Assembly: GCA_947500525.1 (NCBI GenBank)
Contig: CANMSH010000001.1
Span: 620,001-684,000 of the forward strand
Origin: an uncultured Flavobacteriaceae bacterium
Lineage (GTDB): Bacteria > Bacteroidota > Bacteroidia > Flavobacteriales > Flavobacteriaceae
Reading direction: 5' to 3'
DNA: 64,000 bases
The translations under genes and the position numbers were made by a program. Below the pieces are notes generated by a model. The model was not told the DNA's origin, searched no databases, and saw only the letters and a program-made list of their open reading frames with translations. Positions 1 through 64,000 of this stretch are shown here, one piece after another; the stretch's first letter is position 1; the number at the start of each line of letters is the position of its first letter.

Positions 1-1680
1 TATATCAACAATAAGATGAGGTTTCGGTGATTTTCGTTTCTTTATAACAGCTTCTTTTTTAGATAAATCGATACTCCAAGTGGCTTGTTTTTTATCAAGA
101 TTAACATTTACTTGGTATATACCCTTGTACTTTTTATGTATTGTAGGGTTCTTTTTAAAATATCTTTTCAGTGCATTAAAAAAAGAAACACTTTCAAATT
201 TCAGAATCTTAGTTGGTGTTTTTTGCTTAGCCCGTTTCTTTATGAGTTTTTCTAACTCATTTGCCGACTCGCGAATATACCTAGAAAACTTATCAGCATC
301 GGGCATGGTATTAGCGTCGGAAGTTGTGGTTATCGTTACTTGTCCGTTATAACTAAAGGCTGCAATGATTAGACCAAAGTTATCTAATACAGGGGTAAGT
401 CCAAATACAGAAACTATTTTATGCCCTTTTAAATATAACAATCCTCGAGGTCCTGGAACATTCGTAATTGTAACATTAAACGGAGGTCTATGCAGTTCTT
501 TGATGTTATATTTACTGTAAAGTCCTGCTGCCAAATTGGCTAAACCAAAAGGTACAGAATCGGCCATTTTAGCCAAAGTTTTAGCACCCATTGCTTTGTG
601 CCTCGTTTTTCCTTGAATTGTTTGTTCTTGTATATATTCAAGACGGGCAATAGGATCTTCTATATGCGTTGCAATACGAACCAACATATTAGATATTTGA
701 TTATTCATTTCATTCTTACTGCTTTCGGTACGAATGGAAATGGGCACATTTGCAACTAAGGGTTGAGACGGCAATTTTTCACGCCCTTGTAAGTACCTTC
801 GAATAGCACCAGCACAAATTGCCAAAATAATATCGTTGATGCTCACACCCATAAATTTTCTCAAGGCATTTATTCGATCAAAAGATAGAATGGCGGTTCC
901 CCAAGTTCGTTTGGGAGATACTGAACCGTTAAAAATAGTTTTAGGAACAGGAAAAGAAGGCTTATTAAAATCTTTTTTACCACTTAACGTGTTATTGGCT
1001 CTCCCTTTTAGCATTGAAATAACGGTTTCACCGATAGTTACCGGAATTTTCAACGGGTTTTTTAGAAACTTGTAAGAACTTTTAAGCAAAAGACTTAGTT
1101 CATCTGGTAAAGGTTCTGGGTCATAAGGTTTAGGTGGTTTTATCTTATCTTCGTTATCGAATAATACACCCATAATACCAACGCCCGAACTTCCATCAAT
1201 CATTACATGATGTACTTTAGTAACAATTGCGACCGATCCTTTTGGCAATTGTGAAATCTCATTTAAACCCTCTATAAAACTTATAGACCACAAAGGTCTA
1301 CGTAAGTCTAACGAACCGCTAAAGATGGAAGATGTCTGTTCTCTTAAAGTTTTCCAATTGGCCGGATCTGGTAGTTTTATTCGGTTGATATGTAGATCTA
1401 AATCGAAATTAGGATCATCTACCCAATATGGATAATCCAAATCAAAAGGAACATTCATTAATCGCTGTCGGAATTTAGGGATTAAATGAAGTTTTGAAGC
1501 GATAATATCTTTAAAATCTTGGTATTTCAGTGAATCTTCAACGATAATTAAAGAGCCCACATGCATGGGGCTAGACGGCGATTCAGCGTACAAAAAAGTG
1601 GCGTCAAAACCAGAAATTTGTTTTGCCGAGGTTTCAAGAGCGTCTTGAACTATATCTTTAATAACCGTTTTTTTCCCCAT
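1..1680 (-). CDS. Wax ester synthase/diacylglycerol acyltransferase (WS/DGAT) with C-terminal SCP2-like sterol-carrier domain; truncated at window start
   Basis: Hand translation of the minus strand gives MGKKTVIKDIVQDALETSAKQISGFDATFLYAESPSSPMHVGS..., with the HHVMIDG active-site motif (HHxxxDG) near 1200 and an open frame to position 1. The C-terminal part FFNALKRYFKKNPTIHKKYKGIYQVNVNLDKKQATWSIDLSKKEAV resembles SCP2. Absent from the ORF track, probably because its stop lies outside the window. Confidence 0.88.
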   Translation of the reverse strand, partial: MGKKTVIKDIVQDALETSAKQISGFDATFLYAESPSSPMHVGSLIIVEDSLKYQDFKDIIASKLHLIPKFRQRLMNVPFDLDYPYWVDDPNFDLDLHINRIKLPDPANWKTLREQTSSIFSGSLDLRRPLWSISFIEGLNEISQLPKGSVAIVTKVHHVMIDGSSGVGIMGVLFDNEDKIKPPKPYDPEPLPDELSLLLKSSYKFLKNPLKIPVTIGETVISMLKGRANNTLSGKKDFNKPSFPVPKTIFNGSVSPKRTWGTAILSFDRINALRKFMGVSINDIILAICAGAIRRYLQGREKLPSQPLVANVPISIRTESSKNEMNNQISNMLVRIATHIEDPIARLEYIQEQTIQGKTRHKAMGAKTLAKMADSVPFGLANLAAGLYSKYNIKELHRPPFNVTITNVPGPRGLLYLKGHKIVSVFGLTPVLDNFGLIIAAFSYNGQVTITTTSDANTMPDADKFSRYIRESANELEKLIKKRAKQKTPTKILKFESVSFFNALKRYFKKNPTIHKKYKGIYQVNVNLDKKQATWSIDLSKKEAVIKKRKSPKPHLIVDI

Positions 1681-2003
1681 AAAGCTTGCTAAAAATTAGT
1701 GAAGGCGCTATACTATTGAATAGACACATCTAGTCTTTGCAAGATAGATATTTTTTATAAATTATTCGATTTACTATTGTTGGAAGGACGGTTTGTATTG
1801 AATTTTGAGTTTTTGAATAAAAATTTTCAAAGAAGAAATAAGATGGTAACATTGATTTAATTTTATTTTGCAATAAAAATTATACAGTCTATACCGTTTT
1901 ATAAAACTATACAAAATTAAAATGATCTATGAAATACGTTCTTTTATCAAATACAAATGCCTATATTTAAGCATAAATTCTTTCATAAAGAAACTATACA
2001 AGA

Positions 2004-4838
2004 ATGTTGTATGTATTAAATCGAATTAAAAGAGAGTTAATTTTATTTTTGACGATATTAGTGTTTTTCCAAAACGCGTTTTGTCAAGAATTACCTCCTA
2101 TTGAGAATTTTTCAACAAAAGACTATCAGGCAGAAAATCAAAATTGGGCCATTTCTCAGACCTTGGACAAATTGATATATGTTGCCAACAATCGTGGGTT
2201 ACTAGAGTTTAATGGTGCAAAATGGAAGTTATATTCTTTACCTAATGAATCAATAGTACGATCTGTACATGCAGTTGAGAATCGCATTTATACGGGCAGT
2301 TTTATGGAGTTTGGATATTGGGAAAGAGATGATTTAGGAATTTTAAACTTCACTTCAATTTCTCAGGAAATGAATGTCCAAATGATTGAAGACGAAGAAT
2401 TTTGGCATATTTTAAATACTGATGATGGTATTGTCTTTCAATCTCTCAATAGAATTTATATTTATAATAAAGAGAGTAGTACTATTAGTATTATAAATTC
2501 GACAACAACAATCACCAATATATTCAAGGTAAACCAAACCATTTATTTTCAAAAAATAGGTGAAGGAATCTTTAAAATTGAAAATGGAAAAGACTCACTT
2601 GTCATAGATAGTCAACTAATCAAAGATAAAGATGTGATTAATATTTTTTCAGAGGATGATGGCTTACTCATTGTAACGCGTGACGATGGTTTTTATAGTT
2701 ATAAAAATGGCATTCTAGAAAAATGGGATATTGCGGCGAGTGAAAAATTGACTAAAATTAGTGTCTATAATGCCATTCGTTTAAGAGATAAGAGTTTTGC
2801 ACTTGCTACTATTTCAGATGGCCTAATTTACTTGGATAGTAAGGGTGAATTAGTGTACCATATTGATCAAAATAATGGAATATCTAACAACACCGTTTTG
2901 GCGGTTTTTGAAGATGACGATGAAACAATTTGGCTTGGCCTTGATAATGGTGTGAGTTATGTGAATCGAAAATCTCCTTTTCGAGAGTACATCGACGATA
3001 GTGGAATGTTAGGGAGTGTATATACATCTGCTATTGTTGGTGAAAAATTGTATTTAGGAACGAACCAAGGTTTGTTTTATAAAGAGTTAGGAGGTAATGA
3101 CGAATTCAAGTTTATTCAAGGAACACAAGGACAAGTATGGTTTTTGAAAGAAATACATAAAAAATTATTCTGTGGTCATAATTTAGGGACTTTTATTATT
3201 GATGAGGATAAGGCGCTCAAAATATCTAATATTCAAGGAACATGGAATATAGATTCAATAGATAATAAACCGAATCTATTGCTTCAAGGAAATTATGATG
3301 GATTGTATATTCTTGAAAAGAAAGAAAATAACTGGAAATTGAGAAATAAAATTGAAGGTTTTGATAACTCTTCAAGATTTTTCGAAGTTTTTGGAAATGA
3401 AATTTTCGTGAATCATGAGTATAAGGGAGTATTTAAATTAAATGTTGACAGTACTTTTAATAGAGCGACAAATGTCGCTATTGATACGCTAATAAAAGGT
3501 TCTAATTCGGGTATTATAAAGTATAAAAATACGTTGTTATACGCTTATGAAAAAGGAATATATAGGTATGATACTAGTAACAATAAGTTTAGAAAAGATA
3601 CCATTTTAAGTAAGGCATATACAAAAGAAGAATATATGTCAGGGAAACTAATTGTGGACGAAAATGAAAATTTATGGACTTTTACTGATACAAATGTCAA
3701 TTATATCTCGACAGGAGGATTAACGAACGTTCCGAAAATAAATAATATACCGTTAAAAAGAGAGGTTCGTAAAGGAGTTGTTGGATATGAGAATGTGTTA
3801 AATTTTGATGATAAAATCAAAAACACCTATTTGCTAGGAACTACTGCTGGATATATCTCAGTAAATCTAAACGCTCTTAAAGTAGAAAATTTTCAAGTTC
3901 ACATAGATGCTGTGGTTAAGGGAAGTAGTAAGAAAGATGCTGAAACAAAAGAAAGATATGACAAGAATATTGATGGTATATTTAAAAGTGAAGAAAATAA
4001 TCTAGAGTTTTCTTATTACACACCTAAGTATAAAAAATTTCTCAGTCCAAATTATCAATTTCAATTGTTAGGGATATACGACGATTGGAGTAATTGGTCA
4101 GAAAATGCAACAATCACTTTTGAAAATCTTCCATATGGTGATTACACCTTTCGAGTAAGAGCAAAAATTGGTAATACTTTATCGAATAATATTGCGTCAT
4201 ATACCTTTAAGATTGAAAAACCATGGTATATTTCTAATTCTATGATTGCTGTTTACATTTTAGGAGTTTTGTTATTTTCTATTTTTATGCATAATTTATA
4301 TAAGAGATATTACAGCAAACAACGCAAGAAACTAATAGAAAAAAACAAAAGAGAATTTGAATTAGCGCAGCTTCAAAATGAAAAGGAAATAATTAGAATT
4401 AAAAACGAACAATTAGAGGCAGATGTCAAAAATAAAAGTAAAGAATTGGCTGCTTCAACAATGAGTATTATTAAAAAGAATGAGTTGTTGACCACAATTA
4501 AAGGTGAACTTTATCATCTAAGTAACAATGATTCGGTAAAACCGGTTATAAATATTATCGACAAAAATTTAAGTCAAAATGATGATTGGGAATTATTTCA
4601 AGAAGCCTTTAATAATGCTGATAGTGGATTTTTGAAGAAAGTAAAAACCCTACACCCATCGCTATCTCCAAATGACCTTAAATTATGTGCATATTTAAGG
4701 TTGAATTTATCGTCTAAAGAGATTGCACCCCTCCTCAATATTTCATCAAGAAGTGTAGAAATAAAAAGATATAGATTACGAAAAAAACTTAATTTACTAA
4801 ACAAGGAGAATCTTGTAAACTATATTCTAGAGCTTTAA
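2004..4838 (+). CDS. Transmembrane one-component regulator: N-terminal propeller-type sensor, Y_Y_Y domain, TM helix, coiled coil, LuxR-type HTH
   Basis: Signal/TM start, propeller repeats (IWLGLDNGVSYVNR), Y_Y_Y-like FSYYTPKYKKFLSPNYQFQLLGIYDDWSNWSENATITFENLPYGDYTFRVRA, TM at about residue 740, C-terminal HTH LSSKEIAPLLNISSRSVEIKRYRLRKKL. Confidence 0.85.
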   Translation: MLYVLNRIKRELILFLTILVFFQNAFCQELPPIENFSTKDYQAENQNWAISQTLDKLIYVANNRGLLEFNGAKWKLYSLPNESIVRSVHAVENRIYTGSFMEFGYWERDDLGILNFTSISQEMNVQMIEDEEFWHILNTDDGIVFQSLNRIYIYNKESSTISIINSTTTITNIFKVNQTIYFQKIGEGIFKIENGKDSLVIDSQLIKDKDVINIFSEDDGLLIVTRDDGFYSYKNGILEKWDIAASEKLTKISVYNAIRLRDKSFALATISDGLIYLDSKGELVYHIDQNNGISNNTVLAVFEDDDETIWLGLDNGVSYVNRKSPFREYIDDSGMLGSVYTSAIVGEKLYLGTNQGLFYKELGGNDEFKFIQGTQGQVWFLKEIHKKLFCGHNLGTFIIDEDKALKISNIQGTWNIDSIDNKPNLLLQGNYDGLYILEKKENNWKLRNKIEGFDNSSRFFEVFGNEIFVNHEYKGVFKLNVDSTFNRATNVAIDTLIKGSNSGIIKYKNTLLYAYEKGIYRYDTSNNKFRKDTILSKAYTKEEYMSGKLIVDENENLWTFTDTNVNYISTGGLTNVPKINNIPLKREVRKGVVGYENVLNFDDKIKNTYLLGTTAGYISVNLNALKVENFQVHIDAVVKGSSKKDAETKERYDKNIDGIFKSEENNLEFSYYTPKYKKFLSPNYQFQLLGIYDDWSNWSENATITFENLPYGDYTFRVRAKIGNTLSNNIASYTFKIEKPWYISNSMIAVYILGVLLFSIFMHNLYKRYYSKQRKKLIEKNKREFELAQLQNEKEIIRIKNEQLEADVKNKSKELAASTMSIIKKNELLTTIKGELYHLSNNDSVKPVINIIDKNLSQNDDWELFQEAFNNADSGFLKKVKTLHPSLSPNDLKLCAYLRLNLSSKEIAPLLNISSRSVEIKRYRLRKKLNLLNKENLVNYILEL

Positions 4839-4969
4839 CACTTAACATAGCATCTTTCTACCACAACATTACCTATACAACTCCTGTTTTAGCTCTTTGT
4901 TAAAGTTTTTTATAGTAAAATTAAACAACACATTTTTTCTAGTAAAATAGCCTTAATAATGCAAAAATA

Positions 4970-4999
4970 TTGATGTTTTTTTAACATGTATACTTTTTG
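4970..4999 (+). promoter_or_regulatory. Candidate Bacteroidota-type promoter for the glucan operon
   Basis: TTG (4970-4972), 18-nt spacer, TACTTTTT near-match to the -7 consensus TAnnTTTG, upstream of the 5064 gene; spacer contains the palindrome ATGTT-TTTTT-AACAT. Confidence 0.35.
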
Positions 5000-5063
5000 T
5001 CTAGGTGTTTTTTATTGATTTCATAATTTTCGATACTAAGTTTAGTGTCTCAAATAGAAGCAC

Positions 5064-8000
5064 ATGAATACAATAAAAAACAATCTTCTAGTATTAGCAT
5101 TTTTAGTATCGATTGTAAGCACTTTCGCCCAAGTCGAAAAAGTGACAGTAGTAAATAATGATCAAGGATCCAAATTGATGGTAAATGGGAAAGAATTTAT
5201 CATTAATGGAATGAACTGGGATTATATTCCTATTGGAACGAATACGGTGAATGCTAATTTTTGGAAAAAGTCGGATGCTGTTATTAAAGTAGGATTAGAT
5301 GGAGAAATGGGACTCCTAAAAAATATGGGTGTAAATGTAATACGACAGTATACTGGAGTTCCTGCAAGATGGATTCAATATATCTATGAGAATTATGGAA
5401 TATACACCATGCTGAACGATTCATTCGGTCGTTACGGACTTACACTAGATGGTGTTTGGACACCAGTAACAGATTATGCCGATCCTAAAACTCAGAAGTA
5501 TCTCTTAGATGAAATAGATAAGCTAGTAAAAGAATATAAAAATACTCCGGGTCTCTTACTATACTTATTAGGAAATGAGAATAACTACGGACTATTTTGG
5601 GCAGGAGCGGAAACCGAGGATTTTCCTGATGATGAAGGTGAAAAGCAGTTCATAGGCGAAAAAAGAGGCCGACCAATGTATAGACTGATGAATGAAGCTG
5701 CGAAAAGAATTAAAGCCTCTGATATGTCACATCCGGTTGCAATCTGTAACGGAGATGTTTTATTCATAGATATAGTTGCCGAAGAATGCAAAGATGTTGA
5801 TATCTATGGAACAAATACATATAGAGGAGCCTCTTTTGGAGATATGTTTCAAGTGGTTAAGAATAAATTGAATAAACCGCTTATGTTCACTGAGTTTGGT
5901 GCTGACGCATATAGCGCAACGAAGAATGCAGAAGATCAAGAATCTCAGGCCTATTACATGGTAGAAAACTGGAAGGAAATCTATGAGAATGCAGCAGGAG
6001 TTGGAAAAGTTGGAAACTCTATAGGAGGTTTTACTTTTCAATTTAGTGATGGATGGTGGAAGTTCGGATTCGACGATAGAAAAAATGCCGATCAACATGA
6101 TAACAATGCATCGTGGTCAAATGGAGGCTACGCTCGAGATTTAGAAGGGAAAGAAAACAATATGAATGAGGAGTGGTTTGGTATTTGTGCCAAAGGCCCG
6201 ACGGATGCTCGAGGACTATATGAACTCTATCCTAGAGCGGCCTATTATGCCTTAAAAGAAGCGCATAAATTCAATCCGTATAAGGAAAATACAACAATAG
6301 AAACTGTTAAGAATCATTTCGATGGAATTGAATTGATGGAAGCGGTTCTAAAAGCTCGCGGTGACAAGGCTGCTCTTGAAGCTCAAAGTGGTGGAAAAAT
6401 TCGTATCAGTCAATTGAGAGCCGAATTTACCACGTTTAATACTGGAGGTAGTTTATTGACGACTCCAAGTACTGCAGACCCCGATGCCAATACGTTTCCA
6501 AATGAAACAGGTTTTGACCACATGCAATCCTATTATGTTGGAATTGAAGGAAGACCTTCTCCGAATATGAGAGCGAACGTAAACTTTAATATTCTCGGTA
6601 ATGTTGCAGCAAATCCCATTAATGAAATATTTTATGAAAATAGAGGACGTCCAGTTACGGTCGATGGAACAGATGGAGAAGTGAGACTAGCCGATAACAA
6701 TCGTATCCAGGTATATAATGCAGAATTCGAATGGAAAACCAAAGATGCAGATGTAAAAGGGTTCTATAGAGTGGGTCATAACCATTGGGGTTATGAAGGT
6801 GATTTTTTCGGATTATATCCTGAAGCGAATTATGGACCCAATTTGGATATTTATAATGGTGAAATTTTAGGACTTGAGGTTGATGGAAAAAGGTCATTTA
6901 AAGGCTTAAAAGCAGCTTTTGGTCCGCAACTTTGGTGGGGAGCGAACCCTGCTTTTTTGGTGAAGTATAGTAAAACATTTAAGCATATTGATATCACAGG
7001 TATTTTTCATGAAGATATTGATGAGCAAGGAGCTGCTGTTACTTCTATTGCGGTACCGGTACCGAAAACCAGAAGAGCAACCCTATATGCCAAAAGAAAA
7101 CTTGGAGCCTTTGGTTTAGAAGTAGGTGGTATTTGGGGAGGACAACCCTTAAATGGTCGTGAATTTCAATTCGTCCAAGGAGAACCTGGAAATTATATAG
7201 TCTATAATGACAAGATAAATTCAGATGATAATTGGGGAGCTAAGGCTAAAATTACGTTTCAAAAAGGCCTATTTAATTGGTACGCCTTAGGAGCAACCAC
7301 TGGTTTAGTTGCGAATGGAGGTGCAGATCAAACAAGAACATTTACAGGATGGAAATTAAAAGATAACGGTAGCGGTAACCAAAATAGTTTCCTTACCGGA
7401 TTTACATATACAATTGGCAATTTACAAATTGCACCTAACTTTTTATGGCAAGAGCCATTGGTAGATGCAATACCTAATGACGCAGGCGGACCAGCTAGAC
7501 TTAGAAATATTCAAGATGACCCATTTGCGGTTAGATCAAATAGAAAAACAACCGCTGGGGAGATATTACTCACTTATGATCCTACTCCAGGATCATGGTT
7601 TTACGAATGGGATAATGATCGCGCCGAAGACGCTAAATTTGCCTTCAACCTTGGTTTTGTCTATCGTCACTTACCTACAACTATGGATGCCGCTATAGGT
7701 TTCTTCGAGGGCTCTCGTGTAGGTGCTCCTTTTGCAAATTCGGTACCCGCACAAGATTTATGGGAGGGTAGCTCGCGTATTGTTTCTAAAATAAATCCTG
7801 ATTTGGCCTTTATTGCAAATCTATATGTTGGAAATCGTCAATCGAATGGAAGCGACGATAGAGTGATAAACAGAGCAGGAGGCGATTTAAGATTAATTTA
7901 TAAAAAGTGGAAGATAGAATCAGCAATCAAAATAAATGATTGGGGGCCGTATGATTATCATCGTGACTTTAACCTTACGTACCCAGTTCAATTTATGCTA

Positions 8001-8225
8001 GATATTTCTACTTCATTAGGAAAGCCAGATTGGTTCATTTTACCAGATACGAAAATAGGTATTCGCGGAACTTGGCGTTCATTAAATGAGTTTTCGCCGC
8101 GTTTCCTTCCAAATCAAGTAGATCCGAATGCATTCCCACCAATACCTGCATTAAGTCCCGTAGGATTTGATAATGGACAAGAATGGGAAATTAGAACGTA
8201 CGTACATATTAACATTGGAAAATAA
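5064..8225 (+). CDS. Clan GH-A (GH2-TIM-barrel/GH72-like) glycosidase domain fused to a C-terminal outer-membrane beta-barrel-like domain
   Basis: Signal peptide MNTIKNNLLVLAFLVSIVSTFAQ. Candidate acid/base in LLYLLGNENNYG and nucleophile in LMFTEFGADAY. From about residue 480 there is a run of short amphipathic Gly/aromatic strands (FGLEVGGIWGG, FLTGFTYTIGNLQIAPNFLWQ, KFAFNLGFVYRHL, WEIRTYVHINIGK). Confidence 0.75.
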   Translation: MNTIKNNLLVLAFLVSIVSTFAQVEKVTVVNNDQGSKLMVNGKEFIINGMNWDYIPIGTNTVNANFWKKSDAVIKVGLDGEMGLLKNMGVNVIRQYTGVPARWIQYIYENYGIYTMLNDSFGRYGLTLDGVWTPVTDYADPKTQKYLLDEIDKLVKEYKNTPGLLLYLLGNENNYGLFWAGAETEDFPDDEGEKQFIGEKRGRPMYRLMNEAAKRIKASDMSHPVAICNGDVLFIDIVAEECKDVDIYGTNTYRGASFGDMFQVVKNKLNKPLMFTEFGADAYSATKNAEDQESQAYYMVENWKEIYENAAGVGKVGNSIGGFTFQFSDGWWKFGFDDRKNADQHDNNASWSNGGYARDLEGKENNMNEEWFGICAKGPTDARGLYELYPRAAYYALKEAHKFNPYKENTTIETVKNHFDGIELMEAVLKARGDKAALEAQSGGKIRISQLRAEFTTFNTGGSLLTTPSTADPDANTFPNETGFDHMQSYYVGIEGRPSPNMRANVNFNILGNVAANPINEIFYENRGRPVTVDGTDGEVRLADNNRIQVYNAEFEWKTKDADVKGFYRVGHNHWGYEGDFFGLYPEANYGPNLDIYNGEILGLEVDGKRSFKGLKAAFGPQLWWGANPAFLVKYSKTFKHIDITGIFHEDIDEQGAAVTSIAVPVPKTRRATLYAKRKLGAFGLEVGGIWGGQPLNGREFQFVQGEPGNYIVYNDKINSDDNWGAKAKITFQKGLFNWYALGATTGLVANGGADQTRTFTGWKLKDNGSGNQNSFLTGFTYTIGNLQIAPNFLWQEPLVDAIPNDAGGPARLRNIQDDPFAVRSNRKTTAGEILLTYDPTPGSWFYEWDNDRAEDAKFAFNLGFVYRHLPTTMDAAIGFFEGSRVGAPFANSVPAQDLWEGSSRIVSKINPDLAFIANLYVGNRQSNGSDDRVINRAGGDLRLIYKKWKIESAIKINDWGPYDYHRDFNLTYPVQFMLDISTSLGKPDWFILPDTKIGIRGTWRSLNEFSPRFLPNQVDPNAFPPIPALSPVGFDNGQEWEIRTYVHINIGK

Positions 8226-8235
8226 CACGATTAAG

Positions 8236-9636
8236 ATGAAGAATATAAAACACTTAAATTTTAAAAGCCTGTTTTTGATATTGGTTTTTATGACGATGAT
8301 AAGTTGCGAGAGAGAACTCTCTAATGAAGCTGAATTCGCCACTTTTTCTAAAGCAGGAGAGATTTTTACAGATAATTTTGTAGGATTAGGAACAAATTTT
8401 TTCTTCCCTTTTATAAGTGATGGAGCGAAGGCTGACGTCTTCTCTGTGGATGAAGATGTGGCGTACGAAAGTTCAGCTTCTATTCGAATAGATGTACCAA
8501 ATGCTAATGATCCAGGCGGAAGTTTTGCGGGAGCCATTTTTATTATTGATGGTTCAGGTAGAAATCTTACAGAGTTCGACGCTTTAACGTTTTGGGCCAA
8601 AGCCACACAAGGTGTACCAAACATTACAATGGGATTTGGTGAAAGTAAATTCCAAGTAGCGAGAAATGACATTAGCTTCTCTACCAATTGGGTGAAATAT
8701 ATAATTCCAATACCGGATGCTTCCAAACTTACAGAAGAAAAAGGGATGCTTTTCTTTTCTGCGGGAACAGCGAATACAGATGGCTTTGGATATACTTTTT
8801 GGCTTGACGAAATAAAATTTGAAAAATTAGGGACCATCGCACAGGCTCAACCTGCTATGCTGAATGGTGTAGATGTTGTACAAGATGCGTTTATAGATAT
8901 ACCAATTCAATTGACAGGGCTTTCGCAAACGTTGAATGCAGCTGGTCAAAATATAACAGTTACAGGTGCACCATCTTATTTTGATTTTAAATCTACAGAT
9001 ATTGATGTGGCGAGAGCAAATGAGTTAGGTTTAGTATCTGTTGTTGGAACGGGCGAAGCTACTATCTCAGCTACATTGGCAAATGTAGCTGCTAAAGGTT
9101 CACTAGCTCTCAATGTAATTGGTTCTTTCGACTTTGCACCCAAACCACCAGAACGAAACGCTAATGACGTAATATCAGTATTTAGTGATGCATATACGAA
9201 TATCGCTGTAGATTATTTTAACGGATTTTTTGCACCCTTTCAAACTACTCTCGGAGGAGCCCCTCCTTTAGATGTGAATGGCGATGCCGTAATTAATTAT
9301 AAGGACTTGAATTTTGTAGGGATAGGAACTTTTCAAGATGTCCCTTCAATCAATACTACGGAAATGACACATCTTCATATCGATATAAAAGTCAATGAGA
9401 GCATAGATACAGGAGATTTTATTACAATACAATTGCTTAACTCAGTTGGTAACAACGAAACATCTGGTGAGGTAAGATTCGAAGCCGATACGTTTACGAC
9501 AGATGAATGGGTTAGTTTGGATATTCCGCTTGCCGATTTTGGTCTTGCCGATCGTTCTCAAATAGGACTATTGTTTTTCATATCAGATGCTACAATCTCG
9601 GATATATTCGTAGATAACATCTATTACTATAAATAG
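8236..9636 (+). CDS. Surface-type lipoprotein with carbohydrate-binding-like beta domains (PUL accessory)
   Basis: Lipobox LVFMTMISC. In-frame ATG at 8236 gives MKNIKHLNFKSLF..; the listed start at 8167 lies inside the upstream gene. Beta-sandwich-like repeats ending in IFVDNIYYYK. Confidence 0.7.
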   Translation: MKNIKHLNFKSLFLILVFMTMISCERELSNEAEFATFSKAGEIFTDNFVGLGTNFFFPFISDGAKADVFSVDEDVAYESSASIRIDVPNANDPGGSFAGAIFIIDGSGRNLTEFDALTFWAKATQGVPNITMGFGESKFQVARNDISFSTNWVKYIIPIPDASKLTEEKGMLFFSAGTANTDGFGYTFWLDEIKFEKLGTIAQAQPAMLNGVDVVQDAFIDIPIQLTGLSQTLNAAGQNITVTGAPSYFDFKSTDIDVARANELGLVSVVGTGEATISATLANVAAKGSLALNVIGSFDFAPKPPERNANDVISVFSDAYTNIAVDYFNGFFAPFQTTLGGAPPLDVNGDAVINYKDLNFVGIGTFQDVPSINTTEMTHLHIDIKVNESIDTGDFITIQLLNSVGNNETSGEVRFEADTFTTDEWVSLDIPLADFGLADRSQIGLLFFISDATISDIFVDNIYYYK

Positions 9637-9654
9637 GCAGTAAATTTTAAAATA

Positions 9655-10503
9655 ATGAACAAAATGAATAAAAATAGTATTTATAACCGCATAAAAGTTG
9701 TCTTTATACCTGCCTTTCTTTTTATATCACTTACAATAGTTCAAAGTTGTAATACAGATGAAACGCAAACAGTTACGAATTTTAGAACGTTGGTCATGGC
9801 TGATGAATTCGATAATGAAGGAGCTCCGAACAGTTCTTTCTGGACTTTCGATATCGGTAGAGGTCCGAATGGTGATGGATGGGGAAACCAAGAACTTCAG
9901 TATTATACAAATCGTACAGAAAATGTAAAGGTTGAAAATGGCTTTCTTTTAATTACAGCTCAGGAAGAATCTTTCGAAGGTGCCTCTTATACATCTGCAA
10001 GATTGAAGACAGAGGGTCTATTTGAACAACAATATGGACGTTTTGAAGCTAGAATAAGATTACCATATGGTAAAGGTTTATGGCCAGCATTTTGGCTGTT
10101 GGGTAATGACTGTGATACGAACATTTGGCCAAATTGTGGTGAAATTGATATCATGGAATATCTTGGAGATTCCCCAACAGTGGTATTCGGAAGTGCTCAT
10201 GGGCCTGGATATTCAGCTGGTGAAGCAGAAACAAAAGAATATTCTTTAGTCAACGATAGATTCGATACAGGATTTCACATTTTCGGAATAGAATGGGGTC
10301 CAAATTACATCAATTACTATGTAGATGATGTCTTATACAACCAAATAACTCCAGAAGATGTTTCTGGTGAATGGGTTTTTGATCACCCATTTTATATCAT
10401 AATGAATGTTGCCGTAGGAGGAAGTTTCCCTGGATCACCTGATTCAGAAACAGTATTTCCACAAACGATGGTCGTTGATTATGTACGTGTATATCAACAA
10501 TAG
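9655..10503 (+). CDS. GH16 beta-glucanase (laminarinase-like) lipoprotein
   Basis: Lipoprotein start (SLTIVQSC); GH16 catalytic motif GEIDIMEYLG; WPAFWLLG; ends VFPQTMVVDYVRVYQQ. Confidence 0.92.
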   Translation: MNKMNKNSIYNRIKVVFIPAFLFISLTIVQSCNTDETQTVTNFRTLVMADEFDNEGAPNSSFWTFDIGRGPNGDGWGNQELQYYTNRTENVKVENGFLLITAQEESFEGASYTSARLKTEGLFEQQYGRFEARIRLPYGKGLWPAFWLLGNDCDTNIWPNCGEIDIMEYLGDSPTVVFGSAHGPGYSAGEAETKEYSLVNDRFDTGFHIFGIEWGPNYINYYVDDVLYNQITPEDVSGEWVFDHPFYIIMNVAVGGSFPGSPDSETVFPQTMVVDYVRVYQQ

Positions 10504-10531
10504 AAAGTAAACAAATTAACTAATAAGAATT

Positions 10532-13500
10532 ATGAAAAAATTACTCAAAAGAACTAAGATACTATGGTTATTCGTTCTTGCAATATCCTTTGTAAGTTGT
10601 GAGAATGACGATGATGCTGTTTTGCCAGAACTCGTGGCAAGTTTTGCGCATACTATAAATGAAGATACAGGAGCAGTGTCATTTATAAATTTATCAGAAA
10701 ATGCCGATACCTATACTTGGAATTTCGGTGATGGAACATCTTCGACGGAGATTAACCCAATTAGAAGTTTTCCAACAGGTACATATACCATAAAGCTTAC
10801 TGCCGAAAATGCAGCTGGGGCTAGTGGAACTTTTGAGGACCAAATAGTGATTAACATACCGCTACCCATAAATATTCCTGTAACATTCGATGATCCGAAC
10901 GTAAATTATGATGTCACTACATTTAATGGAGCTTCTTTTATGATTGTTGATAATCCAGATGCTTCTGGTACAAATACGAGCACTTCAAAAGTAGGAGCGA
11001 TTACAAATGTTGGTGCCGCTTTTGAGGGTATTTTCTTCGACTTAGGAATGGGAATAGATTTGACAACGTTAAAATCTGTACAAGCTAATTTTTGGTCTGA
11101 TGCGACAGTAGATGTATTGCTTAAATTAGAAGAGGGTACAGGTGCAGATATTGAAACCACTGCAACTCACGGAGGAACAGGTTGGGAGATAATTACATTT
11201 AATTTTACTTCAGATGCTAGTTACTCTAGATTCACTTTGTTTGTTGACGGCCCAGGTACTGCTGCAGGTACATTTTACATAGATGATATTGAACAAATTG
11301 AAACACCACCGGCGACTAGTGGATGTTCTGAAACTCCAATAGCGGCAACAGCGCTTCCTCTAGACTTTGAAGGTTGTGCAACGTTCCCTTCATCTGATAA
11401 CTTTGGAGCAGGAATTACTTCTGAACTAGCGGTAAACCCTTCTAAAACAGGAATTAATACATCAGATTTTGTATTAAAGGTAGACAAACCTACAGGATCA
11501 GACTTTTTCGCTGGAATTCAAAACACCTTTGCTGAAAATTTCGATTTAACAACAACAAATATTTTTAAAGTAAAAGTATACTCTACAAAGGCTAATGTAG
11601 TCTTGAGATTTGAATTATTAGCGAATCCAAATGATGGAAGTATTGGAAACCCAGCTCCTGTCTTTGTGACCGTTCCTACGGCAAATGAATGGACGGAGGT
11701 TGAAGTAAACTTTACTGGATTGCCAGCGGGTCCAACAGCATATAATCAATTGGTAATAAAACCAGACAATGATGAATCTGATAGTGCAATTACAGCGGGC
11801 GGAACCTATTATTTCGATGACCTTACTTTAAATGAGAATGATCCAGGAACTACATTCGACAGTGGTTTATTAACAAACGGTGATTTTGAAAGTGGTGCGG
11901 CACCTTGGACGATTGGCGTGGGTTCAGATCCAGTACCAGTGGTGACAGATGGAGGTAATAGTTTTTATTCAGTAGATGTTACTGCAGCCGGAAATCCCTT
12001 TGATGTTAATATGAGTCAAAAACTAGAAATAGTAGAAAACTCAACGTACAAGTTGACTTTTGAAGCATGGTCTGATCGTGATAGATCTTTAGTTGCTGGA
12101 ATCGGACTTAGTGGTGGCAGTTTTGCAAATACTACCGAAACAGTGAATTTAACTACTGCGAAAACAACATATGAATTGACTTTAACTGCGTCTGGATTTG
12201 GAGCTACTGATGCGCGTGTTTTATTCGATTCAGGTGCAGAAGTAGGTGTCGTAAATATCGATAATGTATCACTTGTTTTAGACACTGGCTCAGGAACCGA
12301 TACCGAAGCTCCTGTAATTACGCTAAATGGAGACGCAACGGTAACCATAATTGTTGGAGAAACGTTTACCGATCCCGGAGCACAAGCTACTGATAATGTA
12401 GATGGTGATCTTTCAGGAAACATTACAGTTGGTGGAGACACTGTTGATACCAATACAATTGGAACATATGTTATTACCTATGATGTAAGTGATGCCGCAG
12501 GTAATGCCGCGACTCAAGTCTCTAGAACTGTAAATGTTGAAGCACCGGCGCCATTTAATAGCGGTTTATTAAGCAACGGTGATTTTGAAAATGGTGCTGC
12601 TCCTTGGACGATTGGAGTTGGAACAGATCCTGTACCAGTTGTTACAGATGGAGGAAATAGTTTTTATTCAGTTGATGTTACAAGTGCTGGTAACGCTTTT
12701 GATGTGAATATGAGTCAGAAATTAGAGATAATTGAGGGTTCTACATATACGCTGACATTTGATGCTTGGTCTGATAGATCAAGATCCATTGTGAGCGGAA
12801 TTGGACTGAGTGGTGGAAGTTTCGCAAATACAGCTGAAACCGTAAATATAACTACAACTAGAGATAACTACACCTTATCACTTACCGCGAATGGATTTGG
12901 AGCTACTGATGCGCGTGTTTTATTCGATTCTGGAGCAGAAATAGGTGTCGTGAATATTGATAATGTATCTCTTACTTTAGACGGAGGTACTACAGGTACC
13001 GGAGGATGTTCTGCTACACCAGTAGCAGCCACTGAACTTCCATTAGATTTTGAAAGTTGTCAAACATTCGTTTCATCTTTTTCAAGTATTGGAGATGGAG
13101 GTGTTACCCCAAGTTTAGATGTAAATCCATCTAAATCTGGTATTAATACTTCAGATAATGTATTAAAAGTTGTAAAAGCTAGTGGTATTAATCGTTGGGG
13201 AGGTGTTCAAAACTCTTTTCCAGCTGGTGTTATTGACATTACGACCAAAGTATTTAAGGTAAAAGTATATTCAAGTGTTGCAGACGTAACCTATAGATTT
13301 GAATTAGCATTAGATCCGCAAACAGATCCTGTTACGGGTAATCCTGCGCCTCAATTCGTACAGGTTTCTGGAGGTGCCAATGAATGGGTAGAATTAGAAT
13401 TCACTTTTATTAATTTACCTGCAACACCCACAACCTACAATCAGTTTGTAATTAAACCAGATAATCCTGATGGATCAGATGGTGAGGTAACTACAGAAGA

Positions 13501-13537
13501 ACGCGTATTTTATTTTGATGACTTGCGTCTTGAGTAG
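10532..13537 (+). CDS. PKD/CBM multidomain surface glycan-binding lipoprotein
   Basis: Lipobox VSCENDDDA; PKD (YTWNFGDGTSS...GTYTIKLTAENAAG); duplicated CBM4-like module; DUF5011-like domain (PVITLNGDATVTIIVGETFTDPGAQATDNVDGD); duplicated GCSxTPxAATxLPLDFExC module. Confidence 0.82.
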   Translation: MKKLLKRTKILWLFVLAISFVSCENDDDAVLPELVASFAHTINEDTGAVSFINLSENADTYTWNFGDGTSSTEINPIRSFPTGTYTIKLTAENAAGASGTFEDQIVINIPLPINIPVTFDDPNVNYDVTTFNGASFMIVDNPDASGTNTSTSKVGAITNVGAAFEGIFFDLGMGIDLTTLKSVQANFWSDATVDVLLKLEEGTGADIETTATHGGTGWEIITFNFTSDASYSRFTLFVDGPGTAAGTFYIDDIEQIETPPATSGCSETPIAATALPLDFEGCATFPSSDNFGAGITSELAVNPSKTGINTSDFVLKVDKPTGSDFFAGIQNTFAENFDLTTTNIFKVKVYSTKANVVLRFELLANPNDGSIGNPAPVFVTVPTANEWTEVEVNFTGLPAGPTAYNQLVIKPDNDESDSAITAGGTYYFDDLTLNENDPGTTFDSGLLTNGDFESGAAPWTIGVGSDPVPVVTDGGNSFYSVDVTAAGNPFDVNMSQKLEIVENSTYKLTFEAWSDRDRSLVAGIGLSGGSFANTTETVNLTTAKTTYELTLTASGFGATDARVLFDSGAEVGVVNIDNVSLVLDTGSGTDTEAPVITLNGDATVTIIVGETFTDPGAQATDNVDGDLSGNITVGGDTVDTNTIGTYVITYDVSDAAGNAATQVSRTVNVEAPAPFNSGLLSNGDFENGAAPWTIGVGTDPVPVVTDGGNSFYSVDVTSAGNAFDVNMSQKLEIIEGSTYTLTFDAWSDRSRSIVSGIGLSGGSFANTAETVNITTTRDNYTLSLTANGFGATDARVLFDSGAEIGVVNIDNVSLTLDGGTTGTGGCSATPVAATELPLDFESCQTFVSSFSSIGDGGVTPSLDVNPSKSGINTSDNVLKVVKASGINRWGGVQNSFPAGVIDITTKVFKVKVYSSVADVTYRFELALDPQTDPVTGNPAPQFVQVSGGANEWVELEFTFINLPATPTTYNQFVIKPDNPDGSDGEVTTEERVFYFDDLRLE
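11855..12283 (+). repeat. Internal CBM-like module, copy 1 (429 bp)
   Basis: FDSGLLTNGDFESGAAPWTIGVG...VVNIDNVSLVLD; highly similar to 12554-12982, same length. Confidence 0.9.
12554..12982 (+). repeat. Internal CBM-like module, copy 2 (429 bp)
   Basis: FNSGLLSNGDFENGAAPWTIGVG...VVNIDNVSLTLD; shares ggatttggagctactgatgcgcgtgttttattcgattc exactly with copy 1. Confidence 0.9.
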
Positions 13538-13572
13538 TCATAAAAATAAGAGACATATTAGTTAAATTAGTT

Positions 13573-13606
13573 AAGGTCGAGAAGTAAAACGCTCGACCTT
13601 ATTTCA
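13573..13606 (+). terminator. Intrinsic terminator-like hairpin inside the glucan locus
   Basis: AAGGTCGAG (13573-13581) / CTCGACCTT (13592-13600), 9-bp perfect stem followed by ATTTC. Confidence 0.65.
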
Positions 13607-13638
13607 CAGCAATACAATTGAAAGAACATAGAGTTCAC

Positions 13639-16600
13639 ATGTTAATGGAGGATATCAAAATTAATAAAGACGTCACACTTGAACATTTAAAAATTGATAA
13701 TGAAGAATTCTTCAAAATATCAAATAATGATCAAATGCGACCATTTTTTATGAGCATCGTTAGTAATTCAAATCACTGGATGTTCGTAGCAAGTAATGGA
13801 GGAATAACTGCGGGTCGAAAAAATGCAGAGTTTTCTCTTTTTCCATATTATACAGACGATAAAATAACCGAAACTGCTGATATTACAGGAAGCAAATCTA
13901 TTTTTCAAATAGAAAAATTAGGCAAAACATATATGTGGGAACCTTTTTCGGAAAGATTCGAAGGTCGTTTTCAAATTACGAGAAACCTTTACAAGAATGT
14001 ATATGGTAATAAAATTTTATTTGAGGAGATTAACCATGATTTGGATCTTATTTTTCGCTATCAATGGAACTCAAGTGACCATTTTGGGTTTGTAAAAAAA
14101 AGCCAATTGATTAATAGTGACACCACAAACGTTAACATCACAATTTTAGATGGTATTCAAAATATTTTACCTTATGGGGTTAGTAGTAATTTACAGAATG
14201 CTAGCAGTAATTTGGTAGACGCATACAAACGAAGTGAATTAGAAGAAACAACAGGACTAGGTATTTTTGCATTAAGTGCTATAATTGTAGATAAAGCAGA
14301 ACCTAGTGAAGCGCTCAAAGCCAATGTAGTTTGGTCAACAGGTCTGAAGAATGCGACTTACTTACTATCCTCACAACAGCTTAAGAAATTTAGAAATCAA
14401 CAGCTAATTGTACAAGAAATTGATGTGAAGGCTGAGAAAGGAGCATATTTTGTTCATTCTGAAATTAGTTTAACATCAAATTCTGATAAACAATGGATGT
14501 TTATAGCTGATGTAAATAAAAACCATGCTGCAATTGCAGAGCTGTCAAAAACTATAAATGAAGAGGTTAAGCTCTTTGAAAAGGTTCTTAATGATGTTGA
14601 AAGTGGCACGCAAAGTTTAATTATGTTAAACGCTGCGTCGGACGGATTACAGTTATCGGCCGATGTTTATAAAGATAAAAGACACTTTGCGAATACATTA
14701 TTTAATATCATGCGTGGTGGGATTTTCGATGATAATTATAAAATAGAACGCTGGGATTTTAAAAACTACCTTCAAAAGGCGAATAAAAAAGTTGCTCGAA
14801 ATAATCAGGAAATAGTTGATGGTTTACCAGAAGTTTTTTCAATGTTTAAATTGAAAGAAGTAACAGAAGGTTCGAATGATAAAAATTTTAGACGCTTATG
14901 TCTAGAATATATGCCACTTAAGTTTAGTCGTCGTCATGGCGATCCTAGCCGTCCTTGGAACAAGTTTTCGATTAATACGAGAAGTGAAATCGATGGATCA
15001 AAAATACTAGATTACGAAGGAAATTGGCGTGATATTTTTCAAAACTGGGAAGCATTGGCACTATCCTATCCTGAGTTTATTGAGAATATGATCCATAAGT
15101 TTTTAAACGCAACAACCTTTGATGGATATAACCCATATAGGGTTACCAAAGATGGTTTTGATTGGGAAGCTATTGAACCTGATGACCCTTGGAGTTATAT
15201 TGGTTATTGGGGGGATCATCAAATCATATATTTATTGAAGTTCTTAGAATTTTCGGAAAACTTAACACCTAAAAAATTAGAGAGTTTTTTTAATGAAGAT
15301 GTATTTGTTTATGCAAATGTTCCATATCAAATTAAGTCATATCAAGAAATTTTAAAAAATTCAAAAGACACAATAAACTTTGACAAAGAATTAGATCAGA
15401 AAATACGGAATGAACGCAATGAAATAGGAGCAGATGCGGCATTATTAAAAGATGAAAGTCAGACTACGGTGACGGTTAATTTCATTGAAAAAATACTAGC
15501 GACGATTCTTGCTAAATTATCAAATTTCATCCCAGAGGGTGGTATTTGGATGAATACACAAAGACCAGAATGGAATGATGCGAATAACGCCCTTGTTGGT
15601 AACGGCGTATCTATGGTGACATTATATTATTTACGTCGCTTCTTTGATTTTTTTGAGAACGTATTTACGACTTCGAAAACAGATAAGATTGAAATTTCTA
15701 AAGAGCTAGTAAGTTTCTTTAAATCGGTGGTTTCAACGTTCGATGAGTATCAACATATCTTATCTGGAACTTTTAATGATGTACAACGAAAAGAAGTTTT
15801 AGATGCCCTTGGGAAAGCAGGTAGTGATTATAGGAATCGTATTTATATAGATGCTTTTTCTGGCAGTAAAGAAGTCTTAACAATAAGTGAATTAAATCAT
15901 TTTGTCCGAATTACTTTAAAGTATTTAGAACATTCTATTGCAGCGAACAAACGTTCTGATAATTTGTACCATGCTTACAATTTGATGACCATAAATAGAG
16001 ACGAGGTTTCTATTTCATATTTAGATGAAATGTTAGAGGGTCAAGTCGCTGTACTAAGTTCAAAACATCTAACCTCGCAAGAAGTGTTGGCTGTGTTAGA
16101 TGCTATGAAAAAAAGTAATTTATTCAGGAGAGATCAGTACAGCTATTTGCTATATCCTTATAAGAATTTAAAAGGTTTTATGGCTAGAAATATAATCGCC
16201 CTAAAATCTTTTGAGCGATCTCATTTATTGCAACAACTTATAGTTGATGGGAATACACAGATTATTGAAAAAGATGTTAAAGGAGTTTACCATTTTAACG
16301 GAAACTTTAGAAATGCAACAGATCTAAAAAAGGCTCTAAATGAACTTCCAAGTGCTTACAAGAAACAGCTTGTGAAAGAAGAGGATAAAGTTTTGGAACT
16401 ATTTGAAGAAGTGTTTAATCACAAGGCGTTTACTGGGCGTTCAGGTACTTTTTATGGTTATGAAGGTCTAGGTTCTATTTATTGGCACATGGTTTCTAAA
16501 CTGCAACTAGCAGTTCAGGAGTGTTGTTTAAAAGCAATTAATGATAAAGAAAGTGAACAGATAATAGGAAGGTTATTAGAGCATTATTATGAAATTAACG

Positions 16601-17082
16601 AAGGCATAGGAGTGCACAAATCACCAGAACTTTATGGCGCTTTTCCTACTGATCCTTATTCACACACTCCTGCAGGAAAAGGAGTACAGCAACCTGGAAT
16701 GACCGGTCAAGTCAAAGAAGATATTTTAAGTCGATTTGGAGAACTTGGAGTGTTTGTGAAAGAAGGGAAACTGTATTTTGACCCATGTTTATTGCGAAAA
16801 GAGGAATTCTTAAAGGTATCAACAAAGTTTAACTATGTGAATATTTTTAGAGAAAAACAGACGATACTGTTACCCGAAAAATCGATGTGTTTTACGTATT
16901 GCCAAGTACCAATAGTTTATAAAATAACGGGTACAGCATTAATGGAGGTAAAATTCAAGAATAACAGGTCTCGAACATTCGATAGTTTAAGTTTAGATCT
17001 AAACACTAGTAGAGAAATATTTAATCGTTCTGGAAAAGTTATGCAGATTAATGTTCATATAAAAATGAGTGATTTAAATTAA
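13639..17082 (+). CDS. Cytoplasmic clan GH-Q beta-glucan phosphorylase (GH149-like; GH94/GH161 are alternatives)
   Basis: About 1150 aa, no signal peptide; IGYWGDHQIIYLLKFLE, GTFYGYEGLGSIYWHMV, YGAFPTDPYSHTPAGKGVQQPGMTGQVKEDILSRFGELG. ORF track starts at TTG 13618; ATG at 13639 or 13645 is more plausible. Confidence 0.75.
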   Translation: MLMEDIKINKDVTLEHLKIDNEEFFKISNNDQMRPFFMSIVSNSNHWMFVASNGGITAGRKNAEFSLFPYYTDDKITETADITGSKSIFQIEKLGKTYMWEPFSERFEGRFQITRNLYKNVYGNKILFEEINHDLDLIFRYQWNSSDHFGFVKKSQLINSDTTNVNITILDGIQNILPYGVSSNLQNASSNLVDAYKRSELEETTGLGIFALSAIIVDKAEPSEALKANVVWSTGLKNATYLLSSQQLKKFRNQQLIVQEIDVKAEKGAYFVHSEISLTSNSDKQWMFIADVNKNHAAIAELSKTINEEVKLFEKVLNDVESGTQSLIMLNAASDGLQLSADVYKDKRHFANTLFNIMRGGIFDDNYKIERWDFKNYLQKANKKVARNNQEIVDGLPEVFSMFKLKEVTEGSNDKNFRRLCLEYMPLKFSRRHGDPSRPWNKFSINTRSEIDGSKILDYEGNWRDIFQNWEALALSYPEFIENMIHKFLNATTFDGYNPYRVTKDGFDWEAIEPDDPWSYIGYWGDHQIIYLLKFLEFSENLTPKKLESFFNEDVFVYANVPYQIKSYQEILKNSKDTINFDKELDQKIRNERNEIGADAALLKDESQTTVTVNFIEKILATILAKLSNFIPEGGIWMNTQRPEWNDANNALVGNGVSMVTLYYLRRFFDFFENVFTTSKTDKIEISKELVSFFKSVVSTFDEYQHILSGTFNDVQRKEVLDALGKAGSDYRNRIYIDAFSGSKEVLTISELNHFVRITLKYLEHSIAANKRSDNLYHAYNLMTINRDEVSISYLDEMLEGQVAVLSSKHLTSQEVLAVLDAMKKSNLFRRDQYSYLLYPYKNLKGFMARNIIALKSFERSHLLQQLIVDGNTQIIEKDVKGVYHFNGNFRNATDLKKALNELPSAYKKQLVKEEDKVLELFEEVFNHKAFTGRSGTFYGYEGLGSIYWHMVSKLQLAVQECCLKAINDKESEQIIGRLLEHYYEINEGIGVHKSPELYGAFPTDPYSHTPAGKGVQQPGMTGQVKEDILSRFGELGVFVKEGKLYFDPCLLRKEEFLKVSTKFNYVNIFREKQTILLPEKSMCFTYCQVPIVYKITGTALMEVKFKNNRSRTFDSLSLDLNTSREIFNRSGKVMQINVHIKMSDLN

Positions 17083-17100
17083 CACTAAAGCAAATTAGTT

Positions 17101-18393
17101 ATGAAGAAGACATCATGCTATTTCATTTTAATGATGATTACTCTATTTACGGTATCATGTAATGAAACTAAAAAAGAAAAAAATACAGCAAAGCAAAAAA
17201 CCAAAACAGAAGTGACTGCTAAAGATATATTAGGAAATCCAAATTATTTAGCCATCTCATATGGTGGCTATCGTAAATCAACCCGAGATATTCAACCAAC
17301 AATAAAAGAATTGAAGGAAGATATGAAACTTCTTCAGGCGATGAATATCAAAATGATTAGAACGTATAATGTACAATTAGCGCACGCCTCAAATGTATTA
17401 AAAGCTATTGCTGAGTTGAAACAGGAGGATAGCAATTTTGAAATGTATATGATGTTGGGCGCTTGGATTGATTGTAAAAATGCGTGGACAGATCAACCGC
17501 CAAATCATGAATTAGAAAGTGGCAATAATGAAGCTGAAATTAAACGAGCTGTCATCTTAGCAAATCAATATCCTGATATTGTCAAAGTTATTGCGGTTGG
17601 CAATGAAGCCATGGTGAAATGGGCAACGAGCTATTTCGTACAACCATGGGTGATCTTAAAGTGGGTGAACTATTTACAAGATTTAAAAGAGAAGGATGAA
17701 TTATCAAAAGACCTTTGGATTACAAGCTCAGATAATTTCGCTTCTTGGGGAGGTGGTGACACTGAATACCATGTTGAGGATTTGAATAAATTGATAAAAG
17801 CGGTCGACTTTATTTCCATGCATACCTATCCAATGCATGATACGCATTACAATCCACAGTTTTGGGGCGTACTAGAGGATGAAAAAGAGATGTCTGATAT
17901 AGAAAAGATTGAGAAAGCCATGGAACGTTCCTTAGAATATTCTAAAGCGCAGTATGAAAGTGTGAAACAATACATGAATAGTGTAGGCGCGAATAAACCG
18001 ATTCATATTGGGGAAACTGGTTGGGCGAGCTATTCGAATGGTCATTACGGTAATGATGGTTCTAAGGCTACTGATGAATTTAAAGAAGCATTATTCTATA
18101 CCCTAATGCGTAATTGGACAAACGAAAACAAAATTGCCTGTTTTTACTTCGAAGCTTTTAATGAACCGTGGAAAGATGCCGCCAATCAAGGAGGATCAGA
18201 AAACCACTTCGGATTGTTTACAGTAGATGGTGAAGCGAAATACGTTGTTTGGGATCTAGTAGATGACCAAACTTTTGACGGATTAACACGAGGAGGGAAT
18301 CCTATTACAAAAACCTACGATGGGAATAAAGAGTTATTACTCAAAGAAGTCTTAGTCCCTACTATTAAGGACTCATTAGCTGTTAGTTTTTAG
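17101..18393 (+). CDS. GH17-family glycoside hydrolase lipoprotein
   Basis: Lipobox LFTVSC; NIKMIRTYNVQ, VIAVGNEAMV, IHIGETGWASYS (GH17 acid/base and nucleophile contexts). Confidence 0.85.
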   Translation: MKKTSCYFILMMITLFTVSCNETKKEKNTAKQKTKTEVTAKDILGNPNYLAISYGGYRKSTRDIQPTIKELKEDMKLLQAMNIKMIRTYNVQLAHASNVLKAIAELKQEDSNFEMYMMLGAWIDCKNAWTDQPPNHELESGNNEAEIKRAVILANQYPDIVKVIAVGNEAMVKWATSYFVQPWVILKWVNYLQDLKEKDELSKDLWITSSDNFASWGGGDTEYHVEDLNKLIKAVDFISMHTYPMHDTHYNPQFWGVLEDEKEMSDIEKIEKAMERSLEYSKAQYESVKQYMNSVGANKPIHIGETGWASYSNGHYGNDGSKATDEFKEALFYTLMRNWTNENKIACFYFEAFNEPWKDAANQGGSENHFGLFTVDGEAKYVVWDLVDDQTFDGLTRGGNPITKTYDGNKELLLKEVLVPTIKDSLAVSF

Positions 18394-18403
18394 GATTATA
18401 ATT

Positions 18404-19894
18404 ATGTTGAAGAAAACCTGTTTAATCATATTAATTTGTTTTATGTCAAGTGCCTGTTCAAAAAAGGAACAACATTTAAACGTCGAGGTATTCGAAACTT
18501 CTGCCAATGGGAATAAGCTAACGCCTGTGACCAAATTTTCTAAAAATGAAGGCGCAACTTTAGTTAAATTATTTCCTGCCAAAGAGAAACAAACAATAAC
18601 AGGTTTTGGAGGTTCTTTTACCGAATCTTCGGCGTACTTACTGAATAAATTGGGGGAAGAAAACCGAAAAAAAATAATAGATGCCTATTTCGGACCTAAT
18701 GGTGCTAAATATTCTTTAACAAGAACACATATGAATTCTTGTGACTTTTCATTAAGTCAGTATTCGTATGCACCGACTAAAGATAAAGAGCTAAGTGATT
18801 TCTCCGTAAAGGAAGACAAAGAAGATATCATTCCTTTTATCAAAGACGCAATGGCCGCTTCGGAAGACGGATTTAAGATACTTTCTTCTCCTTGGACAGC
18901 TCCACCATGGATGAAAGATAATAATAGTTGGGTTGGAGGTAAATTGCTTCCAGAATATTATGATACTTGGGCGTTGTTTTTCTCAAAATATGTAGATGCG
19001 TATAAATCGGAAGGTATTGATATATGGGGATTTACAGTAGAAAATGAGCCTCTCGGAAATGGGAACAATTGGGAAAGTATGCATTATACACCTGACGAAA
19101 TGACCAACTTTGTTCAGAATCATTTGGGACCAAAACTAGCAGCAGATGGAAAAGGAGAGGTAAAAATTTTAGGTTATGATCAAAACAGAGAGCATTTAAA
19201 AGAATGGATAAATGCTCAATATAAAGATGAAGAGACTTCAAAATTTTTTGATGGTACTGCGATACATTGGTATGCGAGTACCTATGATTATTTTGCTGAA
19301 GAATTACAATATGCACACGAAAAAGCTCCACAAAAGTACTTGATACAATCTGAAGCCTGTGTGGATGCCGAAAAACCAAAATGGCAAGATGACGCTTGGT
19401 ATTGGAGCAAAGAAGCAACAGATTGGGGTTGGGATTGGGCGCCAGAAAAAGATAAACCGATGCACCCAAAATACGTGCCTGTCTATAGATATGCACGAGA
19501 TATTATTGGTTGCTTGAATAATTGGGTTGATGGATGGGTAGATTGGAATATGGTACTAGATACGAATGGAGGGCCTAATTGGTTCAAAAATTGGTGTGTA
19601 GCTCCCGTGATTGTGAACCCTGAAAAAGATGAGGTGTATTTTACACCCTTGTACTACACATTGACACATTTTAGTAAATATATACGTCCTAGAGCCAAAA
19701 TAATTGAAGTTGAAAATTCAGATGATGAACTTTTGGTCACGGCAGCAAAGAATGAGAGCGGTTCCATAGTTGTAGTGGTATTGAATCAGGGCAAAAAAGA
19801 AAAGTATTTCTCAATTCAGCTAGAGGAGAAATATAAAAGCGTAAGTATTAACCCTCAAGCTATTCAAACTATTGTAATAGCTTATAAAAACTAA
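18404..19894 (+). CDS. GH30 beta-glucanase/glucosidase lipoprotein
   Basis: Lipobox MSSAC; TITGFGGSFTESSAYLLNKL, WTAPPWMK, GFTVENEPLG, YLIQSEACVD; typical GH30_1/3 motifs. Confidence 0.92.
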   Translation: MLKKTCLIILICFMSSACSKKEQHLNVEVFETSANGNKLTPVTKFSKNEGATLVKLFPAKEKQTITGFGGSFTESSAYLLNKLGEENRKKIIDAYFGPNGAKYSLTRTHMNSCDFSLSQYSYAPTKDKELSDFSVKEDKEDIIPFIKDAMAASEDGFKILSSPWTAPPWMKDNNSWVGGKLLPEYYDTWALFFSKYVDAYKSEGIDIWGFTVENEPLGNGNNWESMHYTPDEMTNFVQNHLGPKLAADGKGEVKILGYDQNREHLKEWINAQYKDEETSKFFDGTAIHWYASTYDYFAEELQYAHEKAPQKYLIQSEACVDAEKPKWQDDAWYWSKEATDWGWDWAPEKDKPMHPKYVPVYRYARDIIGCLNNWVDGWVDWNMVLDTNGGPNWFKNWCVAPVIVNPEKDEVYFTPLYYTLTHFSKYIRPRAKIIEVENSDDELLVTAAKNESGSIVVVVLNQGKKEKYFSIQLEEKYKSVSINPQAIQTIVIAYKN

Positions 19895-19900
19895 CTAACT

Positions 19901-21451
19901 ATGTCACAATCTGTAAAAGTTCCCATTGGTCAAAAAGCCACCTTCGGAGCAGGTCATTTTATTTTAAATATTTTACCTGGAACACTAGGTGTGTTTATTC
20001 AATTCTTTTTGTTAACGGCGTGGGGTGTTGACCCTCTTTGGGCTGGACTTTTAGGGGGATTACCTAGAATATTCGATTCAATAACAGATCCAATAATGGG
20101 TTTCATTTCTGATAATACAACATCGAAATGGGGAAGAAGACGACCTTATATTTTTATTGGAGCAATTATAAGCGGTATCTTATTCTTTTTGATGTGGCAA
20201 ATTGATGATAATGCTTCACAATCATACATTATATGGCATGTGATGGTTGTTCAATTACTTTTTCTTATTGGAAATACGATGTTTGCGACACCATTGGTTG
20301 GCTTAGGTTATGAAATGACGTCAGATTACAACGAGCGAACTAGAATCATGGCTTTTTCAAATACAATGGGACAAATTGCTTGGATGATAGTTCCTTGGTT
20401 GTACGTAATTATACCAGACACAAATACCTTTAATACCCAAACCGAAGGAGTACGAACAATGGCTCTTATTGTAGGTATCATGTGTATAGTTTTCGGAATT
20501 TTACCGGCAATTTTCAATAAGGGTATTGACTCTGCCAATATGGGAAATAGGAAAGAAATCAATTTTAAAACGTTGGCAGCAAATATGAAAGATTTATGGG
20601 CAGGGATATTGCAGGTCTCTAAAAATAAACCTTTTATGAAATTATGTGGGGCGACATTTTTAGTGTTTAATGGATTTCAATTAGTGGCGGCCTTTGGTGT
20701 TTTTATTATAGTTTTTTACATGTATAATGGTAGTTATGAGCTAGCGGGCACTTGGCCTGCTTGGTTTAATACAATTAATGCCATGATTACCGCCTTTATT
20801 GTTATTCCTATTATTTCGAGAATGGCAAGAAAATGGGGTAAGAGAAAAGCATTCATAATTTCGACCATTTTATCTATTCTAGGATATGTTTTAAAATGGT
20901 GGGGATTTGACAAAGAATTAAACAGCCAATTTAGTCAAACTGGTTTAGGTAAAAGCATGAATTCAGCTATAGGGTCTATTTTCGAATCTTTGAATCCTTT
21001 TTTAGAAAGCGTTGGTATGTCATGGTTTACGATTGATCCAGGTAGTGAAATACCATGGTTAATATTTCTACCAATCCCGCTGTTTGCATTTGGAATGGGA
21101 GGATTATTTACATTAATGATGTCTATGACAGCTGACGTATGCGATTTAGATGAGTTAGAAAATGGAATGCCGCGTAAAGAAGGTACTTTTGGAGCAATTT
21201 ATTGGTTGATGGTAAAAATTGGTCAATCGATAGCACTTGTTTTAGGAGGAGTGATATTGAGTATTGTTGGTTTCGACCCTAATGCTACCGAGCAGTCAAT
21301 AGAAACTATGAATAACTTGAGGATAGCAGATATATTAGTTCCATCGCTTACCGCCGGACTTGCCGTTTGGGTAATGTGGAAATATAGTTTGAATGAGTCA
21401 AGAGCCAAAGAAATAAAAGAAGAATTGGTAAAACGTAGAGGAGAATTGTAA
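19901..21451 (+). CDS. MFS / GPH (MelB-like) sugar:cation symporter
   Basis: FDSITDPIMGFISDNTTSKWGRRRPYIFIGAI signature, about 12 TM segments. Confidence 0.92.
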   Translation: MSQSVKVPIGQKATFGAGHFILNILPGTLGVFIQFFLLTAWGVDPLWAGLLGGLPRIFDSITDPIMGFISDNTTSKWGRRRPYIFIGAIISGILFFLMWQIDDNASQSYIIWHVMVVQLLFLIGNTMFATPLVGLGYEMTSDYNERTRIMAFSNTMGQIAWMIVPWLYVIIPDTNTFNTQTEGVRTMALIVGIMCIVFGILPAIFNKGIDSANMGNRKEINFKTLAANMKDLWAGILQVSKNKPFMKLCGATFLVFNGFQLVAAFGVFIIVFYMYNGSYELAGTWPAWFNTINAMITAFIVIPIISRMARKWGKRKAFIISTILSILGYVLKWWGFDKELNSQFSQTGLGKSMNSAIGSIFESLNPFLESVGMSWFTIDPGSEIPWLIFLPIPLFAFGMGGLFTLMMSMTADVCDLDELENGMPRKEGTFGAIYWLMVKIGQSIALVLGGVILSIVGFDPNATEQSIETMNNLRIADILVPSLTAGLAVWVMWKYSLNESRAKEIKEELVKRRGEL

Positions 21452-21465
21452 AATATAAGTAGAGA

Positions 21466-22374
21466 ATGTCATATCGAATTGAAGATTATCATGCCTATAG
21501 TGGTGTAAATTTTTTAGAACACTCAGGTATAGATTTTAGCGAATACACTGCCGAAGATTTGATTAGGTTGTGGAGAGCTACACTAAATAAAGGAATGCAT
21601 GGAATATGCTTTAGTATGTATGAGGATGGTCAACAACCAGGAGATACCATTACTGAGGGGCAAGTAGAACGACGTGTAAAGATTTTAAAACCATATGCTA
21701 AATGGATACGTTCATTTTCATGTATTGAAGGCAATGAACATGTACCACGTATTGCTCATAAAAACGGGATGAAAACCATGGTAGGAGCATGGTTAAGCGA
21801 CAACAAAGAAGATAACGAGAAAGAGATTGCAGGACTAATTCAATTAGGGAAAGAAGGATGTGTAAATATTGCAGCTGTTGGCAATGAGGTATTGTATAGA
21901 AATGACTTAACATTAGAAGAACTACTTGGTTATATTAGGCGTGTTAAGGAAGCCTTGCCAGATATTCCTGTTGGTTATGTCGATGCCTACTACGAATTTT
22001 CAAAACATCCTGAGCTCGTTGAAATTAGTGATGTTATATTGAGTAATTGTTACCCTTATTGGGAAGGTTGTCATATAGATGGATCATTAGGTCATATGGA
22101 GCAGATGTTTGGTCAGGCAACGGACGCTGCGCAAGGCAAGAAAGTTATTATTACTGAAACTGGATGGCCAAGTGAAGGAGGAAGCTTTAAAGGAGCCGAT
22201 TCATCAGAAGAAAATGCCATAAAGTATTTTATAAATACCCAAGTTTGGGCTAAAAAACAAAAAGCTGAAGTGTTTTATTTTTCTTCATTTGACGAATCTT
22301 GGAAAACAGGAGATGAAGGTGATGTTGGAGCTTATTGGGGACTTTGGGATAAAGATGAAAACTTGAAATTTTAG
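21466..22374 (+). CDS. GH17-family protein without signal peptide (putatively cytoplasmic)
   Basis: NIAAVGNEVLYR and VIITETGWPSEGG (GH17 catalytic motifs); N-terminus MSYRIEDYHAYSG has no signal peptide. Confidence 0.85.
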   Translation: MSYRIEDYHAYSGVNFLEHSGIDFSEYTAEDLIRLWRATLNKGMHGICFSMYEDGQQPGDTITEGQVERRVKILKPYAKWIRSFSCIEGNEHVPRIAHKNGMKTMVGAWLSDNKEDNEKEIAGLIQLGKEGCVNIAAVGNEVLYRNDLTLEELLGYIRRVKEALPDIPVGYVDAYYEFSKHPELVEISDVILSNCYPYWEGCHIDGSLGHMEQMFGQATDAAQGKKVIITETGWPSEGGSFKGADSSEENAIKYFINTQVWAKKQKAEVFYFSSFDESWKTGDEGDVGAYWGLWDKDENLKF

Positions 22375-22446
22375 GAAGTATTTTACAGATAGTCCGTCTA
22401 TAAGAAATATACAAATCCTTACCTTTGAATAAATTTCGGCTATTAA

Positions 22447-23214
22447 ATGATCCAACTTAGAGTTAAATTGTTTGTATTAGGTTTTGTTGCAACGTTCATA
22501 TCTCATTCGCAAGAAAGAAAGTTGCTCTGGGAGGAGAATTTTGATGGGCCTATATTGAACGAAAAATCCTGGAATTTTGAACGGGGCGATGGTTGTCCGA
22601 ATCTTTGTGGTTGGGGCAATGCTGAAAAACAGATTTACACCAATAAAAACCATCATTTGAAAGATGGTTATTTAACAATCAACATTCTCAAAGAAGGGGC
22701 CAACTACACTTCGACTCGAATTACGACCAAAGGAAAACGCCAATTTAAATATGGTTATATTGAAACAAGAGCCAAACTACCTGTTGGTAAGGGTATATGG
22801 CCTGCTTTTTGGATGCTTGGCAAGAATATTAAGAAAGTAGGGTGGCCTACTTGTGGAGAAATTGATATTTTAGAATATGTAGGTAAAGAGCCACATACGA
22901 TATATACTTCTCTACATACTAAAGCCAGCCATGGAAATACAATAAATAGTAAAAAAACCAAAATTAAGAATATTGAAGAAGGTTTTCATATATACGCCAT
23001 TGACTGGACAAAAGAGAAGATCGCTTTTTATGTAGATCATAAGCTCGTATATACTTTTCAGCCAAAAGAAAAAACTAAAGAAACATGGCCCTTTAAACAG
23101 CCCTTTTATTTCATTTTAAATGCTGCAGTAGGAGGAAATTTTGGAGGCCCCGAAATTGACGATACAATATTCCCCCAAGAGTTTGTTATTGATTATATAA
23201 AAGTATACAAATGA
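22447..23214 (+). CDS. GH16 beta-glucanase, second copy, secreted
   Basis: Signal peptide; GEIDILEYVG catalytic motif; GIWPAFWMLG; ends FVIDYIKVYK. Confidence 0.92.
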   Translation: MIQLRVKLFVLGFVATFISHSQERKLLWEENFDGPILNEKSWNFERGDGCPNLCGWGNAEKQIYTNKNHHLKDGYLTINILKEGANYTSTRITTKGKRQFKYGYIETRAKLPVGKGIWPAFWMLGKNIKKVGWPTCGEIDILEYVGKEPHTIYTSLHTKASHGNTINSKKTKIKNIEEGFHIYAIDWTKEKIAFYVDHKLVYTFQPKEKTKETWPFKQPFYFILNAAVGGNFGGPEIDDTIFPQEFVIDYIKVYK

Positions 23215-24545
23215 ACGTTAGGATAACACTTCTTCTCTGTTTCTTTTTATCAATGTTGGCATGTAATAAAGGACAGGAATTAAATCAGGTCGATGATGAG
23301 GAAGTAATTGATGATCTTACCGATGATGAATTATTAGATTTAGTTCAAAGACAAACCTTTAATTATTTCTGGGATGGGGCCGAACCTAATTCAGGAATGG
23401 CCAGAGAACGCATCCACCTAGACGAACCAAATTTAGACCAGGATGTTGTAACCACAGGAGGCTCAGGATTTGGTTTAATGACAATTTTGGTTGGTGTAAA
23501 ACGAGGCTTCATTACCAGAAATCAGGCATTTGAAAGATTTGAAAAAATTATTAATTTTTTAGAGTCAGCCGATCGATTTCATGGAGCTTGGCCACATTGG
23601 TTAAATGGTAAAACAGGAAAAGTTATTCCTTTTAGCTCAAAAGATGACGGAGGAGATCTTGTAGAAACTGCTTTTCTTGTACAGGGATTGTTAGCAGTGC
23701 AAGAATACTTTAAGAATGGAAATGAGGAAGAGAAAGAATTGACTCTTAAAATACAGCAACTTTGGGAAGAAGTTGAATGGAATTGGTATACAAAAAACGA
23801 TGAAGATGTTCTCTATTGGCATTGGTCACCCAATTTTGAATGGGATCTTAATTTAAAGTTGAGCGGATATAACGAGACTTTAATTACTTATATATTGGCC
23901 GCAGCCTCACCAACACATCCTATTTCCAAAGATGTATACGAAAAAGGATGGGCAAATACAGGGGCTATCACTAGTTCAGAAACCTCATATGCCTTGCCAA
24001 CCGTTTTAATGCATAACGTACAACCTGTTGGTCCACTCTTTTGGGCACATTATTCGTTTCTAGGATTAGACCCTAATCGATTAAAAGATCAATATGCCAA
24101 TTATTGGACACTTAATCAAAATCATGCAAAAATCATCTATAATTATTGTGTAGATAACCCAGGAAATTTTGAAGGATATGGTGAAAAATATTGGGGGTTA
24201 ACCGCGAGTTACTCAATTAATGGTTATGTGGCACATAGTCCAAGTGAAGATTTGGGGGTAATTTCGCCAACAGCCGCTCTATCTTCGTTTCCATATACTC
24301 CACAAGAGAGTATGCGATTTTTGAGAGCACTATATGAAGAACAACAAAATCTTATAGGTTTATATGGACCATATGATGCTTTTAGTTTGAGTAACGATTG
24401 GTTTGTACCTAGGTATTTGGCAATCGACCAAGGGCCTATTCCGATTATGATTGAAAATTATAGGTCCCAGTTTATTTGGAATCTCTTTATGGGGAATGCT
24501 GAAGTTCAAAATGGGCTTACAAAACTAGGGTTTACCTCAAACTAA
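23211..24545 (+). CDS. GH144-like (glucoamylase-family fold) lipoprotein, putative beta-glucanase
   Basis: Lipobox SMLAC; DLVQRQTFNYFWDGAEPNSGMARER, VTTGGSGFGLMTILVGVKRGFITR, GYNETLITYILAAASPTHPI, GLTASYS, IDQGPIPIMIENYRS; overlaps the upstream stop by 4 bp. Confidence 0.85.
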   Translation: MNVRITLLLCFFLSMLACNKGQELNQVDDEEVIDDLTDDELLDLVQRQTFNYFWDGAEPNSGMARERIHLDEPNLDQDVVTTGGSGFGLMTILVGVKRGFITRNQAFERFEKIINFLESADRFHGAWPHWLNGKTGKVIPFSSKDDGGDLVETAFLVQGLLAVQEYFKNGNEEEKELTLKIQQLWEEVEWNWYTKNDEDVLYWHWSPNFEWDLNLKLSGYNETLITYILAAASPTHPISKDVYEKGWANTGAITSSETSYALPTVLMHNVQPVGPLFWAHYSFLGLDPNRLKDQYANYWTLNQNHAKIIYNYCVDNPGNFEGYGEKYWGLTASYSINGYVAHSPSEDLGVISPTAALSSFPYTPQESMRFLRALYEEQQNLIGLYGPYDAFSLSNDWFVPRYLAIDQGPIPIMIENYRSQFIWNLFMGNAEVQNGLTKLGFTSN

Positions 24546-24713
24546 TGAATTTAAAGGGATATTGTTAAAAAATACTTGTTAGTATGTTTTTTGATACGAT
24601 TATGAGCTACCTAGGAGTAGTTTTAATAAAAAAATACTAGCGAGTATCTTTTTAGTCTATTGAAATGAGGGTAATTTTACGCACTTAAGCACTAAATAAA
24701 GGTCAAAAAAATA

Positions 24714-24740
24714 AAATCCGCATACTATGCGGATTTATTA
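24714..24740 (+). terminator. Rho-independent terminator at end of glucan locus
   Basis: AAATCCGCA (24714-24722) / TGCGGATTT (24728-24736) followed by ATTATTT. Confidence 0.65.
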
Positions 24741-24744
24741 TTTA

Positions 24745-24761
24745 TTGTGGAGACGGAGGGA
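24745..24761. repeat. 17-bp duplicate of the tmRNA 3' end (candidate att relic)
   Basis: TTGTGGAGACGGAGGGA here is identical to 24911-24927, which spans the tmRNA acceptor end. Confidence 0.6.
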
Positions 24762-24913
24762 TTAGCTCGTTTCACTTCGCTCTTCCCGAATGTTTCCCAT
24801 CTTGAAAATTGAATACAGGTGATTGTCATCACCAAATTTTTCTCAAATGTGTTAAAAAAAGTTTACTTTTTCCACACCTTTTTCGAAAATTATTGAAGTA
24901 TTCAATTCATTTG

Positions 24914-25304
24914 TGGAGACGGAGGGACTCGAACCCTCGTCCAAACAAGCAGTTAAAGTGCTTTCTACATGTTTATTTCTCGATTAATTTTCGACGAATA
25001 ACTGACCAAGAACAGCCCACTATTCGCTTATCTTCTTTAGTTTCGAAATACTATCGAAGTCTAGTATTTCTATGCTTACTTTTACGATGTCTCAAAGTTG
25101 AACGCGGTTAGCAAACGCTTTCAGGAGACATAAAGCTTCTCTACCTAGTAGAGACGAGGCTAAATCCTACTGTAATTCAGATTATGCAGCTAAAGCGTAG
25201 TTATTCTCGCCGTTTAAAGTTTGAAATTGAGTTTTACGAGTACTATTTCATTGCTCGACATGCTTACATTTTAACTGATCTCGCTGTCAAAACCAGTCGT
25301 CCCC
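24914..25304 (-). ncRNA. ssrA: tmRNA (ssrA), tag peptide GENNYALAA
   Basis: Minus strand: 5' GGGGACGACTGGTTTTGACAGCGAGA..., T-arm/acceptor ...GGGTTCGAGTCCCTCCGTCTCCA 3'; 5' GGGGACG pairs with 3' CGTCTCC. Tag ORF GGC GAG AAT AAC TAC GCT TTA GCT GCA TAA at 25211-25182. Confidence 0.97.
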
Positions 25305-25459
25305 AAAATTTCAAAGAAATAAGACTGCAAACTTAGGCATTTTTTATAAATACTAAACTTGTGAAATCTTATTATTCATAATACCTTGCAGCAAAATCTA
25401 TACCAAGGGCGCATTGTGCCTAAATGTCTTTATTCTAATAACTTTAAACTGATTTTTTA

Positions 25460-26665
25460 ATGAAATTTGCCCTTATAACCGAACGTAAAAACCCACCAGA
25501 TCGTCGTGTGGTATTATCACCAGAAGGATGTCAAAAACTACTGCAAGATTTCCCTGATGCATCTATTGAAATTGAATCGTCAACTATACGTGTATTTAAA
25601 GATGAAACATATGATAAATTAGGACTTAAGGTTACAACTGATGTGAGTGACTGTGACGTTTTATTAGGAGTAAAAGAAGTACCTATTGAAGCATTGATAC
25701 CAAATAAATCATACTTCTTCTTTTCGCATACAATTAAAAAACAACCTTATAATAGAAAGTTACTTCAAGCCATTCTCGAAAAGAATATTACATTTTATGA
25801 TCATGAAACGATTACCAACCCAAGTGGAAATAGATTAATAGGGTTTGGATATTATGCAGGTGTTGTTGGAGCGTATAACGGGTTAAGAGCATATGGATTG
25901 AAGTATGGAAATATCAATTTACCAAAAGCCGAACATGTTAAAAACAGAGTAGAGCTTGAGGCTGAATTAGATAAAATTACACTTCCAAATATCAAAATAG
26001 TTCTTACAGGTAAGGGAAGAGTAGGTAAGGGGGCCAAAGAAATACTAGATCATTTAAAAATAAAAGAAGTATCCGTTGAAGACTACCTATCTAAAGATTT
26101 TGACGAAGCTGTATATACCAATATTGATGTGCTAGATTATAATGTTCGTAAAGATGGGAAAACGCTGACTAATCAAGATTTTTATACAAATCCGCAGGAA
26201 TATGAAGCGAATTTTATGCGTTTTGCGAAAGTGAGTGATCTCTATATTGCCGGACATTTTTTTGGAGATGGTTCACCATATATTTTTACCCGTGAAGATG
26301 CAAAATCACCCAATTTTAATATCAAGGTTGTTGCAGATATTAGTTGTGATATTGATGGTCCTGTGGCATGTACAATTCGCCCTTCAACGATTGCAGATCC
26401 TGTATATGGTTATGATGCCTTGAGTGAAAAAGAAGTTGATTACAAGAACGAAAATGCTATTACCGTGATGGCTGTTGACAATTTGCCTTGTGAATTACCC
26501 GATAATGCGAGTAGAGGATTTGGTTTTATGTTTTTAAAAGATGTTGTTCCGGCATTTTTTAATGGAGATAAAGATGGTGTATTAGCGCGTGCTAAAATGA
26601 CTGAAAAGGGAAAATTGACAGAAAGATATGCCTATCTTCAAGCATATGTTGATGGGTTAGAATAA
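25460..26665 (+). CDS. Saccharopine/alanine dehydrogenase-like NAD(P)-dependent oxidoreductase
   Basis: Starts FALITERKNPPDRRVVLSPEGC; Rossmann-like IKIVLTGKGRVGKGAKEIL. Confidence 0.75.
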   Translation: MKFALITERKNPPDRRVVLSPEGCQKLLQDFPDASIEIESSTIRVFKDETYDKLGLKVTTDVSDCDVLLGVKEVPIEALIPNKSYFFFSHTIKKQPYNRKLLQAILEKNITFYDHETITNPSGNRLIGFGYYAGVVGAYNGLRAYGLKYGNINLPKAEHVKNRVELEAELDKITLPNIKIVLTGKGRVGKGAKEILDHLKIKEVSVEDYLSKDFDEAVYTNIDVLDYNVRKDGKTLTNQDFYTNPQEYEANFMRFAKVSDLYIAGHFFGDGSPYIFTREDAKSPNFNIKVVADISCDIDGPVACTIRPSTIADPVYGYDALSEKEVDYKNENAITVMAVDNLPCELPDNASRGFGFMFLKDVVPAFFNGDKDGVLARAKMTEKGKLTERYAYLQAYVDGLE

Positions 26666-26887
26666 ATGCTACAAGACAAACAATTTTTAATAGACTTGGC
26701 ACATACCAAAATGCCATACGGTAAGTATAAAGGTGTGTATTTAATTGATTTACCCGAACATTATGTTGTTTGGTATCATTCAAAAGGGTTTCCTAAAGGT
26801 AAAATTGGCCTGCAATTGGGCTTGGTATATGAATTGAAATTAAATGGATTAGAACATTTAATAAGAAACATTCAAAAAAACTCCTAA
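26666..26887 (+). CDS. DUF3820 family protein
   Basis: MPYGKYKGVYLIDLPEHYVVWYHSKGFPKGKIG; starts immediately after the upstream stop. Confidence 0.85.
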   Translation: MLQDKQFLIDLAHTKMPYGKYKGVYLIDLPEHYVVWYHSKGFPKGKIGLQLGLVYELKLNGLEHLIRNIQKNS

Positions 26888-26992
26888 TGTTAAATTTCAT
26901 TTAAAGTTCTGTTAAAAAGTGTTCTGTAAAAGGTTAAAACCTTGTTTTTTCTTAACTTTATAAGGATATCAACCAATAAAACTAAATTACAT

Positions 26993-27358
26993 ATGTCTAC
27001 ACAAAAAGTTGCCAATAGATTGGTAGAATTAATGCGCAAAGGAGATGGTATGACCGCTATTAGCGAATTATATGCTGATACTATTGTGAGCAAGGAAATG
27101 CCTGGTTATCCAGGAGGAGAATTGACTTCGGGGAAAGAAGCCGTGACTCAAAAAAATGTTGAATGGTTTAACAACGTTCAAGAATTTCATGGTAGCACAA
27201 TATCTGAACCGCAAGTTGCTGGAAATCATTTTACATGCACGATGGATTTTGATGTAACCTTTAAAGATAGAGGAAGACAACAAATGACAGAGGTTTGTGT
27301 TTATGAAGTAAATGAGAATAAGATTGTTAATGAACAATTTTTTTATAATATGGGTTGA
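26993..27358 (+). CDS. SnoaL/NTF2-like protein
   Basis: MSTQKVANRLVELMRKGDGMTAISELYADTIVSKEMPG; likely start at ATG 26993 rather than the listed 26942. Confidence 0.8.
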   Translation: MSTQKVANRLVELMRKGDGMTAISELYADTIVSKEMPGYPGGELTSGKEAVTQKNVEWFNNVQEFHGSTISEPQVAGNHFTCTMDFDVTFKDRGRQQMTEVCVYEVNENKIVNEQFFYNMG

Positions 27359-27382
27359 CCTAAAAAGCTGTTTCTATTTTAA

Positions 27383-27419
27383 AAAAGCGAGAGAATGTAT
27401 GTTCTATCGCTTTTTTTCT
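27383..27419 (+). terminator. Rho-independent terminator
   Basis: AAAGCGA...TCGCTTTTTTTC. Confidence 0.6.
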
Positions 27420-27763
27420 ATAAACAATACACCTATTATTCCCAAACTATAGGCTACAAGATCTGTTATCTCAAACGTATTTCCCAGAATAAGATGTGCT
27501 AGTTTATCCTGTTCTAAATTCAACCAGCTTAATAAGTTGGTCATTTGTAGAAATTCTATAGCAAATGCGAATAACAGCACCCAAGTGGCAATAGATAAGG
27601 GCTTCGCGTTGATAAAACTTTTCAAAAAATAGTAGAGCATAATTACAACCAAAAAGTCACCAAAAATAAAACGGATAAAACCTTTTTCGAAAAATAGAAC
27701 GATGAGTATTTCTAGTGAAAATAAAATTAAGAAATTGAGAAATGATTGTGCGTTAAATTTCAT
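27404..27763 (-). CDS. DUF2809-type membrane protein
   Basis: FAIEFLQMTNLLSWLNLEQDKLAHLILGNTFEITDLVAYSLGI, multiple TM. Confidence 0.7.
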   Translation of the reverse strand: MKFNAQSFLNFLILFSLEILIVLFFEKGFIRFIFGDFLVVIMLYYFLKSFINAKPLSIATWVLLFAFAIEFLQMTNLLSWLNLEQDKLAHLILGNTFEITDLVAYSLGIIGVLFIEKKR

Positions 27764-28428
27764 TGTATATGTTCTTTATTGGCCGAGATAGTTTTCATAA
27801 AACTCGAGAATAACATGTTTATGAGCAAGAATCCTAAAAGAAAGAAAAGACCGTAACTAATGGTGAAACCCCATGTTTTTAGATGCGCAAAAGGGTCTAC
27901 AAATCGATCCGAGATATCGAAAAACAAAGATTTAGGGTTCGAAAGAATATCCCAACTATTAAATCGTAAAAACCTGCCGAGATAAATCCCAAATCCGGTA
28001 AGAAACATAATACCCGAGCTTACAATCCATGCGATGCTATATGAGAATCGGTTTATCAAAATGATATGCATTTGATACGTCGATATAAAGAATAAAATCA
28101 TTCCATTCATTGCGAATGAAAAAATCAATAGTAGGTCATACCACAATGGAACGAAAGTTCTATTTGTCAAATGAAATATATCAGTTATGATATACGGAGA
28201 GTTAGGCAGAAATAACAGCCACACTACAAATGCAAACATAAACTTAATAAGGTGTTGTTTTTGTCGCACTATGTAATGACTAATCAGAAATGGAATATAT
28301 GCTAAAAATAGATTCCATATTAAAAACTTATAGGAAGTTGACTCGGTATACCAAATTCTAAAAGTCAGTAAAGAAATAGCATATGTTGAAAATAGAATAA
28401 GAAGATATAGATGTTTATTTAGTTTCAT
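27760..28428 (-). CDS. DUF1361 family membrane protein
   Basis: LWLLFLPNSPYIITDIFHLTNR; likely ATG at 28428 (MKLNKHLYL). Confidence 0.75.
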   Translation of the reverse strand: MKLNKHLYLLILFSTYAISLLTFRIWYTESTSYKFLIWNLFLAYIPFLISHYIVRQKQHLIKFMFAFVVWLLFLPNSPYIITDIFHLTNRTFVPLWYDLLLIFSFAMNGMILFFISTYQMHIILINRFSYSIAWIVSSGIMFLTGFGIYLGRFLRFNSWDILSNPKSLFFDISDRFVDPFAHLKTWGFTISYGLFFLLGFLLINMLFSSFMKTISANKEHIQ

Positions 28429-28816
28429 TGTTTTTATTTTTTGTTCTAAAAAACCATACCCATGATTGCATGGCTGTGATATAGGCAATGATAAATATGC
28501 AATTTGTGATTGAATCGAAATCTTGACACCAAACGAAGTAAAAACATCCTAAAAAAAACAGTATTGCATACAAAGGAAAATACGTTTTGAACTTTTGAAA
28601 ATCAGTTAAACTAGGAGTGAATTCATGAATAGGTACTATGGTAAAGAGTATCATAACACATGAAATTATAAATGTTATAATAATTGATAAAATAAAAAAA
28701 ATAGGAAAAACATTGAAATTGTAATGTTCTAAACTTAATAGTGCAAAACTCAAAAGACTTGAGGCCAATAGTCCGGCTTTTCCCGCAGTTACAATTATTC
28801 TCGAAGCTGTATTCAT
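28415..28816 (-). CDS. Hypothetical 4-TM membrane protein
   Basis: Hydrophobic segments; overlaps both neighbours. Confidence 0.6.
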   Translation of the reverse strand: MNTASRIIVTAGKAGLLASSLLSFALLSLEHYNFNVFPIFFILSIIITFIISCVMILFTIVPIHEFTPSLTDFQKFKTYFPLYAILFFLGCFYFVWCQDFDSITNCIFIIAYITAMQSWVWFFRTKNKNNETK

Positions 28817-30210
28817 TGCTTGATTTTTAAGTTATCATATATCAACTCTTGCCAAGTATGGGTTTTTAATCGTTGTGAATAGGTGAAGTGTTTTTCTTTT
28901 ATTTTTCTGAGTTGTTGAGAAGGTACCTTTTGTGGGTTTTTATCGACATATTCTTTCAGTAAAATGGTATTGTTATTTGATAAATTAATTAAATATTCAA
29001 GATCGACCCTTTGAGCATGGCTCGTGTTATATTTAGTAATGAGATAATCCCAATTTAAAGCACTAGAACATATTAGAATGATAAAGGCAATGTGTATATT
29101 TTTTCTGAGTAAATACCATAAGTTGTATTTAGCATATACTTTTATATTAGTTGTAATTAAGCCAATGAAAGAGAGAAATAGATATATGAAAACACCAATT
29201 CTTTTGTAAGTAAAACCATGATGAGTCACGTACAGATAATTTTTGTAGGCGGTTATAAATACTAACAGTACATTTAAAAGAATCCAAATTGTAGTTAAAG
29301 TTTTAAGGTGTTTGTTTTTCTTGTAAAAATTTAAATTACCTCTGAAGAAATATAAAATAATAATGATGGCAAAAATAAGTGAGGTGATCAATGCATAAAT
29401 GCCCTCATGAACGGTCTTCGATAAATCGGAAGCCCCCAAATCTACAATTGCGGTCAAGTAGAAAACATCTGTAGTTAAGAAAAAGCCTATAAGTAGATTA
29501 AGCAAAACTAATAAAATGATACCTAGCTGATTCTCTTGTGATATACTAAGTGAAGATTGTACTGGTATGGTTGATTTCTCCAAGCGATTGCCAGTTTCTG
29601 AATCTATTTGAGTAATTGGTTGAATTGTTTGTGGGCTACTAATATTAAACAATATAAAGTATCCGAATAGGACGTAGGTAACCCATTTAACATTTATAAA
29701 ATTCATATTTATAGTGCTAATTATGCGACTAAAATTGGGATTTGCACTTCTGTATAATAAGATAAAGATGAGTACTATGATTATTGGAATTCCAATAGTT
29801 TTAATCCAGTATAAATAATTGACTTTTCTTTTTTTAACGGCTTCAGTTTCGTTCTGTAAATGGTGGTAATATTTTGTAAAACTAGCGGCAATTGTAGTGT
29901 AAAACCCATTAAGAAATTCTATATAAAGTGAGGTTTTAAAGGTTGTGAGTGCCCCTAATAAAGTACATAAACTAACAATGCTTACGAATAGAGTTAAAAA
30001 AGAGTTGTACATAAAAACAAACCATGAACCTCCTAAATAACATATGGTATATAAGAGAATTTTTTTTGACTTGAATTTCTTAGGATGAAGTGTGGCTAAC
30101 AAAAAGACAACAAGTATCGAAAATAGGAAAAAGTTTAATCCTATGCTTTTTTCGTAAAACAGGAGACTAAAAAGAATTGATGAGATGATTAATATAATTT
30201 TTTTAAGCAT
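28813..30210 (-). CDS. DUF4153/DUF4173-like multi-TM protein
   Basis: Many TM segments; central LTTDVFYLTAIVDLGASDLSKTVHEGIYALITSLIFAI; C-terminal LNWDYLITKYN. Confidence 0.7.
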   Translation of the reverse strand: MLKKIILIISSILFSLLFYEKSIGLNFFLFSILVVFLLATLHPKKFKSKKILLYTICYLGGSWFVFMYNSFLTLFVSIVSLCTLLGALTTFKTSLYIEFLNGFYTTIAASFTKYYHHLQNETEAVKKRKVNYLYWIKTIGIPIIIVLIFILLYRSANPNFSRIISTINMNFINVKWVTYVLFGYFILFNISSPQTIQPITQIDSETGNRLEKSTIPVQSSLSISQENQLGIILLVLLNLLIGFFLTTDVFYLTAIVDLGASDLSKTVHEGIYALITSLIFAIIIILYFFRGNLNFYKKNKHLKTLTTIWILLNVLLVFITAYKNYLYVTHHGFTYKRIGVFIYLFLSFIGLITTNIKVYAKYNLWYLLRKNIHIAFIILICSSALNWDYLITKYNTSHAQRVDLEYLINLSNNNTILLKEYVDKNPQKVPSQQLRKIKEKHFTYSQRLKTHTWQELIYDNLKIKQ

Positions 30211-30223
30211 GGTAAGAATATTT

Positions 30224-30511
30224 TTAAATTAAGTAGTTTAAAACAGTGTAATAATATAAATAGGCGATAGGAACATTAAGTAATAGAATTCCAATTGATT
30301 TTAATGTCATCAGTTTGTCATCTCTAAATGCTAATATCAAGAGTTGTATGACTAGCATGATTAGGTTGACTATAATTGCGAAAATCACGTAAAAATATCC
30401 CAAGATTGTTATCACCGACAACTCACCAATTAGTAGTTGAAGTAGAAATAATAGTGTTCCTATAAAGAAAAATAGTAACGCGAAATGGGTTGCAGCTTTG
30501 ATTTTATGCAT
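30224..30511 (-). CDS. Hypothetical small membrane protein
   Basis: MHKIKAATHFALLFFFIGTLLFLLQ; ATG at 30511 overlaps the upstream stop. Confidence 0.55.
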   Translation of the reverse strand: MHKIKAATHFALLFFFIGTLLFLLQLLIGELSVITILGYFYVIFAIIVNLIMLVIQLLILAFRDDKLMTLKSIGILLLNVPIAYLYYYTVLNYLI

Positions 30512-31001
30512 AATGTACTTTTTTGAGTGCATGAATTTGAGATTTTGAAAATATACAAGAGCGCACATCTGCGTAAGAAGCATTCAATAAATGGCGAAAA
30601 TCAAGATTATGAAAAGTGTTTGATGCTTTTCCTATTTGATAAGATCTGAGATAGTGATTTAAATAATCTGGTAGTATAATGGTGCCTAAAATAATGACTC
30701 CAAATAAGTATAGACTACGTTTTCCGTTACCAAAACATAAATATTGTTGTGCTATTTCATCTTCTACCCTAGTACTATAACCGGTTAAAACATGATAAGC
30801 ATCGTGACGTTCTACTTTCGGGATTAAATCAAAGTCATTATTTTCTAAAAATTGACCTAGATGATAACCAAAAGAGTGTTTTGGGTAGATGATCAGATCA
30901 GATTTTTTAATGTTCCAAGGTTCATTTTTTTTGAAATACTTGGTATAAACCGATTCGGACTTTTCGAATAACCACTGAATAAATATTTTTCTTTTTTTCA
31001 T
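30504..31001 (-). CDS. Coq4-like protein
   Basis: PKVERHDAYHVLTGYSTRVEDEIAQQYLCFGNG resembles the Coq4 HDxxHxLxGY metal-site motif. Confidence 0.65.
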   Translation of the reverse strand: MKKRKIFIQWLFEKSESVYTKYFKKNEPWNIKKSDLIIYPKHSFGYHLGQFLENNDFDLIPKVERHDAYHVLTGYSTRVEDEIAQQYLCFGNGKRSLYLFGVIILGTIILPDYLNHYLRSYQIGKASNTFHNLDFRHLLNASYADVRSCIFSKSQIHALKKVHYA

Positions 31002-31043
31002 TTTAAAAGTACTTTGTTTTTCAAAGTATATGAATAAAAAAAT

Positions 31044-31343
31044 TTAACTCTGACTTTTGATGATGCGTTCTAATGCATTTATATGTTTCTTAAATTCTAA
31101 TGTTCCCAATTGTGTACTACTGTATTTAGTATTTGGTTTTTTACCAATAAATTCTTTATTAATATCTATATATTCCTCCTTTTCGAGGGATTTTAAATGA
31201 CTTGCTAAGTTACCATCTGTAACTCCCAGGAGCTCTTTCAGAGTGTTAAAATCAACATGATCGTTCACCATAAGAGCAGACATGATTCCTAGTCTAACCC
31301 GATGGTCGAATATTTTGTTGATGTTTTGTATGATATTCTTCAT
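31044..31343 (-). CDS. Winged-helix transcriptional regulator (HTH_34/ArsR-MarR-like)
   Basis: DHRVRLGIMSALMVNDHVDFNTLKELLGVTDGNLASHLKSLEKEEYIDINKEFIGKKPNTKYSSTQLG. Confidence 0.85.
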   Translation of the reverse strand: MKNIIQNINKIFDHRVRLGIMSALMVNDHVDFNTLKELLGVTDGNLASHLKSLEKEEYIDINKEFIGKKPNTKYSSTQLGTLEFKKHINALERIIKSQS

Positions 31344-31963
31344 TAGTTTCCTTCCTTAAAATGCATAACGGTGCCATAAACAATATGCAACACGCCAAAG
31401 CCCAAAGCCCAAAAGAGGAGACCATTTCCAAAAAAGATAAATGACAATAACCCTAAGATAATTTCCATAATGCCTAGATATTTTACCCAACTCAGGGTAA
31501 ATTTACTCGCACTTACTAGAGCGACACCATAAAAAATTAAAGTAGTTGGCGCTATCAATCCGTAATACCCTCGATATATGAGCAACAGTACAAAGGCGCC
31601 CCCAGTGAGAATAGGTATGATAAAATGAAGTAGTAGTTGTTTAGATACTGGAGTCCAAATTTTTTCGTTGTTTTTCTTTGCACGTTTTTTTGTCAAAATA
31701 AACGCCGTTATAATCGATAATAATGCAACGACTAAGGCCACGGTCAAAACGACAATTTCTAAAATTACTAGGGGCATCACATTAGTTCCGCCACCATAGC
31801 CTGTGCCATAGCCAGACAATAGTTTGTATCCAATATATACACCTATTAAGGCATATACGCCGGCTAAAATACCTGACATACCGCTTAATGAAAGAAATCG
31901 AGTCGATTTATTCATGATATCTTTGATGTCAGAAATGTCCTTTAGATAATCTTTTTCAGTCAT
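31343..31963 (-). CDS. Multi-TM hypothetical protein
   Basis: About 5-6 TM segments; stop overlaps wHTH start by 1 bp. Confidence 0.65.
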   Translation of the reverse strand: MTEKDYLKDISDIKDIMNKSTRFLSLSGMSGILAGVYALIGVYIGYKLLSGYGTGYGGGTNVMPLVILEIVVLTVALVVALLSIITAFILTKKRAKKNNEKIWTPVSKQLLLHFIIPILTGGAFVLLLIYRGYYGLIAPTTLIFYGVALVSASKFTLSWVKYLGIMEIILGLLSFIFFGNGLLFWALGFGVLHIVYGTVMHFKEGN

Positions 31964-32032
31964 GATAAAAGTACTTTGAAATACAAAGTTAAGTAAAATT
32001 TTTTATTTCACAACATTTTTTAATTTTGAATT

Positions 32033-32398
32033 ATGAATCCAGCCGAAGAGTACATTTTAGAACAACCTGAACCGTTTCGGTCAATACTGTTACAGATAAA
32101 AGTTGTTATTGAAAATACATTACCCGAAGTGGAATTAAAATTTAAGTATAAAATACCCTTTTATTATATAGATGGAAGACCGTTTTGTTATTTGAATGTT
32201 CCAAAGGGTAAAAAATTTGTAGACGTTGGGTTTTGGAACGCTGCTCATCTTACTGCGTATACCGAACATTTAACTACAGCAGGAAGAAAAGTGATGAAGT
32301 CATTACGCTATCATTCTTTAGAAGAAATCAATGGTAAGGTTGTAATTGAAATATTGAAAGATGCCTATGCTGTGAAAGATAAAAAGTTCTACAAATAA
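32033..32398 (+). CDS. DUF1801 (YdhG-like) protein
   Basis: YILEQPEPFRSILLQIKVVIENTLPEVELKFKYKIPFYYIDGRPFCYLN. Confidence 0.8.
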   Translation: MNPAEEYILEQPEPFRSILLQIKVVIENTLPEVELKFKYKIPFYYIDGRPFCYLNVPKGKKFVDVGFWNAAHLTAYTEHLTTAGRKVMKSLRYHSLEEINGKVVIEILKDAYAVKDKKFYK

Positions 32399-32399
32399 G

Positions 32400-33368
32400 T
32401 CACTTCTTAATGAATATCTTATAATGCAAAGCAGTTTTACGATTGGCAATAATAAACAATTCGGTATTGTTTGTTTGCGTCAAAGGAATTGAAAAGGAAC
32501 AAGATGATCCCGAACAAACTGGTTGAATTTCTTGAGGTCTCATGTTATCTCTAAACGCATAATGTAATGTAACACCTTCAAGAATTTGACCCATTTCAAA
32601 ATCTATGGTTGAGCCAGATGTTAAAGTCAAAGCACCTTGACTTGGTGTTTTTAACCGTAATTTATTTTTAAAATAAGCTTTGGCGAATAGCGGTGTGTTA
32701 TAAAAATCTTTCAGTTGAACTTTTTTATCCGTAAATGAAAATTCTTTTTCTGCAGGAAGATGTGTAAGAATGAATTCATCAGGATCTGTAAAGAAAAAGT
32801 AATCATCGAAAAATGGTTTCCACTGCTTATTTTCGGAATGACCAGCGGCCCAAGTTACGTCAACTAATCGCCATTTATTTCCAATTTTTATTGCATTCCA
32901 TGCATGATCTTCTTGCGGAGGAATGTTTCCAATATCGTTTATGGTCGACTTAGAGTAACCACCTATAAACAAGCACGGTATATCAAGTAATTCGGCTACT
33001 TTTTTAAAAGTTCTAGCATAACCTTCACATACCGCTTTGTTGGTTCGTAATGTTTCATTTACAGAATGCGTATTTACCGCTTCTAACTTTCGTTGAAAAT
33101 CAGCTTGATCCGTATAACTAAAATTTACTTTGGTATCACCTTTATAAAAACGTTGAAGATCATAGCTAATATTCTTAGCAAGCCATGTAAAAATAGCTCT
33201 CGCTTTATCTTCATCTGTTTTAAAGTCTTTGGCTATTTGCGAGGCTAAGCTCTCTGCCGAAGCATAGTGTTTAGGATAAGAATTCACCTTTTCATCTACA
33301 ACCTTATAATTTTGTGCTTGTAAGGTAAGAGAAAAAAAAATAAATAAAATGCCTGTAAATAACTTCAT
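32400..33368 (-). CDS. Secreted transglutaminase-like protein
   Basis: Signal peptide from MKLFTGILFIFFSL; AVCEGYARTFK (Cys), DHAWNAIKIGNKWRLVDVTWAAG (His/Asp). Confidence 0.88.
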   Translation of the reverse strand: MKLFTGILFIFFSLTLQAQNYKVVDEKVNSYPKHYASAESLASQIAKDFKTDEDKARAIFTWLAKNISYDLQRFYKGDTKVNFSYTDQADFQRKLEAVNTHSVNETLRTNKAVCEGYARTFKKVAELLDIPCLFIGGYSKSTINDIGNIPPQEDHAWNAIKIGNKWRLVDVTWAAGHSENKQWKPFFDDYFFFTDPDEFILTHLPAEKEFSFTDKKVQLKDFYNTPLFAKAYFKNKLRLKTPSQGALTLTSGSTIDFEMGQILEGVTLHYAFRDNMRPQEIQPVCSGSSCSFSIPLTQTNNTELFIIANRKTALHYKIFIKK

Positions 33369-33417
33369 ACGAATAATAAACACAAATTATACCAAAAAAT
33401 TGTTGTGAAAATACAGA

Positions 33418-34236
33418 TTACAATGCATTTATGGTTTTGCGGATGGCCACTAAATTACTCAATAGTGTTTCTAAATGATCTAAATGCAGCATATTAGCAC
33501 CATCACTTTTTGCATTTGAAGGGTCAAAATGAGTTTCAATAAATAACCCATCTACTCCCGTAGCTATGCCTGCCCGTGCAATGGTCTCAATCATATCAGG
33601 CCGTCCACCGGTTACACCAGAAGTTTGATTAGGTTGCTGTAAAGAATGTGTTACATCAAGAACCGTTGTTGCATATTGTTTCATGGTTGGAATGCCTCTA
33701 AAATCAACAATCATATCTTGGTAACCAAACATAGTTCCTCTATCAGTAATTAATACATTGTTATTACCACTATCTAGTACTTTTTTTACGGCATGTTGCA
33801 TGCTTTCAGCACTCATGAATTGGCCCTTTTTAAGGTTTACAACTTTTCCCGTTTTTGCAGCTGCCACAACAAGATCGGTTTGTCTAACTAAGAACGCCGG
33901 AATCTGTAGTACATCAACATAATTGGCAGCCTTGGTGGCGTCTGCTACTTCATGAATATCAGTAACTGTAGGTACGTTAAAAGAGGTACTCACTTTCTTT
34001 AAAATCTCCAAGGCTTTCTCATCTCCGATTCCTGTAAAGCTATCTACTCTTGATCGGTTCGCTTTTTTAAAACTCCCTTTAAACACATAAGGAATTTCAA
34101 GTTTATCAGTTATCGAAATTACTTTTTCGGCAATACGCATGGCCATATCTTCACTTTCAATGGCGCAAGGACCAGCTAGCAAAAAAAAGTTACCACTATT
34201 TGCGTGTTTTATATTCGGAATAGACGAGATATCCAT
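33418..34236 (-). CDS. kdsA: 3-deoxy-8-phosphooctulonate synthase
   Basis: FFLLAGPCAIESEDMAM, YVFKGSFKKANRSR, FGYQDMIVDFRGIPTMK, THSLQQPN. Confidence 0.97.
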   Translation of the reverse strand: MDISSIPNIKHANSGNFFLLAGPCAIESEDMAMRIAEKVISITDKLEIPYVFKGSFKKANRSRVDSFTGIGDEKALEILKKVSTSFNVPTVTDIHEVADATKAANYVDVLQIPAFLVRQTDLVVAAAKTGKVVNLKKGQFMSAESMQHAVKKVLDSGNNNVLITDRGTMFGYQDMIVDFRGIPTMKQYATTVLDVTHSLQQPNQTSGVTGGRPDMIETIARAGIATGVDGLFIETHFDPSNAKSDGANMLHLDHLETLLSNLVAIRKTINAL

Positions 34237-34370
34237 AGCTCAAAATTTTAAACAAAAATACACTTTTTTACTGTTCTTAAAATGATAATTTACAGGAATA
34301 CATATACTATAAAATTAAGTTGAAATAAAACTTACCTGCTCATAAAATCTAATACCAAAAAAAACGTTAT

Positions 34371-37025
34371 ATGAATTACACTTTAGTCACCAATAGTTAT
34401 AATTCGAAAAACATGAAGAAATCCTTGAAAATACTTATCGGAGTATTTTTATTTTTTAGTGCACTGATAATTGTTCTTCCTATTATTTTTGAAGATAAAA
34501 TTATTGAATTAGTTAAAGAAACGGCTAATAATAGCATCAATGCCGATTTTGATTTTGAAGATGCAGATCTTAGCATCTTTAGCAGTTTTCCGAATACTAG
34601 AGTTTCTTTAGAAAATGTATCTCTCATAAATCAAGTTCCTTTTGCCGGAGATACCTTGTTATTTGCCAAGACCATCGATTTAAAAATGCCACTCACCGAT
34701 TTATTTAAAAGTGCTTCAGAAATTGCCATTAATCGGTTTGTTATTGACGGAGCCTTCGTTGCAATTCAAATAGATGAAAATGGAAACGCCAATTATGATA
34801 TAGCCAAAAAGAAGACCAAGAAAAGTACCACGACTGATGAATCTAAAGCTATGCAATTAGGATTGGACTCTTATGAAATTACTAATAGCCGTATTTCTTA
34901 TCACGATCGATTGAGTAAGATGAAATTCGAATTAACTGATTTTAATCATGCTGGAAGTGGAAATCTTTCAGCAAATAAGTCACAATTAAAAACACAGTCT
35001 TCGGCACTAATTTCTTTTGAAAAAGATAGTGTTTCTTATTTAAAAAGAAACAAACTCGATTTGAATGCTGTCATTGCAATTGATGCAAAAGAAAACAAGT
35101 ATAGTTTTTTAGAAAATGAATTGATATTAAATCAATTGCCTTTGACGTTCGATGGTTTTGTCATAGTAAATGATAAGAGTCAAGAAGTAAGCCTTTCTTT
35201 TAAGACACCTTCATCTGATTTTAAAAATTTTTTAGCGCTGGTACCGGAGGTATATTCTAAGAATATTGAAGGTGTAACCACGACGGGCAATTTTGATGTA
35301 AATGGAAAGTTAGAAGGATTAATTGATGATACACATATTCCGAAATTCAATATTTTAATAAATTCAAATAATGCCTCCTTTAAGTACCCTGAGCTACCAA
35401 AATCACTTACGAATATTAATATCAATACTGAAATTTCAAATACAACAGGTCTCGTAAAAGACACATATATCAACATAAGCCAACTTTCGTTTAAAATAGA
35501 TAATGAGATTTTTAATGCAAAGGCAAACTTGCTGAATATAACAGAAAATATGAAAGTAAAGGCAAGTCTCAAAGGTATTGTAGACCTTGCGAGCTTAGAA
35601 AAAATATATCCAGCCGATGCCCTAAAAGGAGTGAAAGGAATATTAGATTTAGATGCAACTACTAGTTTTGATATGAATTCAATTGAACGGCATCAATATG
35701 AAAATACGAAAACCTCTGGCACATTTAGTGTAAAAGATTTTAAATATGAATCAAAAGAGTTGAGTAATGCTTTAAAAGTAAATAATGCTTCGGTTACATT
35801 TAATCCTAGAACGGTAAATCTAACTAGTTTTGATGCGCAACTCGGGGATACCGACTTTGTGGCTTCAGGGGCCATTCATAATTTACTAGGGTTCTTATTC
35901 GCTAAGGAAAATATTGAAGGAAAGTTTACGGTAAAATCGAACACATTTTCTGTAAACGATTTTATGGTTGCAGAATCAGAATCTACTAAAACAAATGAGA
36001 CAAATCCAGAAAAACCCATTGAACGCGTTAAAATCCCATCATTTTTAGACTGCACTATTGATGCCAAAGCGACCACAGTTTTATATGATAATATTAAACT
36101 TAAAAATACATCGGCTACATTGGTTGTAAAAGATGAAAAAGTAACGTTAAAAAACGTGAAGTCGGCTGTTTTTGGAGGTGCACTTGGTCTTAACGGAAGT
36201 GTATCTACCAAGAATGATGTGTCTACATTCAACATGAAAATGAACGTAGATAATTTTGATATTAGTGACTCTTTTACATCGCTAGAATTATTTCAAGCTC
36301 TTGCTCCAATTGCTAGGGCGATTGATGGTAAAATTATTTCAGATATAAGTTTATCAGGCAATTTAAATGATGATCTTACACCAAATTTAAATTCTTTAAA
36401 TGGAGCCATGCTAGCGCAATTAGTATCTTCTAAGGTATCCGCTGAGAATACGCCGTTATTGCAAAAGTTAGAGCAGCAATTACCGTTTATAAATACGAAA
36501 AAATGGAATCTTGATAATATAAAAACAGCCTTGAAATTTAAAGATGGTAAAGTAGCAATTGATCCGTTTAAATTGAATTACGAGGATATAGAAATAGCAA
36601 TTGCAGGAGGTCATGGTTTTGATACGTCTTTGGCCTACGATGCTGTTCTTAATGTGCCGGCAAAATATTTAGGAAAGGAAGCCGCGAACTTAATTTCACA
36701 GTTAAGTGATGAAGAATCTAAAAGTATAAAAGTTCCCGTAAGTGCATTGATATCAGGAAAATTTACAGAACCAAGTATTAAAACAGATCTTAAGGCAGCA
36801 GTGACCAATTTAAGTAAGCAAGTAGCTACAAATCAAAAAAATAAAATAATAAATAAAGGAAAAGATAAAGTTACCGATGCGCTAGACAACTTGTTAAATA
36901 AACGAAAAGATTCTACAAAATCTGATTCCTTGAGAAAAAATCCTACCAAAGAAGTTGCTAAAGATTTATTGAATAACTTATTCAATCGCAAAAAGAAGAA
37001 AAAGGATACGACAAAGGGAAATTAA
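34371..37025 (+). CDS. AsmA family protein
   Basis: N-terminal TM, DADLSIFSSFPNTRVSLENVSLIN, C-terminal AsmA-like region; MKKSLKIL start at 34413 plausible. Confidence 0.88.
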   Translation: MNYTLVTNSYNSKNMKKSLKILIGVFLFFSALIIVLPIIFEDKIIELVKETANNSINADFDFEDADLSIFSSFPNTRVSLENVSLINQVPFAGDTLLFAKTIDLKMPLTDLFKSASEIAINRFVIDGAFVAIQIDENGNANYDIAKKKTKKSTTTDESKAMQLGLDSYEITNSRISYHDRLSKMKFELTDFNHAGSGNLSANKSQLKTQSSALISFEKDSVSYLKRNKLDLNAVIAIDAKENKYSFLENELILNQLPLTFDGFVIVNDKSQEVSLSFKTPSSDFKNFLALVPEVYSKNIEGVTTTGNFDVNGKLEGLIDDTHIPKFNILINSNNASFKYPELPKSLTNININTEISNTTGLVKDTYINISQLSFKIDNEIFNAKANLLNITENMKVKASLKGIVDLASLEKIYPADALKGVKGILDLDATTSFDMNSIERHQYENTKTSGTFSVKDFKYESKELSNALKVNNASVTFNPRTVNLTSFDAQLGDTDFVASGAIHNLLGFLFAKENIEGKFTVKSNTFSVNDFMVAESESTKTNETNPEKPIERVKIPSFLDCTIDAKATTVLYDNIKLKNTSATLVVKDEKVTLKNVKSAVFGGALGLNGSVSTKNDVSTFNMKMNVDNFDISDSFTSLELFQALAPIARAIDGKIISDISLSGNLNDDLTPNLNSLNGAMLAQLVSSKVSAENTPLLQKLEQQLPFINTKKWNLDNIKTALKFKDGKVAIDPFKLNYEDIEIAIAGGHGFDTSLAYDAVLNVPAKYLGKEAANLISQLSDEESKSIKVPVSALISGKFTEPSIKTDLKAAVTNLSKQVATNQKNKIINKGKDKVTDALDNLLNKRKDSTKSDSLRKNPTKEVAKDLLNNLFNRKKKKKDTTKGN

Positions 37026-37104
37026 TGACTCGATGAGGACTCATTATTTACTGCCAAAAAAATCAGTCAAGAATGCCTAGCTTTGTGTCTATTAGTTATC
37101 ACAC

Positions 37105-38805
37105 ATGCGCTGGACTTTAAAACCCGTACCTCCCTCTCAAAAAGTTAAAAGCTTATCCGAAGCATTATCGATAAGTAGCACCTTAGCTTCTTTACTTGTG
37201 CAACGAAACATTGATAGTTTTAACGAAGCAAAGTCTTTTTTTAGGCCTAATTTGAATGATTTGCATGATCCTTTTTTAATGAAGGATATGCAGAAGGCGG
37301 TAGAGCGAATAGAAAAAGCAATTCGAGAAGAAGAAAATATTCTGGTCTACGGTGATTATGATGTTGATGGAACTACTGCCGTTTCTTTACTTTTTTCATA
37401 TTTGAAATCGTACTACCCCAATGTTGCCTCATATATTCCAGATCGATATGAAGAAGGGTATGGTGTTTCATATCAAGGAATCGATTTTGCTGAAGACAAT
37501 GAGTTCACTTTAATAATTGCATTAGATTGTGGTATAAAGGCTCTTGATAAAGTGACTTACGCAACCAAAAAAGGAATTGATTTTATTATTTGTGATCATC
37601 ATCGCCCTGGAAAAGAATTGCCAAATGCCGTTGCTGTTTTAGATGCTAAAAGAGAAGATTGTACATATCCTTACGATGAACTATGTGGTTGTGGAGTAGG
37701 TTTTAAATTGATTCAAGCCTTAGGTTCTAAGCGTGGTCAAACGATGAATGATTTAACCGAATACCTAGATTTAGTTGCTACAGCAATCGCTGCAGATATC
37801 GTTCCTATGACGGGTGAGAATAGGATACTCGCTTATTACGGCTTAAAACAGATTAATACCAATCCAAGATTAGGAATTAAGGCAATTATTAGTCAATTGA
37901 AAAAAGATGTGTTGAACATCACTGATGTTGTTTTTATCATTGCACCACGTATCAACGCAGCTGGTCGGATGAAACATGGTATACACGCGGTTGAATTATT
38001 GACTTCTGATGATTTAGAATCGGCAACTGCTTTTGCAAAAGCTATAGATGTGTATAATACAGATCGCAAAGAATTAGATAAGAAGATTACAATAGAAGCC
38101 TTGGCTCAAATCGAAGAGAATAAAGAAAAAGAGAGTTTTACAACCGTCGTATATCAAGAAGATTGGCACAAAGGAGTAATTGGTATTGTGGCTTCTCGTT
38201 TGATTGAAACGTACTACCGACCTACACTCGTTTTTACTAAAAATGGTAATAAATTAGCTGCCTCAGCGCGTTCAGTACGTGGTTTTGATGTATACAATGC
38301 CTTGGAAACTTGCAGCGAATATATTGAGCAGTTTGGAGGGCATAAATATGCAGCAGGATTAACCTTGTTAGAAGAAAATTATACTCAATTCAAATTGAAA
38401 TTTGAAGAGGTGGTAAAGGAATCAATTCCAAACGAATTAAGAACACCCGAAATAAAAATTGATGCTGAGGTATCGCTAGATGAAATCACTGATAAAATGA
38501 TGCGTATAGTTAGCCAATTTGGTCCCTTCGGACCAAAAAATATGAAACCAGTTTTTGTTGCACGAAGACTAAAAGATACGGGCTATGGAAGAACGGTAGG
38601 TGAAGATGAGAGTCATTTGAAACTGAACATTATTTCAGATACTTCTAGTCATTCTTTCAACGCCATTGGCTTTAATTTAGGTCATTTTTATCCGCAATTA
38701 AAAGATGGGCAACACTTTGATGCCGTTTTTACCATTGAAGAAAACACATGGAATGGCAGAACTTCATTGCAATTAAATTTGAAAGATATTAAAATATTGA
38801 CCTAG
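37105..38805 (+). CDS. recJ: Single-stranded-DNA-specific exonuclease
   Basis: ILVYGDYDVDGTTAVSLL, DCGIKA, DHHRPG, INAAGRM motifs of DHH/RecJ. Confidence 0.97.
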   Translation: MRWTLKPVPPSQKVKSLSEALSISSTLASLLVQRNIDSFNEAKSFFRPNLNDLHDPFLMKDMQKAVERIEKAIREEENILVYGDYDVDGTTAVSLLFSYLKSYYPNVASYIPDRYEEGYGVSYQGIDFAEDNEFTLIIALDCGIKALDKVTYATKKGIDFIICDHHRPGKELPNAVAVLDAKREDCTYPYDELCGCGVGFKLIQALGSKRGQTMNDLTEYLDLVATAIAADIVPMTGENRILAYYGLKQINTNPRLGIKAIISQLKKDVLNITDVVFIIAPRINAAGRMKHGIHAVELLTSDDLESATAFAKAIDVYNTDRKELDKKITIEALAQIEENKEKESFTTVVYQEDWHKGVIGIVASRLIETYYRPTLVFTKNGNKLAASARSVRGFDVYNALETCSEYIEQFGGHKYAAGLTLLEENYTQFKLKFEEVVKESIPNELRTPEIKIDAEVSLDEITDKMMRIVSQFGPFGPKNMKPVFVARRLKDTGYGRTVGEDESHLKLNIISDTSSHSFNAIGFNLGHFYPQLKDGQHFDAVFTIEENTWNGRTSLQLNLKDIKILT

Positions 38806-38806
38806 T

Positions 38807-39442
38807 TTAACGAAGCTTCACTGTATGTTTTGAAACATCCCAGTATAGGGCTTTTTTATTTGATTGTAACCAATCGGCAAATAAGCTAAGTTCTTTACGC
38901 GAAGGAATATCTAGATCTGATTTCTTTTGATTCTTGTCTCTTTTAATTTTTGTTAAATCTCGTAAAAAATAGATAGCATCAGAATACTCAGGGTCTTTGA
39001 ATAGTTGTTGCTTTGTAGATTTTTTTACCAACGTCAATTTTTTTCTATAATATTTAGTGGACTTCTTTTTAACTGGTAGGGCAGTACCATTGATTTTAAC
39101 CTGACCAGCATCTAGGTATAATTTCTTTCTATTGAGTCTGTACCAAGATTTCCAGTCTTTATAGTTTTCTTGTGAAGGCTCTCCGATGCTTTCAAAACTA
39201 TGAAAGATGTCACAGTTAATAAGCGTTAGTCCTTCTAAAAAGACTATAGAAGTATTGAATTCTGAAGGGAAACGATGTGTGAAATTATCTTTCTGCTTTA
39301 AGAAATTGATATGCTTTCCTATAACAGCTAACTGTTTTTTATAGATATTTTTCGCAGCTTTGTTTGTTGTTTTAATCTTTTGACCTTGACTAGCAAAAGT
39401 AGTGAAGACGGCTATCAAACAAATGCATAAATACCTCATCAT
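38807..39442 (-). CDS. Hypothetical secreted protein
   Basis: Signal peptide MMRYLCICLIAVFTTFASQGQ. Confidence 0.6.
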   Translation of the reverse strand: MMRYLCICLIAVFTTFASQGQKIKTTNKAAKNIYKKQLAVIGKHINFLKQKDNFTHRFPSEFNTSIVFLEGLTLINCDIFHSFESIGEPSQENYKDWKSWYRLNRKKLYLDAGQVKINGTALPVKKKSTKYYRKKLTLVKKSTKQQLFKDPEYSDAIYFLRDLTKIKRDKNQKKSDLDIPSRKELSLFADWLQSNKKALYWDVSKHTVKLR

Positions 39443-39458
39443 AAATTATTTATGAGAC

Positions 39459-40115
39459 TTAAATTGAAACACTCTTTAGGCCAGCTATGGTCTCAGTAGG
39501 ATTATCACTTTTAAATACAAAACTACCGGCAACAAGTACATCCGCTCCGGCAACTAATAGTTTACCAGCATTTTTATCGTTTACGCCACCATCAATTTCT
39601 ATTTTCGCAGTAGAACCTGATTTTTCAATTAAATCTTTTAACTGGATGATTTTTTTATAGGTGTTTTCTATAAAACTTTGTCCTCCAAACCCAGGGTTTA
39701 CACTCATCAAACAGACCAAATCAATATCACGAATAACATCTTCTAATACCGCAATTGGTGTATGAGGATTGAGAGCGACACCAGCTTGCATTCCTTCTGC
39801 TTTTATAGCTTGTAATGTTCTATGTAAATGCGTACAAGCTTCGTAATGTACGGTTAAAATATCGGCGCCAACATTTTTAAAATCAACAATATAACGGTCA
39901 GGATTTTCTATCATTAAATGCACATCCATCGTTTTTTGAGCGTGCTTTTTTATGGCTTTTATCACTGGCATTCCAAAAGAAATGTTAGGTACAAATAGTC
40001 CATCCATCACGTCAATATGAAACCAATCGGCCTCACTGTGATTAATCATTTCGACATCACGTTGTAAGTTGGCAAAATCAGCAGCTAATACAGAAGGGGC
40101 AATTAAGTGTTCCAT
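39459..40115 (-). CDS. rpe: Ribulose-phosphate 3-epimerase
   Basis: IAPSVLAADFANL, FHIDVMDGLFVPNISFG, VNPGFGGQSFI, IEIDGGVN. Confidence 0.97.
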   Translation of the reverse strand: MEHLIAPSVLAADFANLQRDVEMINHSEADWFHIDVMDGLFVPNISFGMPVIKAIKKHAQKTMDVHLMIENPDRYIVDFKNVGADILTVHYEACTHLHRTLQAIKAEGMQAGVALNPHTPIAVLEDVIRDIDLVCLMSVNPGFGGQSFIENTYKKIIQLKDLIEKSGSTAKIEIDGGVNDKNAGKLLVAGADVLVAGSFVFKSDNPTETIAGLKSVSI

Positions 40116-40288
40116 TGAAAATGAATTGGGTTATAAAGTTTTACAAATATACTTTTTTTCGACATGTTGAACTTGTTTGTCGATCATATAATTATTCAAA
40201 TGCCTTATGATATGTAGAGAGGTATATAAGAATGAGAAATAAAGTTCGGCAAAGGTGCTTATATAAAAATAGGACATGAACCTGAAAA

Positions 40289-40319
40289 AGAAAACCCTCA
40301 ACAGCGTTGAGGGTTTTCA
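40289..40319 (-). terminator. Rho-independent terminator downstream of rpoD
   Basis: AAAACCCTCAACAGCGTTGAGGGTTTT. Confidence 0.75.
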
Positions 40320-40388
40320 ATTCATTAATCAAAAAACGAATAGTTCTTGACTACTCATAATGTGATAAAAGTATAAAACTTATAGAGA

Positions 40389-41252
40389 TTAACCTAAATA
40401 AGTTCTTAAAATTTTGCTTCTAGAAGTATGCTTTAATCTTCTAATTGCTTTTTCTTTAATTTGACGAACTCTCTCACGAGTTAAATCGAAAGTTTCACCA
40501 ATTTCTTCAAGCGTCATTGGATGCGCATCACCCAAACCGAAGTACAATAAAACAACATCTGCCTCACGTGGAGTTAACGTTTCTAATGCACGTTCGATTT
40601 CAACTTTTAAAGATTCGTGCAACAAACTCTTATCAGGATTTGGAGATTCTCCAGAACGTAAAACGTCATATAAATTAGAATCTTCACCTTCGATTAAAGG
40701 CGCATCCATAGATACGTGACGACCAGAGTTCTTCATTGACTCTTTTACATCATTAATAGTCATATCTAATTCCTTTGCAATTTCTTCAGCAGAAGGAGGC
40801 CTTTCATTCTCTTGCTCTAAACGAGCAAAGGTTTTATTGATCTTATTAATAGATCCAATTTTATTTAGTGGCAAACGTACAATACGAGATTGCTCTGCCA
40901 ATGCTTGTAAGATAGATTGACGAATCCACCAAACAGCATATGATATAAATTTAAAACCACGAGTTTCATCAAAACGTTTTGCTGCTTTGATCAAACCTAA
41001 GTTACCTTCATTAATCAAATCAGGTAATGTTAAACCTTGATTTTGATATTGCTTAGCAACAGAAACTACGAACCTTAAATTTGCTTTTGTTAATCTTTCT
41101 AAAGCCACTTGATCTCCAGCTTTGATACGTTGAGCTAACTCAACTTCCATATCAGCAGTAATCAAATCTACTTTACCTATTTCTTGCAAATATTTGTCTA
41201 AAGAGGCAGTTTCTCTATTGGTAACTTGTTTTGTAATTTTAAGTTGTCTCAT
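40389..41252 (-). CDS. rpoD: RNA polymerase primary sigma factor (RpoD/SigA family)
   Basis: [41 protein letters not shown], region 4 [30 protein letters not shown]-type. Confidence 0.95.
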
Positions 41253-41551
41253 ATATTTACTTTAATTAATACTTAATTTTTGTTGTGTACTTATATATAC
41301 GCAAGAAGTTATGATAATGTTACAAAAACATTATTTTTTTATTTTTTGATCACACTTTTTGCTTAAAATTTTTGATCATTTATTGAAAAATTCAATTCGT
41401 TGTTCTTTAATAAAACAACTAATAGAAGAAAATTCCCCTGTTAGTAAGTTGTTGAAGAATTTTAAATAGGCTTATGTTTTCATTTTAATTAATACCATAC
41501 CTTAAGATTTACAAGCTAAACGAAGACGAAAAATATTTATAGCACTAAAAT

Positions 41552-41635
41552 GTGACTTTTTAAAAAAGTATGTGTCAAAAGAGTAAACATACTATATAGA
41601 ATAAGTGAAACATAAAGTAAACTTATTAGAGTCAC
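41552..41635 (+). other. Three-way-junction-like inverted-repeat structure upstream of ECF sigma gene
   Basis: GTGACT 41552-41557 / AGTCAC 41630-41635 encloses AGTATGT 41567-41573 / ACATACT 41587-41593 and AATAAGT 41600-41606 / ACTTATT 41621-41627. Confidence 0.45.
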
Positions 41636-41700
41636 TAACAAGAAACATTTATTTTATATAGTCTTTTTATAATGCATCTAAACCCATAATAGGAAACTAA

Positions 41701-42270
41701 TTGAAACCTTCTGTCAATATTAGCCAACTCAGCGATGAGGATCTGGTTAGTAAAATAGTAAATACTAAAGATAGCACACTGTTTGCGCAGTTGTACGATC
41801 GTTATGCGCCATTGGTGTATAACAAATGTTTAGGTTTTGCTAAGAACAAAGTAGAGGCAGAAGATTTAACACACGACATATTTATTAAGTTATATGTCAA
41901 GTTAAATTCCTTTAAAGGAAATTCAAAATTTTCAACATGGTTGTATTCATTCACCTATAATTTTTGTGTGAATTATGTGCAAAGAGATGCGTATAAAAAT
42001 AAGGAGCAAGTGAATGAAGTAGAAGTAGAGAAAAGATCGGCGGTGGCGGATGAGGTGAGTGATAATGATATTTTAAAATTAAAGGCTGAAAAATTGCAAA
42101 AAGTACTAGCAATTGTAGATCCAAATTATAAAATGATATTGTTAATGAAATACCAAGACGATCTTTCTATAAAGGAAATTTCGGAAGCGCTTAATATAGG
42201 AGAGAGTGCAGTAAAGATGAGAGTGAAAAGAGCGAAAGAAAAAGTAATGGAAATGTATACAAAACTCTAA
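41701..42270 (+). CDS. ECF-type sigma-70 family RNA polymerase sigma factor
   Basis: DRYAPLVYNKCLGFAKNKVEAEDLTHDIFIKLYVKLNSFKGNSKFSTWLYSF; DLSIKEISEALNIGESAVKMRVKRAKEK; TTG start. Confidence 0.93.
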   Translation: MKPSVNISQLSDEDLVSKIVNTKDSTLFAQLYDRYAPLVYNKCLGFAKNKVEAEDLTHDIFIKLYVKLNSFKGNSKFSTWLYSFTYNFCVNYVQRDAYKNKEQVNEVEVEKRSAVADEVSDNDILKLKAEKLQKVLAIVDPNYKMILLMKYQDDLSIKEISEALNIGESAVKMRVKRAKEKVMEMYTKL

Positions 42271-42273
42271 TAT

Positions 42274-42450
42274 ATGGGAAACCCTTTTAAAGAAATATTG
42301 CACCAAGAGGCGCTTCCTGAAAAGTTGAAAGGAAAAGTAATGAGTGATATCTCATTCATTAAACTAGCAATAGATTTTGCGGATCTAATGGTGGTAAAGT
42401 ATCCTGAAACTATAGATGACCTTTTGAGAATTAAAGAAGATAAAAAATAA
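42274..42450 (+). CDS. Small conserved-looking protein downstream of ECF sigma (58 aa), not in ORF track
   Basis: Hand translation MGNPFKEILHQEALPEKLKGKVMSDISFIKLAIDFADLMVVKYPETIDDLLRIKEDKK*; 3 bp after the sigma stop. Confidence 0.7.
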   Translation: MGNPFKEILHQEALPEKLKGKVMSDISFIKLAIDFADLMVVKYPETIDDLLRIKEDKK

Positions 42451-42486
42451 GAATAACTAACTACTAACTAATTTAACTTAATAGAT

Positions 42487-43302
42487 ATGGCAACGCAAAT
42501 TGAAGGAGTAAACCTCTCTTTTTTACAAGATATGTGGCAAAGCATTATAGGTTTTATGCCAAAACTTATTTCAGTATTAGTATTATTAATTGTTGGATTG
42601 ATAATATTAAAGATTGTTTCTCTAGTTCTTAAGAAAACATTGAAAGTGGCAAATGTTGATAAGCTAGGAGAAAAAATAAAAGAGATTCAGTTGTTTCGAA
42701 ATACTGATTTCAAGGTCTCAGATATTATTATTAAAGTCGTTAGATGGATTTTAATATTGTTTATTATTATTTCGGCAGCCGGAATTTTAGGACTTGATAT
42801 GGTAACCAACGGGATTACCGCAATTATATCTTATTTACCGAAATTGTTCACGGCGATAGCTATTTTTATAGTAGGTGTATTCTTAGCGAACATTGTGAAA
42901 AATGCTATTTTATCTTCATTTAAAGCCTTAGATATTGGAGGATCTCAAATTATTGGGAACATCGTATTTTTTGCGATTACAATTGTTATTGGAATTACGG
43001 CCTTAAATCAAGCAATGATTGATACAGATATGATTACCAATAATTTAACAATCATATTTGGTTCGTTTTTGCTGGCTTTTACAATTGCTTTCGGATTGGG
43101 TTCGAGGGATATTGTACAGCGATTGTTATTCGGATTTTACTCTCGAAAGAATTTAAATATTGGACAAAAAGTGAAGATAGGAGATGTACAAGGAACTATA
43201 AAGTCTATAGATAATATATACTTGGTATTAACAAATGAAGATGGGAAATTTATTTTCCCAATAAAGGAAGTAAATGATAAAATAGTTCAAGTGATAGATT
43301 AA
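42487..43302 (+). CDS. MscS-like small-conductance mechanosensitive channel family protein
   Basis: TM helices, AFGLGSRDIVQRLLFGFYSRKNLNIGQKVKIGDVQGTIKSIDNIYLVL. Confidence 0.8.
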   Translation: MATQIEGVNLSFLQDMWQSIIGFMPKLISVLVLLIVGLIILKIVSLVLKKTLKVANVDKLGEKIKEIQLFRNTDFKVSDIIIKVVRWILILFIIISAAGILGLDMVTNGITAIISYLPKLFTAIAIFIVGVFLANIVKNAILSSFKALDIGGSQIIGNIVFFAITIVIGITALNQAMIDTDMITNNLTIIFGSFLLAFTIAFGLGSRDIVQRLLFGFYSRKNLNIGQKVKIGDVQGTIKSIDNIYLVLTNEDGKFIFPIKEVNDKIVQVID

Positions 43303-43319
43303 AAAAGATAAAATTATAA

Positions 43320-43391
43320 ATACTCTTGCCGTTTTACGTTGGGGAATGTAAGTGCAAACTAACTTTATTATTTGTCATAACACAAGAGTAT
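43320..43391 (+). other. Inverted-repeat unit with inner GGGG-loop hairpin (unit A, divergent geometry)
   Basis: ATACTCTTG 43320-43328 / CAAGAGTAT 43383-43391; inner TTTACGTT-GGGG-AATGTAAG 43333-43352. Confidence 0.45.
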
Positions 43392-43421
43392 ATTTTACAG
43401 AGGTTTGACAGAGCCTCTCAT

Positions 43422-43525
43422 ATTGATAAATCAGTCAGGTTTTCTATAAATAAAGGGGTTTATTATATAGATTGCATTTATCAATAAAAAGCTTCCTATC
43501 CTGAGAGATTGGGAGGGAAGCTTTT
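43422..43525 (+). ncRNA. Candidate structured RNA (unit B) plus terminator-like hairpin
   Basis: Outer stem ATTGATAAAT 43422-43431 / ATTTATCAAT 43476-43485; inner TCTATA.AATAAA-GGGG-TTTATT.TATAGA; hairpin AAAAGCTTCC 43487-43496 / GGAAGCTTTT 43516-43525. Confidence 0.55.
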
Positions 43526-43585
43526 AAAAATATTTGAAAAAGGGAATGAGAAAATTCTATGAAAAAGAAATTTTAACTCCAAACC

Positions 43586-43680
43586 TGATAAATCAACCAA
43601 AATCTATTGAAGTAAAGGGGTTTATTATATAGATTCGATTTATCACAATAGGGCCTCTCCATAAGGAGAGGCTTTTATTT
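43586..43680 (+). ncRNA. Candidate structured RNA (unit C) plus Rho-independent terminator
   Basis: Outer stem TGATAAATC 43586-43594 / GATTTATCA 43637-43645; inner AATCTAT/ATAGATT and TAAA-GGGG-TTTA; terminator GCCTCTCC 43653-43660 / GGAGAGGC 43664-43671 then TTTTATTTTTTATT. Confidence 0.55.
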
Positions 43681-43681
43681 T

Positions 43682-44680
43682 TTATTCAAAACCTAATGCT
43701 TGATCGATGGTTATGCGTTCACGCAATTGATTGATTTTTTTATGCATCTTATTAAAAAATAAAGTTCTATCCTTTTCACCCGAATGTACCAATAATTTAG
43801 AATTTGTCATTTGCCTATTAAAAAAGTCATCCATAATATCACAGGTTTCCTTATGTTCAATTTTTAAGTATTCTAAAACTGTATAGGGAACAAAAAAAGC
43901 TTTTCTATGTGTGGTTTTTACCATGATAATATTACTCATAGTGAGTAAGTCACTTTTATACAAATTATAAGAAGCATTATTTTTTGAATTGATAATACTT
44001 TGTTGAATAGTTTGCTGTTCTACATGATGTACAATCTCTTCTAAATCATCGCATATTTTTAAAGCAAGATTTTTCGATAACAATTGAGAATCATAAAAAT
44101 AAATAATCTGTTCAAGTGTTCCGTTAATTGTATTGTCATTCCAAAATTCGGTGATATTTATGAAATTGTAGGTATGGCCTAACTCAAAAGCTTTTTCCAA
44201 TAATGAATTGGGTATAGTTTCTATGAAGTTATCAAAGGAAACCTTATTTTTTGTCATTTCTTTGTTGGTGAGCTTCAGCCAAACATAAATTTTATAACGA
44301 GTTATAAATGAATCTTTGAGCGTGTAGAATAATGGGATATCTTTCGCTGAGTATAAAATAGAAGCACTACTGAGTTTAGTTAGTGGAATTAAATTTTCAA
44401 CCGATCTAGAGAAATAAGATTCTAAATGTGTCATATCCAATATTCGTGGTGATTTTTCGGCAATTATAGTATCTGGACTCCCTACTTCGTATAATTTATT
44501 GAGGGATATTTTATAATGCTTTGCGAGTATCACACCTTCTTCTAAAGTTAAATTGGTCTTTAAACTTATTCGTCTATAGGCCGCATCATAACCAATGTCT
44601 AGAACAGAGGCAACTTCGTCGATAAATGAATTGTTACCAGCATTTTTCTCCTTTAAAAACTTGATAAATTGACTTTGCAT
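43682..44680 (-). CDS. XRE-like HTH transcriptional regulator
   Basis: N-terminal FIKFLKEKNAGNNSFIDEVASVLDIGYDAAYRRISLKTNLTLEEGVILAKHYKISLNKL. Confidence 0.75.
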   Translation of the reverse strand: MQSQFIKFLKEKNAGNNSFIDEVASVLDIGYDAAYRRISLKTNLTLEEGVILAKHYKISLNKLYEVGSPDTIIAEKSPRILDMTHLESYFSRSVENLIPLTKLSSASILYSAKDIPLFYTLKDSFITRYKIYVWLKLTNKEMTKNKVSFDNFIETIPNSLLEKAFELGHTYNFINITEFWNDNTINGTLEQIIYFYDSQLLSKNLALKICDDLEEIVHHVEQQTIQQSIINSKNNASYNLYKSDLLTMSNIIMVKTTHRKAFFVPYTVLEYLKIEHKETCDIMDDFFNRQMTNSKLLVHSGEKDRTLFFNKMHKKINQLRERITIDQALGFE

Positions 44681-44815
44681 TTTTCACAAATTTGAAATTA
44701 ATAGGAACATTTTTTGTGAAATTTATAAATATTTTTTCTAACAAACCTTAAAAATCTAAATTAAACTTTAAATATCACAAGTAATTTTACAGTGTTAACC
44801 GAAAATAAATGAATT

Positions 44816-45367
44816 ATGAAAATTACACGTAAAACATTGACAAGCGCGCTATGTATGATTATTTCATTCATATATAATAGTAATGAGATGTATGCACAAG
44901 ATGTAAAAGAACAGAACCTTGGCAATCATGAATTAAAAATAAATATGGGTTCTTTATTAGTAGAGTTTCCAGAAATAAGTTATGAGCATATTATAAATGA
45001 AGAATCATCCGTAGGTATCTCGGTCGCATTTCCAATAGATCAAGAAATTAGTTATCGATTTATGGTGTTTCCTAACTATCGGATATTTTTTGGAGCAAAA
45101 AGGGCGGCGGGATTTTTTATAGAGGCAAACTCGGCCATCTTTTCACAAAGATTTCAAAGAGATGTAATTTTTGGAAGTATTAATGATCCTACAACGGATA
45201 GCACCAAAATAGGTTGGGGTTTAGGAATCGCCGTTGGAGGAAAATTTTTAACTAAAAATGGTTTTATCGGAGAGATTTATGTTGGAGGTGGTCGAAATTT
45301 TATCAATACAGATAAAATTGATGGCGGATACCCAAGAATCGGTATTTCAATTGGAAAAAGATTCTAA
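44816..45367 (+). CDS. Predicted small outer-membrane beta-barrel protein (DUF3575-like)
   Basis: Signal peptide; HELKINMGSLLVEFPEISYEHIINEESSVGISVAFP; ends RIGISIGKRF. Confidence 0.7.
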   Translation: MKITRKTLTSALCMIISFIYNSNEMYAQDVKEQNLGNHELKINMGSLLVEFPEISYEHIINEESSVGISVAFPIDQEISYRFMVFPNYRIFFGAKRAAGFFIEANSAIFSQRFQRDVIFGSINDPTTDSTKIGWGLGIAVGGKFLTKNGFIGEIYVGGGRNFINTDKIDGGYPRIGISIGKRF

Positions 45368-45383
45368 AACTTAAGGATATATT

Positions 45384-46169
45384 ATGGTTAAAACAGCATT
45401 AATTACAGGAGCGGCTTCGGGTATTGGTTATGAATTGGCGCTGTTATTTGCAAAAGATTCCTACAATTTAATACTAGTTGATCTAGATATGACTAAGTTA
45501 ATACTGGTTGAAACATCAATATTGAATCTTTACACATGTGAAGTCATATGTATTCAGAAAGATTTATCAAAAAAGAATGCTGCCTCTGCGCTCTTTTCTG
45601 AAATAGGAGAAACGCCTGTTGATGTTTTGATCAATAACGCAGGGTTTGGCATTTTCGGTACATTTTCTCAAACTAATTGGCAGAGAGAATCTGAAATGCT
45701 GAATTTACATATTCATACTACGACTCATTTAACAAAGTTGTTCTTACAACAAATGATAGATCGAAACTCTGGTAGGGTATTAAATATTGCTTCTCTGGCT
45801 GCATTTCAACCTGGACCATTAATGGCCTTGTATTACGCTTCGAAGGCTTATATATTATCATTTTCTGAAGCTATTGCCAATGAATTGAAAGGTACAGGAG
45901 TTTCTATAACGGTGTTGTGCCCTGGGCAAACAAGAACAGCTTTTCAGAACAGTGTTTCAAAAACGTCGAGTGAAGCTAATACCAGCATATACTCGGCATG
46001 CCCTAAGAAGGTTGCTAAGTCGGGCTATAATGCCTTGTTAAAAGGCAAAACAGTTATCGTTCCAGGTAGATTTAATAAATTCTTGTCGTATTTGCCCCGC
46101 TTTATTCCCAGAAATGTTGCGACTACTGTGGTGAGAAAAATTCAAGAACAAAACAGGAAAAGTGCCTGA
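45384..46169 (+). CDS. Short-chain dehydrogenase/reductase
   Basis: ALITGAASGIGYELALLFA, NNAGFGIFG, YYASKAY. Confidence 0.95.
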   Translation: MVKTALITGAASGIGYELALLFAKDSYNLILVDLDMTKLILVETSILNLYTCEVICIQKDLSKKNAASALFSEIGETPVDVLINNAGFGIFGTFSQTNWQRESEMLNLHIHTTTHLTKLFLQQMIDRNSGRVLNIASLAAFQPGPLMALYYASKAYILSFSEAIANELKGTGVSITVLCPGQTRTAFQNSVSKTSSEANTSIYSACPKKVAKSGYNALLKGKTVIVPGRFNKFLSYLPRFIPRNVATTVVRKIQEQNRKSA

Positions 46170-46211
46170 AATGATAAAAAACTAAATGTATCTGTTAAAT
46201 TAAAACAAATT

Positions 46212-46616
46212 ATGAAAGCTATTCACAGGATTCTTATGTTTTTTATTAGTATAATCGTCTTAGCAGCATGCTCAAGTAATGATGATGAAGCAGGGGAACT
46301 AGATCTAAAAGGTACTTGGTTCTTAATACAATCATGCAATAGTACAAACCAAGAATGTACTACTGTGGTGAAAGGTAATTATAGTCTCAATTTCAATGAG
46401 GCAAATAAAACAGTAGTCATAGAAAAAGAAGGCAGAAAATTTCCTCCTGCTAAGTATGAAATTAAGAGAGATAAATTAGGCTCTTGGCTTATTATAGATG
46501 AATACAATAGAGGGTTATTATTAACATTGAATGCTGAAAATTTGGTGCTGAGGTCTAGACTTATAAGTGTTTTACCTCCTGATCCAGGAACCAAGATTCA
46601 TTATTATATACGATAG
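46212..46616 (+). CDS. Lipocalin-like lipoprotein
   Basis: Lipobox IVLAAC; LDLKGTWFLIQSCNSTNQ. Confidence 0.65.
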   Translation: MKAIHRILMFFISIIVLAACSSNDDEAGELDLKGTWFLIQSCNSTNQECTTVVKGNYSLNFNEANKTVVIEKEGRKFPPAKYEIKRDKLGSWLIIDEYNRGLLLTLNAENLVLRSRLISVLPPDPGTKIHYYIR

Positions 46617-46636
46617 GGTTGACATGAAGCTCATAA

Positions 46637-46665
46637 AAAAACCCATCAAATTTTTGATGGGTTTT
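46637..46665. terminator. Bidirectional terminator between lipoprotein and pnp
   Basis: AAAACCCATCAAATTTTTGATGGGTTTT. Confidence 0.7.
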
Positions 46666-46683
46666 GATTTATAATAAAAAGAA

Positions 46684-48933
46684 TTAATCTTCCTTTTTAT
46701 TTTCTCTAGGTCTTCTATCGTCTCTACGATTATCTCTACCACGATTATCTCTACCACGGTTATCACGTCCGCCTCTATTGTTATCTCTTGGAGGTCTCTC
46801 TACAAAACCTTCTGGTTTCGGTAAGATCGCTTTACGAGATACTTTTTCTTTACGTGTACGTTTGTCAATGCCAAAGTATTTTACATCGAATACATCGCCC
46901 ATATTTACCACATCAGAAACATTTTCAGTGCGTTCCCAAGCGAGTTCAGAAACATGTAATAATACTTCGTTTCCTGGAGCTTCCATATATTCTACAACTG
47001 CACCAAAATCTAACATTTTGATTACTTTCACTTCATATACACTGCCAACTTCAGGCTTAAATGTTAAAGAGTCAATCTTCGCTAAAACAGCATCGATTCC
47101 TTCTTGTCCGGTACCTAAAATTTCTACAATACCTTCTTCAGTTACTGGATCTTCATTAATAACGATTGTACATCCAGTTTCTTTTTGAAGTTCTTGAATC
47201 ACTTTTCCACCTGGTCCAATTAAGGCACCGATGTATTCATTAGCAATTCTAGCTGTTACCATTTTAGGAGCATAAGATTTCACATCTTCTCTTGGAGCTG
47301 CAATAGTATCTGTTAACTTTTCTAAAATATGTAAACGGCCATCTCTTGCTTGTTTTAATGCGTTTACAAGAATCTCGTAACTTAATCCTTTTACTTTAAT
47401 ATCCATCTGACAAGCAGTAATACCATCTGCTGTACCTGTAACTTTAAAATCCATATCACCTAAATGATCTTCATCACCTAAAATATCAGATAATACAGCA
47501 TACTTTCCAGAGTCAGCATCCGATATCAATCCCATGGCGATACCAGATACTGGCTTCGTCATTTGAACACCTGCATCCATCATGGCCATTGTTCCAGCAC
47601 AAACAGTTGCCATCGAAGAGGAACCGTTAGATTCTAATACTTCAGAAACAACACGCACCGTATATGGGCAATCTGCAGGGACCATTCCTTTTAAAGCACG
47701 TTGGGCTAAGTTACCGTGTCCTACTTCACGACGTGAAGTTCCACGAATTGGCCTTGCCTCTCCAGTACAAAAAGGAGGGAAATTATAATGTAAATAGAAA
47801 GTTTCTTCTCCTTCATATGAAGGCATATCAATTTTGTTCGCTTCTCTAGATGTTCCTAAAGTTACGGTTGCTAGTGCTTGTGTTTCACCACGTGTAAAGA
47901 TAGAAGAACCATGTACAGAAGGTAAATAATCTGTCTCACACCAAATAGGGCGTATATCTACAGTTTTACGACCATCTAAACGTAAACCTTCATTCAAAGT
48001 AAGATCTCTAATTGCAGCTTTTTCAGCAGCACGATAGTATTTAGAAACTAAATCTCCAAAATCTTCTAACTCTTCTTCGCTAAAGGTTGCCTTGATTTCT
48101 TCCTTGATCTCTCCAAATGCAGCACCGCGCTCATGTTTTGAAGAACCAGCTTTGGCGATAGCATATACTTTATCATATGCCATATCGTGAACTTTTTTCT
48201 TCAAATCTTCATCTTCTCGTTCTGGCTCATACTCACGTACCTCTTTTTTACCGAAAGCTTCAGCTAAACGTTCTTGAGCAGCGCATTGTACCTTAATGGC
48301 TTCATGTGCAAACTTAATAGCGTCAGCCATTTCTTCTTCAGAAATTTCATCCATTTCACCTTCAACCATCATTACCGAATCAGCAGATGCTCCGATCATC
48401 ATATCGATATCAGACTCTTCTAATTGTGCTCTTGTTGGATTTATAATGAACTCACCGTTTACGCGACCTACACGTGCTTCAGAAATAGCACATTCAAAAG
48501 GGAAATCAGATAACTGAATTGCCGCAGAAGCGGCTAAACCAGCCATAGCATCAGGCATTACATCTTCATCATGAGACATCAATTGAATCATTACCTGAGT
48601 TTCACTATGGTAATCTTTTGGAAATAATGGACGTAAAACACGGTCTACTAAACGCATCGTTAATACTTCTCCATCACTAGGTCTGGCTTCTCTTTTAAAG
48701 AATCCTCCAGGATAACGTCCTGCGGCTGCAAATTTTTCACGATAATCTACTGTTAACGGTAAAAAGTCAACATCACTTTGTTTGTAGTTGGAAACTACTG
48801 TACATAATAACATACATTTTCCTGATTGTACTACTACCGAACCATGAGCTTGTTTTGCTAATTTTCCGGTTTCGATGGAAATTTCTCTTCCATCACCAAG
48901 GTCTATGACCTCTCTAAAAACTTTTGGAATCAT
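46684..48933 (-). CDS. pnp: Polyribonucleotide nucleotidyltransferase with Arg/Gly/Asp-rich C-terminal tail
   Basis: [34 protein letters not shown] domain [24 protein letters not shown]1 domain; tail [31 protein letters not shown]. Confidence 0.97.
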
Positions 48934-48957
48934 AAATATTTTTTAATTCTAATTAAA

Positions 48958-49029
48958 CAATGGTCGTTGTGTTGTAGTAGTAGTTGTTGACCAATGAAAA
49001 ACTATGAATCCTGAACTTATTTTCAGGAT
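48958..49029 (-). promoter_or_regulatory. Two-hairpin structured leader upstream of pnp
   Basis: ATCCTGAA 49008-49015 / TTCAGGAT 49022-49029 (8 bp); CAATGGTC 48958-48965 / GACCAATG 48989-48996 (one mismatch) enclosing a CTACTACTAC/CA-rich loop on the minus strand. Confidence 0.4.
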
Positions 49030-49085
49030 CTGCTTAATCATAAATACGTATTTTATATTCTTACGCTTGAACTATTTAAACTAAA

Positions 49086-49108
49086 AAGAGAGGCATAAAG
49101 CCTCTCTA
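49086..49108 (-). terminator. Terminator-like hairpin after rpsO
   Basis: AGAGAGGC-ATAA-AGCCTCTCT-type hairpin directly downstream of rpsO. Confidence 0.6.
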
Positions 49109-49114
49109 AATTGA

Positions 49115-49384
49115 TTATTTTCTTAATCCTAATTCTTTAACAATTGCACGATATCTTAAGATATCAGTTTTCATTAAGTAATCAAGTAAACTTCTACGCT
49201 TACCTACTAACTTCACCAAAGAACGTTCCGTGTTAAAATCTTTACGGTTTTTCTTTAAGTGCTCTGTTAAATGGTTAATTCTGTGAGTGAACAAAGCAAT
49301 TTGTCCTTCAGATGAACCTGTGTCTTTTTCAGATTTTCCGTGCTTTTTGAAAATCTCTTGTTTCTTTTCTGTTGTTAAATACAT
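49115..49384 (-). CDS. rpsO: 30S ribosomal protein S15
   Basis: TGSSEGQIALFTHRINHLTEHLKKNRKDFNTERSLVKLVGKRRSLLDYL. Confidence 0.98.
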   Translation of the reverse strand: MYLTTEKKQEIFKKHGKSEKDTGSSEGQIALFTHRINHLTEHLKKNRKDFNTERSLVKLVGKRRSLLDYLMKTDILRYRAIVKELGLRK

Positions 49385-49571
49385 GCTAACATTAAATTTT
49401 ATTAATCATTTTTATGTACTGATACGATATCAGGCGGCAAATATAAAACTATTATTTTGATTGACAACATTTTGAACATGTCAGTTTCAGAATTGTTTAT
49501 ATGAGTTAGTTTCTTTTTTAAACCTTTTGCATTGATGCAAGTCCTAGAATCGTAACTTAAAAAATAATATC

Positions 49572-50426
49572 ATGAAAAGACAAAAACTGAATTGGAGTAT
49601 TTTAATGTTGGCCTTGCTGGGACTTTTAGTGACAGGTTGTCAAGATGAGGAGATACCTACAGATGTTTCGGCATCACAAGAAATTGACTTAAAAAGTACA
49701 GAAACCGAAACAGAAATTGATAATGTTTCTGATGAATCTAGCGCCTTGATCGAAGAAGCATATTTAACAGAAGAATTTCCTGAAACGAAAAGTATTCAAG
49801 CGAATCGATATTTGCCTGATTGCGTAACAATAACAAAAGTAATTACGCAAAATAAAAAAGAAGTAACTGTAGATTTTGGTGATGGTTGTGAGCTGCGTAA
49901 CGGGAACATTGTGAGTGGTAAAATACTGTTAGAGTATAATAGAGATCGTGAAGCTGCTAGTAAAATGATTTCTTTTGAATTTGACGGATTTGTATTTAAT
50001 GAAAAAAGTGTCGAAGGTAACGGTTCTATTTTAAGAGAACGTTCTAATGAGAACGGCAATCCTCAATCTACAAGAACAGGAACGATTACAGTAACATGGC
50101 CTGATGGTTCGAACGCCAATAAAAATGGTACAAAGATTAGAGAATGGATTGAAGGTTATGGAACCGGTGCATGGGGAGATAATGTCTTTTTAATTACTGG
50201 AAACGCAATGTTTACAAAGAAAAATGGTACCGTTTTATCGGCTACTATAGTAAAACCATTGAGAAGAGAATTAGTCTGTAAATTTTTGGTAAGTGGAACT
50301 GTTGAACTTTCAAAAAATGAGAATAGTGCAGTTTTAAATTATGGTGATGGAACCTGCGATTCTTCTGCCATGGTTAGCATTAATGGAGGAGAAGAAAGAG
50401 AAATTGATTTGAGTGCTATAAGATAA
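49572..50426 (+). CDS. Hypothetical lipoprotein
   Basis: Lipobox GLLVTGCQDEE; beta-rich. Confidence 0.65.
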   Translation: MKRQKLNWSILMLALLGLLVTGCQDEEIPTDVSASQEIDLKSTETETEIDNVSDESSALIEEAYLTEEFPETKSIQANRYLPDCVTITKVITQNKKEVTVDFGDGCELRNGNIVSGKILLEYNRDREAASKMISFEFDGFVFNEKSVEGNGSILRERSNENGNPQSTRTGTITVTWPDGSNANKNGTKIREWIEGYGTGAWGDNVFLITGNAMFTKKNGTVLSATIVKPLRRELVCKFLVSGTVELSKNENSAVLNYGDGTCDSSAMVSINGGEEREIDLSAIR

Positions 50427-50443
50427 ATGAGGAAGTAAATACT

Positions 50444-50473
50444 AAAAGAGCGATACGTTAGTATCGCTCTTTT
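50444..50473. terminator. Bidirectional terminator
   Basis: AAAAGAGCGATAC-GTTA-GTATCGCTCTTTTT. Confidence 0.75.
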
Positions 50474-51333
50474 TATGACCTTATTGGGTTATTTTCAATC
50501 AAATCAATATATAAATTGATTTGTTCTTTTAAGTTTTTTCGTTCTATAATTTTATCTAAAAAGCCATGTTCTAATACGAACTCAGCACGCTGAAAACCTT
50601 CTGGCAAGTCTTTACCCGTGGTATCTTTTACTACCCGTGGTCCTGCGAAAGCTACTAAAGCATTCGGCTCTGCAAAATTAACATCTCCTAACATGGCATA
50701 AGACGCTGTTGTTCCTCCAGTAGTCGGATCTGTACATAATGATATATACGGAATTTTAGCTTCGCTTAGCTGTGCCAATTTAGCAGAAGTTTTTACCAAT
50801 TGCATTAATGATAACGAAGCCTCTTGCATTCTTGCACCACCAGATTTTGAAATCATTACGAAAGGTAATTTTTTCTTAATAGAGTAATCAATAGCTCGTG
50901 CGATTTTCTCTCCAACAACACTTCCCATAGAACCTCCAATAAATTTGAAATCCATAGCAGCAATAACGATATCTTTTCCTAAAGATTTACCTACAGCTGT
51001 TCTTACGGCATCTTTAAGCTTCGTTTTTTCTTGGGCATCTTTTAAACGATCTGGATATTTTTTGGTGTCTTCAAATTTCAAAGGGTCTTTCGAAGTGATG
51101 CCGGCATTTATTTCTTTATATTTATTCTCATCGAATAAAATTTCAAAATATTCATTACTACCAATTCTTACATGATATCCGTCTTCAGGACTCACATAAT
51201 GATTCTCCTTTAACTCATCTGTATCGACAATTTTTCCACTAGGGGTTTTATACCATAATCCTTTAGGAACATCTTTCTTTTCTTCAGTAGGAGTTTGAAT
51301 TCCTTTGTCTTTTCTTTTAAACCAAGCTGACAT
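50473..51333 (-). CDS. accD: Acetyl-CoA carboxylase carboxyltransferase subunit beta
   Basis: [48 protein letters not shown]. Confidence 0.97.
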
Positions 51334-51401
51334 AAGATAATTATTTGGGCAGGCAAGTTAGTAAAAAAAAGAAATGCTTCGTAAAAATAAAGATGAGAAA
51401 A

Positions 51402-52469
51402 TTATAATGTATTTACATTGTTTAAATCTTCAAAGGCTTGCTTTAAACGCTCTTTAAACGTTATTTCTCCTTTGCGTAACCATCCTCTAGGATCATAATA
51501 CTTTTTATTTGGTACATCATCACCGTCAGGATTTCCTATTTGTTTTTGTAAATAGCCTTCTTTGTCTTTCATGTAATCACGTATACCGCTCATAAATGCA
51601 TACTGTAAATCAGTATCAATATTCATCTTTATAACGCCATAGCTAATACCTTCACGAATTTCTTCTACAGTAGACCCCGACCCTCCGTGAAAAACGAAAT
51701 CAATATGATTATGACCAACATTATATTTATTCGAAATATACTCTTGCGAATTCTTGAGAATTTTAGGGGTTAGTTTCACATTACCAGGTTTATAAACACC
51801 ATGAACATTACCAAAAGCAGCTGCTACTGTAAATTGATCACTAACTTTACTTAATTCTTCATAAGCATAAGCAACTTCTTCGGGTTGAGTGTATAATTTT
51901 GAGTCATCAACATCGGTATTATCAACGCCATCTTCTTCACCACCTGTAATTCCTAATTCAATTTCAAGAGTCATTCCCATTTTGCTCATGCGCTCTAAAT
52001 ATTGTTTACAAATTTCAATATTTTCTTCAATAGGTTCTTCAGATAAATCAATCATATGAGAGCTATATAGTGGTTTCCCTGTAGCTGCAAAATGCGCTTC
52101 ACTTGCATCTAACAAACCATCGATCCAAGGTAACAACTTCTTTGCACAATGATCTGTGTGCAAAATCACGGGTACTCCATAGGCTTCTGCCATTAAATGT
52201 ACATGCTTCGCTCCAGCAACGGCTCCGGCAATTGCTGATTTTTGTCCGTCATTAGACAATCCTTTACCTGCATTAAATTGTGCACCACCATTAGAAAATT
52301 GAATAATGACTGGGGCATTAAGATCTCTGGCAGTTTCTAAAACACCATTAATACTGTTGGAACCAATAACATTTACAGCAGGTAAAGCAAAACCTTTTTC
52401 TTTTGCTAATTTGAAAATTGCTTGTACTTCGCGTCCTGTTGCTACACCAGGTTTTATAGTATGACTCAT
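51402..52469 (-). CDS. fbaA: Class II fructose-bisphosphate aldolase
   Basis: LHTDHCAKKLLPWIDGLLDA, MTLEIELGITGGEEDGVDN, FVFHGGSGS, MNIDTDLQYAF. Confidence 0.97.
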   Translation of the reverse strand: MSHTIKPGVATGREVQAIFKLAKEKGFALPAVNVIGSNSINGVLETARDLNAPVIIQFSNGGAQFNAGKGLSNDGQKSAIAGAVAGAKHVHLMAEAYGVPVILHTDHCAKKLLPWIDGLLDASEAHFAATGKPLYSSHMIDLSEEPIEENIEICKQYLERMSKMGMTLEIELGITGGEEDGVDNTDVDDSKLYTQPEEVAYAYEELSKVSDQFTVAAAFGNVHGVYKPGNVKLTPKILKNSQEYISNKYNVGHNHIDFVFHGGSGSTVEEIREGISYGVIKMNIDTDLQYAFMSGIRDYMKDKEGYLQKQIGNPDGDDVPNKKYYDPRGWLRKGEITFKERLKQAFEDLNNVNTL

Positions 52470-52588
52470 TTAGTTTGATTTTAGAGTTGAAAATATTAGG
52501 TGATAAAAGTAAACATTTTTGTAGATACCGTAGTCAAAGAAATAACACAATAAACGAAATCGATATAGTATGAAATCAGAAAATTTAC

Positions 52589-55144
52589 CTAGAACGGATA
52601 GTTGATACCAATATTATAGACAGCGCCACTAAAATTGAAGTTTCTAAACCATTTGTTGTCTAAATTATACGGTTCATATGTCTTAAAACCAGCATCTAAT
52701 CTAAAAATGAGAAATCCAAAATCATAGCGAGCACCAAAGCCCGAACCAATAGCGATTCCTTTGAAAGAATCGAAACTATTAAACTTGGCCTGAGATGATG
52801 TTAACGGAGAATTAGTTATATCCCAAATATTTCCTGCATCTATAAACAAAGCTGCATTTAAACTATTAAGCACTTTAAAACGATATTCAAGGTTAGAAGT
52901 CAACTTTAAACTTCCTGTGTTAAATTCGAGCGCACTTAGTTCTGATCCAGGCCCCAGGTCAAAGGTTCGCCATGCCCGAATATCATTTGAACCACCTGCC
53001 CTGTAACTCCGACTAAATGGGATGTCATCCGAATTTCCAAATGGAACTGCAATCCCAAAGAATTGACGAAAAACCAATGAAGTATTTTGATTGATACCCC
53101 AGTATTTTTTATATTCGAATTCTGTTTTAAGATATTGCGCTACCTGGAGACCAAACAATTTCTTGTTGCCTCCATCGGTTGGTTTCTTTACAAAGGCAGA
53201 AGTCAAAGAACCAGAAGAAATAACCCTTCCTGTAAAAGCAGAAAAACTGTTATCTCTAAAGCTCTCACGATTATTATAATTGTAAGCGTACGAAATTACC
53301 GGTACTAATACATCCTCGATTAATATTTCTCGTTGCTGTTTCACTTTTTCTACTTCTAAAAACTCTGATGGATTCGTTGTTCCAAAGTTTCTATTTGGGT
53401 CCAAAATTCGATTTATATAAGATACATAATCAATGGGAATTTCTCTATCTGCACCATCAATCGTAACTATTCTGGAATTGATAGGATCAGGACGAATATT
53501 ATTTATTCCCTCACCTGAAGCGATGTCATTAAGTTTGGTGGCTTCAGATTTATAAACACCAAAATAGTTATCAGTATTTGTGTTTCTGATATATTGAAGA
53601 TTAAGTAACTCAACTTTATGGTTCGTTTTTGGTGTACTTATCCATGTGTAATCAAGACCAGCAGTTACATTTTGTCGATCTAAACCTATATTGTTTTGCA
53701 AACCTATACTAACACCAACGTTGGTTTTAGGAGACATGCGCTTAGGAATTAATTTTGACCCGTTAAACGGAAACAAAAATCTTGGAATTTTGAGAGTGAC
53801 TCCAGAACCTATCTCCCAAGCATTAAAAAAGCCTGAGTTATCGGAAATTTCTCGCGAGGTGTTTAAAAAAGAGCCTTGAAAGGAAAGCTCTAAAATCTCC
53901 GCACCTTTGAAAATATTTCGATTTAAAAACGAAAATTTACCCGAAATTCCGAAGCGATTGATACTTGAAGTAGTAAATTCTGCATCCCATCCTAAAGAAT
54001 ATTTTTTTAGAGGAGTTAAGAAAATATTCGCGTTTAAGGTTTCATCTTCATTTTCCTCATATTGAATATCTACTGATGGCCTGAAGTTTTGCAATTCTCG
54101 TAAGAATTTGCGTGTAAGATCTCTATCGGTATCTTTATAAACTGAACCAGGAGCAATTATAATTGAATTAGCTAAATATTTGGCATTGTATTTCAATGCC
54201 GAACGCGCATAAAAATTAATGCCATTATAAGTAGCTGAGTCTAGTGGTTTTTCATCTTTGGTGTTAAACGAAAAATCAGTAAAGACGTTTACCTTTTTTA
54301 TTTTTTGTATTGTGTAAGGTTTATAATAGCTGCTATCACCAGTCTCAATTTTTCTATTACCAATGACTAGTTGTACATTTTGTTTGTGCCTAGCCATATT
54401 CGTAGTGTCAATATTAAATTCCATCAGGTCTCTACCAAAATGATAAATACCTGAATTTCGATATAGACTTACCAATCGCTCTTGTTCTTTTTCAAAATTT
54501 TGAGTCTTAAAAAGATCCCCTTTTTTTATAAAAGAAGATGCAACGGTTTTTCGATAAAGCGAATCAAGTATGGGAGAAGATATTTTACTAGTTACCGTAT
54601 CTAAAAAATAAGGATTTTTAGTTACGATCGAGTAATTTACGCTACTCCGTTTATCTTCTGTCTTAGTTTCTTCAAATGTAACCGAGGCATCCCAATAACC
54701 TTCGTTAAAATAGTAATTCTCTAGACTTTGAGCTGATTTTTTAATTTTATCTAAATCTGAAATCACCGGAGCATTACCACTTTTTAGCAACCAGTTGTTA
54801 AAACCTTTAGAACTTCTTTGTAGAGCATTAAATTGTTTTGCGGAGAATTTTTTTGTTGCCCATTTTTTAAATTTTGGTTTGTTCGATGGCCACTTTAAAG
54901 AAGTTGTATCCGGATCTCCTAAATTATATAAATGCAATGAGAATGGAATTCCCAATATTTTTTGGTTAGGCTTTTGTTGCAAAAAACTATATAGTTTTTG
55001 TGAAGATTCTTTTTGATCATTCACAATGATTGTATTCTTTTCGAGCAGGTAGCTATTTTCAGGAACGTGCTTTGTAGCATCACAGGCTACAAGTAACATT
55101 ACTAATACAATAAATAATACTATTTTCGTGAAAATATTATACAA
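52589..55144 (-). CDS. tamL: BamA/TamA-family outer-membrane lipoprotein (TamL)
   Basis: Lipobox VMLLVACDATKHVPENSYLL; C-terminal Omp85 barrel with SRSYRAGGSNDIRAW. Confidence 0.88.
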   Translation of the reverse strand: MYNIFTKIVLFIVLVMLLVACDATKHVPENSYLLEKNTIIVNDQKESSQKLYSFLQQKPNQKILGIPFSLHLYNLGDPDTTSLKWPSNKPKFKKWATKKFSAKQFNALQRSSKGFNNWLLKSGNAPVISDLDKIKKSAQSLENYYFNEGYWDASVTFEETKTEDKRSSVNYSIVTKNPYFLDTVTSKISSPILDSLYRKTVASSFIKKGDLFKTQNFEKEQERLVSLYRNSGIYHFGRDLMEFNIDTTNMARHKQNVQLVIGNRKIETGDSSYYKPYTIQKIKKVNVFTDFSFNTKDEKPLDSATYNGINFYARSALKYNAKYLANSIIIAPGSVYKDTDRDLTRKFLRELQNFRPSVDIQYEENEDETLNANIFLTPLKKYSLGWDAEFTTSSINRFGISGKFSFLNRNIFKGAEILELSFQGSFLNTSREISDNSGFFNAWEIGSGVTLKIPRFLFPFNGSKLIPKRMSPKTNVGVSIGLQNNIGLDRQNVTAGLDYTWISTPKTNHKVELLNLQYIRNTNTDNYFGVYKSEATKLNDIASGEGINNIRPDPINSRIVTIDGADREIPIDYVSYINRILDPNRNFGTTNPSEFLEVEKVKQQREILIEDVLVPVISYAYNYNNRESFRDNSFSAFTGRVISSGSLTSAFVKKPTDGGNKKLFGLQVAQYLKTEFEYKKYWGINQNTSLVFRQFFGIAVPFGNSDDIPFSRSYRAGGSNDIRAWRTFDLGPGSELSALEFNTGSLKLTSNLEYRFKVLNSLNAALFIDAGNIWDITNSPLTSSQAKFNSFDSFKGIAIGSGFGARYDFGFLIFRLDAGFKTYEPYNLDNKWFRNFNFSGAVYNIGINYPF

Positions 55145-55256
55145 TACAGTCTTGTTTAACGCTTTTAAAGCAGAAAAATATTTAACAATTAGTAATTTGA
55201 GTTAGGTTTTAAGAATCGATTCACCTGCACTTTACATCAAAAGTAATATTATTTAT

Positions 55257-55991
55257 ATGCTAAGCAAAAATCAATTAAAATTAATAACGAGTTTACATCA
55301 AAAAAAGTACCGAATTCGTCATGGTTTGTTTATTGCTGAAGGAATAAAGGTCGTGCGAGAGTTTTTAAACTCTTCCTTTAAGCTAGTAAATTTATACACC
55401 ACAGAAACTATTTCGGAATTTGAATTATATAACTCTCAAAGCATTTCTGAAGTAGAGTTAAAGAAAATAAGTAGCCTAAAAACACCGAATAAGGTAATAG
55501 GTGTCTTTGAAATCCCAGAGTTATCTCAATTAAGTGACAAAGGTTTGATTTTAGTTTTAGACGGAATTAAAGACCCAGGCAACTTAGGAACAATAATTAG
55601 GTTGTGCGATTGGTTTGGCATTAGCCAAATTGTTTGCTCAAAAGAAACAGTAGATTGTTATAACCCTAAAGTTGTACAGTCTACAATGGGATCTTTAACC
55701 AGGATAACTTTAGTTTATACAGATTTAGTACCTTTTCTAAAATCGTCTAATTTGCCCATTTACGGAGCGCTGTTAGAGGGAGAAAATATCTATAAATCCA
55801 CCTTGCAAAAAGAAGCAATTTTGATCATTGGTAACGAATCAAATGGTATTTCAAAAGAAGTATCTCGATTGATTACAAATCAAATTACAATTCCAAGATT
55901 CGGGAATTTACAATTGACAGAAAGTTTAAATGCTGCAACGGCGACTGCTATTATTCTGAGCGAATTTAAATCGGCCTCTATTGAAAAGTAA
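55257..55991 (+). CDS. TrmH/SpoU-family RNA methyltransferase
   Basis: LVLDGIKDPGNLGTIIRLCDWFG, IIGNESNGIS, IPRFGNLQLTESLNAATATAIIL. Confidence 0.95.
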   Translation: MLSKNQLKLITSLHQKKYRIRHGLFIAEGIKVVREFLNSSFKLVNLYTTETISEFELYNSQSISEVELKKISSLKTPNKVIGVFEIPELSQLSDKGLILVLDGIKDPGNLGTIIRLCDWFGISQIVCSKETVDCYNPKVVQSTMGSLTRITLVYTDLVPFLKSSNLPIYGALLEGENIYKSTLQKEAILIIGNESNGISKEVSRLITNQITIPRFGNLQLTESLNAATATAIILSEFKSASIEK

Positions 55992-56703
55992 AATTCAGGA
56001 AGATTCCTCTTGTGCCTAAATAGTCGACTGGAGCAGTAAATGGGCTTGTTGGACTATCATCATTTACCAATTCATTATTAATCGCGAATATACCTCTTAT
56101 TGAAGGTGAAAATTTGAACCATTGTAAGTACAAATCAACACCAATACCAACTTCATACATGAAATTGCTTGTTTTCATCCTAAATTGACCGCTTGTGTTG
56201 TCATCTGGGTTATTTTGATTACTAGAAAAATTATAGTCATATGATACCCCACCAATAACGAAGGCTCTCATGTTATCCAATCGTTTAGTGCTCAGTTTCA
56301 ACAATAATGGCAATCTAAGGTAAGTACCAGGAACATCTCTGACGTTCGAAGGACTTAACCCCCCAACAACGGCTTCATCATAAATTATTTCTTTTGTATT
56401 ACTAGATAAACCAGGTTCGAAACGAAGGCTTATGTGTTCATTTATATTATATCCAACTACTAGACCAATATTGAAACCTAAAGCTTCTTCTACAGTAATA
56501 TAATCTGAATTTGCTTCAAGTACCGACGAATTACTTGAATTAAACGTTACTTTAAACCCTTTCTTGTTAAGACCTAAGTAATAAGCGAAATGCAACTTTT
56601 TCTTATCTACATTTGGTAAATATTCGATTCGATCTTTCTGGGCAAATAAGTTACTAGCAGAAATTAAAAAAAAACAGGTGCTAAAAATGATTATTTTTTT
56701 CAT
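55978..56703 (-). CDS. PorT-family outer-membrane beta-barrel protein
   Basis: Signal peptide; YYLGLNKKGFKVTFN, YLRLPLLLKLSTKRL, barrel C-terminus GIFLNFTFQ. Confidence 0.8.
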   Translation of the reverse strand: MKKIIIFSTCFFLISASNLFAQKDRIEYLPNVDKKKLHFAYYLGLNKKGFKVTFNSSNSSVLEANSDYITVEEALGFNIGLVVGYNINEHISLRFEPGLSSNTKEIIYDEAVVGGLSPSNVRDVPGTYLRLPLLLKLSTKRLDNMRAFVIGGVSYDYNFSSNQNNPDDNTSGQFRMKTSNFMYEVGIGVDLYLQWFKFSPSIRGIFAINNELVNDDSPTSPFTAPVDYLGTRGIFLNFTFQ

Positions 56704-56712
56704 ATAAATTAA

Positions 56713-57441
56713 TTACTTTTTTGCAGTGTACATTGCTGCAATTCCAAAAGTTAAAGATCTGTTAGTTGCATTATTAAACCCATTTTTTTGCAAAATATTG
56801 TTGAAATTTTTTCCGTAAGGAAAAGCAGCTGCAGATTCAGGTAAATAACAGTAGGCACTCTTGTCCTTAGAAAAAAGCTTTCCAACTGTTGGAATAATAT
56901 ATTTAGAGTAAAATTTAAACAATTGCTTCATGGGAAACTTTTCTGGTTGCGAAGTTTCTAAAATTGCTAAAACTCCAGAGGGTTTTAAAACACGTTTAAT
57001 TTCTTGAAGACCTGCATCTAAATTTTCAAAATTGCGCACCCCAAAGCCAACGGTAATAGCATCAAAAGTGTTGTCTTTAAAAGGCATGTTTTCAGAATCA
57101 CCTTGAATCATATCTATTTGCCCTTCTAACTTTTTATTCTTTATTTTTTTAATGCCCACATCAAGCATTCCTTGTGAAATATCTAATCCAATTACTTTTT
57201 CAGGATTTAATTTTGTCAGCATAATGGCAAAATCTCCGGTTCCAGTGGCAATATCTAATATCTGCTTAGGATTATTTTGACCAACAAATTTTACGATTTT
57301 TTTTCTCCAACTCATATCTATACCAAACGTTAGAACACGATTTAAGAAGTCATAGTTTGTCGAGACTTTATCGAACATTTGCTCAACTTGATCTTTTTTA
57401 CCTAGATCAGAATTTTTATATGGAGTAACCTTAGTAGCCAT
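56713..57441 (-). CDS. ubiE: Demethylmenaquinone methyltransferase
   Basis: [68 protein letters not shown]. Confidence 0.96.
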
Positions 57442-57604
57442 GCTAAAAAATTAATTTTGACAAAGATACACATTCAAATAAGAAACATAAACCTTGTTGG
57501 TTTTTTTAACTATAACAAACTTAATTGGTAAAATACTTGACAAGCCCTATACCCATATTGTATATTTGCGCTCATTTTTTACAAAACTCTAAACCATAGA
57601 ATTA

Positions 57605-58654
57605 ATGAAGTTATCACATTTTAAATTTGATTTACCAGAGGAATTACTTGCAGAATACCCATCAGAACAGCGTGATGAAGCACGTTTAATGGTACTAAAT
57701 CGCAAGGAGCAAACTATAGAGCATAAGCTATTTAAAGACTTGGTTCATTATTTTGATGAAGGTGATATTATGGTTTTTAACAACACGAAGGTGTTTCCGG
57801 CTCGTTTGTATGGGAATAAGGAAAAAACCGGTGCTAGAATTGAAGTATTTTTGTTAAGAGAATTAAACAAAGAAAGTCGCCTTTGGGATGTTTTAGTGGA
57901 CCCTGCTAGAAAGATTAGAATAGGAAATAAGTTATTCTTTGGCGAGAATGATGATTTGGTTGCTGAAGTAATTGACAATACGACATCTAGAGGACGAACA
58001 TTACGTTTCTTATTTGATGGAAGTTATGAAGAATTTCGAAAAAAATTAAAAGAATTAGGAGAAACGCCATTACCAAAGTATATAAAAAGAGATGTAGAAC
58101 CGTCAGATGTAGAGCGCTATCAAACAATATATGCAAAACATGAAGGAGCTGTAGCAGCTCCAACAGCAGGATTACATTTTTCGAAACACTTGTTAAAACG
58201 ACTAGAGATTAAAGGTATAGATTTAGCTGAGGTAACTTTGCATGTTGGTCTTGGAACTTTTCAACCGGTAGAGGTTGAAGATTTATCGAAGCATAAAATG
58301 GATTCGGAAGAAATTATTATTCCAGAAAGTGCGGCGAATATTGTGAACAACGCCTTAGATAATAAAAAACGTGTGTGTGCAATAGGTACAACCGTAATGA
58401 GAACAATGGAAAGCTCAATGTCTGCAGATTATAGGTTAAAACCATATAGTGGTTGGACACATAAATTTATTTTTCCTCCGTATGATTTTGGTATTGCAAA
58501 TGCGATGGTTACTAATTTTCACACACCACAGTCGACATTAATGATGATGACTGCTGCTTTCGCCGGACATGACTTTTTGAAAGAAGCCTATGCAGAAGCA
58601 ATTAAAGAGAAATATAACTTTTATTCATATGGAGATGCCATGCTAATTTTGTAA
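57605..58654 (+). CDS. queA: S-adenosylmethionine:tRNA ribosyltransferase-isomerase
   Basis: [51 protein letters not shown]. Confidence 0.98.
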
Positions 58655-58725
58655 TGGATTTATATTTTGAGTAGAACAACCAATTAATACTCCTTATTTC
58701 CGTAACTTAGTAATCTTAAATTTTT

Positions 58726-60447
58726 ATGATGATAAAAAAAATACTTTTAATATTCTTAATGATTAGTACATACTTAAGTCTTTTGGGTCAAGTCACCAAT
58801 GAAGGTACTCCGGCAAGTTGGGATATGATTGAGGAAAAGTCAACTATTCAATCAATCAAACTCCCAAAGTTGGATATTAAGCAAATCCAAATAGAAGACG
58901 ACGTAAACGATCAATTGCGAACTAAACCGTATAGAATAGGATTACAAATTAAAGTTGATTATGGGTTGAATAATAGTGGAACTTGGACTGAATTTCAAAA
59001 CGGTGATCGTATTTGGCGTATCGGATTTAGTTCTGATGACGCCCTAAATTTAGGGTTGATTTTAGATAAATTTTATTTGCCAGAAGGATGTACGTTGTAT
59101 TTATACAATGATGATCGATCGGATTTATTAGGTGCGTATACAAATAATCAAAATAATCGGGAAGAAGTTTTGACGACATGGTTTGTTACAGGAGATAAAT
59201 TATGGGTGGAATATTATGAACCCTCCGAGGTTAGAGGCCAGAGTAAATTACATATTTCTTCAGTAATGCATGGTTATAGATCTGGACATACATATCAAAA
59301 AGGGTATTTTGAAGAAGGTAAAGCCGATGAGTTTCTAAATAACTCAGGCAATTGTAATCATGACGTAAATTGCCCTATCGGTGCCGATTTTGAAGCTCAG
59401 CGAGACGTGATAAAAAAGGGGGTTGGTTTTTTACTGATGCCCCTTGGAGGAACAAGTGTAGGTTTATGCACGGGAACATTAATTAATAATACAAATGAAG
59501 ACAATACTCCGTATTTTTTAACAGCTAATCATTGCTTAGGAAGCGGGAATCCGGCAACTTATGCAATAAGGTTTAATTGGTTTAGTCCAAATCCAATTTG
59601 CGGTCAGACAACGAATAGTCCAACTACCTCGGAAGATTTGACGCTTAGTGGTACTACTTTGAGGGCTAGAAGTACTGCATCAGATTTTATGTTAGTCGAA
59701 CTTAATAACCATATACCGGACACTTGGGATGTTGCGTTTGTTGGTTGGGATAGAACAGATGATATTCCGAATTTTACGGTTAGTGTGCATCATCCACAGG
59801 GTGATATAATGAAGATTAGCAGAGATGATGACCCTCCATCAAAAATTGCTCAGAATGCAGGAGGAAGTTCTCCAGTGGCGCAAACTTGGGATATTAATGG
59901 CTTAACGCCTAGCGGTAATTCGGGAAACTCTACGGGGTGGGAACTTGGAGTAACAGAAGGAGGATCATCTGGAGGGGCTTTATTTAATCCTGAAGGCAAA
60001 ATTATTGGACAATTATATGGTGGTTTAGCGGCATGTAATGGTACTTTAGATAATAATGCGCATGATTATTATGGTCGATTTTCAGTATCCTGGGATGCGG
60101 GATCGTCTGCATCTACAAGATTGAGAGATTGGTTAGATCCTGCCGGAACGAACCCAATGACATTGGATACTAAAATGAATGTTTTGTCTGTGAACGATGA
60201 ATTTTTAGAACAAAACATTACAATTTTTCCGAATCCAACTTCTGGACTTGTCCAAGTAAAAGCTTCTGGTCTTGTTGGTGATTTGAGTTATGAAATTTTT
60301 AATTTATTAGGACAATCTTTAAAGTCAGGTGTTTTGCAAAATGAAGCAATTCAGTTAAACAGTCTTAACGATAATATTTATTTTATAAAGATTACCGAAG
60401 TCGATTCGAATAAAATTTTAGTAAAGAAAGTGGTATTAAGTAAATAA
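58726..60447 (+). CDS. Secreted trypsin-like (lysyl endopeptidase-like) serine protease with T9SS type-A sorting domain
   Basis: CTGTLINN, YFLTANHCLG, SDFMLVEL, GGSSGGALFNPEGKIIGQLYGG; C-terminal ITIFPNPTSGLVQV...NIYFIKITEVDSNKILVKKVVLSK. Confidence 0.9.
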   Translation: MMIKKILLIFLMISTYLSLLGQVTNEGTPASWDMIEEKSTIQSIKLPKLDIKQIQIEDDVNDQLRTKPYRIGLQIKVDYGLNNSGTWTEFQNGDRIWRIGFSSDDALNLGLILDKFYLPEGCTLYLYNDDRSDLLGAYTNNQNNREEVLTTWFVTGDKLWVEYYEPSEVRGQSKLHISSVMHGYRSGHTYQKGYFEEGKADEFLNNSGNCNHDVNCPIGADFEAQRDVIKKGVGFLLMPLGGTSVGLCTGTLINNTNEDNTPYFLTANHCLGSGNPATYAIRFNWFSPNPICGQTTNSPTTSEDLTLSGTTLRARSTASDFMLVELNNHIPDTWDVAFVGWDRTDDIPNFTVSVHHPQGDIMKISRDDDPPSKIAQNAGGSSPVAQTWDINGLTPSGNSGNSTGWELGVTEGGSSGGALFNPEGKIIGQLYGGLAACNGTLDNNAHDYYGRFSVSWDAGSSASTRLRDWLDPAGTNPMTLDTKMNVLSVNDEFLEQNITIFPNPTSGLVQVKASGLVGDLSYEIFNLLGQSLKSGVLQNEAIQLNSLNDNIYFIKITEVDSNKILVKKVVLSK

Positions 60448-60477
60448 TAATATCTCAAGTTTATAAATACAAACAGC

Positions 60478-60503
60478 GTCCTGTTTAACAGGACGTTTTT
60501 TAT
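60478..60503 (+). terminator. Rho-independent terminator
   Basis: CGTCCTG-TTTAA-CAGGACG followed by TTTTTT. Confidence 0.75.
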
Positions 60504-60513
60504 AGGTGAATAA

Positions 60514-61554
60514 ATGATTAAAAAGCAAGACATAAGAGCATTAACGAAAGAAGAGTTGCGAGACTTTTTCGTTGAGAATGGAGATAAAGCTTTCCGTGGT
60601 AATCAAGTGTATGAATGGCTTTGGAGTAAGGTAGCCTATACTTTTGACGATATGACCAACCTCGCGAAGTCTACCAGAGCGATGCTTGATGAACATTTTG
60701 TGATCAACCATATCGAAGTTGACCATATGCAACGATCAAATGATGGAACGATTAAGAATGCCATTAAGTTGCATGATAGTTTAATTGTAGAATCTGTATT
60801 GATTCCGACCGAAACAAGAACTACTGCTTGTGTCTCTAGTCAGGTGGGATGTAGTCTAGATTGTAATTTTTGCGCAACCGCTCGCTTAAAGCGAATGCGT
60901 AATTTGAATCCAGATGAGATATATGACCAAGTTGTAGCTATTGATAAACAGAGTCGATTATATCATAATCATAAACTTTCGAATATCGTTTTTATGGGTA
61001 TGGGCGAGCCTCTATTAAATTATAAAAACGTACTAGCCTCTATTGATAAGATTACTTCAGATGAAGGTTTAGGAATGTCGCCCAAGCGTATTACTTTATC
61101 TACTGTCGGTATCCCAAAAATGATCAAGAAATTGGCAGATGATGAAGTGAAATTCAACTTGGCAGTATCGTTGCATTCAGCGATCGATTCTGTACGATCT
61201 AAAATGATGCCCATCAATGAGAAAAATGATTTGGCTGAATTGTTAGAGTCGTTGCAATATTGGTATTTAAAAACGAAAAAGATCATCACGTTTGAATATG
61301 TGGTTTGGAAAGGGATTAACGATACGCAAAAGGATGTGAACGCTTTGGTAGATTATTGTAAACAAGTACCTTCTAAAGTGAATCTAATAGAATATAATGC
61401 GATTGATGATGGTGAATTTCAACAAGCTTCACCCGAAGCAATTCATATGTATGTTCGTACCTTAGAAGCTAATCGAATTGTAGTCAACGTACGTCGCAGC
61501 AGAGGTAAAGATATTGATGCCGCTTGCGGGCAATTAGCTAATAAGACCTCTTAA
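60514..61554 (+). CDS. rlmN: Dual-specificity RNA methyltransferase RlmN
   Basis: Radical SAM CSLDCNFCATARLKRMRNL, GMGEPLLNY, KRITLSTVGI. Confidence 0.97.
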   Translation: MIKKQDIRALTKEELRDFFVENGDKAFRGNQVYEWLWSKVAYTFDDMTNLAKSTRAMLDEHFVINHIEVDHMQRSNDGTIKNAIKLHDSLIVESVLIPTETRTTACVSSQVGCSLDCNFCATARLKRMRNLNPDEIYDQVVAIDKQSRLYHNHKLSNIVFMGMGEPLLNYKNVLASIDKITSDEGLGMSPKRITLSTVGIPKMIKKLADDEVKFNLAVSLHSAIDSVRSKMMPINEKNDLAELLESLQYWYLKTKKIITFEYVVWKGINDTQKDVNALVDYCKQVPSKVNLIEYNAIDDGEFQQASPEAIHMYVRTLEANRIVVNVRRSRGKDIDAACGQLANKTS

Positions 61555-61560
61555 CAAAGT

Positions 61561-62511
61561 TTACTCATCTAACAAGGCGTTAATGGCATCTAGATTAGGC
61601 GCCAAAATGATTTCAATACGTCTGTTTTTTGCTTTTCCAGATGAAGAAGCATTACTTGCTATGGGCAAAAATTTACTACGTCCAGCCGCCGTAATTTGTT
61701 TTGGAGATACATTATTATTTGTTAGAATTCGAACAATGGCAGTCGCCCTTTTAGTAGATAAATCCCAATTGTCAGTAATGGCTCCTTTTCCACCGTAGGG
61801 CACGTCATCTGTATGACCTTCTATCAGTACGTCAATATCTGTATTTTGCTTTAACACACTTGCTAAGTTTACCACAGCTGAACGCCCTTGTGTGCCAACT
61901 GCCCAACTACCAGAACCAAATAATAGTTTATTTTCCATAGAAACATAGACCTTTCCATTTTTGCGTTCTACGGTGAGGCCTTTTCCTTCAAATCCGCTTA
62001 AAGCAGCAGATACAGCATCTTTTAATTGCAACATTTTTGCCTCTTTAGCTGCAATAAGCCCCTCTAATTCATCAACACGTTTGGAGCGAGCATTTAAATC
62101 ACCTTGTAATTTTTCTAAGCGACCACTTTCTTTAGCTAATTGAGATTCTTTCTCTTGTAATTGTAGTAATAATTCTCGATTTTGCTTTTCTTTCTCTGAT
62201 AACTGACTTGCACTCATTTCAGATAACTCGTTATACTCTTGCTCAAGTTTAGTTTTCTTTGCATCAAGACGATCAACTTCTTCATTCAATTTGGTTCTAT
62301 CTGATTCTAATTTATCGACTGCTAATTGTAAGGTTTTAGAGCTTTCTTCTAAAGCTTTCTTTTTGTCTATTAGATCTTGATTTTCACCAAATAAATCTGA
62401 ATTATTGTCACGTAATTTGTTGTACTTATCTTCAAGTTCCGTATACACTTTCTTGGTCACACAAGAGGCAACTAAAGTTAAGGTAAGGATTACTAAAACT
62501 ATTTTTCTCAT
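61561..62511 (-). CDS. OmpA-family lipoprotein with coiled coil
   Basis: Lipobox TLVASC; long coiled coil; OmpA domain VLIEGHTDDVPYGG...LSTKRATAIVRIL...AAGRSKFLPIA. Confidence 0.93.
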   Translation of the reverse strand: MRKIVLVILTLTLVASCVTKKVYTELEDKYNKLRDNNSDLFGENQDLIDKKKALEESSKTLQLAVDKLESDRTKLNEEVDRLDAKKTKLEQEYNELSEMSASQLSEKEKQNRELLLQLQEKESQLAKESGRLEKLQGDLNARSKRVDELEGLIAAKEAKMLQLKDAVSAALSGFEGKGLTVERKNGKVYVSMENKLLFGSGSWAVGTQGRSAVVNLASVLKQNTDIDVLIEGHTDDVPYGGKGAITDNWDLSTKRATAIVRILTNNNVSPKQITAAGRSKFLPIASNASSSGKAKNRRIEIILAPNLDAINALLDE

Positions 62512-62608
62512 AATTAAAATGATTAATTCTACATTCCTGCAAAAGCAGTATTAACAAAAGATATACTATAAGTAGTTCTTTAATCTATAATCTTTATGAT
62601 TTAATTTA

Positions 62609-63367
62609 TTAGTCAATTTCAACTCCAACAGGGCAATGGTCAGAATGCCTAGCTTCGGGTAAAATATAGGCTCGTTTTAAACGATTTTCTAAAGGCGATG
62701 ATGCCATACAGTAATCTAAACGCCATCCTTTATTATTATTTCTTGCATTAGCTCGGTAACTCCACCAGCTATAGTGATCAGGCTCTTTATTGAAATACCT
62801 AAAAGTATCTATAAAACCACTATCAATAAACTTGCCAATCCATGCTCTTTCTACAGGTAAAAATCCAGAAACCCCTTTCATTTTCGGATTATGAATGTCA
62901 ATTTCTTCATGACAAATGTTATAATCACCACAAATTATAAGGTTAGGAATTTCCTTTTTTAGTTTAGTAATATAGTCATGAAATTCATCCATATAATTTA
63001 GTTTGAAATTCAAACGATCGTCGTTTGTACCTGATGGTAAATACAAACTCATAACAGATACTGTGTCAAAATCTAAACGTAAATTCCGACCTTCAGCGTC
63101 CATATATTCAATGCCTGTGCCGTATTCTATATGATTGGGTTTTATTTTTGACAAGATGGCCACGCTACTGTACCCTTTTTTTTGAGCAGAAAACCAATAA
63201 TGATACGGGTAACCTGCCTCTTCGAATAAGGTTAAGTCAAGTTGGTCTTTATGAGCCTTCGTTTCTTGTATACAGATGACATCTGGATTTGCTCCTTGTA
63301 ACCAATCTAAGAACCCTTTTTTAATGGCGGCGCGAATACCATTAACGTTGTAAGAAAGTATTTTCAT
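62609..63367 (-). CDS. xth: Exodeoxyribonuclease III
   Basis: MKILSYNVNGIRAAIKKGFLDWL, ICIQETKAH, GDYNICHEEIDIHNPK, WRLDYCMAS, RHSDHCPV. Confidence 0.95.
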   Translation of the reverse strand: MKILSYNVNGIRAAIKKGFLDWLQGANPDVICIQETKAHKDQLDLTLFEEAGYPYHYWFSAQKKGYSSVAILSKIKPNHIEYGTGIEYMDAEGRNLRLDFDTVSVMSLYLPSGTNDDRLNFKLNYMDEFHDYITKLKKEIPNLIICGDYNICHEEIDIHNPKMKGVSGFLPVERAWIGKFIDSGFIDTFRYFNKEPDHYSWWSYRANARNNNKGWRLDYCMASSPLENRLKRAYILPEARHSDHCPVGVEID

Positions 63368-63589
63368 CTAATTTAAAATGATTGCTTTTTTAAGAAAAAC
63401 CCAAGTAATTTGAATTTTTTCTCCAGTTTGTGTTTGAATTCTTTTTTTTCTTGGGGATAATAATATGGCGATTCCGGCAGCTAAACCCGCATTTATTGCT
63501 ATATTTTCAAAAACAAAACTAAAAATTAAGTTTAATAGCAGGGTTATAATTAAAATAACGAAAAAAGGATTCTTTGCTAAATATATCAT
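63368..63589 (-). CDS. Small hypothetical membrane protein
   Basis: Two TM segments. Confidence 0.5.
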   Translation of the reverse strand: MIYLAKNPFFVILIITLLLNLIFSFVFENIAINAGLAAGIAILLSPRKKRIQTQTGEKIQITWVFLKKAIILN

Positions 63590-64000
63590 TACATTTTCAT
63601 TTCAGGAATAGTACCATTCACCACCAATGTGCCAGCAGTTGCATTTTTTATATCTTCTACAGAAACACCTGGTGCTCTTTCTAACAAATGGAAGGCTCCA
63701 TTTTTAATTTCTAAAACGGCCAAATTTGTCACCACTTTTTTTACGCAACCAACCCCTGTTAAAGGTAAAGAGCATTTCTTTAAAAGTTTTGATTCTCCGC
63801 GTTTATTGGTATGCATCATGGCAACAATAATATTTTCTGCCGAGGCCACTAAATCCATGGCACCACCCATGCCTTTTACCATTTTTCCTGGAATTTTCCA
63901 GTTAGCGATATCGCCATTTTCGGCTACCTCCATGGCACCCAATACCGTCAATTGTACATGTTGACCTCGAATCATTGCAAAGCTCTTAGCTGAATCAAAA
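63589..64000 (-). CDS. 3-oxoacid CoA-transferase subunit B, truncated at window end
   Basis: FDSAKSFAMIRGQHVQLTVLGAMEVAENGDIANWKIPGKMVKGMGGAMDLVASAENIIVAMMH; listed ATG is internal and the frame stays open to 64000. Confidence 0.92.
   Translation of the reverse strand, partial: FDSAKSFAMIRGQHVQLTVLGAMEVAENGDIANWKIPGKMVKGMGGAMDLVASAENIIVAMMHTNKRGESKLLKKCSLPLTGVGCVKKVVTNLAVLEIKNGAFHLLERAPGVSVEDIKNATAGTLVVNGTIPEMKM

Follow-up and report, generated by a model that had tools for sequence, protein, structure and literature searches.

A large share of the carbon fixed in the sea is laminarin. PULs without SusC and SusD are counted as incomplete subtypes (PMC6298971), and the locus described here would fall among them: it lies in a 64,000-nucleotide stretch of DNA from an uncultured Flavobacteriaceae bacterium (GCA_947500525.1, CANMSH010000001.1:620001-684000, hereafter the window), its genes are those of beta-glucan breakdown, and no SusC or SusD is present within window positions 1-30,000. 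How, then, could the glucan cross the outer membrane? The candidate considered here is a single gene of this locus, in which a glycosidase is joined to a predicted outer-membrane beta-barrel.

Glycosidase and predicted outer-membrane barrel in one chain

The fusion gene (5064..8225, + strand) is intact and single copy in the source genome, its translation giving an uninterrupted 1053-aa ORF with an ATG start and no internal stop. Judged by sequence, the chain opens with a type I signal peptide (residues 1-22, 5064..5129, + strand, ending in ...STFAQ ahead of V), and a lipobox scan of 79 fusion homologs returned no convincing case, the single regex match lying within the hydrophobic core. The earlier note on this DNA had correctly described this ORF and its signal peptide, and had proposed counting homologs with the same fusion. 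A genome-wide scan locates relatives in at least 582 loci, the 80 best of which are colinear over almost its entire length (68-93% identity), and the full-length homologs examined, from across Bacteroidota, share 55-93% identity over the full chain. Since so many loci encode relatives, and the examined full-length ones are colinear, the fusion is not a chance ORF.

The N-terminal half is a clan GH-A TIM barrel (~residues 25-400, 5136..6263, + strand), as the same note had suggested from two Glu-containing motifs. The first, GNENN, holds the putative acid/base Glu172 (in GNEN, 5577..5579, + strand), and the second, TEFGAD, the putative nucleophile Glu277 (5892..5894, + strand), the pair expected after strands 4 and 7 of the TIM fold in this clan. 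Both are invariant in 58 full-length homologs, as are R94, N171 and Y253, and N171, E172 and E277 remain so among 24 catalytic relatives whose identity falls as low as 24%. For the whole protein, Pfam yields PF02836 (Glyco_hydro_2_C) alone (E = 2.6e-7), and NCBIfam one sub-threshold beta-galactosidase model and nothing else. Foldseek on the model ranks GH158 and GH157 endo-beta-1,3-glucanases first (E about 2e-11), and a PDB search with a profile of the 24 relatives finds GH158 best (9oro, 5e-13), then GH2 enzymes and GH157 (1e-9), the GH158 and GH157 matches being of low identity and that to GH158 partial. The catalytic half thus belongs to clan GH-A, and fold, profile and gene context suggest that it probably acts on beta-1,3-glucan. 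A helical piece that closes the enzyme or serves as linker (residues 405-440, 6276..6383, + strand) forms helices in the models and is kept in catalytic-only relatives.

Two other family assignments were considered and rejected. For GH2, PF02836 matches but the N-terminal jelly-roll and Ig-like domains were not detected, and there is no room for them because the TIM barrel begins ~20 residues past the signal peptide. For GH72, the protein of the window has no match to PF03198, which is matched by three of the 24 catalytic relatives (best 1.9e-5), and GH158, GH2 and GH157 score better; the link to GH72 transglycosylases raised in the earlier note is therefore weak.

The C-terminal half (residues 447-1048, 6402..8207, + strand) is predicted to form a 26-strand outer-membrane beta-barrel. 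AF2 gave pLDDT 64.5 and pTM 0.44 for the full chain, and pLDDT 63.9 and pTM 0.61 for the barrel alone with 81 homologs, with ~26 strands of 6-13 residues each; these models drew on the 80 best of the at least 582 loci, and the close similarity of these to one another probably keeps model confidence down. In Foldseek, all of the top 50 matches of this half are outer-membrane barrels (E down to 2e-7), namely TonB-dependent receptors, LptD or similar (BtuB, PfeA, OprC, Cir, LptD and others). Against known barrels the TM-score is only about 0.33, so that for the predicted structure the outer-membrane barrel class is clear from Foldseek but the exact geometry is not.

Strand statistics point the same way. 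Hydropathy alternation along the strands is 2.65, against 1.51 +/- 0.21 in permuted strands (none of 2000 permutations as high), and connectors average 21 aa from odd to even strands versus 4.8 aa, mostly 2, from even to odd (p = 1.4e-4, on a strand list drawn up by the analyst in which two small hairpins were counted as loop). Read as an outer-membrane barrel, this parity would place both termini on the short-turn, periplasmic side, which would also make the enzyme domain face the periplasm. This parity, like the partner lipoprotein and the catalytic-only relatives described below, had escaped the earlier note. Amphipathic strands, short turns towards the periplasm and long loops outside, the hallmarks of outer-membrane beta-barrels, are thus all predicted, and the models, Foldseek and the strand statistics bear out the strand-rich, amphipathic, barrel-like half noticed from the sequence; a soluble beta-sandwich, the contrary outcome named in advance, did not appear. 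The barrel, its count of ~26 strands and its periplasmic termini are supported by modelling of moderate confidence.

This barrel has no sequence relative in Pfam (searched with the single chain) or in the PDB (searched with a profile). Membership among SusC or TonB receptors was rejected, as Pfam up to an E-value of 1 gives PF02836 alone and in the model the first strand follows the enzyme too closely for a TonB-receptor plug to fit in. Autotransporter membership was rejected as well, given ~26 strands over 600 residues versus a 12-strand translocator.

A beta-glucan locus, a partner lipoprotein and the absence of SusD

All genes of the locus lie on the + strand, in the order regulator, fusion, lipoprotein, GH16, PKD/CBM, GH149, GH17, GH30, MFS, GH17 and GH16. 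The Y_Y_Y/LuxR-type regulator (2004..4838) is found upstream of the fusion in 59 of 86 loci. Beyond the partner lipoprotein (8236..9636) come a laminarinase-type GH16 lipoprotein (9655..10503; PF00722, laminarinases as best PDB matches, CNTDET after Cys) and a PKD/CBM4_9 lipoprotein (10532..13537; CENDDD after Cys), both probably at the surface; a GH149 beta-1,3-oligoglucan phosphorylase with an uncertain start codon (13618..17082; 6hq6, 1632 bits); a GH17 lipoprotein (17101..18393); a GH30 lipoprotein without an acidic export signal after Cys (18404..19894); an MFS inner-membrane sugar transporter (19901..21451; PF13347); a GH17 without signal peptide (21466..22374); and the second GH16 (22447..23214). 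The earlier assignment to a beta-glucan locus is thus supported by these neighbours. At the borders, a lipoprotein that looks glucoamylase-type (window 23211-24545) shares 4 bases with the end of the preceding gene, the second GH16, and a wax-ester-synthase/DGAT-like gene (window 1-1680, - strand) runs off the window start; a gene of the latter type also adjoins the fusion locus in two other loci (L016 and L038).

The GH17 lipoprotein matches 6fcg end to end (E = 4e-208) and is an ortholog of Formosa FbGH17A; we take 6fcg to be FbGH17A, i.e., FORMB_24720, from the account of the GH17A crystal structure in PMC6246565. In Formosa, the FbGH17A locus includes a GH16 (FORMB_m24690), which was detected on laminarin only, a GH30 (24730) and an MFS-GH17 (24740; PMC6246565). 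A MAG labelled Formosa sp. Hel1_33_131 carries the fusion, lipoprotein, GH16, PKD and GH149 genes in the same order, with no SusC/D upstream, and from this gene order and the GH17 match we infer that its locus is the published Formosa laminarin locus. A laminarin PUL of Muricauda (PMC13188888) lists LuxR, GH2, GH16, GH149, GH17, GH30 and MFS, and the strains named there (2012CJ35-5 and 176CP4-71) are those of two of our loci (L054 and L053, respectively). Given the same gene set and the same strains, the "GH2" of that paper is very probably the fusion protein, whose barrel half goes unmentioned in the text consulted.

The partner is a 466-aa lipoprotein with CBM11-like, Big_2 and second CBM-like parts. 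It is the downstream neighbour of the fusion in 86 of 86 loci, and where the loci were read, the next large ORF mostly begins within ~25 bp of the fusion stop or overlaps it. Most of these lipoproteins continue from the lipid cysteine as C-E-R-(D/E)-x-S-(D/E)-(D/E), an acid-rich stretch that resembles the export signals known for Bacteroidetes lipoproteins (PMC5080379), consistent with a surface location. Membership in SusD was rejected, as 34 homologs match Big_2, Big-like, CBM11 or CBM30 and nothing else, one chance match aside. Across 396 Bacteroidota genomes, the full-length lipoprotein occurs in precisely the 33 that have the barrel and in none of the 363 others; it adjoins the fusion in 32 of the 33 and lies ~10 kb off in one (G144). 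A profile search of ten genomes with the enzyme but without an intact barrel found none. P-values on these counts assume independent genomes, an assumption that does not hold, and repeated changes on the tree (below) are the better argument. The lipoprotein is an obligate co-occurring partner of the barrel fusion. Its role may be SusD-like or that of a surface-glycan-binding protein, presumably in contact with the barrel.

Matches to the fusion were found in 58 of the 396 genomes. Thirty-three have the fusion itself (one split by contig ends), down to ~55% identity, ten have the catalytic part only or mainly, two of these being decayed fusions, and the other matches are weak and to other GH-A proteins. 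Wherever the barrel is present it is fused to the enzyme; no stand-alone barrel was found in the 396 genomes, barrel-only pieces being contig breaks or decayed fusions. Most of the ten barrel-less enzyme loci keep GH149, GH17, GH30 or MFS. In the catalytic-domain tree, well-supported branches force five switches between the fused and catalytic-only forms. In-place loss of the barrel is visible in the two decayed fusions: one retains ~100 barrel residues followed by stops (G119; L128, 2181-3620), the other has stops within the fusion gene that break the barrel (G235; L136, 1358-3210), and both genomes, while largely keeping the enzyme part, are without the partner lipoprotein. A lipobox is present in several catalytic-only forms (e.g., L131, L133, L134), versus type I signals on the fusions, so that tethering of the enzyme to a membrane, by lipobox or by barrel, seems to be kept in both forms. 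Separately, two distant catalytic relatives of ~330-350 aa with a lipobox (24-27% identity; L137, 5148-6203, and L140, 4553-5545) adjoin GH149 and GH17, and may represent a second family of enzymes associated with beta-glucan loci.

How far does the fusion stand apart from SusC/SusD? In the source genome, a single SusD is encoded on the same contig, ~127 kb from the fusion locus, and probes for beta-glucan enzyme genes near the nine SusD genes of this genome gave no such enzyme, only a 112-aa PKD-like match. The fusion was originally described as the first gene of a locus without SusC/D: the absence stands for window positions 1-30,000, the regulator precedes the fusion, and as a general description the absence fails, since at least 17 of 86 fusion loci have a SusD upstream within the flank. 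In the other direction, four barrel genomes that are 99-100% complete (G051, G066, G144, G256) encode the fusion and lipoprotein, with GH16 and MFS at the locus, and have neither PF07980 nor PF14322 SusD; no SusC was found at these loci and their flanks. SusC/D is thus not required, as had been claimed. Two genomes with the catalytic-only form (G243, L134; G333, L135) have neither barrel nor any SusD, hence the enzyme needs neither. We dropped the idea of the barrel as a strict SusC/D replacement, because at least 17 loci have both and the barrel may work there in addition to SusC/D; it does not depend on SusC/D, yet does not always substitute for it. In three loci of SusD-less genomes, the Y_Y_Y/LuxR regulator is replaced by a probable ROK/MarR-like one (by sequence; L176 16036-17310, L177 12775-14028, L179 14726-16027), which sits between the lipoprotein and the GH16.

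A candidate route for laminarin and its competitors

We favour, with some reserve, a reading in which the fusion imports beta-glucan across the outer membrane independently of SusC/D, carrying a glycosidase of its own, with the lipoprotein as its dedicated partner. The surface lipoprotein would capture laminarin above the barrel while the surface GH16 shortens the polymer, and the glucan chain would pass through a large, plug-less barrel of ~26 strands. At the periplasmic mouth, the fused enzyme would cut the emerging chain, and this consumption would give the passage its direction. The GH17 and GH30 would complete laminarin breakdown in the periplasm, the MFS would bring the oligosaccharides into the cell, and GH149 and the second GH17 would act there. 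A more far-reaching version, which we advance tentatively and with less confidence, holds that such proteins form a widespread undescribed importer class, i.e., a plug-less 26-strand channel that has a periplasmic beta-1,3-glucanase built in and that an obligate non-SusD surface lipoprotein gates or feeds. Marine Bacteroidota would then take up laminarin independently of SusC/D, perhaps of TonB too, with hydrolysis at the exit as the driving force.

A different use of the same parts would be surface display, in which the barrel serves solely as anchor or autotransporter-like translocator while the glycosidase cuts laminarin outside the cell, beside other importers. Classical autotransporters such as EstA carry an N-terminal enzyme on a C-terminal barrel and expose it at the surface, and some fusion loci also have SusC/D. 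We nevertheless consider this unlikely, as the barrel has ~26 predicted strands rather than 12, connector parity predicts that N- and C-terminus are periplasmic, and a mere anchor would leave unexplained both the obligate separate surface lipoprotein and the presence of the fusion in SusD-less genomes.

Somewhat less likely still is a closed or plugged barrel that conducts no glucan and, as a utilisome scaffold, gathers enzyme and lipoprotein around another importer. SusCD utilisomes do assemble glycoside hydrolases and binding lipoproteins round one barrel (PMC7618045), and our models do not show a pore; the SusD-less genomes, however, offer no SusCD core for such a scaffold, and no SusC was detected at their loci. 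We give little credence to a GH72-like glucanosyltransferase that modifies or exports beta-glucan instead of importing it: some catalytic relatives match PF03198, and Muricauda has a transglycosylating GH17 in a locus of this type (PMC11005184), but the protein of the window lacks this match, GH158, GH2 and GH157 score better, and the locus is catabolic, with a laminarin-induced Formosa counterpart. Finally, a soluble beta-rich C-terminal half, to which middling model confidence might lend itself, is very unlikely in view of the uniformly outer-membrane structural matches, the OMP-like amphipathic strands with tight turns alternating with long loops, and the stand-alone enzyme forms that do without this half.

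If the importer reading is correct and the fusion provides the missing outer-membrane step, laminarin loci without SusC/D are complete, and counts of laminarin users based on SusC/D overlook many organisms. Bacteroidota would then have a second glycan-import route, with cutting and passage in one protein, and the barrel would stand as a new outer-membrane barrel family without known relatives and with a ready-made partner.

Relation to known systems

In a limited search of open-access PMC text, no paper turned up that describes a large outer-membrane barrel joined to a glycosidase. The enzyme half shares its TIM fold, catalytic pair and beta-glucan context with GH158 and GH157 endo-beta-1,3-glucanases (6pal, 9oro, 9fz9), which are soluble and have no barrel fusion, and which it matches at low identity with a partial profile alignment. 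It shares TIM-barrel homology with GH2 (PF02836), the label that PMC13188888 very probably gives to this gene, whereas the other GH2 domains were not detected in the fusion. The barrel half has its best structural matches in LptD and TonB-dependent receptors, with which it shares a size class; it differs from them in its low TM-score and in having no sequence similarity, plug or LptE-type partner.

As a fusion of enzyme and barrel in one chain, the protein resembles enzyme autotransporters of the EstA type, with an N-terminal enzyme and a C-terminal outer-membrane barrel, but these have 12 strands versus ~26 and the predicted side of the enzyme is opposite. The Formosa MFS-GH17 protein FORMB_24740 (PMC6246565) is likewise a transporter-CAZyme fusion from the same type of laminarin locus; it is an inner-membrane protein built of MFS and GH17, whereas the fusion of the window is predicted in the outer membrane and has an unrelated enzyme.

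The closest functional parallel is SusC/SusD and the SusCD utilisome (PMC7618045), in which an outer-membrane barrel, a surface lipoprotein and a glycoside hydrolase are likewise co-encoded in a glycan locus, and the fusion system most likely works in outline like such a utilisome. Unlike SusC, its barrel lacks a plug, a carboxypeptidase-like domain and a TonB family match, with no sequence relation found, and in contrast to SusCD, enzyme and barrel are one chain and the partner is a CBM/Big_2 protein rather than SusD. Overall, the fusion looks like an undescribed way of glucan uptake without SusC/SusD in many laminarin-using marine bacteria. It would be more than a variant of outer-membrane uptake if TonB-independent import were shown; as it stands, we rate it as a probable outer-membrane glycan-uptake assembly of a known kind, built from an undescribed barrel family.

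Follow-up and report, generated by a model that had tools for sequence, protein, structure and literature searches.

A covarying structured RNA in the 3′ flank of a flavobacterial ECF-sigma/mscS operon and its predicted pairing with a dnaJ-linked small RNA

What are the two repeated, folding units that follow a MscS-like channel gene in a genome of the Flavobacteriaceae, and do they act as RNAs of their own or as the tail of a longer transcript? The window analysed here is the whole stretch of 64,000 nucleotides from this uncultured bacterium (genome G000), and positions refer to it. A first-pass annotation, made from the letters alone, had described the units, B and C, as paired small RNAs (sRNAs). 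We tentatively favor another explanation, to which we give a chance slightly short of even, namely that B and C form a structured RNA encoded in the 3′ UTR of a stress operon, which pairs with an sRNA linked to dnaJ and most likely serves as its sponge; B probably does not constitute an sRNA gene of its own. Mechanisms of sRNA action are, to our knowledge, little known in this phylum.

Both units were found on the plus strand as a direct repeat of 60 nt (43424-43483 and 43586-43645, 80% identical). Their tandem spacing was thereby confirmed, with a distance of 162 bp from start to start in place of the 164 bp first given. The shared core that had been noticed is an identical 23-nt stretch, TAAAGGGGTTTATTATATAGATT, of which the genome holds exactly two copies (43451-43473 and 43613-43635) and no further one within 3 mismatches. 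Unit B, including a P1 hairpin and a terminator, spans 43399-43525, and unit C with its terminator spans 43586-43676. P1 (43399-43418) has 8 bp and a GACA loop. It is followed by P2 (43421-43486), which consists of an outer stem, a single-base bulge, a CAGUC/GAUUG stem (43432-43436 with 43470-43474) and an apical AAAGGGGUUU loop. The outer stems are perfect, as annotated, with 11 bp in B (43421-43431 with 43476-43486; 10 bp had been counted) and 9 bp in C (43586-43594 with 43637-43645). Inner stems re-forming with different 5′ partners had also been proposed, and this description held for C, in which AATCTAT/ATAGATT (43601-43607 with 43629-43635) encloses the GGGG loop at 43617-43620 within 43586-43645; in B, the proposed TCTATA/TATAGA stem competes with CAGUC/GAUUG, and only the latter is kept in the relatives G306 and G307. 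The terminator-like hairpins behind the units are intrinsic terminators with U-tracts, one at 43487-43525 (AAAAGCTTCC/GGAAGCTTTT, a 10-bp perfect inverted repeat) and one, by sequence and fold, at 43653-43676 (GCCTCTCC/GGAGAGGC followed by TTTT). Compared with dinucleotide shuffles, the folds including terminators had z-scores of -5.9 (B) and -5.0 (C); without terminators, the values were -4.3 and -2.2, so the fold of C alone is just moderately above chance. Neither a tRNA nor an open reading frame (ORF) of at least 60 aa accounts for the units, in line with the earlier statement that no ORF explains them. Besides the two units first described, the region contains P1, a B-C spacer complementary to an sRNA, and an element A (43319-43392, plus strand), in which a long-range stem, AATACTCTTG/CAAGAGTAT, closes a loop with GGGGAA.

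Unit B was recovered in five relatives that were traced via the mscS and neighboring helix-turn-helix (HTH) proteins: G315 (CANLUS010000001), G314 (CANKZQ010000005), G306 (DRQI01000392) and G307 (JAGQYU010000182), which were grouped in the window's genus, and G114 of another genus. Unit C is confined to three genomes, the window's, G315 and G314, which are closely related and not independent; in each of them, B and C agree fully in the 23-nt core and diverge in the flanks. In the single-unit relatives, a terminator hairpin and then a U-tract follow on the mscS strand. Element A is present in G306 and G314, keeps its stem with changed sequence in G307 (AACACUAUUG/CAAGAGUGUU) and is absent in G315; P1 of G114 has the same form in other letters (ACACAAGUAUU-GAAA-GAUACUUGUGU). 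Among nine homologous units, 91.8% of cells in paired positions were paired, versus 33-48% in slid controls, and changes on both sides of a pair were seen in 7 cells and 5 pairs; such changes affected 4 of the 8 pairs of P1. None of 500 shuffles reached the covariation score of this nine-unit alignment, which was fitted to a covariance model, whereas an unfitted alignment of five sequences showed weak covariation (57/500 shuffles reached its score). The covariation supports the fold of B, and the first-pass suggestion of selection on an RNA fold, to be checked with a covariance model over homologues, is supported. The model, R1, finds unit C at E=4.9e-5. Over 400 genomes of the family, with few candidates scored per genome, its real matches were those in the window's own genome and in G114; weak matches in G313, G115 and G179 appear to be false, with an unrelated context in G313 and coding frames in G115 and G179. 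Run without filters, R1 detected no B at the mscS loci of G407, G003, G059 and G120.

A membership in a known class, possibly the Flavo-1 motif, had been considered in the first-pass annotation. Rfam 15 at gathering score matched only a distant tmRNA in the whole window, and permissive thresholds and searches in the relatives gave no credible match; the units thus have no hit to any family, and hence none to a well-studied class. Flavo-1 (RF01705; PMC2864571) is likewise a candidate structured RNA of Flavobacteria, but its model matches nothing over 43290-43700 even at E<=10. 6S-Flavo (RF01685), also a hairpin RNA of these bacteria, occurs once per genome and away from the mscS locus; an identification of element A as 6S RNA was rejected, since the genome has its own 6S RNA at G000 C5:76882-77008 and nothing here matches. 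Rfp18 of Flavobacterium psychrophilum (PMC9723704) resembles B and C as a regulatory RNA of the Flavobacteriaceae that folds into three stem-loops, and differs in being an independent transcript conserved in another genus, a distinction made by description and not by sequence. B and C represent a structured RNA family that Rfam lacks, one that shows covariation and keeps to a fixed operon context.

This context is given by mscS, which adjoins unit B wherever B was found, in six genomes including the window's. In the window, mscS (42487-43302, plus strand) encodes 271 aa with the Pfam domain MS_channel_1st_1 (E=1.6e-18), and the RNA elements lie directly downstream. It is preceded by a gene for an ECF sigma factor of 189 aa (41701-42270, plus strand; Pfam Sigma70_r2 and Sigma70_r4_2), which adjoins mscS in the relatives as well. 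A small ORF of ~57 aa (42276-42450, plus strand) between the two is an apparent part of the operon. Upstream of ecf lies a candidate ECF promoter, TGTGAC-N15-GTGTC (41551-41576, plus strand), the sole match to TGTGAC-N(13-20)-GTGTC on both strands of the 64-kb window, and such an element precedes 15 of 35 related ecf genes. Given the MscS partner and what is generally known about ECF factors, this one presumably responds to envelope or osmotic stress. In other genera, a second TGTGAC-N-GTGTC element lies downstream of mscS (L127, L129, L131, L133, L135, L140, L144 and L147), so that in these genera the regulon of the ECF factor may extend to the following gene. On the other side of the units, a convergent gene (43682-44680, minus strand) encodes a DNA-binding-like HTH regulator of 332 aa, for which no Pfam or NCBIfam family and no solved structure was matched; it is probably a neighbor outside the system. 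A functional link of the RNA to this gene was rejected because most HTH orthologues are located elsewhere and lack the RNA; those without an mscS neighbor are also without unit B.

Whether B and C have promoters of their own bears directly on the reading first proposed, in which they are two independent trans-acting sRNA genes that regulate mRNAs through exposed G-rich apical loops. Several features fit it: the GGGG loops are predicted to be unpaired (0.92 in B and 0.75 in C), B and C share an unchanged core in each of three genomes, both units carry terminators of their own, and just before P1, at 43389, the window has a box, TATATTTT, with 7 of the 8 letters of TAnnTTTG. A full TAnnTTTG box was found before neither B nor C on the plus strand of the intergenic region, and the relatives have no conserved promoter box before B. 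In G315, B starts 16 nt past the mscS stop codon, which leaves no intergenic room for a promoter of its own. Together, the missing box and the 16-nt gap make a 3′-UTR origin likelier than separate sRNA genes and render the paired genes doubtful. Action of the GGGG loops on C-rich targets is unsupported too, as sites complementary to the loop with at most one mismatch numbered 33 in the genome, fewer than the 51 of a reversed control. Only two non-self sites in the genome match the perfect complement, TAAACCCCTTTA; one exact complement, which would fit the reading of separate sRNA genes, falls within a lipoprotein-like gene at codons 4-7 (L158; G000 C1:726176-726187), with the genome count of sites at chance level. 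We regard two independent sRNA genes as rather unlikely.

A 3′-UTR origin has known parallels in the type II 3′-UTR-derived sRNAs, such as CpxQ from cpxP (reviewed in PMC8383071). As with CpxQ, the RNA forms the 3′ part of an mRNA from a membrane-stress operon and ends at an intrinsic terminator, and, judged by the TAnnTTTG consensus, it may likewise lack a promoter of its own; in six genomes it lies within an mRNA 3′ flank, on the same strand, with a terminator at its end. It differs from CpxQ in its P1/P2 structure, its tandem copy and its unrelated sequence, and the processed 3′ fragment is putative here. Transcription from the ECF promoter would pass ecf and mscS and then A and B, and the terminator of B would be the first strong intrinsic terminator of the operon transcript. 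P1, P2 and this terminator would form a stable 3′ fragment that could persist as a 3′-UTR-derived RNA. Since C lies behind the terminator of B, the operon transcript may stop short of it, and C would be reached by readthrough or from an unrecognized promoter.

A possible partner of this RNA emerged from the B-C spacer. When the intergenic region was compared by BLASTN with 301 genomes of the family, the matches were short and at chance level, except for repeats of the spacer within its own genome, which led to a 21-nt motif, GGGAAAATTGCTATGAAAAAG. Within two mismatches, this motif was detected in 132 of the 301 Flavobacteriaceae genomes, and a reversed control was nearly absent. The strand opposite the motif holds a gene of ~75 nt composed of a TAnnTTTG box, a 5′ hairpin of varying sequence, the core CUUUUUCAUAGCAAUUUUCCC and a terminator. 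We extracted 50 distinct copies by requiring the box and the exact 18-nt core, so that the invariance of the core among them is by construction; the 5′ hairpin, which was absent from the criteria, was found in 50/50. At 32 of 38 sRNA loci, dnaJ lay within the fetched stretch, with the core on the same strand, 67-299 nt (distances as listed) beyond the point where the dnaJ match stops. The gene is often tandem: the window's own genome has copies at L033:1935-2011 (G000 C2:386934-387010) and at ~L033:2100-2190, and others are in L192-L249. The core was present within one mismatch in 18/18 relatives searched, as an sRNA or as a complementary site. Rfam matched no family to the copies in L033, and a search through the main texts of the open literature did not turn up the core; this family-wide dnaJ-linked sRNA is apparently undescribed. 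The core resembles a sequence complementary to GCUAUGAAAAAG, which could plausibly be a gene start. Gene starts as its targets were rejected, as the start regions of 52 window ORFs did no better than ORF interiors (-6.4 vs -6.7 kcal/mol).

The spacer site complementary to the core (43543-43566, plus strand) has a predicted duplex energy of -19.7 kcal/mol, the lowest among 380-nt tiles of the window, with one tie in a tile that may include the site; about half of the site is unpaired in the isolated fold (0.48). When 35 mscS 3′ flanks were compared, the eight lowest energies on the sense strand (-15.9 to -26.4 kcal/mol) belonged to G315, G407, G003, G307, the window, G120, G314 and G306, from two genera, and the remaining 27 were, with one exception, at shuffled background. 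The site is in the B-C spacer in the window, G315 and G314 (degenerate in G314), in the loop of an A-like element in G306, G307, G407 and G003, and between a hairpin and terminator in G120. In G114, unit B is not accompanied by the site, and in G120, G407 and G003 the site is present where B is missing; fold and site are therefore separable and may have different functions. The G114 fold, together with the position directly after mscS and the terminator character, is consistent with a purely cis-acting 3′-UTR element, in which P1, P2 and the terminators make the ecf-mscS mRNA more stable, terminate it or bind a protein, and the site lets the sRNA control this mRNA, with no function in trans. 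The long conserved core, the P1 loop and a tandem copy behind a terminator are more than a plain terminator needs, and we consider such an element unlikely. It is more improbable still that the spacer is an inserted remnant of a dnaJ-linked sRNA gene on the minus strand, functionless on the plus strand. BLAST similarity to the rnpB-proximal sRNA copy does reach slightly into the terminator arm, but the minus strand has neither the sRNA 5′ hairpin nor a TAnnTTTG box at the right distance, and in G306, G307, G120, G407 and G003 the site stands in differing sequence contexts of the same 3′ flank.

In the favored reading, that of a 3′-UTR-encoded RNA pairing with the dnaJ-linked sRNA, the open stretch, located in the B-C spacer in the window and in element A in other genomes, would pair with the sRNA core, and induction of the operon would most likely titrate the sRNA; in the reverse direction, the sRNA could act on the mscS mRNA via its 3′ UTR. 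A sponge role is most plausible by analogy with SroC/GcvB and chbBC/ChiX (PMC8383071) and with CrfA/SisA-D (PMC12559287), in which part of a transcript is complementary to the core of an sRNA. Here, complementarity to the core of an sRNA of the same genome is conserved in eight genomes of two genera, G114 not among them. CrfA faces a family of sibling sRNAs, as the RNA here would face tandem sRNA copies; in contrast to these known sponges, sequestration at the mscS locus is a prediction from sequence. B/C and the dnaJ-linked sRNA together may constitute an undescribed system of RNA-on-RNA control, and the predicted pairing, if true, would be one of few base-pairing mechanisms known in the phylum.

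A second tandem RNA was found 13 kb beyond the window on the minus strand (L154:1530-2140; G000 C1:697.0-697.6 kb). It has two structured units of ~200 nt with GGGGG/CCCCC ends and perfect 21-nt complements of the sRNA core (-32 kcal/mol), is kept in the relatives G315 and G301, and had no match in Rfam. Conceivably, though we would sooner expect otherwise, the widespread and often tandem dnaJ-linked sRNA is sequestered by dedicated, tandem-duplicated structured RNAs, the ECF-controlled mscS 3′ UTR among them, in a stress-coupled sponge network. With its motif in 132 genomes, the sRNA is a much broader lead than B and C.

Two minor observations concern other loci. RNAs with two or three clustered sRNA-complementary motifs, as multi-site sponges would show, were noticed on the minus strand at L248 (~1501-1552) and L246 (~1501). 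In another genus (L121 and L122), a different structured 3′ flank follows ~330 nt past mscS, with a hairpin bearing a GNRA-like loop and two more hairpins that could form a kissing interaction through their GGGUU and GAACCCC loops.
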